Shown: one piece after another, positions 1-64,000 of the stretch | Layout: the number at the start of each line of letters is the position of its first letter | Position numbering within the stretch: position 1 is the first letter of the stretch | Assembly (NCBI GenBank): GCA_033675265.1 | Contig: JAUJYZ010000186.1 | Coordinates: forward strand, 1-64,000 | Direction of reading: 5' to 3' | DNA: 64,000 bases | Origin: Actinostola sp. cb2023 | Taxonomy: Eukaryota; Cnidaria; Anthozoa; Actiniaria; Actinostolidae | The notes under the pieces: generated by a model | What the model was told of the DNA's origin: nothing | The model's input: the letters and a program-made list of their open reading frames with translations, nothing else | Databases searched by the model: none | Made by a program: the position numbers and the translations under genes

Positions 1-302
1 TCCAGGAACACTGCCCATGGTATTATCAGATTTGAATCATATGGACCAACAGATGTACAGTATTGGGAAGTATGTGGTTAGGTTTTGTCCAGGGTTGGAT
101 CCACTTTTCATAATCATATTTTATTGTAAAAATGGCGCGCGTCAAATAAAATTATACCAAGAGGTCTTCGAAGATTTCCTCTTCGTCCCGACCCAGAATG
201 CTTTGCGCGCGCGTTTTTCTAGACTTATCGGATAAATAAAAGTGGGTCCAGTTCTGGACAGTTGGCTTCTGTTCTCATACTATGCTTAAATTAAACACTC
301 AC

Positions 303-351
303 CGACAAATACACACAGGACTACTAGTAGCGCGACGCTCGCGAGCTTCAT
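303..351 (-). CDS. Gene D (partial): signal-peptide first coding exon, gene continues beyond left edge
   Basis: On the minus strand an ATG opens 16 codons, MKLASVALLVVLCVFV, a typical signal peptide with a charged start and a hydrophobic core. One leftover base (G) is followed by the donor GTGAGT. Coding length (49 nt) and donor phase (1) are the same as the signal-peptide exons of genes A and B further right, so this may be another member of the same secreted family. A possible next acceptor lies at bases 11-13, but almost nothing of exon 2 is inside the window, so no domain can be named. Unlike A and B I see no clear acceptor just upstream of the ATG. A chance hydrophobic ORF next to a GT is the alternative. 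Confidence 0.45.
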
Positions 352-1942
352 GTTGGCCAAATATTCTTTCGATGGAAAATCCAATGGCAGCGTCCGCTGT
401 ACAAAGTGACAGGACAGCATACATGTTAATAAAAATAAAAGTTGAACAGAATAGATTTCATATTAACAAATAAATTCATGCAATGATTATCGTATTTTCC
501 TTTAATATATTCGCTGACAATATATATATATATATTTTTTTTGCAGATGACATGATAGCAAACAGCTTTATTCATGTGATGAGTTGTGTCAGGTACGAAT
601 AATTCCTTTATCGATCTGTCTTTAAGTAGTTATATATCCCCCTAAACCCCTAAATCCTTAAACTAATTTGCGAATTGTACATTCGCTTTGGGAAGAGCAG
701 GAATGGATATGTTATTAGTAGTAGTCAAACGTTTTGTTTAAAGTCATGAAGCTATTGTTGTTTTCTTAATCAATTCATTTGCTCTTGAAAGAAATGAACA
801 ATGTTCAATTAGAACGATCAATAATACTAGAATGTTATTCGTCTGGATTTGTTGTTACGAAATAAGCAACTTACCTTGTGTAGTAACCTTTTGATGGATA
901 TTGAAAAGGGTTTTTTCTCGACGACAACAAAATCCTTTTCAATAATTCAGACGCCAATATCAAATGGTAATTGTAAAAAGAGCAATGTTTTCATCAAAAC
1001 AGCTCAAAACAACCAGTTCAAAATAATCCTTGTTTTTGCAACGCGCGTCAAGGCGTGACAGGAAGCAGTTGTACGTACTGTTTGTTACTCATCGTTCATT
1101 TGCAACAATCGTTCGTCTGCACATGCGCGAGCTCCGTATAGAAAGCAATTGATTATTATGGGATTCTCTTTTTATCACATAAATTTAAATGACTCCTGAA
1201 GACTTTAATATGATCTTAGTCGCTTTTTTTCGATTATTAGGGAAAGTACATTCGTAAACCTTTACGTCTATTGATCGATGGAGCTGTAGCCTTTGGAGTC
1301 GGTATTTACGCATTTATTTTGTCTACAAATTCATAAAATCATAGAGAATGTATCGACTGTAAATACTTCATTCTCTCAGATTTTTTACTAAATTATCGAG
1401 AGAGAAAACAGCAGATACGATTATATTGTAATCGAAGTGGACTGAGTAAGAAATAATAATGGAATTGAAGCAAAGGGTTACTTTGTTATTATCGTAAAAC
1501 CCCACGTATAAGCCGCACCCTCGTATAAGCCGCACCCTGAGTTTGACAACTCAATATTTTATTAAAATGTCTTTTTAAAGTAATAGAAGAAATTGAGAGT
1601 AGATTCTTGTAAAACCAACATTACATTATTTACTTAATCTAATGGAAACCCTTTAACACTGAAAGTGAAACTCTCAGTACTCGTTCCACGAAGATTTCGG
1701 CCTCATCCGCGCTATCCAGGCCTACTGACGCGATATTTTATCTCGTCCTTGTATAGTTAGATAATAATCTAAAGTATTACCTGCAATATAAGTTATAGTA
1801 TAAACACCATGTCTAACGACATATGAATGATGTTTCTCTGGTGTTTATTGGCCGGAATCTTTTCATTCATGTCAGATTTTCAGTGGTATTTTACATGGAA
1901 ATTATTGATTCAGATTACAATTTAAGGTAGAATAAGACCACA
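352..1942. other. Non-coding flank, no gene seen
   Basis: AT-rich, mostly unique DNA upstream of gene D and downstream of gene B. Short ORFs here show no domain, splice context or composition bias. Around 1500-1535 a CGTATAAGCCGCACC motif occurs twice in tandem, which looks like part of a dispersed repeat. Confidence 0.5.
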
Positions 1943-2507
1943 CACGATCCAGTATCCCTCGGTTTTCGCCCTGTTGTTAGGAATCAGTTCAGTCATATCA
2001 GGAAAAAAGATCTTTAGATCTCTATGCCTTTATTAACACGACCCAGTATCCCTCGGTTATCGCCCTGTTGTTAGGAATCAGTTCAGTGATATCAGGAAAA
2101 CAGATCTTTTGATCTCTATGCCTTTATTAACACGATCCAGTATCCCTCGGTTTTCTCCCTGTTGTTAGGAATCAGTTCAGTCATATCAGGAAAATAGATC
2201 TTTAGATCTCTATGCCTTTATTAACACGATCCAGTATCCCTCGGTTATCGCCCTGTTGTTAGGAATCAGTTCAGTCATATCAGGAAAACAGATCTTTAGA
2301 TCTCTATGCCTTTATTAACACGATCCAGTATCCCTCGGTTATCGCCCTGTTGTTAGGAATCAGTTCAGTCATATCAGGAAAACAGATCTTTAGATCTCTA
2401 TGCCTTTATTAACACGATCCAGTATCCCTCGGTTATCGCCCTATTGTTAGGAATCAGTTCAGTCATGTCAGGAAAAAAGATATTTAGATCTCTATGCCTT
2501 TATTAAC
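1943..2507. repeat. Tandem repeat, about 94-bp unit, six copies
   Basis: Units begin CACGATCCAGTATCCCTCGG and end TCTATGCCTTTATTAA; starts fall near 1943, 2038, 2132, 2226, 2319 and 2413. Copies differ by a few substitutions only. Each contains the palindrome AGATCTNNAGATCT. No coding frame runs through it. Confidence 0.9.
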
Positions 2508-2983
2508 AGCACATTTGATTACATAAGTACACGTAATAATAACGTTAGCCAATGAAACTACTATAAGTAATAATAATAATAATAACCAATAAGTACAGCT
2601 AGCTCTGGGATTATGTTTTACATGAGTATATATATATGTTACAGCTAGGATGTATGTATATTTAATCATTCAAATGATAATCATCATCATCATCATCATT
2701 TATATATGACTACTGATACCATAGTTACATAAAAATCATTATGTGGACTTATATTTTAGAGATCAGTCAAATAACTATTTAGAATGTGGATATCAAGTAT
2801 TTCCAACAATCCAAAACATTGCAGATTTAATTGTATTGATCGTAATAATTTAGTTCGATCGAAAAAAAAATCTTCAATTAAAATTGTTTGACGATTTAAC
2901 ATTGAAATCATCTTTCTAAATTTGAATATACATTTTCGTTTGATAGGCGCGATTTTTGGTCATATTGGTGTCGGTCCGCTTGC

Positions 2984-4205
2984 AGCGATTCTCGGTCAAA
3001 TCACCATACCCTGACAGTCAAACGATACCAAACGACACCCTGACAGTCAAACGATACCAAACGACACCTTGACAGTCAAACGACACCAAACGACACCCTG
3101 ACAGTCAAAGGACAGCAAGCGATACCCTGACAGTCAAACCACACAAAACCACACCCCGATTGTCAAACGACACCAAACGATACCCTGACAGTCAAACGAA
3201 AAACCAAACGACACCCTGACAGTCAAGCGACACCAAACGACACCCTGACAGTCAAACGATACCAAACGACACCCTGACAGTCAAACGACACCAAACGACA
3301 CCCCAACAGTCAAACGACGACACCAAACGAGTCACCCTGATTGTCAGACGACACCAAACGACACCCTGACAGTCAAACGATACCAAACGACACCCTGATT
3401 GTCAGACGACACCAAACGACACCCTGACAGTCAAACGACACCAAACGACACCCTGACAGTCAAACGACACCAAGCGATACCCTGACAGTCAAACCACACA
3501 AAACCACCCCGATTGTCAAACGACACCAAACGATACCCTGACAGTCAAACGAAACCAAACGACACCCTGACAGTCAAACGACACCAAGCGATACCCTGAC
3601 AGTCAAACCACACAAAACCACACCCCGATTGTCAAACGACACCAAACGATACCCTGACAGTCAAACGACACCAAGCGATACCCCGACAGTCAAACCACAC
3701 AAAACCACACCCCGATTGTCAAACGACACCAAACTCCCTGATTGTCAAACGACAACAAACTCCCTGATTGTCAACCGACACCAAACGATACCCTGACAGT
3801 CAAACGACACCAAACGATACCCTGACAGTCAAACGACAACAAACGACACCCTGACAGTCAAAAGACAACAAACGATACCCTGACAGTCAAAAGACAACAA
3901 ACGATACCCTGACAGTCAAAAGACAACAAACGATACCCTGACAGTCAAACGACACCAAGCGATACCCTGACAGTCAAACCACACAAAACCACACCCCGAT
4001 TGTCAAACGACACCAAACGATACCCTGACAGTCAAACGAAACCAAACGACACCCTGACAGTCAAAAGACAACAAACGATACCCTTGAAGTCAAGCGATAG
4101 CAAATGACACCCTGATGACCAAACGACACCAAACGACACCCCAACAGTCAAACGACACCAAACGACACCCTGACAGTCAAACGACAACAAGCGACACCCT
4201 GACGG
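2984..4205. repeat. Minisatellite, about 28-bp unit (CCTGACAGTCAAACGACACC core)
   Basis: About 1.2 kb of tandem units built from CCTGACAGTCAAACGA plus CACCAAACGA, with variant sub-blocks such as CCCCGATTGTCAAACG and CACACAAAACCACA recurring as higher-order groups. It starts abruptly after unique AT-rich DNA and ends about 125 bp before the stop codon of gene B, so it lies immediately 3' of that gene or inside its 3' UTR. Confidence 0.92.
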
Positions 4206-4330
4206 TGCATTCCCTATTTTTGAAATCTGCTGAAAACAACTACAAACTAGAAAGTTTGTTCTATAAACAAACTGTAATGTCTCCTACGAACAGTCTACGC
4301 TTCATAGCATTGTAGATACTATTTTACAGA

Positions 4331-4665
4331 TTATTTTCGTGTGCAACAATGTTTGGGGCAATATGCTGGACAAAACGAATTGGATGATTTACTTGAGCAG
4401 GAGCGGATACAACCCGAATAACTAGTGTCTTGTCCGGATGGGTATGGATAGGGGTAGGAGGGTGATGGGTAGGGTGATGGGTAGGGTGATGGGTAGGGTG
4501 ATGGGTAGGGTGATGGGTAGGGCGATGGGTATGGCGATGGCGATGGGTATGGTGCTGGAGACAATGCTGGTTGAGCTTGAGGTGTAATAATAAAGCTGCC
4601 TGAGCAACACGTTGGACTACACTGATCGGTACATGTGGTAAAGCACTGGGAATAACATCCACTTC
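4331..4665 (-). CDS. Gene B last exon: two minicollagen cysteine-rich domains around a Tyr-Pro-Ser-Pro repeat
   Basis: Acceptor TTCCTTCAG precedes 4665; stop TAA is at 4333-4331. CRD1 reads CYSQCFTTCTDQCSPTCC, the canonical C-x3-C-x3-C-x3-C-x3-CC spacing of minicollagens. It is followed by an Ala/Pro/Gln segment and roughly eight YPSP units (a 12-bp repeat on DNA). CRD2 keeps C-x3-C then has eight instead of three residues before C-x3-C-x3-CC. In minicollagens and NOWA these domains reshuffle disulfides to harden the capsule. The Tyr/Pro repeat replaces the collagen or polyproline rod of minicollagens. Two other frames stay open through the repeat only because its period is a multiple of three. 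Confidence 0.88.
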
Positions 4666-7600
4666 CTGAAGGAAAAAATATACAAAGATTGTCAGTTCAT
4701 AAAACAATTAGTATTTTTAGAGCTATATATGTACTTAGAGATGGTATATTATTGGGTCTCCTTAATCAAATTTCAAGTTTATTATTAAGAGTCGTGGGCA
4801 AATAAAATAAATCATCACCACTTCTACCGCCATTACACTGGATTAAACGCGCGCTCATCAAGCCTTGGAAATTGGTTGGAAATATCCAAAACCTACAAAC
4901 AGTCAAACTTGGATGTTGCTTACCGCCCTATGACCAAACTGTGCAATCTCTTTCCACGACCAAAAGATCGCAAAGATGCAAGCAGCGAAACTGACATAGT
5001 ATACAAAATCAAATGCTCAGAATGTGATTTTGTATACTATGGCCAGACAGGCAGATCAATGAAAACACGAACTTCGGAGCACAGAGGAGCCATTGCTCAC
5101 AACCACCCTAACTCAAAGATAGCACAGCACAGCAACGAAACAGGACATTCTTTTGACTTTAAAAACATTACAATTGTGGACAGAGAAAAAAAACTACCAC
5201 CAGAGGCTTTTCCTTGAAGCGTGGTTCACGGGCCAAGATGCCAAGATGCCAACGCAGGGAATGATTGCATTCAAATTTCTGAAGTCTACAAGACCATCAT
5301 GGGACTAAGAAATAAGCGCGCGCAAGGACATCAAGCGCGCGCCGCAAACGTTAAGTATTTCAAAGATCGCAACGTTTCCGATTAATACTGATGAAGGCCA
5401 TTGATTAATGGCCGAAACGTCTATATGAAAAACAGAAGTCAGAGACAAACACCAATCCTTTAATAATGTATCGTAAACCTGACTGCAACTTCAAGATATA
5501 TATTATCCAAAACCTGATTGAATAGAGTACCGAAGTGATGACGTCATAAAAATAGATTTTTCGCTTTATCAACTTTCGGCTTGGATCGTAACGTTACGAA
5601 ATTACAGTGATTTGTGGGGAGAAATTATAAATTCAACTGGCCATATCTCAGCCGCTATTTAACCGATCGAAAGTTGATAAGCGAAAACAATTATTTCGTG
5701 ACGTCACACTTCGGTACTCTATTTCCAAAATTGGAAGAGCGCGCGTGCGTTGGATTGTCCAAGGTTTGAACAGCGCGCGCTCACTATAGTAATCATAGTA
5801 GATACTCTATCATATCTCACCTCCACAAACAATATTGACACAAGCAAGAGTAGCATTAGCAGTATTGTTGTCGGCAAGATGGTTGTTATTGCTTTCGAGA
5901 TAACTTTGTAATGGCTGAGCGGGACTGGGGTCGGCCCCCGAAGGTTGGCGTAGGTACACACTGACGTAGTAACCACCGTCTGAGCCAATCCTGTGTGTCA
6001 AAGGTTCAAACGTTTTTATTTTCGACACAATATTATAAATCAAAAATACATAAACTGATAGTTAAAACAATCTGGCGCAAAACTGTTACTCACATTGATG
6101 AGTCGCCCACAAACTCCAGCGGTTTTCCTTGAAGCGCAGCCAACTCATTCATCTGTAAACGAATAATATGGAATGCTTGATATCAATAGACGTCATTTCC
6201 GGTCTCGTGAGGAATTTTCATCAGCTGATTGCTCCGCGTTTTCAATAGAATACTCTCTGCTTGACCCTCCCCCTGGATCCGCCACTGTGGCTTAACTTTT
6301 GCTTGATGAGATCGACATAACTTATTAAGCCAGGGACAAATGACTTCCCTACTAGTCCATTGTAATTATAAGGTGCATTGATTTGATTGGCTTACCTTTT
6401 GCTTGATGAGATCGACATAACTTATTAAGCCAGGGACAAATGACTTCCCTACTAGTCCATTGTAATTATAAGGTGCATTGATTTGATTGGCTTACCTTTT
6501 GCTTGATGAGATCGACATAACTTATTAAGCCAGGGACAAATGACTTCCCTACTAGTCCATTGTAATTATAAGGTGCATTGATTGGTGCGTCTTGGTGTTC
6601 GACGAGGAGTGTTATTTTGTATGTTATTGGCCCTAGATCACAAAGAAGCATCAAGAGTATCAATCCTTTGTGTAGAAAGTTGACAGGGACTAGCGCGGAT
6701 TAAACTAGTAGAGACTGATAGGGACTAGTGGTTAAACTAGTAGAGACTGACGGGGGCTAGTGGTTAAACTAGTAGAGACTGATAGGGACTAATGGTTAAA
6801 CTAGTAGAGACTGATAGGGACTAGTGGTTAAACTAGTAGAGACTGATAGGGACTAGTGGTTAAACTAGTAGAGACTGATAGGGACCAGCGGTTAAACTAG
6901 TAGAGACTGATAGGGACTAGTGGTTAAACTAGTAGAGACTGATAGGGACCAGCGGTTAAACTAGTAGAGACTGATAGGGACTAGTGGTTCAACTAGTAGA
7001 GACTGACAGGGACTAGTGGTTAAACTAGTAGAGACTGATAGGGACTAGTGGTTAAACTAGTAGAGACTGACAGGGACTAGTGGTTAAACTAGTAGAGACT
7101 GATAGGGACTAGTGGTTAAACTAGTAGAGACTGCATTGGTGCAATAACAATCAACAAGTTTGTAGAATGAAACTAGTTTGACACCGTTTAAAAAGCACTA
7201 AAATTTAGTTCAAAGGTTCATTTATTTCCACATAGTAAAATTACACGCTGTCAAAGTTTCATTCTACACACTTGTTGTTGAGAAAGTTGGTTGGCTTTTC
7301 CACTATAGTACACTGTATGATCAATAAGTCAATTGGCTTTTCTTGAACTGGAAAAAGTAATTAGCCATTTCAAAAACGAGTGAAGGACTGGGAACGAGTT
7401 TTTAGAATTAATCTAATTAAAACCCCATCACAAGAAAGAGCATATCAGAATTAGTAAGTTTACAAAGTTTCGATAGGTTTAGTTAGATATTGAACGAGTA
7501 ACAGCTTTCCAAACATCTCGAAAATTACAAAGACATGTATGTTACAGGGGACAAGCGTCCCCCGTAACCATACATTTCTTTGTAATTTTTGCAGTTGTTG

Positions 7601-10600
7601 AATGTCTGCAGTTCAGTTGCTACTTCTCCAAACCCTATCAAACTCCTGAAACTTACTAATTCTGATATGCTCTTTCTTGTGATGGGGTTCATTTCTTAAT
7701 TAGATTAATTCTAAAAACTCGTTCCCAGTCCTTCACTCGTTTTTGAAATGGCTAATTAGAGAAGGCACATTTAAACAAGTGTAAAGACATGCAAGACAAA
7801 GGCTTTATCATCAATACCTTGAACAGGCATGCGGCAAATGGCGGGAAACTCCTCAGAGCATTTCTTATCTTTCCATCCAGTTTCGTTCATTGAACTTATC
7901 ATTGTCACGCAGTTTTCTCCAAGTCCAGTTGGTTCAGTCGGAAGAAACTGGTGGAATGTGGCAGCGGTTCCATCAGTCCATTGATAACGACTTTCAGTCA
8001 GACGATCGTTGAAACCTATCCACGCCTCACCGGTGACATCAGACTTTTTACCTGTGTGAAAATGACAAAGGAAATTTATGAAACACCTCATGCGAAAGAC
8101 ACGCTGGCATGTTCTGCCCTGGTGTAACTTGAGTAGTCGGTTCATAGGGCTTGGGGAGAAGAGAAGATTGGGGAGAAGGGGAGGAGAACCCTCAGAGTCA
8201 ACATGGCCTGGCTACACAGGCCGGCAACTGAGCCGTCGTGGTGTCGATTCCCTATCCTATCGAACCGAATACGAGCCTAGCTGACAGGAGAATGGGGGAA
8301 AATTAAGCAGAACGACGTCGTTCAAGGTTGTTATTTGAGATGCAGACTCAAGGCTACCTTATTAATTATAAATATAACAACACTTGTAAATGAAAACAAA
8401 ACATGTGCACCAACCAGCTATCATGCCATTAATGAACGTGTTCTCCTCTTGTGTTTGGATGGAAGCGACAGCAGCTCCACGATTTGCACACATGGCAATT
8501 GCAGACTCCCAGCTTACGGCAACTTCATGGAAGGCGAAACAGGATCGTCCATTATTGCTGAAGCCTGGTAGACACTCTATTTTAAAACAATTAGGTTATT
8601 AGTTAATGTCGTAAATGTTCTGGTCCAACTACGTTGTTTTTATCAAGGATCCAATAATCAACTGGAGAATGATCTCCTATAGCCTGTCCCCGATACAGTT
8701 GGACGTGCTGGTTCGAATATTGGATATATAACGTTATCCGATGGATAAATCCCAGTATATGATTAAGTTAGTGCTGATATCCACTAATGTAAAAGTAAAG
8801 GGACGATATTTAGCGTCCGTTGCCCCTTCAGTCAATGACTGATCTCCCAGGAGGATGGACGGTGCTACCCCTTCCTCCACCGACCGGCATGCATTCAAGT
8901 CGCTTAACACAGAATCCGTCCATTTAAACCCCAATAAAGTATACATTTTCTGAAAGCTAAATAAATGGAGATTCCAACTAATGGTCTATTAACAAAAAGT
9001 ACATACGCGTTTTAGATATAAGTCAATATCAACGAATAGTTTTCATATAGCGTTATACGGCGAGGTCCCAGACAGCCGAATTTTATCGGAAATTCAAGAT
9101 CATTATCTCTATGCACTCTAGAGATATCAATTATCAAAACTGTGTCTCCGTTTATCAATACGTTTCCCCGTTGCTTTTTTATCTGCCGCGAAACTTTCGG
9201 TACGCTAAAAATACATTGTTCTTTACTAATCAGTTAATAACTCATGAAATCATTAAAATATCAAAAATCGGAGATACGGTTTTGAAGAATGATAATCAGA
9301 GATGAAGTCCTAAAAATCTCAGCTGAATCGAATAAAACCCGTTTGTTTAGGAGCTCAAAATAACACCCGTATTTTCGTCAATTTGCTCTTTGAGAAAAAA
9401 CCCAAAATGTTTTTCAAGGCAAGTGGCGCCTTTGCTTACATTATTATTATTATTATTACACAAGCGGCGATAATCCACCACAAATATGTGATCCAATACC
9501 TGATGACATATGAATGGCAGTCAAAAGAAGATCGCCTTACAGTTCGTAACGACGTAACACAACGAGGCAGGAAAACAAAGTTACTGCTGGCGGGAAATAC
9601 GAGGACTTTGACCGTGAGTGGTTTGGCATCGTCATCGTTATATATTTTGAGTGAGCAGTTACGATTTTTGGATACTTTCTTCGCATCTGAATCTTTGTGG
9701 AAAGTCTGTTGCGTGAGTGCTGTTGACAGCTTGCTTGTCAACATCTTTTTGCATCAAATGAAATCCAAAATTCGTTTTTTGGAAAAAATATTTTTTGGAG
9801 ATGATAGATAATATTCAATTTGATTTGATTCAAAAAAAATCAAAACCGGTGGTTTGAAAGGTTTTTGGGGAACCCTGATACCTTAAGGGTATTTAACACT
9901 GAGAGCTACACATATTATTTATCCTCTAGTTAAGGATTTGTCCACTGCATAGCACTGCCCACTTTATGCGCGTGTGAGCATCTTCCTATGTAACACGCGC
10001 AATATAAATATTAAATTATTATTATTAAATTATTATTTTTGGACAACCTGATTGTGATTCTTTGACTATTATTCTCACAAGAAATGTCTGTATTATTATT
10101 TTATAAGACTTTGTTTTGCTTTAATATTTTTATACCTTGTGAACTTCCATCGGTCACATCTAGAAAAAAAAAGATAATTGATTATAAATTGTTGATTATT
10201 TTAATTTTTAAATACGCAAAACTTAGGGAAACTCCGGGTAACATGTTTTCCCGCCAATACACCATTTCACGGTTCTGTTGAGTACCCATGAACAATGGTA
10301 CCAAGTCGTGGTTGTCCTTGTGCAAATGCCATAATTGAATGAAAGCACAAGGCCATACCTGAACTTGATACCATTGTTCGTGGCTACTGAACAGAACCGT
10401 GAAGTGGTGTATTCCAATCAGTTATATACCTGACAAAACTTTTTGTATCTTCAACCTGAGTTTTATTACAAAACTGCCAAGCTTTCGGGCTAAGCGCCCA
10501 TCTTCGTTGCGCACGAGCTTGCTTGTTTGGTGGCGTTTGTTTGTGTTCGTATACTTATAGTCGTTGTAATAAGATTTTATGCATTTAGCCCTGAAGATGG

Positions 10601-13600
10601 GCGCTTAGCCCGAAAGCTTGGCAGTTTTGTAATAAAACTAAGGTTGAAGATACAAAAAGTTTTGTCATGAATTATCCAACCTACAAACCAACATTAGATT
10701 TAGTTATATACCTGTCACAGGTGAAATATTATTTCTCGCCGACTCTAGATTATTACTCGGCGGATCGAAGTACACCACCACATAACTATCAGTACTGTTT
10801 GACAAGCTTTGCCCGATACCAATGTGTGTTGTTCCCTTCCAAACCAATCGAGCGAACTGTGCAGATTTTACAGTTACCACAGACGCAGCCCAGTCGTAGT
10901 CCTTGACAGTCATGTACCATGCTGAAACACACTTTTTTCCTTGTACAATAGCCGGTAACCCTGCGTCGACGAAGGTGCAAATGCTCAATCCGTAGCCATT
11001 TTCACTGTCATCATCATCAACAACGGACCTTGATGAACTCGGTGAGGAAAGTTTCTTCGCCTTCTTCTCAGCTGCTTGTGACATGTTTTTCTCTAGTATG
11101 ACTGGCCCTGCTCCATGTAGTAGACGTAGGGCATTGATCCCATGGAGGATTTCCTTTGCCAGATCTACATAGAAAATAATTATATCATTATGTACAAGAC
11201 GTAGGGCATTGATCCCATGGAGGATCTCCTTTGCCAGATCTACATAGAAAATAATAATCATTCAATAAACGAATGCTTAGTCACGATATTAGCCAACAGA
11301 TGAAGAGAAAATACTCGTCGGCAGCAATGCGCGGCAGCAATGCGCGCCAAAGAGAGGCTCAGTCCGAGGATGCTGAGAATCATGAGAAAAATGAAAACTG
11401 AATGAAAGCTTGGCAAAAATGTCTTTGAAAGGTTATTTCACTTTGGCATTCAAAATAGGTTCAACGAAATAATACAAATTAATATATAAAATCTTAGTAG
11501 TAAATAGTAGTATTCAAAAATTGTTTGTCTATGACTTGTTTTTATGAACTTTCTTCAGTGTCTAGGGAAGGAAGCAAGTAGTTACAGTAGGCGTTTGTGG
11601 CAAGTGTAATGAAACGCCTGTAAATCTTTCCATACACATTTAATCGATCGTTGCAAAAACATTATTGAAGCCAGATTGACTATAATTTTACCTTCAACTG
11701 GGGATATATTGGCAGGCGTGGCTATTGTTGGCCCTGTGGCGTTTAAAATCCCGCTTTCCGAGACAGGCAAAGTAGGTGTAACGACACTTGATGGCTTAGC
11801 AGATCCTGTGCTTTGTTTCGTGGGTTCAGTTGAAGGACTAGCAACCAATGAACCATGCGATACACCAGATGTAGGTTTGCTCGTTAGCATTTTGAATATT
11901 TTCACAGATGTGCCGCTTGTCGGCTTTGACGACGGTTTTTGGTTGGCCACTAATGTTTAATATAAAAAGAACAATGTCTAAACGATATTTAGAACTCGTT
12001 TGCGCGCAGGCAAAATGAAGAATGGAGTTGTTCCACCCGCGCTGTTCCATTGGTCGAGAGCTTTATTGCTGTTTGTTGGTAAAATATTTTATAGACCTCT
12101 TTAGCTTGTATGCAAATTACCCATTTCAGATCATGTGATGTAAACATGATATTCTCTGGAGAATTGTTCCTTTATATTTCTGAAATTTATTCGTCCATAT
12201 TGAAAGGACTAATTTTCCAGAGAACACCATGTTTACATCACATGATCTGAAATGGGCGATTTACATACGAAGCTAAAGAGGTCTATTGCGAATGAGTGGA
12301 ACGACTGAATTCATGACATAAAAACAGCATAAACTCGCTATCCGATGGGTCTACTTGTTTCTCATACTGACTGTCTGTAGATTTCTGTGAATGCCTTGAA
12401 AGCTGCCTGAGTTACTGTCTGACTGTCCACATAGAGTGACAAGTGACATGAGCTCCTACCAGTGATTATCGGTGGTCACACCTTGTCAAAGATAACTTAA
12501 TTCCAATTACTTACTATACCTGTAATTCCAATTTCATTTGTAGGTTTCTCACTTGTAGCGCCTTTCGTCGGTCCATGGGTCAATAATGCACCTTTCGTTG
12601 GTGATGCACCTTTCGTTGGTGATGCACTATCGGTCGATGATGCACCAGGGGTCGATGATGCGGCGCCTTTCGTCGGTGATGTTTCTATTGTCAAAAACAT
12701 CGTTTTAGTACCGTGTACATGATATTTCAAGTAGTATACAGCTATTTCAAAAAAGGTTGGTGAAGGTTTTGTTGCATGTTGCATACCAAGCCCGAAATGT
12801 ATTGTGGATCATATGTAAATAATGTCAGCATGCACATACAGACATTAGTGCATAGTGCATTTTGGGCTTTGTATTCAAGATGCAACCAAACCTTCAGCAA
12901 CCTTTTTTGAAATAGCTGTATATAGTGCTGAATTGCAAGTGTATAAATAAACGATTGATTTAAGTCCGTGAGTCTCATTTTCTGCCCGTCCTCAAATGGC
13001 AGCCAAATACTGTCCCTCGTGAGCTATCATTCAGGAAACATTCTATTGCTGGTTTTCAACCAGTTGAAAAAATCCATGAATCTCACTATTTGCCCTCAAA
13101 TGGTGGTCAAATACTGCCCTTCATCTTCACTACATAGCATTGAGATAAGAATATGGTCGAAATGCGTTTTTTTAAACATCAAAATAAACTATCTTTCAGA
13201 AATTGTTGCTTTGTATTAGTTCGTAAAGCAAGTTGATGCGTTTCTTAAAGCGTAAATATAGACTCGGAAAAATCCGAGTCCCATCCGAGTCCCATCCGAG
13301 TCCCATCCGAGTCCACTGGGAACTCATCATGGATGGGCGAGGTCTTTGATTGTATTTATGTCTCGACCATCGACTGTAGTTATTTTAACGCACGTGCTTA
13401 CTTGAATGAAATGAATGAAACAACTTTATTAATGTGTCTAGTCTTGTAGCAGTCCACAGGTAGACCACTAATCCACCGATTGGTCCCTAGAGCTCACGTG
13501 GTGTACTTCATGTTACTGTCACCAAAATGTTCGTACATCTTCCGTGAATTGCCGCCCAAACACACTAACTTTTGTACAGTTTATCGACTCGATTTAGTTT

Positions 13601-16600
13601 TTCGATTCTCTAAATATTAGCAAAACTATTTTAACTAAGGTTGATAAACGAGATTTTGCTAATATTTAGAGGATCGCACATCTAAATCGAGTCGATAAAC
13701 TGTACAAAAGTTAGTGCGCTTGTACGGCAATTCACAGACAATGTACGAACATTTTGGTGACAGTAACATGAAGTACACCACGTGAGCTCTAGGGGCCAAT
13801 CGGTGAATTGGGGACACCTAAACTAAGCTTACCTGCAATGTCTTGATGTTTAGAAATAACATTCATTGGAATTAGAGCCCTCTGTAGACCCTCGTCTTTG
13901 GAAAACCAGCACTTGCACATGGCTTCGTAAATGTCGCCATTTGCGTCTTCGACGCTGATCTGATATCAATTAACAGTGAAAACAATGAATATATATTCAT
14001 TGACTATAGACACTATCATTTAACAAATTAACTGAATTCAAGAAGATCTGAAGATCTTAAAAACCTCAGTATATCCGGTCTATGGCAAATGTTGGAAGAC
14101 TGGGTTCGAGTGTTTTGATTGGCTGAATTAGTTACAAGATTTTCGAGGTGTTTATTGGGTTCAACTTTCTTTCTCCAGCTAGCACATTGGTCTTTTAGGA
14201 AATAACGCCATATAAATAAATCATTATTATTATTATATTATTTATAATAAAAACCATTATCGGACTCTGTCATAGTGAAATTTGTAAATAGAGATACCTG
14301 TTATAGAGTAAAGTTTTTGTAGAGCAGACGTTTCGGGATGTTGGCTACATCCCTTCGTTCAGTGAAGATCGATGTTGGTCACATGTTAGTTTAGTAGCAA
14401 TCGATTGTATAGTCTGGGCAAATCAATGCAATCGACACATGTGACCAACATCGATCTTCACTGAACGAAGGGATGTAGCCAACATCCCGAAACGTCTGCT
14501 CTACAAAAAACTTTGACTCTATAACAGGTATCTCTATTTACAAAAATATAATATTATTATTGGATATAGGCTATGCAGTTTTTTAAATTGGAGATAATAT
14601 GGTCAATATTTAAAAACTGCTACGTCAATGGTAACACTCGTACCCAGTCTTCCAATGCATTTGTCACATACCTGGTATACAGCAATTTCAAAAAATGTTG
14701 AAAACTGAATACTGCATACTGAATAGTGCATTCCTAGTGCGGGCCTCGTTATTTTGAAATAAAAAGTAAATATACAGCGATTTGTTCGCCATATGGAGCT
14801 AGTATATTGTTTCTGATGGAATACACAAAAAATAAAATAAATTAGTATTATTTATATTACTTTAGACAATAAAACACAAGTCCCATAATGCATTTCGGTC
14901 TTGGAATACACTATATTCAGTATCAACGTTTTTTGAAATTGCTGTATTCAAAAGTTTATATAAAATAAGCACCTTTTTCATGTTCCACCTGTCCAGTTTT
15001 CCATTTGCAGTCTTTTTGACAGCAAAACTACTTATTTTCCCAACGTTTTGCGCGTCGATGGTAAAGGTTGACACTCTAAAAGCGAGACAACGATCGTAAT
15101 GAAATTAGATTCTGCACAAGACACGAGATTATATAAATGATACGATATTATTATAGATAATCTATATAATAATGTTGTCACTGATTAAAGTGCTTATGAA
15201 GCTTATTTTTTTATTTTGAAAATCGATTACATATGAAGTGAATAGTGGGATGTTTCAGTATTTTGTGATTTGAGCTTCGCATTTGCGAGTTATAAAGGTT
15301 TGAAATCGTGATATGCCAATTCGGTGACGGCATTTGCTATAACTTATTTATATTTTTTCAAGTAGCATTCTTTTCTGAAATAGAAAAAAAGTTTAACATC
15401 ATTTATATAAGTTGTAGAAAACTTTTTTCCAGATTAAAAAAATGTCAATGATTTGCAAAGGGGCGCTTTTGTATAATAAATGATGCCTCCTTTGACGTCA
15501 CCGAATTAGCATATCACGATTTCAAACCTTTATAACTCGCAAATGCGAAGCTCAAATCACAAAACACTGAAACATCCCACTATTCATTTCATATGTAATC
15601 AATTTTCAAAATTAAATAATAAGCTTCATAAGCACTTTAAAGTACTTAGTCACATATGTTTCGGTTCAGATACTACAACCTTCATCAGTGGTAGTCAGTT
15701 CGTCTATGTAATGAAGGTAAACGTCTGTGACTAAGTACTTTAACCAGTGACAACATTATTATACAGCTATTTCCAAAAAGGTTGGTGAAGGTTTTGTTGC
15801 ATCTTGCATACCAAGCCCGAAATGTATTGTGGATCATAGATAAATAATGTCAGCATGCACATACAGAAGCAATTATGCCTGCTTCATATTGCGAAGACAA
15901 AGTTTGGAAAAATTCCCAGAGTCCATATTGCTGTGACCTTTCGCTGACTCCATTCACATCGCACATACTGCATTTCGGGCTTGGTATGCAAGATGCAAGA
16001 TGCAACAAAACCCCTTTTTTTGAAATAGTATATTATCTTACTATGCCTGATTACAAAATCAATAATTATATATGTATATATCTATATTACGTGTTTCTCT
16101 GGAAGGCATTGATGTCCCCCTTTAGTTCTTTAAACTCCGTTGTGTGTTTATCACCAAATAGTTTCACGAATACTTTATCGCCAGGTGCAGAGCCAGCGTC
16201 CAACCCCTCACTGGTTTTAACGGTTACTTTGTATGTCGTTCTTGGAAGTGCCCTGGCACAAACTGAAATGACGGTAAGATGTATACGTTAGCATAATGGA
16301 AAAGTGGATAATTGGAAGGAGAGAAGGAGGGATGGCTGAGTGGGATTATGGAAGGAGGCAGGGAGGATCCATAGCTCCTCCCCCATTCATGCCGCTTGCT
16401 CACCAATTCATGTTTACTGTCTCCTTCGCGACATCACCCAAACATCTCCCCCAACTTCTTCCCCAAAGTCTACCCCAACTTCTCCCTCAACTTTTCCCCC
16501 AATCTACCCTTACCTCCTCCCATCCCCCACTCCCTTCCCCCTCCCATATCTCTACTCGCCAATCCATACGTTACCTCCTCCTTTCCTGCCTCCCTTTCTT

Positions 16601-17017
16601 TCCTTGGTGAAGAAGTTTAGGGAATAAGGAAGGAGATGGACGGAGGTTGGTTGGTTGGTTGGATTATTGGTCAAGTGATTTGTTAATCAAGTAGTTTCAG
16701 CGCGAGCTACGCGCTCAACTTCAGGATCACAAAGTGCGTATATAGTCGTAATTACAACGTTAGTTAGTTTTTTTTCACTCTCTACGTAATAACGTCTATA
16801 TACTCATTAATTGCATGTAACCCTGAAGATGATCACGTAACTCGAAAGCTCGATTTATTTGAGTGTTTTACTATTCGTTTTATCGATTAACAGAATGAGC
16901 TAGTGAATGTATATTTATTCAATAGTAATCTAGTAGTCTATTGTAGTGAGCGTATTTGCACATCTTACCAATAAGGAGAAAACATCCAACTAAAACAAAC
17001 AAACGCCTCCCTGTCAT
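4331..17017 (-). CDS. Gene B: NOWA-like nematocyst wall protein with N-terminal PLAT domain (13 coding exons, 807 aa)
   Basis: Coding exons in transcript order (minus strand): 17017-16969, 16262-16091, 15075-14973, 13959-13833, 12684-12520, 11949-11692, 11164-10712, 8576-8415, 8051-7818, 6632-6496, 6152-6094, 5990-5821, 4665-4331. All junctions are GT/AG and in phase; the sum is 2424 nt, exactly 807 codons plus stop. Order of domains: signal peptide (1-20), PLAT (about 21-150), Ser/Thr/Pro linker (151-291), CAP/SCP (292-442), C-type lectin (443-574), unrecognised domain (575-696), minicollagen CRD, (YPSP)n stretch, second CRD (697-807). CAP plus C-type lectin plus minicollagen CRDs is the architecture of Hydra NOWA, a disulfide-crosslinked protein of the nematocyst capsule wall; the PLAT head and only two CRDs differ from it. 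Role in capsule wall assembly is inferred from that family. The exon model has not been tested against transcripts. Confidence 0.9.
4860..5307 (+). pseudogene. Penelope-like retroelement remnant: GIY-YIG endonuclease end, frameshifted
   Basis: An open stretch encodes a GIY-YIG nuclease-like segment: VYKIKCSEC, VYYGQTGRSMKTRTSEH and SKIAQHSNETGH match the C-terminal endonuclease of Penelope-like elements. In an A-run near 5180 the frame shifts, and the expected continuation (RLFLEAWFTGQD) lies in another frame up to a stop at 5305-5307. The reverse transcriptase is absent, so this is a 5'-truncated, dead copy. It sits antisense in the last intron of gene B. A hammerhead-like hairpin follows 80 bp downstream. 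Confidence 0.8.
5388..5421 (+). ncRNA. Hammerhead-ribozyme-like motif of Penelope element
   Basis: CTGATGA is followed by one A, a perfect 7-bp stem (GGCCATT/AATGGCC) and GAAACGTC. These are the conserved core boxes of hammerhead ribozymes, which are known in Penelope-like elements. The palindromic ACGT after GAA could form helix III between two copies. The extra A between core and stem II is not canonical and may reduce activity. Confidence 0.5.
5519..5722. mobile_element. MITE-like inverted-repeat element
   Basis: Termini AGAGTACCGAAGTG at about 5526 and CACTTCGGTACTCT near 5718 are inverted, and the complementarity continues inward through TGACGTCA and the TATCAACTTTCG segment. No ORF. 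It lies in gene B's last intron. Confidence 0.7.
5821..6632 (-). CDS. Gene B exons 10-12: unrecognised about 120-aa extracellular domain
   Basis: Exons 6632-6496, 6152-6094 and 5990-5821 join in phase between the C-type lectin and the CRD exon. The product starts PITYKITLLVEHQDAPIN, has a helix-like middle (MNELAALQGKPLEFVGD), then DGGYYVSVYLRQPSG, an Asn-rich stretch and a final CVNIVC pair. I do not recognise the family. The amphipathic strand - helix - strand order could fit a small SEA- or ferredoxin-like fold, which is only a guess. Asn-x-Ser/Thr sites (NNT, NAT) suit a secreted glycoprotein. It occupies the place between lectin and CRDs where NOWA has no named domain. Confidence 0.8.
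6297..6590. repeat. Three tandem copies of an exon end plus donor site (gene B exon 10)
   Basis: A unit of about 100 bp containing the last roughly 90 coding bases of exon 10 and its donor is present three times. The copy joined to the real exon ends AAAG|GTAAGC. The middle copy keeps the same donor. The outermost reads AAAGTTAAGC, so its GT donor context is damaged. Only the first copy is needed for the reading frame; the others are cryptic. Confidence 0.85.
6680..7133. repeat. Minisatellite, 32-bp unit (CTAGTAGAGACTGATAGGGA)
   Basis: About 14 tandem copies ending in CTAGTGGTTAAA. Variants alternate GATAGGGACTAG, GACAGGGACTAG and GATAGGGACCAG, showing unequal spread of subtypes. It lies in the gene B intron between the lectin exons and exon 10. 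Confidence 0.92.
7362..7758. mobile_element. Inverted-repeat element (MITE-like), about 400 bp
   Basis: The arm starting TTAGCCATTTCAAAAACGAG at 7362 is repeated in reverse complement ending near 7758, with more than 100 bp of near-complete pairing. The central region has an internal palindrome around the motif GGACAAGCGTCCCCCG. No ORF. Confidence 0.8.
7818..8576 (-). CDS. Gene B exons 8-9: C-type lectin domain
   Basis: Exons 8576-8415 and 8051-7818. Recognisable lectin landmarks in order: first Cys pair region (ECLPGFSNNGRSC), FHEVAVSWESAIAMC, the WIGFNDR motif, YQWTDGT, EPTGLGENCV, and the closing WKDKKCSEEFPAICRM. The usual Ca-binding EPN or QPD triplet is replaced by EPT, so classical mannose or galactose binding is uncertain. 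The donor of the first exon (G|GTTGGT) is weak, but it is the only one that keeps phase and gives FINGMIAGKKSDV. The domain follows directly on CAP with no linker, as in NOWA. Confidence 0.9.
8590..10249. other. Long intron of gene B without recognisable gene
   Basis: Part of the intron between the CAP and lectin exons. Contains AT-rich unique sequence, a short ATT microsatellite near 9441, and near 9960-10030 a GCGCAATATAAATATTAAA(TTATTATT) end that resembles a SINE-type tail. A 142-codon open frame at 9383-9811 has no domain, is matched by an equally long frame on the other strand, and is not supported. Confidence 0.5.
10250..10412. mobile_element. MITE-like inverted repeat, about 160 bp
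   Basis: AATACACCATTTCACGGTTC at the left pairs with the right end GAACCGTGAAGTGGTGTATT; pairing extends about 50 bp inward with a few mismatches (ACCATTGTTC segment). No coding content. Confidence 0.8.
10431..10667. mobile_element. Inverted-repeat element with 75-bp arms carrying hammerhead-like cores
   Basis: Arms 10431-10505 and 10593-10667 are near-perfect reverse complements beginning TGACAAAACTTTTTGTATCT. Each arm ends with CTGAAGA, a GGGC/GCCC hairpin and CGAAAGC, so both strands carry a hammerhead-like CUGANGA...GAAA core facing inward. A GT-rich spacer separates them. Confidence 0.8.
10712..11164 (-). CDS. Gene B exon 7: CAP/SCP (PR-1-like) domain
   Basis: A single 453-nt exon, acceptor TTCTATGTAG, donor ACAG|GTATAT. 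CAP features: ILHGINALRLLHGAGPV (the N-terminal helix with the family's R..H), then an Ala/Lys-rich helix, an acidic loop (VVDDDDSENGYGLSIC), KKCVSAWYMTVKDYDW, FARLVWKGTTHIGIG (the family's F..vvWk.t..iGcG motif) and YVVVYFDPPSNN (the closing YxPxGN motif). The His in WKGTTHIG and the first-helix His are kept; the usual GENI is degenerate (NGYG). CAP domains are secreted cysteine-rich folds. Here it has few cysteines, as in NOWA-type proteins, so a structural role is more likely than a venom role. Confidence 0.9.
11165..11239 (-). repeat. Tandem duplication of CAP exon start with its splice acceptor
   Basis: About 75 bp covering the end of the intron and the first 50 coding bases of the CAP exon is present twice. 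Acceptors CATAGAAA..., read on the minus strand as TATGTAG|ATCTGG, occur before 11239 and before 11164. The spacing is 75 nt, a multiple of three, and the frame between them is open, so use of the upstream acceptor would add 25 residues (DLAKEILHGINALRLVHN and following). Confidence 0.85.
11692..12684 (-). CDS. Gene B exons 5-6: Ser/Thr/Pro-rich linker
   Basis: Exons 12684-12520 and 11949-11692 join PLAT to CAP. The first encodes SPTKGA-type repeats (SPTKGASPTKGA), the second a Ser/Thr/Pro/Lys-rich segment (NQKPSSKPTSGTS). Such stretches are usually O-glycosylated, extended spacers. Both exons are phase 1-1, so they can be skipped without breaking the frame. Gene A has a much longer segment of the same composition at the same place. 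Confidence 0.85.
12091..12286. mobile_element. MITE-like inverted repeat, 196 bp
   Basis: ATAGACCTCTTTAGCTTGTA at the left pairs with the right end AAGCTAAAGAGGTCTAT; arms of about 65 bp include the shared ATCACATGATCTGAAATGG segment. Located in the intron between the two linker exons. Confidence 0.85.
12733..12922. mobile_element. MITE family 1 (ends TATACAGCTATTTCAAAAAA), copy 1
   Basis: Inverted ends TATACAGCTATTTCAAAAAA and its complement, with internal GGTTGGTGAAGGTTTTGTTG. Related copies are at 14682-14946 and 15765-16031, all in gene B introns. Confidence 0.85.
13260..13310. repeat. Short tandem repeat CCGAGTCCCAT
   Basis: Four to five copies of an 11-bp unit (ATCCGAGTCCC) in the gene B intron. 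Confidence 0.8.
13474..13809. mobile_element. Long inverted-repeat element, 336 bp
   Basis: Arms of about 150 bp: CACCGATTGGTCCCTAGAGC at the left matches the complement of the right end. Internal landmarks CTAACTTTTGTACAG and GATTTAG pair likewise, so the whole element folds into one long hairpin. It ends 24 bp before the PLAT exon 13833-13959. Confidence 0.88.
13833..16262 (-). CDS. Gene B exons 2-4: PLAT/LH2 domain
   Basis: Exons 16262-16091, 15075-14973 and 13959-13833. PLAT landmarks: TTYKVTVKTSEG, GDKVFVKLFGDK (second strand), TEFKELKG, VSTFTIDAQNVGKISSFAVK, DRWNMKKISVED and the CxC end (YEAMCKCWFS). Intron phases 1-2-0-1 match the PLAT modules of genes A and C, and the middle exon is 103 nt here and in both gene A modules. 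PLAT is a beta-sandwich used for lipid or protein contact. Presence at the head of a NOWA-like protein is unusual as far as I know. Confidence 0.9.
14083..14664. mobile_element. MITE family 2 (ends TTGGAAGACTGGG), copy interrupted by another element
   Basis: Ends GGCAAATGTTGGAAGACTGG and CCAGTCTTCCAATGCATTTG are inverted. An uninterrupted relative is at 18706-18937. The copy here is split by an ATT microsatellite and the inverted-repeat element 14281-14543. Confidence 0.8.
14281..14543. mobile_element. Nested inverted-repeat element with hammerhead-like cores on both strands
   Basis: Arms start TTTGTAAATAGAGATACCTG and end in its complement. Each arm contains GAAACGTC beside a GGGATGT/ACATCCC stem and CTGAACGA, a hammerhead-like core with an insertion relative to CTGANGA (14327-14362 minus, 14461-14496 plus). 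Confidence 0.8.
14682..14946. mobile_element. MITE family 1, copy 2 (diverged)
   Basis: Ends TATACAGCAATTTCAAAAAA and AAATTGCTGTA, with GTTGAAAACTGAATACTG and its complement internally; an AT-rich stretch lies in the middle. It ends about 25 bp from PLAT exon 14973-15075. Confidence 0.75.
15168..15764. mobile_element. Inverted-repeat element, about 600 bp, with an inner hammerhead-like hairpin
   Basis: Left arm AATAATGTTGTCACTGATTA through GGTGACGGCA pairs with the right part (GACGTCACCGAATTAG through CCAGTGACAACATTATTATA). The right arm is interrupted at about 15641-15740 by a short inverted repeat (AAGTACTTAGTCACA...TGTGACTAAGTACTT) holding CTGATGA...GAAACATATG on the minus strand (15658-15688). 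Confidence 0.8.
15765..16031. mobile_element. MITE family 1, copy 3
   Basis: Begins TATACAGCTATTTCCAAAAA and ends TTTTTTTGAAATAGTATA; shares about 100 bp (ACCAAGCCCGAAATGTATTG) with copy 1 at 12733. It abuts the preceding inverted-repeat element. Confidence 0.82.
16823..16848 (+). other. Weak hammerhead-like core
   Basis: CTGAAGATGATCACGTAACTCGAAAGC has the core boxes CTGAAGA and GAAA but a poor stem II. It ends a small repeat, beginning near 16699 (GCGCGAGCTACGCGC), in the first intron of gene B. Confidence 0.35.
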
Positions 17018-17024
17018 AGTTCAC
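16969..17024 (-). CDS. Gene B exon with start codon: signal peptide
   Basis: Acceptor TTTTATTGCAG is followed by seven untranslated bases and ATG at 17017. The 16 codons (MTGRRLFVLVGCFLLI) are a clear signal peptide; donor ATTG|GTAAG gives phase 1 and joins V-CARALP. The acceptor just before the ATG implies at least one upstream non-coding exon, which I cannot locate. The layout is the same as in gene A (49 coding nt, acceptor followed by GTGAAC). Confidence 0.9.
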
Positions 17025-18705
17025 CTGCAATAAAAATAAAATGCTTGATGATGAATATGATGATGACAGTGGGAGTGGTTGGATGGTTGTGGTGGTAATA
17101 ATAGTATAAATTGATCATATATCTGCGCGTATTAGTTTCAGTTTTGGCCACCAGATTAAGATTATTTTTACAGCAGGTATTTTCACTGCATTTTTTTAAG
17201 CATTTCTCTTCCATTACGTCATTTCAACAAAATGGTTTCTACATAAGATTTCAAGGTTTATATTACAAACAAATTTCCATATATTCTTAACTGGGGAAGA
17301 ATAGAGATACAGTGCCACAATTTATGTAAACCTAAGATAATAAAATGAAAAAAATTAAAGATTATTTTCTCGAAATTATAATGTTAAAACTACAATCCTT
17401 ATGAAAGTATCATTTAATTTCTCGAATACATGTTTTTGAGACGTTTGTTGGTATCAAATATAGCATTCTGGAACAAATAAAGAAGAATTTGATTGTTGAT
17501 TTTGAATTAGTTTTTTAGTTTGACAAAATCTGAAAAGTTTTTTTTTTTCTATTTTAAAATTATATTAATTATTATCTAAGAGTTTATCAGATGGTTGTAA
17601 CGTTTCCTTCTTTGACCTGACGCAAGTATTAAAATCAAATAAATATCAAAATAAACAATAATATAATACTGGATAATGATTTTGTAAGTCATATAACAAA
17701 TACGGTTTCAAGATGTTAAGATTTACTATCAGTTTGACCTTAACTTTCTTGTTTAAGGATCACCTATTCCTTTTATATTAAATAAGCTCATTGACATGAA
17801 AAACGTTTGCGCGTTTTAAAGCGTCGGGATAAAACTGCTTCATCCAGAACATGAAATGATATAATTGTTCTTTAAGAAGATATATTTTCCGATGTTAGAG
17901 TCTTGGAAACGATTCTCCTTACATCGCTTTCGCGAATCAAAGTTTCATGTCATCCCTGTTCTCGTTCTTCTTACCTAACAACGCCAAGCCCTTGTCACTT
18001 GTTGACTCTTTCAATAGGTGACCCACTTGAAACTGTACTTGAAAAATGAACTACTTAAGAGCCCTCTTTTCCCGGCGCTAAGTATTGAACCACCAGTTTA
18101 TCCTCTGAAAATATTTTGACTCGATGGTAGTCGGTTTAGACAAAACGTCATGAATTTATTATCAACTAGTCACCAGGTACTGAATACCACCCACATTCCA
18201 ATACCAAAAACGTGTATTATATTTCCTCTTTACTTTGTACTATATAATAATGGATACATTTGCTGTAAGAAATATGTTCATGGTTTTATTTAGTTAAGCG
18301 ACTTGGCAATAAAATTAACGTTTTCTTGGCGTTTTGTTTGAAGTGTTGTAGCGACTACCATCAACGTTCCTTGTGGTATATTCATCATATAATACAGGGC
18401 AGTATTCGCTTATAGTTGAGCACCTGTCTAGGTTCGCAGGTATCATTAGATCAGAATCTTATCTCTAGGACTTCCAGGTACCCGATCTTAAGGACGCCAC
18501 AGGAATCCCGCAAATAAAAATTTATACCACAGGAAACCCATGGATAAATAGAGTTTTCCTACGGCGGCCATCTTGTGGGTCAGAACAATAGAATGTCAAG
18601 ATGGTTGCCATAGGAACCCTCCATGGAAGATTTCCTAACTTACTCTATTCTAATTTATTCTATGATGGTTTTGCGCTTTGCTGCTTCTCCCGGTCAGTGA
18701 CTAGA

Positions 18706-18937
18706 CATTGGAAGACTGGGTACGAGTGTTATAACCATTGAGATAGCAGTTCTTAAATGTTGACAATATTATCTCCAATTTAAAAGCTGTATAGCCTATC
18801 CAATGTGCTGGAGAAAGAACGTTGAATCCATTCAAGTAATATTTCCTATAGTCTTTCATCGAGGGCAAACACCTCGAAAAACGTGGAACTAATTCAGCCA
18901 ATCAAAACACTCGAACTTAGTCTTCCAACATTTGCCA
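18706..18937. mobile_element. MITE family 2, intact copy
   Basis: Ends ATTGGAAGACTGGGTACGAG and CTTAGTCTTCCAACATTTG are inverted. The interior (TATCTCCAATTTAAAAGC; TCAGCCAATCAAAACACTCG) matches both halves of the split copy at 14083-14664. Confidence 0.85.
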
Positions 18938-19055
18938 CCGTCCGGTTCTCATATATCCCATCATTTCTTTAGGCTTCCGAGCGTGATAGCGAGTTCACGG
19001 GGAACAAAATATTTGGAGCAAATTGATAAAATTTAGCCGGAGAACGAAACTAATA

Positions 19056-19227
19056 CAGTCGAACCTCTCCACAACGGCCACCTCGGGACAGCATGTTGAG
19101 GCCGTTGTGTAGAGGTGGCCGTTGTAGGGAGGTTTTAAAAACGAATAAATGTATGTACTTGCTGGTGGTCGGGGAAAAAAACACCCTGGCCGTTACAGAG
19201 AGGTTGCCTTTAGTGGAGGTTCAACTG
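19056..19227. mobile_element. Tigger/pogo-like MITE with TA target duplication
   Basis: Ends CAGTCGAACCTCTCC and GGAGGTTCAACTG flanked by TA on both sides. The interior repeats GGCCGTTGT motifs. This terminal sequence type is characteristic of Tigger/pogo (Tc1-mariner) non-autonomous elements. No transposase. Confidence 0.78.
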
Positions 19228-19887
19228 TATAAAAAAAACACTTTCATTGTGTGTTTTTTTTTTTCATTTTACAGTATGAAACTAATATCCGCAGTTTAGT
19301 GGTTGATCTCTTGCTAGCTTCTTTACAAACCAAAATCTATTTGTACATTTACAGGGCTTTTGTGCAGCAGCTCTTCCTGGAAATATGGCCAATAAAGTTG
19401 CTGAACATGAAGGTACTGACTAAATACTGTTTTTTGGGGAGGGGGGGGGAGGGGAGGGGAGGGTAGAGAGCGGGAGGAATGGTAGGGGAGTAGGAGAGTC
19501 GAAAAACCGCGCTTATGTCCCTTGTTAACCTCCTCCGCAGGCAACTCTAAAATACTCTATCAGATGGGTCCATAACAAAGAGATCCCGATCTCCCAGAGA
19601 AAGGGTTTGCATGCGGAGGAGGCTAGTCCCTTGTATCCCTTGTTTATCCTCTTTCGCCTCAGAAGGTTAATCTGTTTGAAGAATAATAACCGTATATTGG
19701 TTCTTCAAAGAGGTTAACAAGAAGCTGCGCGATCTATATATAGTATAATATATATCTTCCAAAATAGTTAACCCTCGTATTCTGTAATCACTAGAAATTC
19801 TTAACCACAAAAATCACTTGGTAAACAAACTAACGCGTGGTGTATCGTTGTCATTTTATTACCATTTAACATAATCGTTAAGCTACA

Positions 19888-19893
19888 TTTATT
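19888..19893 (-). terminator. Candidate polyadenylation signal of gene A (AATAAA)
   Basis: AATAAA on the minus strand about 150 bases beyond the gene A stop codon. A second AATAAA lies about 30 bases further on. Confidence 0.5.
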
Positions 19894-20041
19894 CCAATAT
19901 GGGATATCCTTACTGCTAATACGTAAAAGCCATGTGATATTGACACACAATCAGGTCAATCACTAATATTTCGTCCATTTCATTATTTGTAGCACGTTGG
20001 TGTTAGTAGCCATGACCTTATTAGGAGAACAGCTAGAATAC

Positions 20042-20082
20042 TTATTTAGACCTGAACTTGTGCCTTCTAGTAACCGCAGCTC
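20042..20082 (-). CDS. Gene A last exon: basic C-terminal tail
   Basis: Acceptor GATGTATTACAG, then codons [12 protein letters not shown] and TAA at 20044-20042. It completes the phase-1 junction after VING. The acceptor tract is weak, so an alternative last exon is possible, but the total frame closes exactly. Confidence 0.65.
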
Positions 20083-21491
20083 CTGTAATACATCAAAGAT
20101 AGAATTTGATATTAGTATTTTATTTCATTTGTTTTCTTCATTTCATCCCATTCATTTGCTTCCCTCGTCTCCTTCGTTTTTTCGGTTGTTCGTTCCTTGT
20201 GTCCTTCCCTCTTTTTCTCTTTTCCTCTTCTCCTCGTTTCCTCTTTTCCTCTTTTCCTCTTTTCCGCGTTTCCTCTTTCTTCCTTTCTTTCTTTCCTACC
20301 TTTCTTTCCTACTGCCTTCCATCCTTTCTCAGTACTATTTGTATTTAGGTTATACTCTCGTATTCTATAGCGCTTTCATCGTGAATATTTGCGCACATAT
20401 ATTTATATATATGTGTTTACATACGGGCTCTGCGACAAAACCACAGCTGGATATGGTTTGTACATCCCAGGCACGTGATCAATTCACTGTAAGAGGGCTT
20501 TTGGAAGAATCGTTTGTCATTATTGATTACTTACCTCCATTGATAACGTTTGATGTTAAAGCAGTTTTTATCAGTCCAACATCCTTAGCTAACAAACACT
20601 TGCACATAAATTCATAAACCTTGCCTTGGGGATCGCGCACTTCTATCTGTTGACGAAAGGTTAGAACAATCTAGCTAGGACTTCTTCACAGTTTTTTGAA
20701 AATGTAGGACGCACGAAACATTTTTTTTGAAATTGGTGTATATTTGTATTCATAGTGTATAGAAAATAAGTTTCTATGCAGGCGTATGAGATGCCTCCTA
20801 CCTTTTGAATGTACCAGTCCGTTTTTGGTCCATTCACCTTTCTCTTTATAGACATGTGATCTAGTGAGTCAATGTCCTTAGCTTTGACGTCAAATACTGC
20901 TTCACTGTAAAGGAAATAAGTTTTTACCACATTTGTCAAATTTCTCGCGCGCTGATTGGATAAGAGCCATTGACGCATAGAATGACGCTCGCGCACGGAA
21001 CGAGTGCGCGCTCGAATCAGTTTTTCTTTGAAATTCCTTTTTCGTTTTGGGAGCTTTTTCCGCTTTTCTGAGTAAATATTGTTGTAAAAAAACAAATCGA
21101 ACATGGTTTTCCATTGTCTGTACTCGCTACCCTCGTTGTTCCACTTGAGTTTTGAACATTTTATGGCGTCATCCGTTGTCGATAAGAGTACAGACAATGG
21201 AAAACCATGTTCGATTTGTTAAATTCAAACCATTAAATTATTCGAGAATATTCCTGTCTAGATTTCTTTTAAATAATCGCGAAAATTAACAGCCCTGCAT
21301 GCCGAAACAATCCATGAATCAGTAGTATTTTTGAATAGTGCTATGTCTATTGTTTCATCAGTGCTATTTAGTAATTTAGTAATTAATTAATTAGTGCTAA
21401 TTATTAAGTGCCGTTTCACGGTACTCTAGCCACGAAAATAAGCGCAAGGTGTACCACATTGTTTTAGTACTATTATTTATTAGTAGTAGTA

Positions 21492-21523
<32 letters not shown>

Positions 21524-23149
21524 TACTTATATAGCGCCTATACAGGACTGTTCTAAGCGCTGACAAATAAAATATATATAATATATATAAAGGTAAATAG
21601 GACTATTGCAGCTGGTAACAACCTTACTTTTTGCCTTGGAATTTCTGGTAAATGTCTGTCAAATCCTTGAAGTCGGTTTCTTTGTCTTTACCATGGAACT
21701 GCACGAACACTTGATCGTTGGGGTTAAAGTCGTCGTTTGATATGATTTTAACTTTGTAGTCCTTCTTGAGAGCAGTTCGTTTAGTGTTCTTGACCACTGA
21801 ATAAAAGAAATTAAGTTACGGTTACCTTGTGCACACTATTATCCAATATCTTCAGACATATTAATTATTTAGGATTTGTCTCTGACTTATTAAACTTTAA
21901 GAATTATAGACGTTTCGGTCTTTGACCAAAGACCTTCATCAGTATGGAAAAACGTTGATATTTTTGCGCGCGCATATCTTGAAACTAGCAGCGCGCGCAA
22001 ATGTCAGAATTACGAAAAAGACTCTTCAGGGATCTTGACACAATCGTTCCTTGATCTTTTGTCTTTATTTGAGTACCAAGCCTCAAGAAAAAGTCTCTTG
22101 TGGTAATTTCCCTCCCTGTCCACAATATTGTCAAAATCAAACTGATGTCCACATTCATTAGCGTGTTGGGCGATTTTGAATGTAGGCTGGTTGCTTCCTA
22201 TGGCTCTCCTGTGTTCATGTATGTGTCTTTAATACCAAGGTACTACTAATAGAATTATAGTGATGATGATGGACCGAGTATGATGTTAATAGGCCCTTTG
22301 CAGTTTACAGTCACATGCCAATATATCGCTTGAATAACGAATGAACTAAGCCGAAGATCCCATGGGAACGGCTCTGCTGACTGGCAAACAAACTTTGAGA
22401 CGTTGATTGAGAAAGATCGACAATCTACTGGAGGGTGGAAAATAGCATTTCAAACAGATTTCTTTACTACTGATATCGTGTAAGATTCTTCAAATAAATA
22501 AAGCCAGATTTTTTTGCCAGTCAGTACAACCACGTGATCGTAATCCTGCAAAGGGCCTATTATGGCAGATGGGCATCGCAAACTGATATAAATAAGACTA
22601 TGTTTATAAATCAATTACGTTACAATGAAAAAGTAGAATATAAAGTAGCAATTTCTGCTAATAAAGTTGAATATCATCTAAAAAAATGGGAAAAACTATC
22701 AAAAGCTCTAACTTGAAGAATTTTCAATAGCCCAGTGATGGCCTCCTCAATATGTGTTTTCCTTTTTTCTTGTAGTTTTATTAGTGTTTTGATTTGTATA
22801 TTATCTCAATGTTGTAGCTATATTGATAAGTTTGTAACAACTCATTGTAAAATTTACAAAATAATTGAATAAAACTGGGGGGGGGGGGGGGGGGGAGACT
22901 AGCAAAATAAATGCCTAAAGGAGAGGAATTTATTTCTGAACCTGTTCCACACACAACTGATTCTCAATTCAGAGATCGGCACTTTTTGCGCAATTGAACA
23001 AGCTCGTAAAATGAACTGGTGTTTTCATATCCTTTTTAGAATTTAGCATCGAACCCAATCAAAGTCACTGAAATTAATTCATTGTTATTATTATTATCAT
23101 GATCATTATTATCATCATTCAGTATTATAACTATTATTATTGTTATTAC

Positions 23150-23180
<31 letters not shown>

Positions 23181-26100
23181 AAGCATCTTTGATAGTAATT
23201 TTATAATGAAACATTGCGACAGTAGATTTATAATATTAAAAGACGACGTTTCGACGTTTGCTAACGTCATTTTGACTTGATAATGACGTTAGCAAACGTC
23301 GAAACGTCGTCTTTTTTTAATATTATGTTTCATTATAAAATTATTATTATTATTATAATTAATATTAGTATTGATATTATTACCTTCCGCTAATGCTGAT
23401 TCTGCGATTTTGCCCAATTGCGCCAATTCTTTTGCATTAGGTGTAAGTCCAAGTACGTTAGCTAACGCAGCAAGTGAAGGTACATTAGTCGAAGAAGTAG
23501 TCGAAGGCGAGGAAGCTGAACTAGCACCACTGGTTGCACTTGCCGAACTAGAAGGTGAAGGACCCTTAGAACCTTGAGGCTTTTGACTTGGAGACACTGT
23601 TCCTTCGGATCCTGGAGATGCATTGGTCGGAGGAGTCGATCCACCACTGGTGCTACTCGTTGGGCTTTTAGAACCTCCAGGCTTTTGTCCAGAGGGTGTA
23701 GGTCCACTGGAACCACTTGTAGGACCCTCAGAGCCTTTTGGCTTTTTGCTGGGTAATTTTGTTCCCTGTGATCCAGGAGATGCATTGGTCGGCTGAGTGG
23801 AACTTGGAGCCTCACTGGGGTTTTTAATTGTGGCACCTGACGATTTAGTACCACCACTGATGCCACTTGTTGCAGATGGAGGGGTAGGACCCTTGGAGCC
23901 TTTGGGATGTTGGTTGGGTAACGCTGATCCATGAGATGGTAAAACCCCAGTGGTACTGGAAGATGTAGGTTTTACTTGTGGCTTTTGGCTGGGCGACGTT
24001 TTCCCACTAGTACTGCTTGCTCCAGACGAAGGAGAAGGGCCATTGGAACCTTTAGAATTTTGGCCGGGCGACGTTTTCCCACTAGTACTGCTTGCTCCAG
24101 GCGAAGAGGTAGGGCCTTGAGAACCTTTAGGATTTTGGCCGGGCGACGTTTTTCCAGCAGTACTGCTTGCTCCAGGCGAAGAGGTAGGGCCTTGAGAACC
24201 TTTAGGATTTTGGCCGGGCGACGTTTTTCCAGCAGTACTGCTTGCTCCAGGCGAAGAGGTAGGGCCTTGAGAACCTTTAGGATTTTGGCCGGGCGACGTT
24301 TTTCCAGCAGTACTGCTTGCTCCAGGCGAAGAGGTAGGGCCTTGAGAACCTTTAGGATTTTGGCCGGGCGACGTTTTCCCACTAGTACTGCTTGCTCCAG
24401 ACGAAGGAGAAGGGCCTTGAGATCCTTTAGGCTTTTGGCTGGGAGATACTGTTCCCTCTGATGCAGAAGGTGCATTGGTCGAAGAACCTTTACCCTTGTT
24501 GGGCATTTCGCTTGGGAATGGCGAGACACTGGGCGATGATGTTGGACTCTTATTTCCTCCATTCACAGACGCCCCTGGAGCATTAGAGGGAGCGGCACTA
24601 GGCGAACCAGTGGAGCTTGTTGTTTTCCTCGGGTTTATGACATTTTGTGGGGTGTTCGTGACTTCAAGTCCTTTCTCCTTTGACAATACACATTTACACA
24701 AGAATTCGTAGGTGGTACCGTGTTGGTCGTGCACGGTTATCTAGTGAACAAAATGAAAAATGTGTCCTAAAAACTATATTTAATATTTTCGATTCTTAAT
24801 TTCCAGCTTGTACCTTGTGGACATGCCAATCCAGTTTTGGTCCATGTACCTCTCTTTTTATTTTCAACTGTTTTAAAGGACCTACATCTTTTGCTGATAC
24901 GGTAAAGGATGCTTCACTGGGTAGAAAATAACACAGGTAGACTATTTATTCCAGTATTTTCTTCTTCTGTAGTATTAGTATTTTATGCCAATATTTACTA
25001 ATATCCATATAGTACATCAACATTTTCCTTCATCCATCTATCGAACATTAACTGGCTATAGATCAAGCATTTGTTTATCGATTTTCTAGCCTTCCTTTCC
25101 AGCTACGCAGGCTCTCGATTTTCCAATCCTTCAATGTGTCCATTGATTATTTTAATCATTCAATCATAAACAATCCACGTATTGATTCCATCAATCCCGT
25201 AATTTCTGGTTTATTTCCTTTCAAACTTACTCATCCATTCACCAGCCCACCCAGTCAATCCGTCCAAAACTACCCGCCCATCCATCCATCCATCCATCCA
25301 TCCATCCATCCATCCATCCATCCATCCATCCATCCATCCATCCATCCATCCATCCATCCATCCATCCATCCAACAATCCACACATTGATTCCATCAATCC
25401 GTAGTAAAGTCTCTGTGTTTTTTCTTTCTTTCAAACTTCAGTACTCGTCCATTCACCAGCCCACCCAGTCAATCTCCAAACCTGCCCACCCATCATCCAT
25501 CCATCCATTCATCCATTCATTCATTCATCCATTCATTCATTCATTCATTCATTCATCCATCCATTCATTCATTCATTCATTCATTCATTTATCCATCCAT
25601 CCATCCATTCATTCATTCATCCATCCATTCATTCATTCATTCATTCATCCACACACCAACTGTGTTCTCTAGGATTAACCACAGTAATGTTGATACTGCA
25701 TGGAAATTAGGATTTACAAATCAGTCATCTTACCTTTTTCCTATAAATTTATTTTGAATTCCTTCCAATTCTTTATGCTGTGTCTCTTTATGCTGTGTCT
25801 CTCCGTAAAACGCAACAAAAACTTTGTCATCGGGATTAAGATCATCGTTTGAATTGATTGTCACTTGGTACGTTACAAGCTGGGCATTGACTTGCGAAAC
25901 TACAAAAAAAGATGAATGGAAAATGATCAATGGACGTTGGAATAAGAACAATGGTTTTGGTATTTGAGAAGTCTTTTTCTTTATATAGAAATCATGGATG
26001 AGATGACTTGAGATATTAATAATCCCTCGGGCCATAATTGGAAAACTTATGTTCCTCATGTGATATACAGTCAAAGTCATTAAAGGAGCACTCTCACAGG

Positions 26101-28078
26101 TAATGCATTGCGCGCCGTGTTATTGTTTACATACGGGATACTACTTAGATTTGACAAGAACGCACGTGAAAAGTACACGTGAAAAGTTCGCCTTTCGAAT
26201 TCCGATATTGACGGATGAGCAATGGCAAGTCCGGAGTTCTCCAGAGAATCTCTTCCTTCTCGTGTGGTAAGTAGAAATCTGCCATTTTCGTATCATACGA
26301 AAATGGCGCTGAGGGGTTCAAGGCGCGCAATGCATTATCTGTGAGAGTGCTCCTTTAAATATATATAGAGACAACAGAACACGCCATACAGCTACGTAGA
26401 TCTTCTTTTATATCAGAGGCCTTTCGGCTTAACAGCCCTCGTCAGTGATAGTAAAGTCTCCTTTAAGGTTGTCCACCTCGGAAAAGCACATTTACACATT
26501 TGCACATTTACACATTTGCACATTTACACATTCGCAACATCACGTGTATATTCGTTTTGCGCACATGGTACCCAATAGATTCAGTAGAAGACTGCCATAA
26601 GAATGCCGCGGCCTTATACAGAAGATTTCAGGTGGAGAGTTGTATTTCAGCGCTTGTAAAAGTGCAAATGTGCTTTTCCGAGCTGGACAACCTTAATAAC
26701 ATTGACTGTATACATGTATATGAATACACTTCTACCCATAGCCATGTGTTGGAATGGTGGACTGATTTTCCTATTGAGGTGCAATAATACGATATTTCAC
26801 CTCATGGCCCTCCTTTACTTTCGTCCACCTTCTACCTCAAGTGTTGCATACTTATATATAAGGGACTGTGCAATAATTAGCAAGAGGGGGGGTTGTGAAA
26901 TGGGATGGGGGGCATAGTGTAAAAATACATGGCAAGAGAGGGGGGGTAACATTTAAAATTACTCTGGAAAAAGGAGGGGGGGGGGGTGGTATCTAATTTC
27001 CACTGGTAATGCAACAACAAACCGTTATTTAGCTAACAAATTATATACAATTATTATTCTGGTAACTTATCAGGGGCGTAGCGTCCCTTGCGCATATACG
27101 GAGTTTGCCATTATGCGTCAGGAGCGGATCCAGATCGGTTTACAACATTTTCCGAAAAACGGTAAAATTTGTCTACTGTCCAACTGACTGAGTCAAAAAC
27201 CCAGGAAATGGCACTTTAGGGAGTGTATTTATCCTCAGTTAGTGTGTATAATTGTAGTTAGTAGCAGCCCCAGTGAACAATCTCTCAAACAAAATAAATA
27301 CTGAAAAAAATGAGTGATCAGCATTTTACTTATTCTCCTTCGCACACCCGTTATTAGCGTTATTAGTGTAATTGTATCATCTATCATCTATAATTAACAA
27401 GTAACAGGACTATACATGCCTGTCCAATTTGGAAATTAGCTATACTTATTATCCTTTTTGTCTAATAATGGGTGCGAAGGAGACTACATTTTACTATGTA
27501 TGTATAAAATTATGTAGCGAGAAAGTCCGCTGGAAAACGAAGAAAATGGCCGATTCCAAGGCTCTATATTTCAAAATTTCCAGGGGGAGCATGCCCCCTC
27601 ACCCCCCTACAAGTTCGCGCCTTCGGCGCTCATGGCTTTGTGCGTACATGGAAAAGTAGCATGCTACGTCCCTGCTTGACGTAAAATGTAACAAAGGGCA
27701 AATTGACAACAAGCAAAATTAGATTCCAGTATATGTGGAACAGAGCTTTGAAACATTGTTCTTTCCAGATGAGACTATTATGCAAACTAATGGTTGAAAC
27801 GACAAGAATTTAATTAAGTAATTTTAATTATGGAGGGGGGGTGGATCTTATTTATCTCCGGTTTGGGGGGGGGGGGGGGCAGACTGTTATTTTTTTTCTG
27901 TAGTGGGGGGGGGGGGGGGGTGAAGCCTTATTTTTAATCGTATTTTTCCCGTTTCTTTCAGCCCCCTCCTCCTGCTAATTATTGCACAGTCCCTAATAGA
28001 GTGTAGAATAGTGACGAGAAAATACTGACCTACGAATAAAAGGCATCCAATCAGAATCGACATACGCCTGTCAGACAT
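20042..28078 (-). CDS. Gene A: secreted mucin-like protein with two PLAT domains (8 coding exons, 699 aa)
   Basis: Coding exons in order (minus strand): 28078-28030, 25899-25734, 24916-24814, 24740-23384, 21796-21628, 20904-20802, 20646-20535, 20082-20042. All junctions are GT/AG and in phase; the sum is 2100 nt, 699 codons plus stop. Domains: signal peptide (1-19), PLAT1 (about 20-140), Ser/Thr/Pro/Gly repeat region (about 141-558), PLAT2 (559-686), basic tail ([13 protein letters not shown]). No membrane segment, so a secreted, probably heavily O-glycosylated protein bridging two PLAT heads. It is a paralogue of gene B in its first exons but lacks CAP, lectin and CRDs. A matrix, mucus or capsule role is inference from composition and its neighbour. 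Large introns carry a Penelope remnant and MITEs. Confidence 0.9.
20535..21796 (-). CDS. Gene A exons 5-7: PLAT2 domain
   Basis: Exons 21796-21628, 20904-20802 and 20646-20535. Landmarks [56 protein letters not shown] and [15 protein letters not shown]. The middle exon (103 nt) aligns without gaps to PLAT1's ([15 protein letters not shown] against [15 protein letters not shown]), so PLAT1 and PLAT2 arose by internal duplication. Confidence 0.92.
20690..20795. other. Possible MITE family 1 fragment
   Basis: The stretch TTTTTTTTGAAATTGGTGTA next to a CATAGTGTAT segment resembles one end of MITE family 1, in the intron directly beside the 20802 exon end. Confidence 0.4.
21100..21230. repeat. 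Short inverted repeat in gene A intron
   Basis: CGAACATGGTTTTCCATTGTCTGTACTC (21097-21124) recurs as its complement at about 21187-21219. The interior encodes nothing recognisable. Confidence 0.7.
21485..21600. repeat. SINE-like tail and AAT microsatellite
   Basis: TAG/TAATAA trinucleotide run followed by ATTACTTATATAGCGCCTAT and AAGCGCTGACAAATAAA, a motif common at the ends of invertebrate short interspersed repeats. It stops 30 bp from PLAT2's first exon end. Confidence 0.5.
21909..21942 (-). ncRNA. Hammerhead-ribozyme-like motif of second Penelope remnant
   Basis: On the minus strand CTGATGA, one A, an 8-bp stem (GGTCTTTG/CAAAGACC) and GAAACGTC followed by TATA. Same layout as 5388-5421, with a different stem sequence, i.e. 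a compensated stem. It lies 70 bp beyond the endonuclease stop codon, as in copy 1. Confidence 0.55.
22010..22219 (-). pseudogene. Penelope-like element remnant: end of GIY-YIG endonuclease
   Basis: Minus-strand frame [20 protein letters not shown], then [16 protein letters not shown] and [11 protein letters not shown] to a stop at 22012-22010. It matches the corresponding part of the copy at 4860-5307 (SKIAQHSNETGHSFDF, VDRE, RLFLEAW). Only the 3' end is left and no start codon or RT is visible. In the gene A intron, same strand as the gene. Confidence 0.8.
22288..22561. mobile_element. MITE-like element with ends AATAGGCCCTTTGCAG
   Basis: AATAGGCCCTTTGCAG at 22288 and its exact complement ending 22561. 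About 270 bp, no ORF. Arms beyond the 16-bp ends do not pair well. Confidence 0.75.
22877..22895 (+). repeat. Homopolymer G run
   Basis: Nineteen G in the gene A intron; its length is likely unreliable in any assembly. Confidence 0.9.
23233..23327. repeat. Perfect-looking hairpin with two CGTTTCGACG blocks
   Basis: TAATATTAAAAGACGACGTTTCGACGTTTGCTAACGTCAT pairs, arm for arm, with its complement across a short TTTGACTTGATA loop. Flanked by ATT microsatellites, 57 bp beyond the end of the mucin-like exon. Confidence 0.85.
23384..24740 (-). CDS. Gene A exon 4: end of PLAT1 plus Ser/Thr/Pro/Gly repeat region
   Basis: 1357 nt, the largest exon of the gene. It opens with the last PLAT strand ([17 protein letters not shown]) and continues as a low-complexity region. 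Its core is six tandem 25-residue units (75 bp on DNA, 23990-24450) of type [13 protein letters not shown] + [12 protein letters not shown]; the middle three are almost identical at DNA level, the outer ones diverged. Degenerate [16 protein letters not shown] units follow. Composition predicts dense O-glycosylation. Long shadow frames exist on both strands because the repeat period is a multiple of three. Donor GAAG|GTAATA keeps phase 1. Confidence 0.92.
24814..25899 (-). CDS. Gene A exons 2-3: PLAT1 domain
   Basis: Exons 25899-25734 and 24916-24814. Landmarks [44 protein letters not shown] and [15 protein letters not shown] is duplicated in tandem (15 bp), a small recent expansion in a surface loop. 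Phases 1-2-0 are as in the other PLAT modules of the locus. Confidence 0.92.
25262..25372 (+). repeat. CATC tetranucleotide array
   Basis: About 25 perfect ATCC units between two copies of a roughly 60-bp flanking sequence (TTCACCAGCCCACCCAGTCA), in the gene A intron. Confidence 0.92.
25488..25660 (+). repeat. ATCC/ATTC mixed tetranucleotide array
   Basis: Alternating blocks of CATC and CATT repeats, following the second copy of the flank TTCACCAGCCCACCCAGTCA, so flank and array were duplicated together. Confidence 0.92.
26081..26357. mobile_element. MITE with ends TAAAGGAGCACTCTCACAG
   Basis: TAAAGGAGCACTCTCACAGG at the left and CTGTGAGAGTGCTCCTTTA at the right; pairing continues through AATGCATTGCGCGCC. 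277 bp, in the first coding intron of gene A. Confidence 0.88.
26420..26445 (-). other. Hammerhead-like core
   Basis: Minus strand CTGACGAG, GGCT/AGCC stem and GAAAGG. Core boxes are present but the extra base before stem II recurs, and GAAAGG lacks the ACGTC of the Penelope-linked copies. Confidence 0.35.
26464..26696. mobile_element. MITE with ends TTAAGGTTGTCCACCTCGGA
   Basis: Inverted ends AAGGTTGTCCACCTCGGAAA and TTTTCCGAGCTGGACAACCTT, preceded internally by a small ATTTACACATTTGCAC tandem. A partial relative is at 30067-30195. Confidence 0.85.
26861..27994. mobile_element. Large non-autonomous inverted-end element with G-rich ends
   Basis: Ends AGGGACTGTGCAATAATTAG and CTAATTATTGCACAGTCCCT are perfect 20-bp inverses, 1.13 kb apart. 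Just inside each end lie strongly G-rich stretches (long runs of G on the plus strand at 26884-26985 and 27833-27920). The middle contains a repeated GGTGCGAAGGAGA-type segment and no transposase frame. Confidence 0.75.
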
Positions 28079-28085
28079 TGTTCAC
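28030..28085 (-). CDS. Gene A exon with start codon: signal peptide
   Basis: Acceptor TTCTCTTTTAG, seven untranslated bases (GTGAACA), ATG at 28078, 16 codons [16 protein letters not shown], donor GTAG|GTCAGT, phase 1. Length, phase and leader bases match gene B's first coding exon. Confidence 0.9.
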
Positions 28086-28437
28086 CTAAAAGAGAAAAAT
28101 GGAACCAATTGTCATCTTTCTCACAAAAAAAAATCAGGTAATTTTTAAGAACCATTGTATTTGAACCATTGTATACTACTTTTAACGTTACTGTAGAAAA
28201 AAATCGTCATTAAAATAATAAGAATCGTTAAAAACTGAGTCAGTTTTCTAAGAATTTTACTTCTTTCCTTCCCTTTCGTCCTTTGTATTATTATTATTAT
28301 TATTATTATTATTGTAGTTTATTTAAAAATTTAACTAAAAATTATGTTTTGGTCGATATGAAATTACATCGAACATTAGACACTGTTTCTGATTACTGTT
28401 CAGCTCTAATTTACAATATGGACGATAAATATACACC

Positions 28438-28760
28438 TGTTTTCAAAAACGTTGTCCTTTTAGAGTGATGGCACTTAACCCGTGAAACAGATATTAGCCA
28501 AGTAGATATTTCTAGACACTTATTCCATGGTTTTCTTTTGTTTTGATCTGACTGTTAATCAAAATAACGGTTATATTTTGTTTCACGGGTTAAGTGCCAT
28601 CACTCTACAAAATACAAAATAGTAAAAAGGAATTAATTAGAGAAACTAAGCCAGAGTTCAGCTTGAGTGCATTTCTCTTTTGTTTCTAATAAATTCCTTT
28701 TTTGCTATTTTACTATTTTGTATTTTGTAAAAGGACAACGTTTTTTTTGAAAAAGATAAA
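28438..28760. mobile_element. Nested inverted repeats
   Basis: Outer pair: AAAAACGTTGTCCTTTTA at 28446 with its complement near 28727-28745. Inner pair: AGAGTGATGGCACTTAACCC at 28463 with GGGTTAAGTGCCATCACTCT at 28588. Looks like one element inserted in another. Confidence 0.75.
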
Positions 28761-30066
28761 TAAGTTAATATTATACAAAGCTGAAGTCTAACTACAAAGG
28801 GCAGAAAGGAAACGTTTCTTGTCAGTACTGTCTCGTCCTCTTGAAGGACGTCTAACCAAGAATAAACTATAACAACTATAAGAGATTTGACCACGTTTCT
28901 ACGCTACATCGCATCATTCTATCATCTCAAAATGTTACTAAGGTCTTTGCAGTGTTCCATAATACTGCGTTGTTGTAGAGAAAAATTGTGGTTCACGTGT
29001 TTGAACTGTTTTCTCGCAACTTTAATGGTTGACCTACTTAATGACAATACCATCTCGATAACTGTAACTATATTCTACCGATTCAAGCAAATTAGTAATA
29101 TTTTAATAATATGTTACTATTATTTATATTACAACATACGGGTATAACTCGCTATATCGTCTTGTCGTATCCGTATTTATGTTTATAAACATTTATTCTG
29201 TTCTCAAGTGACTTTATCTAAATACTACATCATATGATACAGTTCATACCTTTCGAACTCCTTTGGGCGATTAGGTGCTCACTTTGAAATACAGTTTGTC
29301 AATGCCACGTTACAGTCTGTAAATTCTGTCGCCAGATTTTCTTCGCAGGACGTCAAACTGAAATATAGCACATTGAATGAAGTAGTTCACCTACTTGCCA
29401 AATCTGAATCTTATAAATTTATTATAATGCAATGATTTTGAATGCTGGGAACGCCTCCCTATAAAAATAAGAATTAGGGGGAAGAAACTTTATATACTAT
29501 CATAGCATTTGTTCATCTCTTTAGACACTGTGCAGAGAATGATACAAAACTGACGTTATTTTTTCGTTATGAAAAACAAAGTCTTGAAAATGGTTTTCTG
29601 GCATTGCATGTTCCTCTTGATCAAAGCATATGAATAGAGTTGCTTGTGGTGTATTATTTGGACCAACATATTCTATTCTTTAAGGAGATAATTCACCTGT
29701 TTATTTGCAGGTTTTTAATACTTTATTCTGATTTAATAGTTTCTTGGTACCGGCATTATTTGATCACTATTAAAGATAACGGGAACCTACCACTACAAAT
29801 TGTCCCGTGGTAAAGTGCTCTTGAAGCTGCCAGGTTCATTTCTCCTAAAAAATGGATCTAAAAAAGCGCGCGTAATTGCAACGGCCAGCTTTGCCAGCTT
29901 TGCCAGCTTGTCATACATGGCATCGCAGCGTGCGTTATTTTATTCAGTAGGTTCATTTGAACATATTTCGATCCGGTAGCCTACAGCTGTGTTCTTTGTC
30001 TTCCGGCGGAAGTGCAGAATTAAGTAACGTTTTGAACTTCCATAAACGGACATACAGTCAATGTCA

Positions 30067-30195
30067 TTAAGGTTGTCCACCTCAGAAAAGCACATTTACA
30101 CATTTGCACATTTACACATTTGCACTTTTACAAGCGCTGAAATACGTCAACTCTCCACCTGAAATCTTCTGTATAAGGCCGCGGCATTCTTATGG
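30067..30195. mobile_element. Truncated relative of the 26464 MITE
   Basis: Starts TTAAGGTTGTCCACCTCAGA like 26464; then jumps to the complement of its inner part (AGCGCTGAAATACGTCAACT; AAGGCCGCGGCATTCTTATG). The right end is missing and an ATT array begins there. Confidence 0.75.
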
Positions 30196-30215
30196 GTATA
30201 TATATAAACAACATT

Positions 30216-30264
30216 ATTATTTATTATCATTATCATCATTATTATTATCATTCATTATTATTGC

Positions 30265-30295
<31 letters not shown>

Positions 30296-30331
30296 GCTAT
30301 TATTATTATTATTATCATTCATTATTATTGC

Positions 30332-30373
<42 letters not shown>

Positions 30374-30556
30374 CATTATTATTATCATTATTATTATTGC
30401 TATTATTATTATTATTATCATTATTATTATTGCTATTATTATTATTATTATTATTATCATTATTATTATTGCTATTATTATTGTTATTATCATTATTATT
30501 ATTGCTATTATTATTATTATTATTATTATCATTATTATTATCATTATTATTATTGC

Positions 30557-30596
<40 letters not shown>

Positions 30597-30760
30597 GCTA
30601 TTATTATTGTTATTATCATTATTATTATTGCTATTATTATTATTATTATTATTATCATTATTATTATTGCTATTATTATTGTTATTATCATTATTATTAT
30701 TGCTATTATTATTATTATTATTATTATTATTATCATTATTATTATCATTATTATTATTGC

Positions 30761-30794
<34 letters not shown>

Positions 30795-30968
30795 GCTATT
30801 ATTATTGTTATTATCATTATTATTATTATCATTATTATTATTGCTATTATTATTGTTATTATCATTATTATTATTGCTATTATTATTATTATTATTATTA
30901 TTATCATTATTATTATCATTATTATTATTGCTATTATTATTATCATTATTATCATCATCATTATTATT
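30216..30968 (+). repeat. ATT-type trinucleotide array, 750 bp
   Basis: TTATTATTA runs punctuated by ATC and GCT triplets in recurring patterns (ATTATTGCTATTATTATT; TTATTGTTATTATCATT), so it has higher-order structure. Very long frames on all strands encode only homopolymers and are not genes. Confidence 0.95.
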
Positions 30969-31588
30969 AATCAGATTATGATTGTAAAAATTAGTCCAAA
31001 GAGAAAAAGAAATAAATGGTGTAGTTATTTGGCGCGCAAAGGATTGTGGTAGAATTTCCAAACCGCCATCTTGTACTTTACATTCACACGAGCCTGCGAT
31101 ATAGAGCAACACAACTTCTGCCATGCGTAGTAAATACGTCGATCATGTACCTGTCCGTATCAATGTTCTTACATGTAAAGGACACTCGCTGTCAGGGTTC
31201 ACTACAGTATTCTGACACATAGCAACAGGTGTATTGTATTGATTAGAAAACTAGGGACTGAATTTACATCCAGAATTATTTCTTCAAATAAAAAGTAAAC
31301 TAAAAAAAACACGATTTCCACTTTCTTCAATTACATCGTCAAAAGTATATACAGCCTGTGAAACTCTTAACGGAACATTGTTGAAATGATTGTGGAAATG
31401 ATTGTGCTTTCTGTCATCGAAATAGTTTGTCTCAAATGTTTTGGGAGTTAACTAAAAATATATGATTAGTCGTGAGTCTTCTTACGAGTCCTCTCTTGGA
31501 CGTTATCGAGCACTGTACCAGAGTGCGTTGGTCAGTTCAGGGGGGGTACTTCCATATATGGGGGCATGGGTATGTGCTGTTTGTCGGG

Positions 31589-31735
31589 TCCAGCACTGAA
31601 ACAGGGTAACAATTCGGTAATTTACGCTGAAACAGGGTAACAATTCGGTAGTTTACTCTGAAACAAGGTAACAATTCGGTAATTTACTCTGAAACAGGGT
31701 AACAATTCGGTAATTTACTCAGTCCGAAACAGGGT
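31589..31735 (+). repeat. Tandem repeat, about 35-bp unit (CTGAAACAGGGTAACAATTC)
   Basis: Four to five copies ending GGTAATTTACT. Confidence 0.88.
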
Positions 31736-32921
31736 GATAAGTTAGTAATAAAACCTTTTGCCTGAAACCGAGCCCAGGGTTCAGAAGTCCGCGTGCGGCA
31801 CACCTACCCCCTAAATTATAGCGAGTACCCCCCCTGGGGTTGTTCTTCAAGAGGTCACCACGACTTGAAATGCGCTTAACTGATGACAAATAACCCAACA
31901 TCATGAATTATTTATAAGGTTTTGTCCTTCACATCGAGCGCGTCAAAGCAAAAATCCCTAAACCTATAGATTCGTGATCTTAAAATTACAGCTTGTAAAC
32001 TACATCAAGTACTACCATGAAACTGTATAATGCTGTTGGTGTATTGCTTCTAGGATGTCATATTCTCTTGGAATAAGTCATGGTTAAGTGATGGGAAATT
32101 AATGAGGGTTTCAAAACAGCGTCTTTCAATGGAAGTAATTCTAAAGAGGAAAGGCCAAGTCTCGCGGTAAGTTTTTAGAAATTCACATGTACTGTAACAC
32201 TAGATCTTGGTGATCCTATTGGTCGTATAGTGAGACTAAAATGGGTCCAAAAGTTACGACATTTGACTATTTTTTTCTGGTCTAAAGGTTAATTTGGTGT
32301 GGTGTATTTACGGTGAAAGTTCGATTGTTTTGTCTTCTAATTGATTTTGTAGAAACAAAACACTTTTTTTTTCAACGATTGTTCACTTTGGAATTAATAA
32401 ATTATCTGGGGTTTCGCATTTGTTAATAATGGTTAAAATATTGACGGCCGCATTGGGATAAAATCGTAGCACTAATATAGATGATTATATGTCAGTAGTG
32501 TATTTTTCTGTCTGGCTGAAAAATTGTTTAAAAAAATATCTTCCCTTCGAGAAAAATAACTTTTTTTTTGCGCATCTAATACCGTCACCATATTTATTAC
32601 CAACAATCGCCATGTAGTTATATGATGGGTTGAAACATCGTTTGAATGCAAGAGCCAGATTTTGTGTGACGTTCAGTCCAAACAGCACTGTTATTACATA
32701 ACGGTATTAACTATAATAGTATTTTTCCAGTTTATTTGCAAATCAAAAGCGGTTCCGATACACTGGTACTTCGTTAATTGCTATATATCAACGCGAACCA
32801 AATGTCCCTATTGAAAGGGTGAAACCTGGAGGTACCTTTGGCTGCTGTATCTGCGTTTCACTATAAAGAAGGAAGTGATATTCTACATACACTCATGACT
32901 AATAACCATGAAATAGTTCGA

Positions 32922-33553
32922 CTTGGTAGGCGTGTCTGAGACAAATATCCAACACTAGCAACAGAATCGTAAGCGCGCAACCAACGTTACGTCGTAGAAA
33001 TGAACAACAAACAGAAGCACTTACTCCGGTAGGCGTGTCTGAGACTACCACAAATATCCAACACTAGCAACAGAATCGTTAGCGCGCAACCAACGTTACG
33101 TCGCAGAAATGAACAACAAACAGAAGCACTTACTCCGGTAGGCGTGTCTGAGACTACCACAAATATCCAACACTAGCAACAGAATCGTAGCGCAACCAAC
33201 GTTACGTCGTAGAAATGAACAACAAACAGAAGCACTTACTCCGGTAGGCGTGTCTGAGACTACCACAAATATCCAACACTAGCAACAGAATCGTTAGCGC
33301 GCAACCAACGTTACGTCGTAGAAATGAACAACAAACAGAAGCACTTACTTCGTCTGAGACTACCACAAATATCCAACACTAGCAACAGAATCATTAGCGC
33401 GCAACCAACGTTACGTCGTAGACAAACAAAAGCACTTACTTCGGTTGGTGTGTCTGAGACTACCACAAATATCCAACACTAGCAACAGAATCGTTAGCGC
33501 GCAACCAACGTTACATCGCAGAAATGAACAACAAACAGAAGCACTTGCTCCGG
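32922..33553. repeat. Tandem repeat, about 109-bp unit, six copies
   Basis: Units run from GGTAGGCGTGTCTGAGACTA to AACAAACAGAAGCACTTACT; some have lost short segments. On the minus strand every unit carries GGAGTAAGTG or a close variant, a good donor-like GTAAGT. The array lies upstream of gene A and gene C; a role as repeated first exon of gene A is possible but untested. Confidence 0.9.
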
Positions 33554-33748
33554 AGTTAGAATCCTAAGGATCATCTGGAATGTTTCTTTTTGATTCCGAT
33601 TGTTCTGATGAGCTTACTTCGTGTCTGTTTGGCTCGATAATACTTTCCATTCTCGATACCGATCCCTCTTGAAGCTTCCTAATACCTGCTGCGCGGCCCT
33701 GCAGTCCTGGGTAGGGCGGGAAAAAGTGGAGGTGTAGGGTGAAGAAGG

Positions 33749-33773
33749 ATCACCCCCCCCCCCCCCCCCCCCC
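33749..33773 (+). repeat. Homopolymer C run
   Basis: More than 20 consecutive C about 120 bp upstream of the gene C signal-peptide exon. Confidence 0.9.
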
Positions 33774-33891
33774 TGTATCCCCTTTCCCCTTCCCCCTCCG
33801 ATCGCGCAACCCCTATGAGTCGCAACCTATAATGATAAGTTCACTTCCTTTCTATCTTCATGTTTTTCTTCTTTTTTCTTTATTATTTTAG

Positions 33892-34228
33892 TGAAGAAAG
33901 AACTAGACAATGACTGTAGTCAATGTAATTACAATACTGGTCTTCCTGTGCTTTTATCGTACCATATATGGTAAGTATACGTTATCACCATGGCAATGAC
34001 CGTAGTCAATGTAATTACAATACTGGTCTTCCTGTGCTTTTATCGTACCATATATGGTAAGTATACGTTATCACCATGGCAATGACTGTAGTCAATGTAA
34101 TTACAATACTGGTCTTCCTGTGCTTTTATCGTACCATATATGGTAAGTATACGTTATCACCATGGAAATGACTGTAGTCAATGTAATTACAATACTGGTC
34201 TTCCTGTGCTTTTATCGTACCATATATG
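33892..34228 (+). repeat. Four tandem copies of the gene C signal-peptide exon and donor, 86-bp unit
   Basis: ATG positions 33910, 33996, 34082 and 34168; each copy encodes MTVVNVITILVFLCFYRTIY and ends at a TATATG|GTAAGT donor. The first copy alone has an acceptor (TTATTTTAG before 33892). The others are preceded by the 25-bp intron start ending CACCATGG. Copies differ by single bases, so the expansion is recent. Confidence 0.92.
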
Positions 34229-37200
34229 GTAAGTATACGTTATCACCATGGAAATGACGTATTAGTAATAGAGTCATCTGCTGCGAGTTGCATAGAGTCG
34301 TTTTCGTATGAGTGGAGTTACGGTCACGGTACGGAATCGAACAAATCTATTCAACCAATCACAGCGCACAAAATCATTGCTCGATCAGCCAATCAGAATG
34401 CTTGGACACGGCACCGTCACCGCACGGCACGAAGCGTACCGCAACTACGGCAAGGTCTTCGTGTAGCTGCACAAATTGTCCTGGCTATTGTTTTCTTATA
34501 TGTAAACGCAATACATAGAACGACAATAGAACCATAGCCAGGACTTTGTGTAGCTACACGAAGACCTGACCGCAGCTACCTCCATGCACTCATACGAAAA
34601 CGACGCTAATCTTCTCACGTTAAAATAATAGTGATTTTGACTGAGTTTAACTTCTGACATTAGCCTGCTAAAGTTCTTTGTTGTATTCTCAAGGTATTTC
34701 TTACGAGATAACTGTCTACACTGGTGACAAGTTTGGGGCTGGTACAGACGCTAAGGTCTTTATTACGCTTTACGGAGAGAAAAGAAAATCAACAGAGAAA
34801 GAGCTGGACACTAAGAACAATAACGATTTTGAAAGAAATCAGTAAGTGATGGCAATTTCTTTGGTTAATGAGCGCTGGCTGAACACACTGAACACAAACG
34901 TTGATATTTGGGTATCATGACGTCATATCCGTTTCTATCTATTTTTAGTAGTGACACATACAAACTAGATATAAACGTCATATCCGTTTCTATCTATTTT
35001 TAGTAGTGACACATACAAACTAGATATCCCGGATGTAGGAACGTTGAAGAAAATCAAGATACGACATGATAACTCGTGGTTTGGGTCGGGATGGTTCCTG
35101 GAAAAGGTATCGTGTCCATCTATCCAGCCATCCACTCTATCCTTGAATCCATGTCCATCTACTATGCATCAATCCATCCAGCCGTCTTTCCAACAACTTA
35201 TCTATCCTTCCATCCGTCCTTCCATCCTTCTTTCCTTCCTTCCCTTCCTTCCTTCCCTTCCTTCCTTCCCTTCCTTCCTTCCCTTCCTTCCTTCCCTTCC
35301 TTCCTTCCCTTCCTTCCTTTCCTTCCTTCCTTCTCTTCCTTCCTTCTCTTCCTTCCTTCTCTTCCTTCCTTTCCTTCGTTCTTTCCTTCCTTTATTTCGT
35401 TCGTACGTTTCTTCCTTCCTTCCGTCTTTTCTTTTCTTTTCCCCTTTCTTCTCATCCTCATCCCTTTCGTAGTTCCTTCTCTTCTTCCTCCTTTCTCATA
35501 TCCTTCTCCCCCTCCCTTTCTCCCTCGTTTTGTAAAATTAAAATTGTCCACCCACCGTTTTAAGTCTGCATGTTTTACATCCCTGCGTGACTGTAGGTGT
35601 TGGTAAAAGTAAAAGATAAGAATGGCTGCGTCTATGAATTTCCATGCCATAAATGGCTGGCCACAAATTGGGGTGACAAAAAAGTATCACGTGTACTTTC
35701 GACAAGATCTGTATGCGATGTGGGATCAAAGAAAAATACAGGTACAACAGTTTGACAACATTGCCGCATGATCACGTTATGCTCAGCCTAGTCCCAGGGC
35801 GTTATCTCATAGCCGAGCGCAAGAGAGCTTTCTGGTGACGTCATCAGAACCTCCCTCGTCGGTACAAGCCTGGAACTAGGCTGGTATAAGCTGTGTAAGA
35901 GTGACTATAGTCTAGTAGTATGTTGGTTGGTAGGAACAACATATACTAATAGGAACAAGGGACCACGTTAAAATCGAAAATCTTATTACTAGTCTTTCGT
36001 GTGTCAGGTGCATTTCATGGTTCGACAACTCGTCGGCTCTTCGGGCTAAACTCGGCCAGGGCTCGAGGGCTCACGGTGGAGAAGTGATGAACCACAAAAT
36101 ATACATATGAAAGACAAACACGATTTTACGTGTGTCCTTGAGTGAGGTGTCCACCCCCTAATATGATCATCATTGGACATTGTCAATTTACTCTTCGAAA
36201 ATTTACACTTTCTTTATTATTGTACTTCTATGCTTTTGAAAATCTCAGCAGATGTTAAGATAGTGATTTTTACTGGGTTGAACGTCTAATGTCAGCAATT
36301 ACACCCGGCGTTAAGTCTTATACAAATCACCCATGAGTCTTTGCGGTCAGCCCCTGTTCTCGACGCAGCGCATTGATTGCTGGGTAGAAAGAAAGAGCTC
36401 TGTTTGTTACAGTTTGTCACTCACTGTTTGTCTATTTGCTTGTAGTTTGTTATAGAGATCATGGCTTAGGAATGAATAGCGGTCTTATTAAAGACAATCA
36501 AATTACAGCCTCGTCTTCATACGACGATAAGCACCAGGCCTTTCATGCTCGGCTCAATAAGATCGCGAAGGGTTCGCGTGGAGCCTGGTGCTCAGCTTTT
36601 GCAGATGATACAGAATATCTTCAAATTGACTTCAAAGACATTACTTCAGTAGGAGGTAATACGATTGTATATTTGTCGTTCTTGGGTTACCTGTGGTACA
36701 TAAAAAGAGAGAATACTGGAACTGAACAAATAGTAGATTTTTCGTACCTAGTTCCCCCCTTCCTGATTGCCACAGCAAGCCCATAATTATACTTTTGTGA
36801 TTTTTTTCTTCATCGTTTACTCAGTCATTGTTGGGTTTGTTTTCATGAGTTCTGTGCAAATACGATTAGTTTTTGTGATGTTTTTAAGGTATTTCTACAC
36901 AAGGACAAGCCATGTTTAATAACTGGGTAACAAAATACAGTATGTCATACACTACAAACGGGTCAACATGGAAAGACCTTAAAGACAATGGGAAACTTAA
37001 AGTAAGTAAATACTACAACACGTGTGGGACGTGTCAAGCGACAAAAGGGACCTTACGACATTTGACTACTCGTTTATAATTCCCAAGCTCCATAGCTTAC
37101 AGACCAAAACACAGTGCCAATCTCAACTCCCCCTTTTTTCGTCCCTTGCCCCCTCCCTCTTAGCTTCGCAGGGTTAAGTCGTTGTCGTTATTGGTGTTGC

Positions 37201-40200
37201 TGCTGCTAGTGCTGCTGCAGCCGCAGTGGTTGATGTTTTCTTGTTCTTGTTCTTGCTGATGCTGTTTGTTTGTTGTTGTTGTTGATCATGTTGTTGTTGT
37301 TGATGATGTTGTTGCTGCTGCTTGTGTTGTTGCTTGGTGCTGCTGCAGCCGCAGTGGTTGATGTTGTTCTTGTTCTTGTCGATGTTGCTGCTGTGGTTGC
37401 TGAAGTTGTTTGTTGTTGTAATGGTTAGGGTTAGGGTTGTTGTTTGTTGTTTGTTGCTGCTATGGTTGTTTCTGAAGTTGATTTTTGTTGTTGAATTGTT
37501 TTGCTGTTGTTGTTTGTTGTTGCTGTTGTAGTTGTGGCTGCTGTGATTGTTGCTGAATTTGTTTGTGGTTGTTGTTGTTGCTGTTGTTGTTGTTGTTGCT
37601 GCTGTGGTTGTTCTTGTTGTAGTTGTAGTAGTTGTTGCTGTTGTTGTTGTTGTTGTAGTAGTTGTTGTTGTTGTTGTTTGGTGCTGCTGCAACTGCAGTG
37701 GTTGATGTTGTTCCTGTTCTTGTTGATGCTGCTGCTGTGGTTGTTGTAGTTGTAGTAGTTGTTGCTGTTGTTGTTGTTGCTGTTGTTGTTGTAGTTGTAG
37801 TAGGTGTTGTTGTTGTTGTTGGTGCTGCTGCAGCTGCAGTGGTTGATGTTGTTGTTGTTGCTGTAGCTGTTTGTTGTTGTTTTTCGGTGGTGATGTTTAC
37901 GTTGTTGTATTTGTTGTTGCTGTAGTTTTTTTTTGTTGTTGTTGTTGTTGTTGTTGTTGTAGTAGTTGTTTGCTGTTGGTTGGTGATAATGGTGGTGCTG
38001 ATGTTGTTGCACCTGTTTTTCTCTCGTGTTATCGCCCACAATAGCGTTTTACTGAACATACTTATTTTCATGGCAGACATTCACTGGCAACAAAGACCGA
38101 GAGACAGTAGTTAGTCATGACTTCAAAGAAATAAAAGCCAAAGCAGTCAGAATACACCCACTAGCATGGGAAGGGCTGACCAATTGTATGAGAGTCGAAC
38201 TGTTTGGCTGCCAAAAAGGTAAACATCACATAATTACGAAAACGCAAACTTTTGAAAACGGCGCAATATTATCGTCTCCATTTGGATGGTCTAAAACGCG
38301 TAGTAAACGTAGCGTAGGAAATTAAAATGGCAATTTATATTTCCATAGAGAGTCCATCAAGCTTAGGAAAAAGAAAGAAAAAAGGTAAAATTATGTTGTT
38401 GATTCAAGAAGTCGTACTTTACTCATTTGTAAAACTTGTGCAGGTTTTCAAGAATCATATGTTATGCGCTCGCCTTTTTGGTGGGCTACCTGTGGTAGAA
38501 CGCGCATATATTGTGCTACCTGTGGTACTACGCACGACGAAATGTTATATTGGGCTACCTGTGGTACTACGCAAGACAATATGTTATATTGGGCTACCTG
38601 TGGTACTACACAAGACAATATGTTATATTGGGCTACCTGTGGTACTACGCACGACAATGTGTTATATTGGGCTACCTGTGGTACTACACAAGACAATATG
38701 TTATATTGGGCTACCTGTGGTACTACGCACGACAATATGTTATATTGGGCTACCTGTGTTAACCAAATGTATCCTTTATTACTTTAGAAAACCAACTGAA
38801 GAAATCACAACCGACAGAAAACAAGCCAACAGATGCAACCAGTAAGTTGACGATAACACGATCCCTTTAATGTTCCCGTGCAAAGAAATGGATAGACGGC
38901 CGACGCCCTATTCATATCATAATGATGATAACCGCAAACCAAAGAAAATGCAGACTCGGCATCTCTAAAAAGTCAGTCTGCATTTACTTATGTTTTGCTG
39001 TCGGAATCAACAGCACCGAAAAATATGGCGGCTTGTACATTTTACCACAATCCTTTGCACGCCAAAAAAACTGATTTAGATTCGCAAAGGATTGTGGTAT
39101 AATATACAGCCGCCATCTTGTTCTGTAAAGTACGACTGTACAATAATGGCAACAATCTATGGATAATTCACACGATAACACTTAGACAACGAACAGTCTA
39201 CTTTGGCGTTTATTCTCCGTCTGCCATGTGTGTCCGAGCACGAGCTACGAGGCTTGGTGCGAGCGCGCGTTCGCAGTCTAGATACCAATAGTTATTGCAC
39301 GCAATTCCATTGTTTTACAGCTATTTTTTCTGTCATTTTTACAGTTTTAAAGAAAGCTATTCTGTACCTGAAGTTCGAGACAATAACAGGCATGGACACC
39401 ATAGCAGACCAATCAGATCTCCATAACGACGCGCGTGTCGTGAACTTTGCGCGCTTGTCTCGATACAGCGAGAAATGCGGCCGAGGAGTGGACTTGAACG
39501 GAGGTGACGTCATACTCAATGGCGAACGCTTTGTAAACAAACCCCATAATGCCGTAACCATAGCAACATGGATCAAATTATTCAACATCGACGGCTACAA
39601 TTCGATATTTGATACAATAGGTGGGATGAATTCAACACATTCAATGGGACAATATCATGTAGAGATCAACAATGGATCAGTACGATGGTTTCATAGGAAC
39701 GAGAAGGGAGCCGTGATATATAACGTTTTAACGGAAGTAATCGTACCACCCCATATATGGACTCATGTGGCTTTCACTTATGACGCAAGTTCCGGTTATG
39801 CGCAAGTGTTCGTGAATGCTAAGTTTGTGATGAGGGAGGAGGGGTGTGGGCTTTTTGTCACAGGATTGGCAAGTTCGAGCGGGGATTGGGGAGCACAAGG
39901 GTGAGCGACTATTGGATGGTTACATGGATGAGTTTTATATCTCTGACAAGGCACTGTCGCAGGATGAAATCAAGAGGCTGATGAAACGATGCGAGTTTGA
40001 AAAAGGTACGTGCTTTAGTAGACCAGTTGGGCAACAATTCATCCTTTCCCTCCAGAGTTGGCATCTCCACAAAATATAGTTGAAACTCTGGGAAGAATAC
40101 GAAATTTATCAGTTAGTGTCCTTTTTCCTTGTATACAGTTTTGAGGAGGGTTGAACAGTGTTACGGGAGTAGAAGTTGTCATCAAAAGTAGACAACAACA

Positions 40201-43200
40201 GTAGTGAATTTTAAATTGTTCCATCACTTTTGTTTATGATAATTGTATGTACGTTTTGCTAAGTTTGCGCACGTAGACCTTTACTTGGTACCAATGAACA
40301 TTTCAGCCTGATTGGTACTATAGCAACGTAAGCACAAGCGCATGCATGTGGAAGAACCTGCTTGCGTCTTTGCTTGCGTCTTTCTTTGCGTCTTTCTTTG
40401 CGTCTTTCTTTGCGTCTTTCTTTGCGTCTTTCTTTGCATCTTTCTTTGCATCTTTCTTTGCGTCTTTCTTTGCGTCTTTCTTTGCGTCTTTGCATTCGTT
40501 TTTGCTTGCGTCTTTGCTTGCGTCTTTGCATGCGTCTTTGCATGCCTCTTTGCATGCGTCCTTGCTTGCGTTTTTACTTGCATCGCTAGTGAAACCCAGG
40601 CTTAACAAGTAACGCTAACATATACTCTCCAATTTCACTTCTTCTAGAGTGCTTTTCTCCAATTGGGATGGAAGATCTAAAAATCGCCGACAATGAGATA
40701 ACAGCATCATCAGTACTAGAACCACACAAGCCCTACTACGCTCGCCTGAACTTGATTTCTTTCTATGACGATGTGAAGAAAAGCGCTTGGTGTTCAGACG
40801 ATGACGATAAAGAACCTTATCTTACCATCGACCTTAAAACTGAAAAGACAATCTCCGGGGTGGCCGTGCAGGGAGCATCTGTCTTTGACAGCTTTGTGAC
40901 TAGCTATAAGTTGTGTTACAGTCATAGTGGGAGGAAGTATGATTGTGTGAAGGAGAACGGTACAGTGGAGGTACGTAAAAAAAGACCAGGGGCCTATTTC
41001 ACGAAAGCCCCATAAACCCAGAGACACTTACTCTACAAAGCTGTTCTTTTGACATGTTTTTAATATGAACAAACTTTCCCTTCATGCAAAGTTTCATGTC
41101 TGTAAACTACTTCGTTTTGAGGATATAGATTTTTATGTCTTGTTATACTTCTGTTACTAAGGCGCTGATGGGCAGTGAAGATAAAGATAACATCAAAATC
41201 CATTGGTTGAACAAGTTCTTTGATGCGCGGTTTGTCAGGTTCTACCCCTTGTCTTGGTATGGTGAAAATATATGCATGCGATTAGAGCTGTATGGCTGCA
41301 TGACAGGTAATTATTGCATCACGTGATCCGTACAGAACCACGCGCGTTCTTTGGCTACATCAAGGTGCGGACACACGGTGCAACTTGCGCGCAATATTGC
41401 TGGCAATATGAGAGCAGCGTGTGTCCAACCCTGCAATTTGTTGCATGTAATATTGCAAAAGAAAAGGTACAGACACACGGTGCAACATTGCTGACAATAT
41501 GATTGCCACGTGTATACACCTCTGCAATGGTTGCGAGCCAACTTATTGAAGTACAGTGTGATATTACGCACAACTTATTACAGAGTGTAAACACGCTGAA
41601 ATCGTGCGATTGGCGGCAATATTGCGCGCAATGTTACACCGTGTGTCTGCACCGCTCCCATAGAATTCCCTAGTTTCCATGCTTTCTCCATTACCTTATT
41701 CCCTAGGTCTTCTGTCTGACACAATAGAGGTACGACTCGATAAAGAAATCGATCCCATTCAAACCAAGACGCCAGATTGCAGCGTAAGTTGTGGCAAAGG
41801 AATTTTGAAGAAGGTCAAACAGTGTAACAGTGAGCATAAAAACACCACGTGCAACCCAGGACAGAAAACCTTTGAAGAACGTACTGAATGCATTCAACCA
41901 AGCTGCCCAGGTCAGTTATGTAGTGTGGTGTGGTGTAGTGTGGTGTGGTGTGGTGTGGTGTGGTGTGTGTGGTGTGTGGTGTGGTGTGGTGTGTGGTGTG
42001 GTGTGTGGTGGCGTGGTGTGTGGTGTGGTGGTGTGGTGAAAACAAATGTACAAGTACAAGCGGCGCGAGGATCGACCCTTATTTTCTTGTGATTGTGCTT
42101 ACTGATTTCGTTGCAGTGAAAACCAATGTTCATAACGTTTTCTTTACGTTCAATGTTCATAACGTTTTCTTTACGTTCAATGCTCATAACGTTTTCTTTA
42201 CGTTTTCAATGTTCATAACGTTTTCTTTACGTTCAATGTTCATAACGTTTTCTTTACGTTCGATGTTCAAAACGTTTTCTTTACGTTCGATGTTCATAAC
42301 GTTTTCTTTACGTTCGATGTTCATAACGTTTTCTATACGTTCAATGTTCATAATGTTTTCTTTACGTTCAATGTTCATAACGTATTCTTTACGTTCAATG
42401 TTCATAACGTTTTCTATACGTTCAATGTTCATAACGTTTTCTTTACGTTCAAAGTTCATAACGTTTTCTTTACGTTCAATGTTCATAACGTTTTCTTTAC
42501 GTTCAAAGTTCATAACCTTTTCTATACGTTCAAAGTTCATAACGTTTTCTTTACGTTCGATGTTCAAAACGTTTTCTTTACGTTCGATGTTCATAATGTT
42601 TTCTTTACGTTCAAAGTTCATAACGTTTTCTTTACGTTCGATGTTTTCACGTTAGTTCATAGCGTTTTCTTTACTTTCAATGTTCATAGCGTTTTCTTTA
42701 CGTTCAATGTTCATAGCGTTTTCTTTACGTTCGATGTTCATAGCGTTTTCTTTACGTTCGATGTTCATAACGTTTTCTTTACGTTCAATGTTCATAGCGT
42801 TTTCTTTACGTTCAATGTTCATAGCGTTTTCTTTACGTTCGATGTTCATAGCGTTTTCTTTACGTTCGATGTTCATAACGTTTTCTTGACTTTCAATGTT
42901 CATAACGTTTTCTTTACGTTCAATGTTCATAACGTTTTCTTTACGTTCAATGTTCATAGCGTTTTCTTTACGTTCGATGTTCATAGCGTTTTCTTTACGT
43001 TCGATGTTCATAGCGTTTTCTTTACGTTCAATGTTCATAGCGTTTTCTTTACGTTCGATGTTCATAGCGTTTTCTTTACGTTCGATGTTCATAACGTTTT
43101 CTTGACTTTCAATGTTCATAACGTTTTCTTTACGTTCAATGTTCATAACGTTTTCTTTACGTTCAATCAGAATGCTTCTCACCAATGCGCAGACCAAATT

Positions 43201-46200
43201 CAGGTCAAGAGGGATCCACTATCACCGTGTATGTCCCTCCATTTAGCAACCAGTCCCACTCGGACACCAAAGGCAATGTAAGGGATGACATAGCTATGGG
43301 TGAGATCTGGTGTGCGGATATACCAGGCAAAAACCAGATGTTAGAAGTTGACCTTGAGAAGCCAATCAAAGTGACAGGTAGGTCGCAGTGTATAATTATG
43401 TACAAGTGCGGGGAAACAATAACCACTTACCAAATATGGAATTGTGTTACCAAATAAGGTAAAATAACATTCTCTTGACCAAATATGGAATTTTGTTACC
43501 AATTAAGGTAAAACCACATCCCTTACCAAATATGGGATTTTGGTACCAAATATGGAAAAAACAACATTATCTTACCAAATATGGAATTTTGTTACCAAAT
43601 AAGGAATTTCTTGCGATATGTGCACAATAGAGAATCATGAGACATCGCGCAGATTTTGAACCTCGTTATTGGAAACCCTGCCACATCAGTCTTCTGTTGT
43701 TGTTGTTGTTGTTGTTGTCACTGTTTACAATTTACCGCCCTCTTCTTCTCCACAAAAGTCGAATTTCACCACTTGATAATATTTCATAGGTATTGGTACA
43801 CAAGGTCAGGTTACCGCTGACCGATGGGTTTCTAAGTATCGCGTTTCATACAGCATTAATGGCCTTGCGTGGAATAACTATACTGAAGCATATCGTTTAA
43901 AGGTAGGTTATATATCGGTAAGAATTAAAGGAATACCTTCCTTCTACTTACCTTACCCTACTTCTACTTACCTTCCTTATACCTTACTCTACTTCTACTT
44001 ACCTTACCCTACTTCTACTTACCTTACCCTACTTCTACTTACGTACCTTCCTTATACCTTACCCTACTTCTACTTACCTTACCCTACTTCTACTTACCTT
44101 CCTTATACCTTACCCTACTTCTACTTACCTTACCCTACTTCTACTTACCTTCCTTATACCTTACTCTACTTCTACTTACCTTACCCTACTTCTACTTACC
44201 TTCCTTATACCTTACTCTACTTCTACTTACCTTACCCTACTTCTACTTACCTTCCTTATACCTTACTCTACTTCTACTTACCTTACCCTACTTCTACTTA
44301 CCTTCCTTATACCTTACCCTACTTCTACTTACCTTACCCTACTTCTACTTACCTTCCTTATACCTTACTCTACTTCTACTTACCTTACCCTACTTCTACT
44401 TACCTTTCCCTACTTCTACTTACCTTACCCTACTTCTACTTACACTACTTCTACTTACCTTCCTTATACCTTAATCTACTTCTACTTACCTTACCCTACT
44501 TCTACTTACCTTTCCCTACTTCTACTTACCTTACCCTACTTCTACTTACCTTACCCTACTTCTACTTACCTTCCTTATACCTTACTCTACTTCTACTTAC
44601 CTTACACTACTTCTACTTACCTTCCTTATACCTTACTCTACTTCTACTTACCTTACCCTACTTCTACTTACCTTACTCTACTTCTACTTACCTTACCATA
44701 CTTCTACTTACGTACCTTCCTTATACCTTACTCTACTTCTACTTACCTTACCCTACTTCTACTTACCTTTCCCTACTTCTACTTACCTTACCCTACTTCT
44801 ACTTACCTTACCCTACTTCTACTTACGTACCTTATACCTTACCCTACTTCTACTTACCTTACCCTACTTCTACTTACCTTCCTTATACCTTACTCTACTT
44901 CTACTTACCTTACCCTACTTCTACTTACCTTCCCTACTTCTACTTACCTTACCCTACTTCTACTTACCTTACCCTACTTCTACTTACCTTCCTTATACCT
45001 TACTCTACTTCTACTTACCTTACCCTACTTCTACTTACCTTACCCTACTTCTACTTACGTACCTTATACCTTACCCTACTTCTACTTACCTTACCCTACT
45101 TCTACTTACCTTCCTTATACCTTACTCTACTTCTACTTACCTTTCCCTACTTCTACTTACCTTACCCTACTTCTACTTACCTTACCCTACTTCTACTTAC
45201 CTTCCTTATACCTTACTCTACTTCTACTTACCTTACCCTACTTCTACTTACCTTCCTTATACCTTACTCTACTTCTACTTACCTTACACTACTTCTACTT
45301 ACCTTCCTTATACCTTACTCTACTTCTACTTACCTTACTCTACTTCTACTTACCTTACCCTACTTCTACTTACGTACCTTCCTTATACCTTACTCTACTT
45401 CTACTTACCTTCCTTATACCTTACTCTACTTCTACTTACCTTACTCTACTTCTACTTACCTTACCCTACTTCTACTTACGTACCTTCCTTATACCTTACT
45501 CTACTTCTACTTACCTTACCCTACTTCTACTTACCTTTCCCTACTTCTACTTACCTTACCCTACTTCTACTTACCTTACCCTACTTCTACTTACGTACCT
45601 TCCTTATACCTTACTCTACTTCTACTTACCTTACCCTACTTCTACTTACCTTCCTTATACCTTACTCTACTTCTACTTACCTTACCCTACTTCTACTTAC
45701 CTTACTCTACTTCTACTTACCTTACCCTACTTCTACTTACGTACCTTATACCTTACCCTACTTCTACTTACCTTACCCTACTTCTACTTACCTTCCTTAT
45801 ACCTTACTCTACTTCTACTTACCTTACCCTACTTCTACTTACCTTACCCTACTTCTACTTACCTTACCCTACTTCTACTTACCTTACTCTACTTCTACTT
45901 ACCTTCCTTATACCTTACTCTACTTCTACTTACCTTACCCTACTTCTACTTACCTTCCTTATACCTTACTCTACTTCTACTTACCTTACCCTACTTCTAC
46001 TTACCTTACCCTACTTCTACTTACCTTCCTTATACCTTACCCTACTTCTACTTACCTTACCCTACTTCTACTTACCTTATCCTACTTCTACTTACCTTAC
46101 CCTACTTCTACTTACCTTACCCTACTTCTACTTACCTTACCCTACTTCTACTTACCTTCCTTATACCTTACTCTACTTCTACTTACCTTACCCTACTTCT

Positions 46201-49200
46201 ACTTACCTTCCTTATACCTTACTCTACTTCTACTTACCTTACCCTACTTCTACTTACCTTCCTTATACCTTACCCTACTTCTACTTACCTTACCCTACTT
46301 CTACTTACCTTACTCTACTTCTACTTACCTTACCCTACTTCTACTTACGTACCTTATACCTTACCCTACTTCTACTTACCTTACCCTACTTCTACTTACC
46401 TTCCTTATACCTTACTCTACTTCTACTTACCTTACCCTACTTCTACTTACCTTACCCTACTTTTACTTACCTTACCCTACTTCTACTTACCTTACTCTAC
46501 TTCTACTTACCTTACCCTACTTCTACTTACCTTCCTTATACCTTACCCTACTTCTACTTACCTTACCCTACTTCTACTTACCTTACCCTACTTCTACTTA
46601 CCTTACCCTACTTCTACTTACCTTACCCTACTTCTACTTACCTTACCCTACTTCTACTTACCTTACCCTACTTCTACTTACCTTACCCTACTTCTACTTA
46701 CCTTACCCTACTTCTACTTACCTTCCTTATACCTTACCCTACTTCTACTTACCTTACCCTACTTCTACTTACCTTCCTTATACCTTACCCTACTTCTACT
46801 TACCTTACCCTACTTCTACTTACCTTCCTTATACCTTACTCTACTTCTACTTACCTTACCCTACTTCTACTTACCTTACTCTACTTCTACTTACCTTACC
46901 CTACTTCTACTTACGTACCTTCCTTATACCTTACTCTACTTCTACTTACCTTACCCTACTTCTACTTACCTTACCCTACTTCTACTTACCCTACTTCTAC
47001 TTACCTTCCTTATACCTTACTCTACTTCTACTTACCTTACCCTACTTCTACTTACCTTTCCCTACTTCTACTTACCTTACCCTACTTCTACTTACGTACC
47101 TTATACCTTACTCTACTTCTACTTACCTTACACTACTTCTACTTACCTTCCTTATACCTTACTCTACTTCTACTTACCTTTCCCTACTTCTACTTACCTT
47201 ACCCTACTTCTACTTACCTTACACTACTTCTACTTACCTTCCTTATACCTTACTCTACTTCTACTTACCTTACACTACTTCTACTTACCTTCCTTATACC
47301 TTACCCTACTTCTACTTACCTTACCCTACTTCTACTTACCTTCCTTATACCTTACTCTACTTCTACTTACCTTACCCTACTTCTACTTACCTTACTCTAC
47401 TTCTACTTACCTTACCCTACTTCTACTTACGTACCTTCCTTATACCTTACTCTACTTCTACTTACCTTACCCTACTTCTACTTACCTTTCCCTACTTCTA
47501 CTTACCTTACCCTACTTCTACTTACCCTACTTCTACTTACCTTCCTTATACCTTACTCTACTTCTACTTACCTTACACTACTTCTACTTACCTTACCCTA
47601 CTTCTACTTACCTTACCCTACTTCTACTTACCTTACCCTACTTCTACTTACCTTATCCTACTTCTACTTACCTTACCCTACTTCTACTTACCTTACCCTA
47701 CTTCTACTTACCTTACCCTACTTCTACTTACCTTACCCTACTTCTACTTACCTTCCTTATACCTTACTCTACTTCTACTTACCTTACCCTACTTCTACTT
47801 ACCTTACTTTACCCTACTTCTACTTACCTTACCCTACTTCTACTTACCTTACCCTACTTCTACTTACCTTACCCTACTTCTACTTACCTTACCCTACTTC
47901 TACTTACCTTACCCTACTTCTACTTACCTTACCCTACTTCTACTTACCTTACCCTACTTCTACTTACCTTATCCTACTTCTACTTACCTTACCCTACTTC
48001 TACTTACCTTACCCTACTTCTACTTACCTTACCCTACTTCTACTTACCTTACCCTACTTCTACTTACCTTACCCTACTTCTACTTACCTTACCCTACTTC
48101 TACTTACCTTACCCTACTTCTACTTACCTTATCCTACTTCTACTTACCTTACCTACTACTTACCTACCTACCTTACTTACCTACTTCTACTTACCTTACC
48201 CTACTTCTACTTACCTTACCCTACTTCTACTTACCTTACCCTACTTCTACTTACCTTATCCTACTTCTACTTACCTTACCCTACTTCTACTTACCTTACC
48301 CTACTTCTACTTACCTTACCCTACTTCTACTTACCTTACCCTACTTCTACTTACCTTACCCTACTTCTACTTACCTTATCCTACTTCTACTTACCTTACC
48401 CTACTTCTACTTCTACTTACCTTACCCTACTTACCTTACCCACAGGAAGGAATTGCCTCTTATGAAGGAAAATCTAGAGGAAAGGAGAGGAAGGGGAAAG
48501 GGCACATTCTCCGTCTACCTTCTCCTCCCTCCCTCATTCTACATACAAAGCAGTGAAATCCCATTAACCCGGCCACCAAAATCTGACCGTATGTCACCTC
48601 TTTGCTGATGTGTATTTAAAAAACGTCTTTATTATTTTGTGTAGATATTTGGTGGTAATGATGATAAAGACACGATATCTATTCGTCACTTAAGGCACCC
48701 TGTCACTGCTCGCTACATACGAATACATCCACTTACTTGGCATGGGTCCATATGTATGAGGGCTGAGATCTTTGGCTGCGATCATTCGTGTAAGTACTCA
48801 GTGTTATCGGTTTGTACAATACTCATCAAGGGTACTGTCTGACTGACTGACCCACGTACTGACTCACTCACTGACTCACGGACTGGCCGACTCATTCGTG
48901 TAAGTACTCAGTGTTATCGGTTTGTACAATACTCATCAAGGGTACTGTCTGACTGACTGACCCACGTACTGACTCACATACTGACTCACGGACTGACCGA
49001 CTCATTCGTGTAAGTACTCAGTGTTATCGGTTTGTACAATACTCAGCAAGGGTACTGTCTGACTGACTAACTCACATACTGACTCACTCACTGACTGACT
49101 CATTCGTGTAAGTACTCAGTGTTATCGGTTTGTACAATACTCATCAAGGGTACTGTCTGACTGACTGACTAACTCACATACTGACTCACTCACTGACTGA

Positions 49201-52200
49201 CTCATTCGTGTAAGTACTCAGTGTTATCGGTTTGTACAATACTCATCAAGGGTACTGTCTGACTGACTGACTAACATACTGACTCACTCACTGACTGACT
49301 CATTCGTGTAAGTACTCAGTGTTATCGGTTTGTACAATACTCATCAAGGGTACTGACTAACTGACTAACTCACTCACGTACTGACTCACTGACTGACCGA
49401 CTCACTCACATACTGACTCACTGACTCACTCATTGGCTGACTCACTGACTGACTCGTTGACTAACTCACACGGACTGACTCATTGACTGACTGACTGACT
49501 GACTGACTCACTGATTCACTCACTGACTGACGGACTGACTCATTGACTGACTGACTCACTCACTCACTGGATGACTCACTGATTCACTCACTGACTGACG
49601 GACTGACTCATTGACTGACTGACTGACTGACTCACTGATTCACTCACTGACTGACGGACTGACTCATTGACTGACTGACTCACTCACTCACTGGATGACT
49701 CACTGATTCACTCACTGACTGACGGACTGACTCATTGACTGACTCACTCACTGACTCACTCACTGACATACTGACTGACTCGCTGACTAACTCACTCACT
49801 AACTGGCTAACTGACTCACTCACTCACTGACTCACTCACTGACTCATTCACTAACTGGCTAACTGACTCACTCACTGACTCACTCACTGACTCACTCACT
49901 AACTGGCTAACTGACTCACTCACTGACTCACTCACTGACTCACTCACTAACTGGCTAACTGACTCACTCACTGACTCACTCACTGATTCACTTGCATATA
50001 GACTCACTCACTGACATACTGACTGACTCACTGACTAACTCACTCACTAACTGGCTAACTGACTCACTCACTGACTGGCTAACTGACTCACTCACTGACT
50101 CACTGACTGATTCACTTGCATATAGACTCACTCACTGACATACTGACTGACTCACTGACTAACTCACTCACTAACTGGCTAACTGACTCACTCACTGACT
50201 CACTCACTGATTCACTTGCATATAGACTCACTCACTGACATACTGACTGACTCACTCACTGACTCACTCACTAACTGGCTAACTGACTCACTCACTGACT
50301 CACTCACTGATTCACTTGCATATAGACTCACTCACTGACATACTGACTGACTCACTCACTGACTCACTCACTAACTGGCTAACTGACTCACTCACTGACT
50401 CACTCACTGATTCACTTGCATATAGACTCACTCACTGACATACTGACTGACTCACTCACTGACTCACTCACTGACTGGCTAACTGACTCACTCACTGACT
50501 CACTCACTGATTCACTTGCATATAGACTCACTCACTGACATACTGACTGACTCACTCACTGACTCACTCACTAACTGGCTAACTGACTCACTCACTGACT
50601 CACTCACTGATTCACTTGCATATAGACTCACTCACTGACATACTGACTAACTCACTCACTGACTGGCTAACTGACTCACTGACTGACTCACTCACTGACA
50701 TACTGACTGACTCACTGACTAACTCACTCACTAACTGGCTAACTGACTCACTCACTGACTGGCTAACTGACTCACTCACTGACTCACTCACTGATTCACT
50801 TGCATATAGACTCACTCACTGACATACTGACTGACTCACTGACTAACTCACTCACTAACTGGCTAACTGACTCACTCACTGACTCACTCACTGATTCACT
50901 TGCATATAGACTCACTCACTGACATACTGACTGACTCACTCACTGACTCACTCACTAACTGGCTAACTGACTCACTCACTGACTCACTCACTGATTCACT
51001 TGCATATAGACTCACTCACTGACATACTGACTGACTCACTCACTGACTCACTCACTAACTGGCTAACTGACTCACTCACTGACTCACTCACTGATTCACT
51101 TGCATATAGACTCACTCACTGACATACTGACTGACTCACTCACTGACTCACTCACTGACTGGCTAACTGACTCACTCACTGACTCACTCACTGATTCACT
51201 TGCATATAGACTCACTCACTGACATACTGACTGACTCACTCACTGACTCACTCACTAACTGGCTAACTGACTCACTCACTGACTCACTCACTGATTCACT
51301 TGCATATAGACTCACTCACTGACATACTGACTAACTCACTCACTGACTGGCTAACTGACTCACTGACTGACTCACTCACTGACATACTGACTGACTCACT
51401 GACTAACTCACTCACTAACTGGCTAACTGACTCACTCACTGACTCACTCACTGATTCACTTGCATATAGACTCACTCACTGACATACTGACTGACTCACT
51501 CACTGACTCACTCACTAACTGGCTAACTGACTCACTCACTGACTCACTCACTGATTCACTTGCATATAGACTCACTCACTGACATACTGACTGACTCACT
51601 CACTGACTCACTCACTAACTGGCTAACTGACTCACTCACTGACTCACTCACTGATTCACTTGCATATAGACTCACTCACTGACATACTGACTGACTCACT
51701 CACTGACTCACTCACTAACTGGCTAACTGACTCACTCACTGACTCACTCACTGATTCACTTGCATATAGACTCACTCACTGACATACTGACTGACTCACT
51801 GACTGACTCACTCACTGATTCACTTGCATATAGACTCACTCACTGACATACTCACTGACTCACTCACTGACTCACTCACTAACTGGCTAACTGACTCACT
51901 CACTGACTCACTCACTGATTCACTTGCATATAGACTCACTCACTGACATACTGACTGACTCACTGACTAACTCACTCACTGATTCACTTGCATATAGACT
52001 CACTCACTGACATACTGACTGACTCACTGACTAACTCACTCACTAACTGGCTAACTGACTCACTCACTGACTCACTCACTGATTCACTTGCATATAGACT
52101 CACTCACTGACATACTGACTGACTCACTCACTGACTCACTCACTAACTGGCTAACTGACTCACTCACTGACTCACTCACTGATTCACTTGCATATAGACT

Positions 52201-55200
52201 CACTCACTGACATACTGACTGACTCACTCACTGACTCACTCACTAACTGGCTAACTGACTCACTCACTGACTCACTCACTGATTCACTTGCATATAGACT
52301 CACTCACTGACATACTGACTGACTCACTGACTGACTCACTCACTGATTCACTTGCATATAGACTCACTCACTGACATACTCACTGACTCACTCACTGACT
52401 CACTCACTAACTGGCTAACTGACTCACTCACTGACTCACTCACTGATTCACTTGCATATAGACTCACTCACTGACATACTGACTGACTCACTGACTAACT
52501 CACTCACTGATTCACTTGCATATAGACTCACTCACTGACATACTGACTGACTGACTGACTAACTCACTCACTAACTGGCTAACTGACTCACTCACTGACT
52601 CACTCACTGACATACTGACTGACTCACTCACTGACTCACTCACTGACATACTGACTGACTCACTGACTAACTCACTCACTAACTGGCTAACTGACTCACT
52701 CACTGACTCACTCACTGATTCACTTGCATATAGACTCACTCACTGACATACTGACTGACTCACTCACTGACTCACTCACTAACTGGCTAACTGACTCACT
52801 CACTGACTCACTCACTGATTCACTTGCATATAGACTCACTCACTGACATACTGACTGACTCACTCACTGACTGACTCACTCACTAACTGGCTAACTGACT
52901 CACTCACTGACTGACTCACTCACTGATTCACTTGCATATAGACTCACTCACTGACATACTGACTGACTCACTGACTAACTCACTCACTAACTGGCTAACT
53001 GACTCACTCACTGACTCACTCACTGATTCACTTGCATATAGACTCACTCACTGACATACTGACTAACTCACTCACTGACTGGCTAACTGACTCACTCACT
53101 GATTCACTCACTGACATACTGACTGACTCACTGACTAACTCACTCACTAACTGGCTAACTGACTGACTCACTGACTCACTCACTGATTCACTTGCATATA
53201 GACTCACTCACTGATTCACTTGCATATAGACTCACTCACTGACATACTGACTGACTCACTGACTAACTCACTCACTAACTGACTAACTGACTCACTCACT
53301 GACTCACTCACTGATTCACTTGCATATAGACTCACTCACTGACATACTGACTAACTCACTCACTGACTGGCTAACTGACTCACTCACTGACTCACTCACT
53401 GACATACTGACTGACTCACTGACTAACTCACTGACTAACTGGCTAACTGACTCACTCACTGACTCACTCACTGATTCACTTGCATATAGACTCACTCACT
53501 GACATACTGACTGACTCACTGACTAACTCACTCACTCACTGACTCACTCACTGACATACTGACTGACTCACTGACTAACTCACTCACTAACTGGCTAACT
53601 GACTCACTCACTGACTCACTCACTGATTCACTTGCATATAGACTCACTCACTGACATACTGACTAACTCACTCACTGACTGGCTAACTGACTCACTCACT
53701 GACTCACTCACTGACATACTGACTGACTCACTGACTAACTCACTCACTAACTGGCTAACTGACTCACTCACTGACTCACTCACTGATTCACTTGCATATA
53801 GACTCACTCACTGACATACTGACTAACTCACTCACTGACTGGCTAACTGACTCACTCACTGATTCACTCACTGACTTACGGACTGACTCATTGACTGACT
53901 CACTCACTGACTCACTGGATGACTCACTGGATGACTCACTGATTCACTCACTGACTGACGGACTGACTCATTTACTGACTGACTCACTCATTCACTGACT
54001 GGCTAACTGACTCACTGATTCACTGACTGATTGAATCACTGCTGATTGTTTTAACAAAAAGATGTTCATTATTAACATGTTGACCTTTCAGCCAACATAG
54101 TGCGTCAAATGAAACCAAAAGCAGAGAACTACGCTGTACAAGAAAATCCCAAACACCAAGAAACAACAATCGCTGCTGCACATCTCAAAAACGCTGTCTA
54201 CAACAACAACGGTGAATATCGACTCATATCTACCCCTTCAAAACTCAATCAAAATGTACCCAACAAAGTTATAGCCATATCAAGAAGACCCAATGCGCAT
54301 GTGCAAAAGGACACCACGATTAATTCTTCAAAACATTCTTCGATGGCTGTGTCAGAGATGGTTAAGGCTTTAATGGGTCAGGGTGTGGCCAAGACAGTAA
54401 TGGCTCCAGTGAAGGCAGGGGCGTCTCGATTCCACGTGGTATTTAATGCTGGTGATTCACTTCAAAATATAAAGGTTATTCCTCTAACACAGAAGGCGCA
54501 TGCGCAGAGAGTTGTCCCTGTTGCTACAGCGAAGTCACACAATGTCCCACATGGGTTGTCTCGGTATCCATACGTAAAACAAATGGCACCTGTTACGTCA
54601 TATAATATTCAGAAACCTAGTTATTATCGACCAATGTCAATGTACAGACAACCATTTGGTGGAATTACAAAAATGTTTACAAATCAAAGAATCGCAAGTC
54701 AAAGATTCTCAAATAGAAAACCTCTGAACCAACAAAAGTTCCACAGATTCGGAGTTCCTTCTAGTGTATTTCCTAATCGCTTTGGATTTGATAATTTTGG
54801 TCTTCCAGGAAGCTTCCTGGAAGCAAATTCCAGGAAATTTCAACCCCAAGGTGCATTGTACTCTAAACCTGGACAACAAGTACCTCATCTAGTGCGAACG
54901 CATCCTGGAGTAGTACAATTCCACACGCCTCCTCAAAATCAAAGAACAGAGTACTTAAATAGTTATAAAAAGACTTTGAAACCAGTTCAAATTGTGGCAA
55001 TGAGTCACTACAGGTCAAACCCAATGCCACAATTTTCAAACACAATTCAAGCTGCTCATCCAGTTCCAATGAGCTCGGCAAAAGCTCCAAGACCTAATAT
55101 GTATAAACAGGCCAAGCCAGCAAGCTCTTCAAATCTTCAATCATTGAGTTTAAAAGAAAAATTCAAAGACTCGTTATCGCATCATTTTCTTGAGGAACGA

Positions 55201-56128
55201 TTATCTAAAGAGAAGATGAAAGAAGAGATGGCCACTAAGATGGACACGGTCAACCCTAGTATCAATGAGTACAACTGGTCAACGTTCAGTGCCTGTAGTG
55301 TCACGTGTGGTCGTGGGGTTAAGGAGAGATACCGGAAATGTAACGCAATGGAGTGTGTGGCTGAAGGATCTGAAATCCAAATTCTTCCATGTTTTAACCT
55401 TCCTTGTAAAGGTTTGTACATCTTGGTCCTGACCCCCCTCCCCCACAATATCACTGTATTTCTCCATGTGTTAACAAAACAGAAAATAGATTATACTCAT
55501 ATCATGTTTAACATGTCCCAGCTTCTTGCATCACACATAGACTACGTGGCCAGGCTCGTTCCCCCCGCCCTCCATCCCACCACCACCACCCTCATATGTT
55601 CGATTGTCAATTTATGTTTAATGTTTTGTAGCTTCAACAGAGTGGACAGCGTACAGTAGTTGCAGCGTTACCTGTGGATCTGGATTAAGGACCAGAACAA
55701 GAACATGTGATGGTCAAGACTGTCCAATAACTGCAAAAGAGATTTCTTCTATATCATGCAAATACCCTGATTGTCCAGGTAATGATGGACTGACTGGACT
55801 GATTGACTGACTGACTGACTGACTGACTGACTGACTGACTGACTGACTGACTGACTGACTGACTGACTGACTGACTGACTGACTGACTGACTGACTGACT
55901 GACTGACTTGACTGGTAGACTGACTGACTGGCTGGCTGGTAGACTGACTGACTGACTGACTGACTGACTGACTGACTGACTGACTGACTGACTGACTGAC
56001 TGACTGACTGACTGACTGACTGACTGACTGACTGACTGACTGACTGACTGACTGACTGACTGACTGACTGACTGACTGACTGACTGACTGACTGACTGAC
56101 TGACTGACTGGTGACTGACTGACTAACT

Positions 56129-56168
<40 letters not shown>

Positions 56169-56300
56169 TGACTGACTGACTGACTGACTGACTGACTGAC
56201 TGACTGACTGACTGACTGACTGACTGACTGACTGACTGACTGACTGACTGACTGACTGGTAGACTAACTGACAGACTGACTGACTGACTGACTGACTGAT

Positions 56301-56336
<36 letters not shown>

Positions 56337-57821
56337 TGATTGACTGACTAACTGACTGATTGACTGATTGACTTGACTTGACTGACTCAATGACGGAGGA
56401 ATGAATGACCGAGTGAGTTGATTAAGTGTTGATGGATTTGATGCTTTTTATTTCTTTCTAAAGTTATGAACTTCGACTTTGAGGAAATCGATGGCCGAGT
56501 GATCATCGACAGATCTGGAAAAGGCAACAATGCCTTCATGAAAGATGAAACACACATCATTCCATATAAGGGCATTTGTGGCCATCATGTGGATCTGGGT
56601 TACCATGGCAACCTGTTACTTGAAGACCAAACTTTTAGACAAAAGCCCAAATATGGTATTTCTATTGCATGCTGGGTAAATCTACAAGGAACATCTCGAG
56701 GAAGTCACTCACTGTTTAGTACTTCAAAGGTTCTCAACCTTGGGCAGATTATTGGTATGTTTTATGACAATAATTGTGTATAAACATGCCTTTTTGTGTA
56801 GAAGACAGACAAACAATTGATATTACCCACAATCCCTTTCGGTCCTGTCGTATATGTTTGAGTGCTTTTAGCGACAAACTTTTCGAAACGGCTGTAATCC
56901 TTTTGATACTCCACTAGGTGGTTATCACTTCGAGGTTGACGATGGGAGAGTCCGCTGGTTTCATCGCAGTCATTTACAGCGTCCTGTCTTCAGTGTTTTA
57001 ACACATGCTGTCATTCAACCAAACACATGGTATCACGTGGTAGGCACGTATTCATCTACTAGTGGCAACGCCAAGGTAAAACAAAGGGTTATCTATAGTC
57101 TCTAAATATCCAACCAACGAAAGTTATACGGTACTCTGATTAGTATTGTTTGCTTCTTTCCTTGCTTGCTTCCTACTTTCCTTTCTTCCTCTCTTCCTTT
57201 ACTTACTTGATTTCTTCCTTGCTTCTTACTTTATCCTTTCTTCCTGTCTTTCTTCCTTCCTTCCTTCCTTCCTTCCTTCCTTCCTTCCTTCCTTCCTTCC
57301 TTCCTTCCTTCCTTCCTTCCTTCCTTCCTTCCTTCCTTCCTTCCTTCCTTCCTTCCTTCCTTCCTTCCTTCCTTCCTTCCTTCCTTCCTTCCTTCCTTCC
57401 TTTCTTCTTCTCTTCCTTGCTTGCTTCCTTTGTTATTTCATCAATAATTCAATCATAATAATTCTAATCTCCTATATAAGGAGAAATTAGAATAACAAAA
57501 CAAGCTACTACTTTACTCCTGAATGTGAGGCTTAAAACCTGAAAATTTAAGTATTTTTAAGATAGGTCAATAATATTATTCATCCAATCCATTTTGAAGG
57601 TTTATATTGATGGCAAGCTACAGGCTTCATCCCAAGGTTCTGGTATATTAGATGATGACTGGGGATACAAAGCCTCTGTTGGAAGCTTCGATTTTGATGG
57701 ACGCTACATTAGAGGGAAAATGGATGATCTATACATGTACGACTATGAAATATCCCCTCAACAAGTTCAAGAACTCTTGAGTATAAAATGTCCCTACACG
57801 AAAAAACAAAAGCATCTTTAA
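33910..57821 (+). CDS. Gene C: secreted multidomain matrix glycoprotein PLAT-F5/8C-LamG-F5/8C-TSP1-F5/8C-TSP1-TSP1-LamG (20 coding exons, about 1635 aa)
   Basis: Coding exons: 33910-33970, 34694-34841, 35007-35106, 35597-35741, 36446-36655, 36889-37001, 38077-38218, 38788-38841, 39345-40005, 40648-40970, 41162-41306, 41707-41910, 43171-43377, 43790-43902, 48645-48789, 54092-55411, 55632-55778, 56464-56754, 56918-57075, 57600-57821. All junctions are GT/AG and in phase except for one extra base inside 39345-40005; without it the total is 4908 nt. Domains by residue: signal peptide 1-20, PLAT 21-151, F5/8C 152-306, linker, laminin-G-like 325-544, F5/8C 545-700, TSP1 701-768, F5/8C 769-923, basic linker 924-1315, TSP1 about 1320-1363, TSP1 1364-1412, laminin-G-like 1413-1635. 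No membrane segment. These modules bind glycans, lipids and matrix proteins, so an adhesive extracellular matrix or mucus protein is the likely role (inference). Confidence 0.9.
34290..34612. mobile_element. Inverted-repeat element in first coding intron of gene C
   Basis: GTCGTTTTCGTATGAGTG at 34299 pairs with CACTCATACGAAAACGAC near 34606; a second pair is GTCTTCGTGTAGCTGCACAA with TGTGTAGCTACACGAAGACC. No coding content. Confidence 0.8.
34694..35741 (+). CDS. Gene C exons 2-4: PLAT domain
   Basis: Exons 34694-34841, 35007-35106 and 35597-35741. A textbook PLAT sequence: ISYEITVYTGDKFGAGTDAK, VFITLYGEKRKS, YKLDIPDVGTLKKIKIRHDN, WFGSGWFLEKVLVKVKD, VYEFPCHKWLA. It is closer to the LOXHD1/lipoxygenase type than the PLAT modules of genes A and B, but has the same intron phases 1-2-0-1. 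Confidence 0.93.
34921..35027 (+). repeat. Tandem duplication (55-bp period) of an exon start with its acceptor
   Basis: CGTCATATCCGTTTCTATCT to ACAAACTAGATAT occurs at 34921-34972 and 34976-35027. The second copy is the real acceptor and start of the PLAT exon at 35007; the first holds an identical TTTTTAGTAG acceptor. Confidence 0.9.
35170..35545 (+). repeat. Pyrimidine-rich TTCC array
   Basis: CCTTCCTTCC units with frequent CCTTCCCTTCCTT and CTCTTCC variants; ends about 50 bp before the exon at 35597. Confidence 0.92.
36446..38218 (+). CDS. Gene C exons 5-7: F5/8 type C (discoidin) domain 1
   Basis: Exons 36446-36655, 36889-37001 and 38077-38218. Landmarks: LGMNSGLIKDNQITASSSYD, ARLNKI...AWCSAF, EYLQIDFKDITSVGGISTQG, WVTKYSMSYTTNG, VVSHDFKEIKAKAVRIHPL and the closing CMRVELFGC. 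These are the jellyroll strands and the ARLN, WC and RxELxGC motifs of discoidin domains, which bind lipids or glycans. Phases 1-1-0-1. Confidence 0.93.
37165..38035 (+). repeat. GTT/GCT trinucleotide-rich minisatellite
   Basis: 870 bp of TTGTTGTTG and TGCTGCTG with interspersed copies of GCTGCTGCAGCCGCAGTGGT and GTTGATGTTGTTC blocks, so the array has a longer internal period. Entire intron interior between F5/8C exons; long Gln/Thr/Asn frames on the minus strand are by-products. Confidence 0.92.
38490..38756 (+). repeat. Tandem repeat, 39-bp unit (GGGCTACCTGTGGTACTACG)
   Basis: About 6.5 copies ending ACAATATGTTATATT; the period is a multiple of three, which keeps several frames open. Intron between F5/8C-1 and the linker exon. 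Confidence 0.92.
38788..40005 (+). CDS. Gene C exons 8-9: linker and laminin-G-like domain 1 (contains a one-base frameshift)
   Basis: Exon 38788-38841 is a short Lys/Thr/Pro linker. Exon 39345-40005 encodes a concanavalin-type LamG_3 domain: AILYLKFETITG, CGRGVDLNGGDVILNGERF, AVTIATWIKLF, SVRWFHRNEKGAV, IWTHVAFTYDASSG, then GFLSQDW, LLDGYMDEFYISDKALS. The frame breaks at the GGGG run 39841-39844. Before it the frame is that of VFVNAKFVMREEG; after it the conserved ending lies in the +1 frame, and exon length is 3n+1 too long. Either the assembly has one G too many or this allele is broken. The second domain (57600-57821) shows what the region should look like (GSGILDDDW). Confidence 0.9.
40370..40575 (+). 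repeat. 12-bp tandem repeat (CTTTCTTTGCGT) and related 12-mers
   Basis: About 17 units shifting from CTTTCTTTGCGT to CTTTGCTTGCGT to CTTTGCATGCGT along the array. Intron between exons 9 and 10; six open frames are produced by the period. Confidence 0.92.
40648..41306 (+). CDS. Gene C exons 10-11: F5/8 type C domain 2
   Basis: Exons 40648-40970 (323 nt) and 41162-41306. Landmarks ECFSPIGMEDLKIADNEITA, PYYARLNLIS, SAWCSDDDDKEPYLTIDL, FVTSYKLCYSHSG, DARFVRFYPLSWYGENICMR, LELYGC. The first exon is exactly as long as the first two exons of domain 1 together (210+113), so one intron is missing here at a position that domains 1 and 3 both keep. Confidence 0.93.
41363..41665. mobile_element. Inverted-repeat element with ends GTGCGGACACACGGTGCAAC
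   Basis: Left GTGCGGACACACGGTGCAAC and right GTTACACCGTGTGTCTGCAC are inverted. An internal duplicate (TACAGACACACGGTGCAACA at 41467) suggests a nested or rearranged copy. Confidence 0.75.
41707..41910 (+). CDS. Gene C exon 12: TSP1 domain 1 (degenerate)
   Basis: One 204-nt symmetric exon (phase 1-1). DCSVSCGKGILKKVKQC and FEERTECIQPSC give the thrombospondin type 1 cysteine frame, but the N-terminal WxxW motif for C-mannosylation is lacking. Confidence 0.85.
41915..42045 (+). repeat. GTGTGGT-rich simple repeat
   Basis: TGGTGTGGTGTG units starting five bases after the donor of exon 12, so the repeat begins practically at the splice site. Confidence 0.9.
42117..43168 (+). repeat. Minisatellite, 27-bp unit (GTTCATAACGTTTTCTTTAC)
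   Basis: About 38 copies, in two blocks around a disrupted unit near 42648, with AACG/AGCG and CAAT/CGAT variants spread in patches. The last unit runs directly into the acceptor of exon 13 (TTTACGTTCAATCAG|AATGC), so the array itself supplies the pyrimidine tract. Period divisible by three explains the long MFITFSLRS-type frames, which are not coding. Confidence 0.95.
43171..48789 (+). CDS. Gene C exons 13-15: F5/8 type C domain 3
   Basis: Exons 43171-43377, 43790-43902 and 48645-48789. Landmarks ECFSPMRRPNSG, EIWCADIPGKNQMLEVDLEK, IKVTGIGTQGQ, WVSKYRVSYSINGLAWNNY, ARYIRIHPLTWHGSICMRAE, IFGC. Exon lengths (207/113/145) mirror those of domain 1. The strand containing the usual ITASS motif is altered (TITVYVPPFSN), making this the most diverged copy. 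A 4.7-kb intron filled with satellite splits the last two exons. Confidence 0.92.
43440..43612 (+). repeat. Tandem repeat, about 36-45-bp unit (ACCAAATATGGAATTTTGTT)
   Basis: Four imperfect copies alternating ACCAAATATGGAATT and ACCAAATAAGGTAAAA. Confidence 0.85.
43935..48440 (+). repeat. Giant intronic satellite, 20-bp unit CTTACCCTACTTCTACTTAC
   Basis: 4.5 kb built from the 20-bp unit and a 31-bp variant containing CTTCCTTATACCTTACTCTA, arranged in irregular higher-order alternation on the left and nearly pure 20-bp units on the right (46550 onward). It fills the intron between exons 14 and 15. On the minus strand each unit junction reads AAGGTAAGT, an ideal 5' splice-site sequence. Confidence 0.97.
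48790..49345 (+). repeat. Five extra tandem copies of the exon 15 end and donor
   Basis: The sequence CATTCGT|GTAAGTACTCAG and about 50 following intron bases recur at 48893, 49003, 49101, 49203 and 49301, each separated by CTGACTGACT-type repeat, forming the start of the giant array. Each copy keeps the seven last coding bases and a perfect donor. Confidence 0.93.
49346..54040 (+). repeat. Giant intronic satellite of CTGACTCACTCA units with about 100-bp higher-order period
   Basis: 4.7 kb (5.2 kb with the donor-containing start) of ACTGACTCACTC units. From about 49990 a higher-order unit of 100 bp is marked by ATTCACTTGCATATAGACTC and by CTAACTGGCTAACTGACTCA; whole blocks of several units are duplicated. 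Fills the intron between exons 15 and 16. Confidence 0.97.
54092..55411 (+). CDS. Gene C exon 16: basic linker and TSP1 domain 2
   Basis: A 1320-nt exon. The first about 390 residues are a low-complexity region rich in Lys, Gln, Asn, Pro, Ser and aromatic residues (QNVPNKVIAISRRPNAHV; YRPMSMYRQPFGG) with almost no cysteine and no domain I recognise; high net positive charge is visible. It ends in a coiled-coil-like stretch (LKEKFKDSLSHHFLEERLSK), then a canonical TSP1 repeat: NWSTFSACSVTCGRG and LPCFNLPC. The linker could bind acidic glycans (inference). Confidence 0.9.
55632..55778 (+). CDS. Gene C exon 17: TSP1 domain 3
   Basis: 147-nt symmetric exon. EWTAYSSCSVTCGSGLRTRT is a classic TSP1 start with its Trp, CSVTCG box and Arg layer; closes SISCKYPDC. 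Confidence 0.93.
55790..56390 (+). repeat. GACT tetranucleotide array, 600 bp
   Basis: Nearly pure CTGA repeats with occasional GGCTGGCTGG and TGGTAGAC interruptions. Starts about 12 bases after the donor of exon 17. The SVSQ frame on the minus strand is a by-product. Confidence 0.97.
56464..57821 (+). CDS. Gene C exons 18-20: laminin-G-like domain 2 and C terminus
   Basis: Exons 56464-56754, 56918-57075 and 57600-57821. Landmarks VMNFDFEEIDGRVIIDRSGK, GHHVDLGYHGN, YGISIACWVNLQG, GRVRWFHRSHLQRPVF, TWYHVVGTYSSTSGNAK, VYIDGKLQ, GKMDDLYMYDYEIS. Aligns to domain 1 throughout but has two introns where domain 1 is a single exon. Stop TAA at 57819-57821 after a basic tail (CPYTKKQKHL). Confidence 0.93.
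57250..57405 (+). repeat. TTCC tetranucleotide array
   Basis: About 38 perfect CCTT units inside a longer pyrimidine-rich stretch, in the last intron of gene C. Confidence 0.95.
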
Positions 57822-58485
57822 CACAAAGATAATTCAATGATCTGTGATAACATGCCTACACAGACAATGCCTTTATACTGGTGCGAATAACCAAGGAGGT
57901 AGTTAGTAGAAGTGGAATAATGAATGAATGGGATGAAAAATGGGACAAAGAGAGAAATTAGCTCCTATAGTGAAAGGAAAGCTTTTCTACATATCTATAC
58001 CAGCTGAAAACATTCCTAGGAAAGTTCTTGGAGTTATAAGTATAATTGAGTTGTCTCCACTTTGACTTACAAAGCTCCATATCACTTCTACATTAGCTTG
58101 TATAAAAATGACTATAGTTCCAATGGAGAGCATGGTGTGGAGGTCAGATCACTGACCCATCCTTGCAATCCAAGATCACTATGGTGATCAAGGGAGCCAT
58201 GTTAAAGTTTCTCTGACTTAAAAGTGTTTTATAAGAATAACAACCAGATAATGTGACGTCAGTGAGGCGCGGTATTGCGGAACAAAATATGCAAGTTCAA
58301 TCAATTTATTAGAAAACAACGAACAAAGTTGTGTCAATTTCCTTAATTTGAATAATGGTTCTGCAATACCGCAGCTTAATTAGTGCAATTATAACAGTGT
58401 ATTCCAGGGACAGTACTTATAGGAAATATAAGTTGACCTAATGTTACATACATTCACAGTCAACAAAAGAGAATCCAAAACATGA

Positions 58486-58491
58486 AATAAA
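58486..58491 (+). terminator. Candidate polyadenylation signal of gene C (AATAAA)
   Basis: AATAAA in CATGAAATAAAGAGAC, 665 bases after the stop codon and the first good match downstream. Confidence 0.5.
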
Positions 58492-59029
58492 GAGACAGGT
58501 CGGTCGGTGGTGTATTTTTTTCTATAATAAATTATTGTAAATCATCAGTAAATATATCCATGTTTTAGAAAATAATACAAGCATAAATAAATGTAGTTTT
58601 GTATATTACAATGTAAATCATGACTATGAGTTTTGTGTTTTGTATTTTCTTGTTCATGTTTTATGGCCATTTAATTAGTGGGATGTGATTGAAATATATT
58701 TTGCTTGCATGTACTTCTTTCCTTTCTGTTTCCCTTCCTTTCTTCCTTCTTTCCTTTAATCCTTTCTTTCCTTCTTTATTCCTTAATTCTTCAATTTGTG
58801 CATTGATCACTTGTCAGTATGTTCAACCCTTTTGTTTCTCCATTCATGTATTCATTTGCAGCTTTGTTCCCTTCCAAACGTAGGACATTGATACATCACC
58901 GTAAAGAGATTTTTCATGAGGTAAAATCAACCCTCATTCATGTTGGGATCCCTGTGGTATACGGGCTTCCTGTGGTACTCATAAATTAAAATCGCCGAAA
59001 ATCAAATTGCTTCTTTCGAAACAAAACTT

Positions 59030-59325
59030 ACATTTTCTGGAAGGTTGTACTGAGCTCTACAAGAATATGCAATTAGAAGTTTAAATTTCCTGTTCTTTCT
59101 GGAGAAAAGTCGAGTTAAAAAGTGTACGAAACTTGTCTGAAAATGGAAAATTGCGGGATCCCTGTGGAAATGTTCAATAATACACAGGGATCCCGCAATT
59201 TTCCATTGTCGACAAGAGTTCGCACACTTTTGAACTCGACTTTTCTCCACGAAAGAACACGAAGTATAAACTTCTAGTTGCATATTTATGTAGAGCACAG
59301 TGAAACCTTTCAGAATATTTCCAAT
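59030..59325. mobile_element. Inverted-repeat element, about 290 bp
   Basis: Arms of about 140 bp meet at TGCGGGATCCCTGTG...CACAGGGATCCCGCA; the outer parts TTCTGGAAGGTT and its degenerate complement AACCTTTCAGAA pair with mismatches. Confidence 0.8.
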
Positions 59326-59394
59326 CGCTGTCGCTGGCTAAATATATTTTGAATTATTTGTCTGTAATTTCTTGGTCACCCTGTGTATTCCAGG

Positions 59395-59513
59395 TTTAAC
59401 CAGGCGTTCCTCGCCCCAAGAACCGCATGATTCACAGCGACAAGTGTCCAGCGATGTTTCTCGACTAAACACGATAAAACGAGCCCCAAACACCAAGGAA
59501 ATAGCAAGATAAA
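59395..59513 (+). other. Possible exon of an unrecognised gene (either strand)
   Basis: Plus strand: acceptor GTGTATTCCAG, one frame open for 38 codons (LTRRSSPQEPHDSQRQ start) to a TAA next to a GTAATT donor; a good acceptor (TTCTTTTCAG) follows at 59943 and AATAAA at 60942. Minus strand over the same bases: a 66-codon ORF (59538-59338) with a hydrophobic start and a CRCESC motif. Neither has further support, and both cannot be right. Confidence 0.2.
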
Positions 59514-61199
59514 GGTAATTTATTATCAATGAATGCATTTATCGTGTTTTTATCGATGTTTTCTGTACAAAGACGCTCTAGTTGGCACATTTCACTGTCA
59601 CGTTGTAGTCATTTCATGTTGGTACAATTATTTGAGCACAAAGTGATTTTACGTTCACAAAAACTCGTTCTAAAATGTTATAACAGTTTATTTACGTTTG
59701 AGAATCTTTACTGATGAAACATGAAAGTGTCAACTTGACTACATGTAGATTGATTGATATGCATTGTAATTTACATAATGAATTAATTACAAAGCTACAT
59801 GTAAATGTGTATATAAACCATGTATGCATAATTAAGGTTGACAAAAGGTTTTATATGTCAGTGAACTTCTTTGGTTATGAATGTCATGTCTGTGCTGTCT
59901 TGATTGCTGAGCTGATGTATTCTTCATTTCTGTTTCTTTTCAGATTTCATCCACATTAAGACCAAAGTCATCATTGTACATGGGAACAGTTCAAGATTAA
60001 CACAACATTATAGTCCAGCCTGAATTGTGAGTTATTGATAGTTGTGTTAATGAATGTTCAGAAGGAAACAATGGTGTGAGTGCAGAATATAATGCAACTG
60101 ATGACAGTGCCATTATTCAGAGTTCTGGCCTAACTGACCACAGTTTTGTGATATTCTGCAATCACCTCAAAACACCTTTGTTCAGCCAGTTGTCTGACCA
60201 GATCCACAAAATACAAAATATGATATAAAACTGTGCACAAAAGATCCTACATTTAGCATTTGAAACTCAAAATATCCAATGTTCCACTTCAAAGTGTTTT
60301 ATGATCCAAGCTGTCTATAGATTGGTGTCACTAGTGACCATGTTGATAAGGGGTATCAAATGGTCAAGGCGAGAGTTTGCTAGACTCTGATACAAGGCAT
60401 ATTTTGGTCAGCCCAAGACTATTTCACCGATTTCCTTTGTTTTCAAAATTCAAGACTCAAACAGCTTTTTGTGGAAAAAAACGAGACTTCAAGACCCACA
60501 AAATTTTGTGAGGCTCACAATTTGCTGGGACAATTCGACCCCCCTTTGATACATACATGTGCCATATTGAAGTACTTTGTGGACATGGATTACAACGTAT
60601 AGTCAACACTTTTATATATACATGTAAAAGTTGTGTCAAGTGAAAAGTGACTTTAATGTGGTATTTTTGTATTTTGAGAGTGACAGGAATGTATTGTCCC
60701 TCTGTATGTCTGGACATCGTAATACTTTGTATTTCTTGGGATTATTTGTACAATGTATCTATCCTAAAAAGGTTTCTTTTGGCTTGACACAGCCTACACA
60801 AGTATAATGGTACACAATGTATGGTTTTGTGTCATTACTGTATATCAGCCTTTTATTGCATTCAAAATGTTTATGTAGTACTTTCTCTTGTACCTGATAC
60901 ATAGCAAATACAGAACTGTACCAATAGCTTGTGCGAAATGCAATAAAGACTATATTTAAATGAAGAGAAACACATTGGATGAGGTACAGACATCAAATCC
61001 ATGGAACAAAATAAATACTTGGCTATTCATAGTTTGAATCTTTACAAAGAAAAAACAATTCAATGATACATGTGTCTGTGTACCACCGAGTCACTGTGGG
61101 TACAAAATGGGAAGAATTCACATTCTTTTTTTGTTTACATTTGTTTGTTTTCTTTCCATGGATTTTGTATCTGCACTTCACTCCAATTGTGTTGATTAC

Positions 61200-61475
61200 T
61201 GCGAAAATCCTTGTATCGCGACCTTTCGTTTTGTATAAACTTCAGCTGGATTTTGGATTTTTCTGTTCCGCCAATATATTTTTTGCACTATTTAGTACTA
61301 AATACAATACAAAACAATAGAACTGTCGCTATTTAGTACTTTAGATAATGATGTTTATGCTGAGTTAACTTTGTACTCAAGAAATGGACATATATAGTGA
61401 TTGTCGGAACAGAAAAACCCAAAATCCAACTGAAGTTTTCAAAACGAAAGGTCGCGATACAAGGATTTTCGCTGT
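61200..61475. mobile_element. Inverted-repeat element, about 275 bp
   Basis: GCGAAAATCCTTGTATCGCG at 61201 pairs with CGCGATACAAGGATTTTCGC ending 61470; pairing continues through CTTTCGTTTTG and CCAAAATCCA. Confidence 0.85.
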
Positions 61476-62696
61476 AAGCAACAGAGCACAAAGACTTCAA
61501 AACTTGCCATGTATTACCTACATGTAGTTGATTATCAGCTGATCCTTTAATCAGGTTAATATGTTGCATGTATTAATGCTTTGTGCTCATTGTTAGAGTA
61601 GCATTACCCAGTCTCCATGAATATCAAACTCATTATATCGAAATATTTATTACATCACTTTTTCAAAGTTATCCATTGGATTTAAGCAATATGATGTTAT
61701 ACGGTCTTACATTCTCAACAGTGTTTTCTCACGATTGATTTACCTCTAAAATTGAAACATTTTTAACAACAGTTTTTATTACTGATACCTTCATTCCCTA
61801 AACACTCTAAAATACCTATCGTGCAGAAATATTTTCCTAAATTTCTGCTGAACATCCTAGTTTTCATGAGGTCTGCTATTCAATTGAAGTTGATTCAGTT
61901 CATGATAAATGGCATGGTGGTTAACCAACAGAATTTCCACCAGAAAACGACATGCAGATAATGTTGTCTTGTCCCCTTGAATCTCTTGTAATCACTGCAG
62001 GCACATCTTTATTTTACAAATGTTGGAGAAGCACTGAGTTATTCTCAATGATTCTGTCAATAAATAGAGTTTGATAACTTGGAGACTGGGTTATGCTACA
62101 TAATTAAACTTCTTAAGCGCATTCACACTTGATTGATATTATAATTAAAATGTTTAACTTGCAACTGATTGAAGTGCATACTGTACTGTGCATAGGTTTT
62201 GTATTGGCTGAAAGTGTTAAACGATTGTTTCTTTCATATGACTCAAGTGAATTGGCAAGTACTCTCTCCCATTTAATGTAGGAGATTTGTTACATTACAG
62301 ATTGCACTTCAACAATAATTCTTGACCGCCAATTGATTATAGTTAGTCTTGTGTGAATGCGCTTTAAGTCATGGTTTTCTATTGGCCATTTCAAATATTA
62401 ATAATGCACCAATCAATGTAAGCCCTGGGGAAGGGGAGACAGGGGGAGACAAGAATCCCAAGACTCTTTACACATTTATAGGATGAATATCAAAGACCCC
62501 CACATAATTTGTCAAATTCCAACACCATCGGGGAGGCCTCGTCTGGAAAGTATCGGTCTGAGATTGCAATGAATCATGGGAGATATTGGAGCAACTGTAA
62601 ATAAACTTGAATCATATTATTGCTATGGTTACAAGTTCTCCCATATTCTTTGTTGATACAGACTGATAATTTTCCATTGACAATATAAAGCATTCA

Positions 62697-63012
62697 GAAT
62701 GGGCTTGTGTCACCTGTCACGTGACTTTTTAAATTTTCACCGAAGGCAAACGAAAATATCATAACTTGAAAGAGCATACTAAAATTAGTAAAATTTCAAA
62801 GGAATCAAGCAAATAAGACAAAAGTTAAAGGCTTTCAAAGTTTCCCGCTTTGACAAGGATTTGTATGGTTTTTCACTTGGAGGGCAAGCGTTGCCCTCCA
62901 ACATACATTTCCATACAAAAAAGGCAAAGTTTGAATGCCTGTAACTATTGCTCTATTTACTTACTTCCCTTCAAACTACTAAAAAGTCACGTGACAGGTG
63001 ACACAAGCTCAT
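62697..63012. mobile_element. Inverted-repeat element, about 315 bp
   Basis: Ends AATGGGCTTGTGTCACCTGT and ACAGGTGACACAAGCTCATT, continuing through CACGTGACTTTTTA. The centre has the palindrome GAGGGCAAGCGTTGCCCTC, recalling the centre of the element at 7362-7758, so the two may belong to one family. Confidence 0.85.
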
Positions 63013-63367
63013 TGGCCAATAGAAACCTTGACGTGAAGTTTAATTATTGTCTTTGTAGTAGTGCAAGCACAATACCATGAAACAGTACTTAGTAAATAGT
63101 ACTAAATAGAACAACTGTTTAGTGTTGTTTACTCTGTACTTAGTTTCTTGTTCTAGTGGTTGCAGTATTACATCAGTTAAAATGATATGTAATATATGCA
63201 GTATCTTAGTTTGTATTGATGTAAATACTTGATTTAATATCACAATAAAAACCTTTTTGAAACAAATGCAGTTTAATGATATGCCATCTCTATAGGGTAC
63301 ACACCCCTTTTAATTAGCACACTTTCTTCTATCAACTTCTGCCTTCCATCGCCCACCCCTAGGCCCT

Positions 63368-63540
63368 ACCACCTCTACCACTGGGGCCCTCTACCACTGG
63401 GGCCCTCTACCTCTAGGCCCCTCTGCCTCTAGGCCCCTCTGCCTCTAGGCCCCTCTGCCTCTAGGCCCCTCTGCCTCTAGGCCCCTCTGCCTCTAGGCCC
63501 CTCTGCCTCTAGGCTCAACCATCTCCAATCTCCACTTCAA
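63368..63540 (+). repeat. 17-bp tandem repeat (CCTCTGCCTCTAGGCCC)
   Basis: About seven close copies plus flanking degenerate ones (CCTCTACCACTGGGGCC). Confidence 0.9.
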
Positions 63541-64000
63541 AGCCCCACCACCTCCACATGACCCTTCCAGCACCTAGTATCAGTGGCTTCCCCGATTTAC
63601 GACCATTTAGCCTACATAGCAGCTCTGACTGCCCAGACCAGAGCCGTCCTTTAAGACCATGATTAGCAAATCAAAGGCTTCCCCGGGGATGAAGGTAATC
63701 TACAAGAATGCCAAATCCCTTACCCACTATAGACCCCACAGTAGTATACTGTGACATTCATATTAGCTGCTAGGGTGGGGCGAGTGTAAATATGAGTGTT
63801 AGAGATAACCATAATATACTACCCAGTGAAAAAGGATGACAGGATGATTCTTCAAGACTTGTGATCAAAGAAAACTAAGCTGTTGCTGCTGCTGCTCTAA
63901 CTAATGCCTCCCCCTTACTAATTACAGTGAATACATTCCATTACTAATGAAATCAAAATACAATAATTAACGACTTGGAAGAACAAAAAGAGAAACACTA

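Follow-up and report, generated by a model that had tools for sequence, protein, structure and literature searches.

A predicted 14-exon gene of the sea anemone Actinostola sp. cb2023 that likely encodes a NOWA-like protein with a PLAT domain at its head

Does a single sea anemone gene join a PLAT domain to the CAP, C-type lectin and cysteine-rich domains (CRDs) known from the nematocyst protein NOWA, and if so, what would its product do? The question is raised by a locus on a contig of Actinostola sp. cb2023 (JAUJYZ010000186.1), of which a stretch of 64,000 nucleotides, hereafter called the window, was analysed. Positions 17017-4331 of its minus strand contain 14 exons with GT-AG borders, which are joined in one frame and specify a predicted product of 815 residues. 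This product is composed, in order, of a signal peptide, a PLAT domain, a Ser/Thr/Pro linker, a CAP domain, a C-type lectin domain, an unnamed domain, a CX3CX3CX3CX3CC domain, a Tyr/Pro repeat, and a variant cysteine domain. We consider it rather probable that this is one gene for a likely secreted protein with a PLAT-linker-CAP-lectin-unnamed-two-CRD layout, which likely functions as a cross-linker of the NOWA type while the stinging capsule forms. The exons and the C-terminal elements are as follows.

16969..17017, minus strand: exon 1, start codon and likely signal peptide (MTGRRLFVLVGCFLLI), ends in phase 1; recovered by strict and loose signal-peptide scans
16091..16262, minus strand: exon 2, first part of PLAT, phase 1 to 2 (Pfam PLAT, residues 27-130)
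14973..15075, minus strand: exon 3, middle of PLAT, 103 nt, phase 2 to 0 (Pfam)
13833..13959, minus strand: exon 4, end of PLAT, phase 0 to 1 (Pfam)
12520..12684, minus strand: exon 5, Ser/Thr/Pro-rich linker, phase 1 to 1 (composition)
11692..11949, minus strand: exon 6, Ser/Thr/Pro-rich linker, phase 1 to 1 (composition)
10712..11164, minus strand: exon 7, whole CAP domain in a single exon, phase 1 to 1 (Pfam, open frame)
10136..10159, minus strand: exon 8, 24 nt, VTDGSSQE, between CAP and lectin, phase 1 to 1 (alignment with Actinia)
8415..8576, minus strand: exon 9, first half of the C-type lectin, phase 1 to 1 (Pfam)
7818..8051, minus strand: exon 10, second half of the C-type lectin, carrying EPT and WKD (Pfam)
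6496..6632, minus strand: exon 11, start of the unnamed domain (alignment; no Pfam match)
6094..6152, minus strand: exon 12, middle of the unnamed domain (alignment)
5821..5990, minus strand: exon 13, end of the unnamed domain (alignment)
4331..4665, minus strand: exon 14, two cysteine-rich domains, Tyr/Pro repeat and stop codon
4604..4657, minus strand: CRD1, CYSQCFTTCTDQCSPTCC, CX3CX3CX3CX3CC, exact minicollagen-type pattern
4459..4552, minus strand: Tyr-Pro-Ser-Pro repeat with a 12-bp unit
4343..4411, minus strand: CRD2, CIRSCSSKSSNSFCPAYCPKHCC, variant spacing CX3CX8CX3CX3CC

The initial annotation had proposed 13 exons with 12 junctions in matching phases and a product of 807 aa. The exon chain is indeed present, with GT-AG borders and in frame; the numbers were revised to 14 exons, 13 junctions and 815 aa, the 24-nt exon 8 having been overlooked. 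A model lacking exon 8 is also in frame and yields the 807 aa given there. Exon 8 is probably genuine, because its VTDGSSQE aligns with LSDGTSQE in the matching stretch of a relative from Actinia tenebrosa (4/8 identical and 8/8 positive positions); in the Nematostella vectensis relative, just 2/8 positions are identical and 4/8 positive. Nine of the 13 introns are in phase 1, and the remaining four lie inside the PLAT domain or inside the unnamed domain. Nine junctions (2/3, 3/4, and 7/8 to 13/14) were counted as supported, since both flanks are domain sequence that aligns with the Actinia and/or Nematostella protein. The signal-peptide junction (1/2) and those of the linker (4/5, 5/6 and 6/7) were left uncounted because their flanks are leader or low-complexity sequence, with 2 to 7 of 15 residues identical to Actinia. 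Alignment also fails to place junction 6/7, where the PLAT and CAP halves meet and one flank is linker sequence.

Local repeats were also seen within and near the gene. At 11115-11262, a 75-bp tandem duplication copies the acceptor of the CAP exon (exon 7), placing a second acceptor 75 bp upstream; both acceptors are in frame, and an isoform with 25 additional residues is therefore possible. Three 100-bp copies (99% matches) at 6288-6583 extend across the end of exon 11 and its donor, with the GT gone in the third copy, and represent either a recent duplication or an assembly artefact. Intron 13 contains an ORF on the plus strand (4789-5214) with a weak GIY-YIG match (E 0.015, below the cut-off), which is possibly a remnant of a Penelope-like element. 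Shortly past the stop codon, approximately 24 copies of a 29-bp repeat occupy 3515-4203. No AATAAA is present on the minus strand between 2505 and 4335, where ATTAAA occurs at 2831 and 2666.

In a protein search that scored 7991 candidates, five proteins reached E <= 0.001, and every one came from one of two sea anemones: one protein of A. tenebrosa (P0001, named mucin-5AC-like in its source) and four isoforms of N. vectensis LOC116609466. A further search gave eight matches among 6578 candidates, six from Actinia or Nematostella and two being vertebrate lectin-domain proteins. The only match of an alignment-based search with the C-terminal parts was a protein with a lectin domain; this search did not recover Nematostella isoforms of suitable length that the first search had yielded, so that it is uninformative on absence. 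Hydra NOWA was not among the matches of these searches (7991 and 6578 candidates and the C-terminal alignment search). PLAT, CAP and Lectin_C are all present by Pfam in P0001 and in the Nematostella protein P0002, and the three proteins align collinearly from the signal peptide to the last CRD, both CRDs included, with 47% (Actinia) and 38% (Nematostella) identity to the window protein. The nine-part order is found along the full chain in all three sequences, a count that is partly circular in that the grouping was defined from the same three. The relatives thus share the order from the signal peptide to the second CRD, including a Pro-rich spacer between the CRDs; Actinia has a much longer linker and Nematostella one that varies among isoforms, and only in the window protein is the spacer a (YPSP)n repeat. 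Across five Nematostella isoforms, the fifth of which came from the search of 6578 candidates, residues 1-267 and the final 620 residues are identical, and all variation consists of inserts in the linker; therefore, PLAT and CAP reside on the same predicted products in that species. A single gene in which PLAT precedes a body of CAP, C-type lectin and CRDs thus has support from homology, through the predicted proteins of two other anemones. The fusion is already in the databases, in unnamed predicted proteins of Actinia and Nematostella. On the strength of these alignments, the PLAT fusion is real and not unique to this species.

The PLAT domain was assigned to residues 27-130 with an E value of 7.5e-11 (43.2 bits; curated cut-off, 23). 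It is preceded by the leader of exon 1, which is hydrophobic by a simple count of hydrophobic residues, and the product is likely secreted. The closest solved structure by sequence is 5-lipoxygenase (PDB match, E 1e-5), whose PLAT/LH2 domain belongs to the same family. We take W13, F14, W75 and L76 to be the membrane-insertion positions of 5-lipoxygenase. The window protein has L, D, G and K there (one of four hydrophobic), the Actinia protein V, N, G and P, and the Nematostella protein W, Y, G and P. Because of the L, D, G, K reading, insertion into a bilayer is unlikely in this species; it is less excluded in Nematostella. In contrast to its role in 5-lipoxygenase, the domain is here the predicted extracellular head of a structural protein, and the insertion residues are mostly lost. 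PLAT had been suggested to add lipid or protein docking; with one of four insertion positions hydrophobic, the lipid half of this suggestion is weak, and a protein partner is considered more likely. Ser, Thr and Pro account for 66 of the 145 linker residues (46%), compared with 63% in Actinia and 53% in Nematostella, and the whole protein has eight N-glycosylation motifs. The linker may form a glycosylated stalk.

The CAP (SCP) domain (PF00188) spans residues 300-424 (E 1e-8; 36.5 bits; curated cut-off, 21.1). The four positions compared, which we take to be the tetrad of GAPR-1, read S, Y, T and Q, so that all four residues are lost. Lectin_C (PF00059) was assigned to residues 471-578 (E 4.3e-17; 63.2 bits; curated cut-off, 22.6); here, EPT and WKD replace the EPN and WND of sugar-binding relatives. 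Canonical calcium-dependent sugar binding appears doubtful, because the Asn of EPN and that of WND are both missing, as they are in the Actinia and Nematostella proteins (3/3 proteins). No Pfam family matches the unnamed domain (residues 583-704), even at E 10, in the window protein or in either relative; its best PDB profile match is a ribosomal protein (E 0.27). A structure model of the whole chain had a mean pLDDT of 33 and was too poor for use; a SEA-like fold for the unnamed domain, which rested solely on the strand-helix order in that model, was set aside.

The CRD pattern of minicollagens is CX3CX3CX3CX3CC, with a proline at position 11 described as conserved (PMC4863159, in its account of the pattern). 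The six-cysteine codon pattern of CRD1 occurs three times in the window (at 4657-4604 and twice in GTT-type repeats near 37.8 kb) and in none of 100 shuffles. Position 11, counted from the first Cys, is D, N and S in the three proteins. The disulfide fold of CRD1 cannot be assumed from the cysteine pattern, because the proline is missing in all three. Against PDB, the minicollagen match of CRD1 was not significant (E 6.6), and CRD2 gave no minicollagen match. In all, two CRDs are present, one canonical and one with non-canonical spacing, compared with eight in Hydra NOWA.

According to the account of NOWA in PMC10014300, the Hydra protein is a C-type lectin with eight CRDs, through which it oligomerizes, and a lectin-carbohydrate zipper has been proposed for it. 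It was first regarded as a wall protein and was re-defined in 2023 as a late tube component that aids invagination; under knock-down, nests caught in early invagination made up 18% instead of 5.2% (PMC10014300). The label 'nematocyst wall' that had been attached to the present gene is outdated in the light of this re-assignment to the tube. NOWA has a CAP domain and has been called medusozoan-specific (PMC3627010, in its remarks on this protein), and elsewhere it is described as seemingly restricted to Hydra (PMC4195985). Reports from anthozoans include NVE17236, a highly derived Nematostella homolog that is cnidocyte-specific by in situ hybridization (PMC6161364), four Nematostella NOWAs whose expression varies with the cnidocyte type (PMC12549020), and transcripts in the coral Galaxea (PMC7430897). 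NOWA-type genes expressed in the cnidocytes of a sea anemone are thus on record (PMC6161364, PMC12549020). CAP (SCP) and C-type lectin domains are common to Hydra NOWA and the window protein (PMC10014300, PMC3627010, PMC4863159); at the C-terminus, the former has eight CRDs of the minicollagen type and the latter one canonical and one variant CRD, and no PLAT appears in the cited descriptions of the former; this is a comparison of descriptions, not of sequences. In the accessible text of the literature on NOWA, nematocysts, minicollagens and PLAT, no PLAT domain is described for NOWA, and the tables or supplements of PMC12549020 may mention PLAT. The accessible portions of PMC2687796, PMC9205923 and PMC11193195 contain nothing on PLAT in NOWA; the PLAT of PMC8846589 is that of polycystin 1, and the 'plat' of PMC6599738 is the script plat.pl. 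Judged by domain content, the gene is close to NOWA and likely represents a NOWA-like variant.

By analogy with NOWA, the protein likely cross-links the capsule or tube during its formation, anchored by disulfides and equipped with an extra head. Secretion would bring it into the post-Golgi capsule vesicle, where disulfide bonds would link its C-terminal CRDs to one another and to minicollagens. Its CAP, lectin and unnamed domains would bind to the tube or matrix and have no enzymatic role. The PLAT head, set apart by a mucin-like stalk, would engage a partner, for which a protein is a better candidate than a lipid bilayer. The key residues of the CAP domain, of calcium-sugar binding and of membrane insertion are mostly lost; therefore, the cases for lipid docking and for canonical lectin activity are weakened.

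The product might instead be a general secreted mucin-like lectin of mucus or mesoglea and not a nematocyst protein. We regard this as unlikely, even though it would fit the Ser/Thr/Pro-rich linkers of all three proteins, the source name of the closest relative (P0001, mucin-5AC-like) and the departure of CRD1 from the proline rule of minicollagen CRDs. The combination of CAP, C-type lectin and the exact CX3CX3CX3CX3CC pattern is the one described for NOWA in PMC10014300, PMC3627010 and PMC4863159, and the mucin name, probably misleading, would be explained by the low-complexity linker. A venom-type protein released on discharge is decidedly less probable. The PLAT/LH2 protein NEP-15 and CAP proteins were detected in the discharged nematocyst secretion of Nematostella (PMC3627010, Table 1), but the NEP CAP proteins are described there as short, with a CAP domain only, and the CRDs, to judge from NOWA and the minicollagens, would make the present protein disulfide-linked and insoluble.

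The remaining alternative concerns the gene itself. Between the PLAT and CAP exons, the strict scan detected no signal-peptide exon, and the loose scan gave four poor rows, including an in-frame ATG at 11261; both scans recovered exon 1. That there are two genes, one for a short secreted protein of PLAT and Ser/Pro linker and another for a CAP-lectin-CRD protein starting near the CAP exon, is very improbable: the low-complexity flanks of junctions 4/5 to 6/7, the position of ATG 11261 just upstream of the CAP exon, and a neighbouring paralog with PLAT and linker in a window that holds no further CAP or lectin match would all accommodate it, but the predicted proteins of Actinia and Nematostella carry this fusion with an identical order of parts, the five Nematostella isoforms vary in the linker alone, and the leader from ATG 11261 (MIIIFYVDLAKEIL...) forms no convincing signal peptide, unlike exon 1.

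With the single-gene reading retained, the paralog bears on the origin of the PLAT head. It lies upstream of the studied gene on the same strand (28078-20535) and contains the following elements.

28030..28078, minus strand: candidate signal-peptide exon of the paralog, MSDRRMSILIGCLLFV, 49 nt, phase 1; one of 16 rows of the loose scan, picked for its likeness to exon 1
23384..25899, minus strand: PLAT 1 of the paralog, exons 25899-25734, 24916-24814 and 24740-23384 (Pfam E 3.1e-10)
20535..21796, minus strand: PLAT 2 of the paralog, exons 21796-21628, 20904-20802 and 20646-20535 (Pfam E 9.3e-9)

The strict scan found no signal-peptide exon for the paralog near 28030..28078. Exon 24740-23384 continues into a Ser/Pro/Gly-rich linker, and scans within the window revealed no CAP, lectin or CRD in the paralog. 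Both of its PLAT domains show the exon structure of the studied gene, namely three exons, the middle one of 103 nt, with phases 1-2-0-1; from these matching phases, we infer that both belong to one gene. The modules behave as phase 1-1 cassettes: all inter-module introns are in phase 1, and a PLAT cassette could therefore be added or duplicated without breaking the frame. In a tree of six PLAT sequences, the two paralog domains cluster (support, 98), and the Nematostella PLAT groups with a PLAT encoded on the plus strand of the window (support, 96), the remainder being unresolved (43). The simplest reading is a single gain of PLAT before these anemones split, but replacement of the domain or a second gain in one lineage may have occurred, since the Nematostella domain groups with a different PLAT of the window.

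A bolder proposal, which we put forward tentatively and hold to be unlikely in its entirety, is that of an anemone NOWA with a docking head of its own, in which a PLAT cassette, shuffled through phase-1 introns and recopied next door, fastens a network of disulfide-linked lectin to one particular surface of the tube as it grows. If so, the PLAT-headed NOWA would be the anthozoan answer to the eight-CRD NOWA of Hydra. A conserved form in anemones, PLAT-headed and with just two CRDs, would help to show which parts of NOWA are ancestral, and Nematostella LOC116609466 offers a concrete gene for studying tube assembly and invagination.

Elsewhere in the window, matches to PLAT, F5/8 type C, Laminin_G_3 and TSP_1 are distributed along the plus strand at 34699-57821, several of them below the Pfam cut-offs when taken exon by exon, and possibly belong to one large matrix-like gene. 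A protein with thrombospondin and F5/8C domains, NVE5730, is reported as cnidocyte-specific in Nematostella (PMC6161364). The same region includes a satellite-like tract (43780-48608, plus strand) in which all three plus-strand frames are open for >1300 codons, with an extreme GC skew at 44-48 kb.
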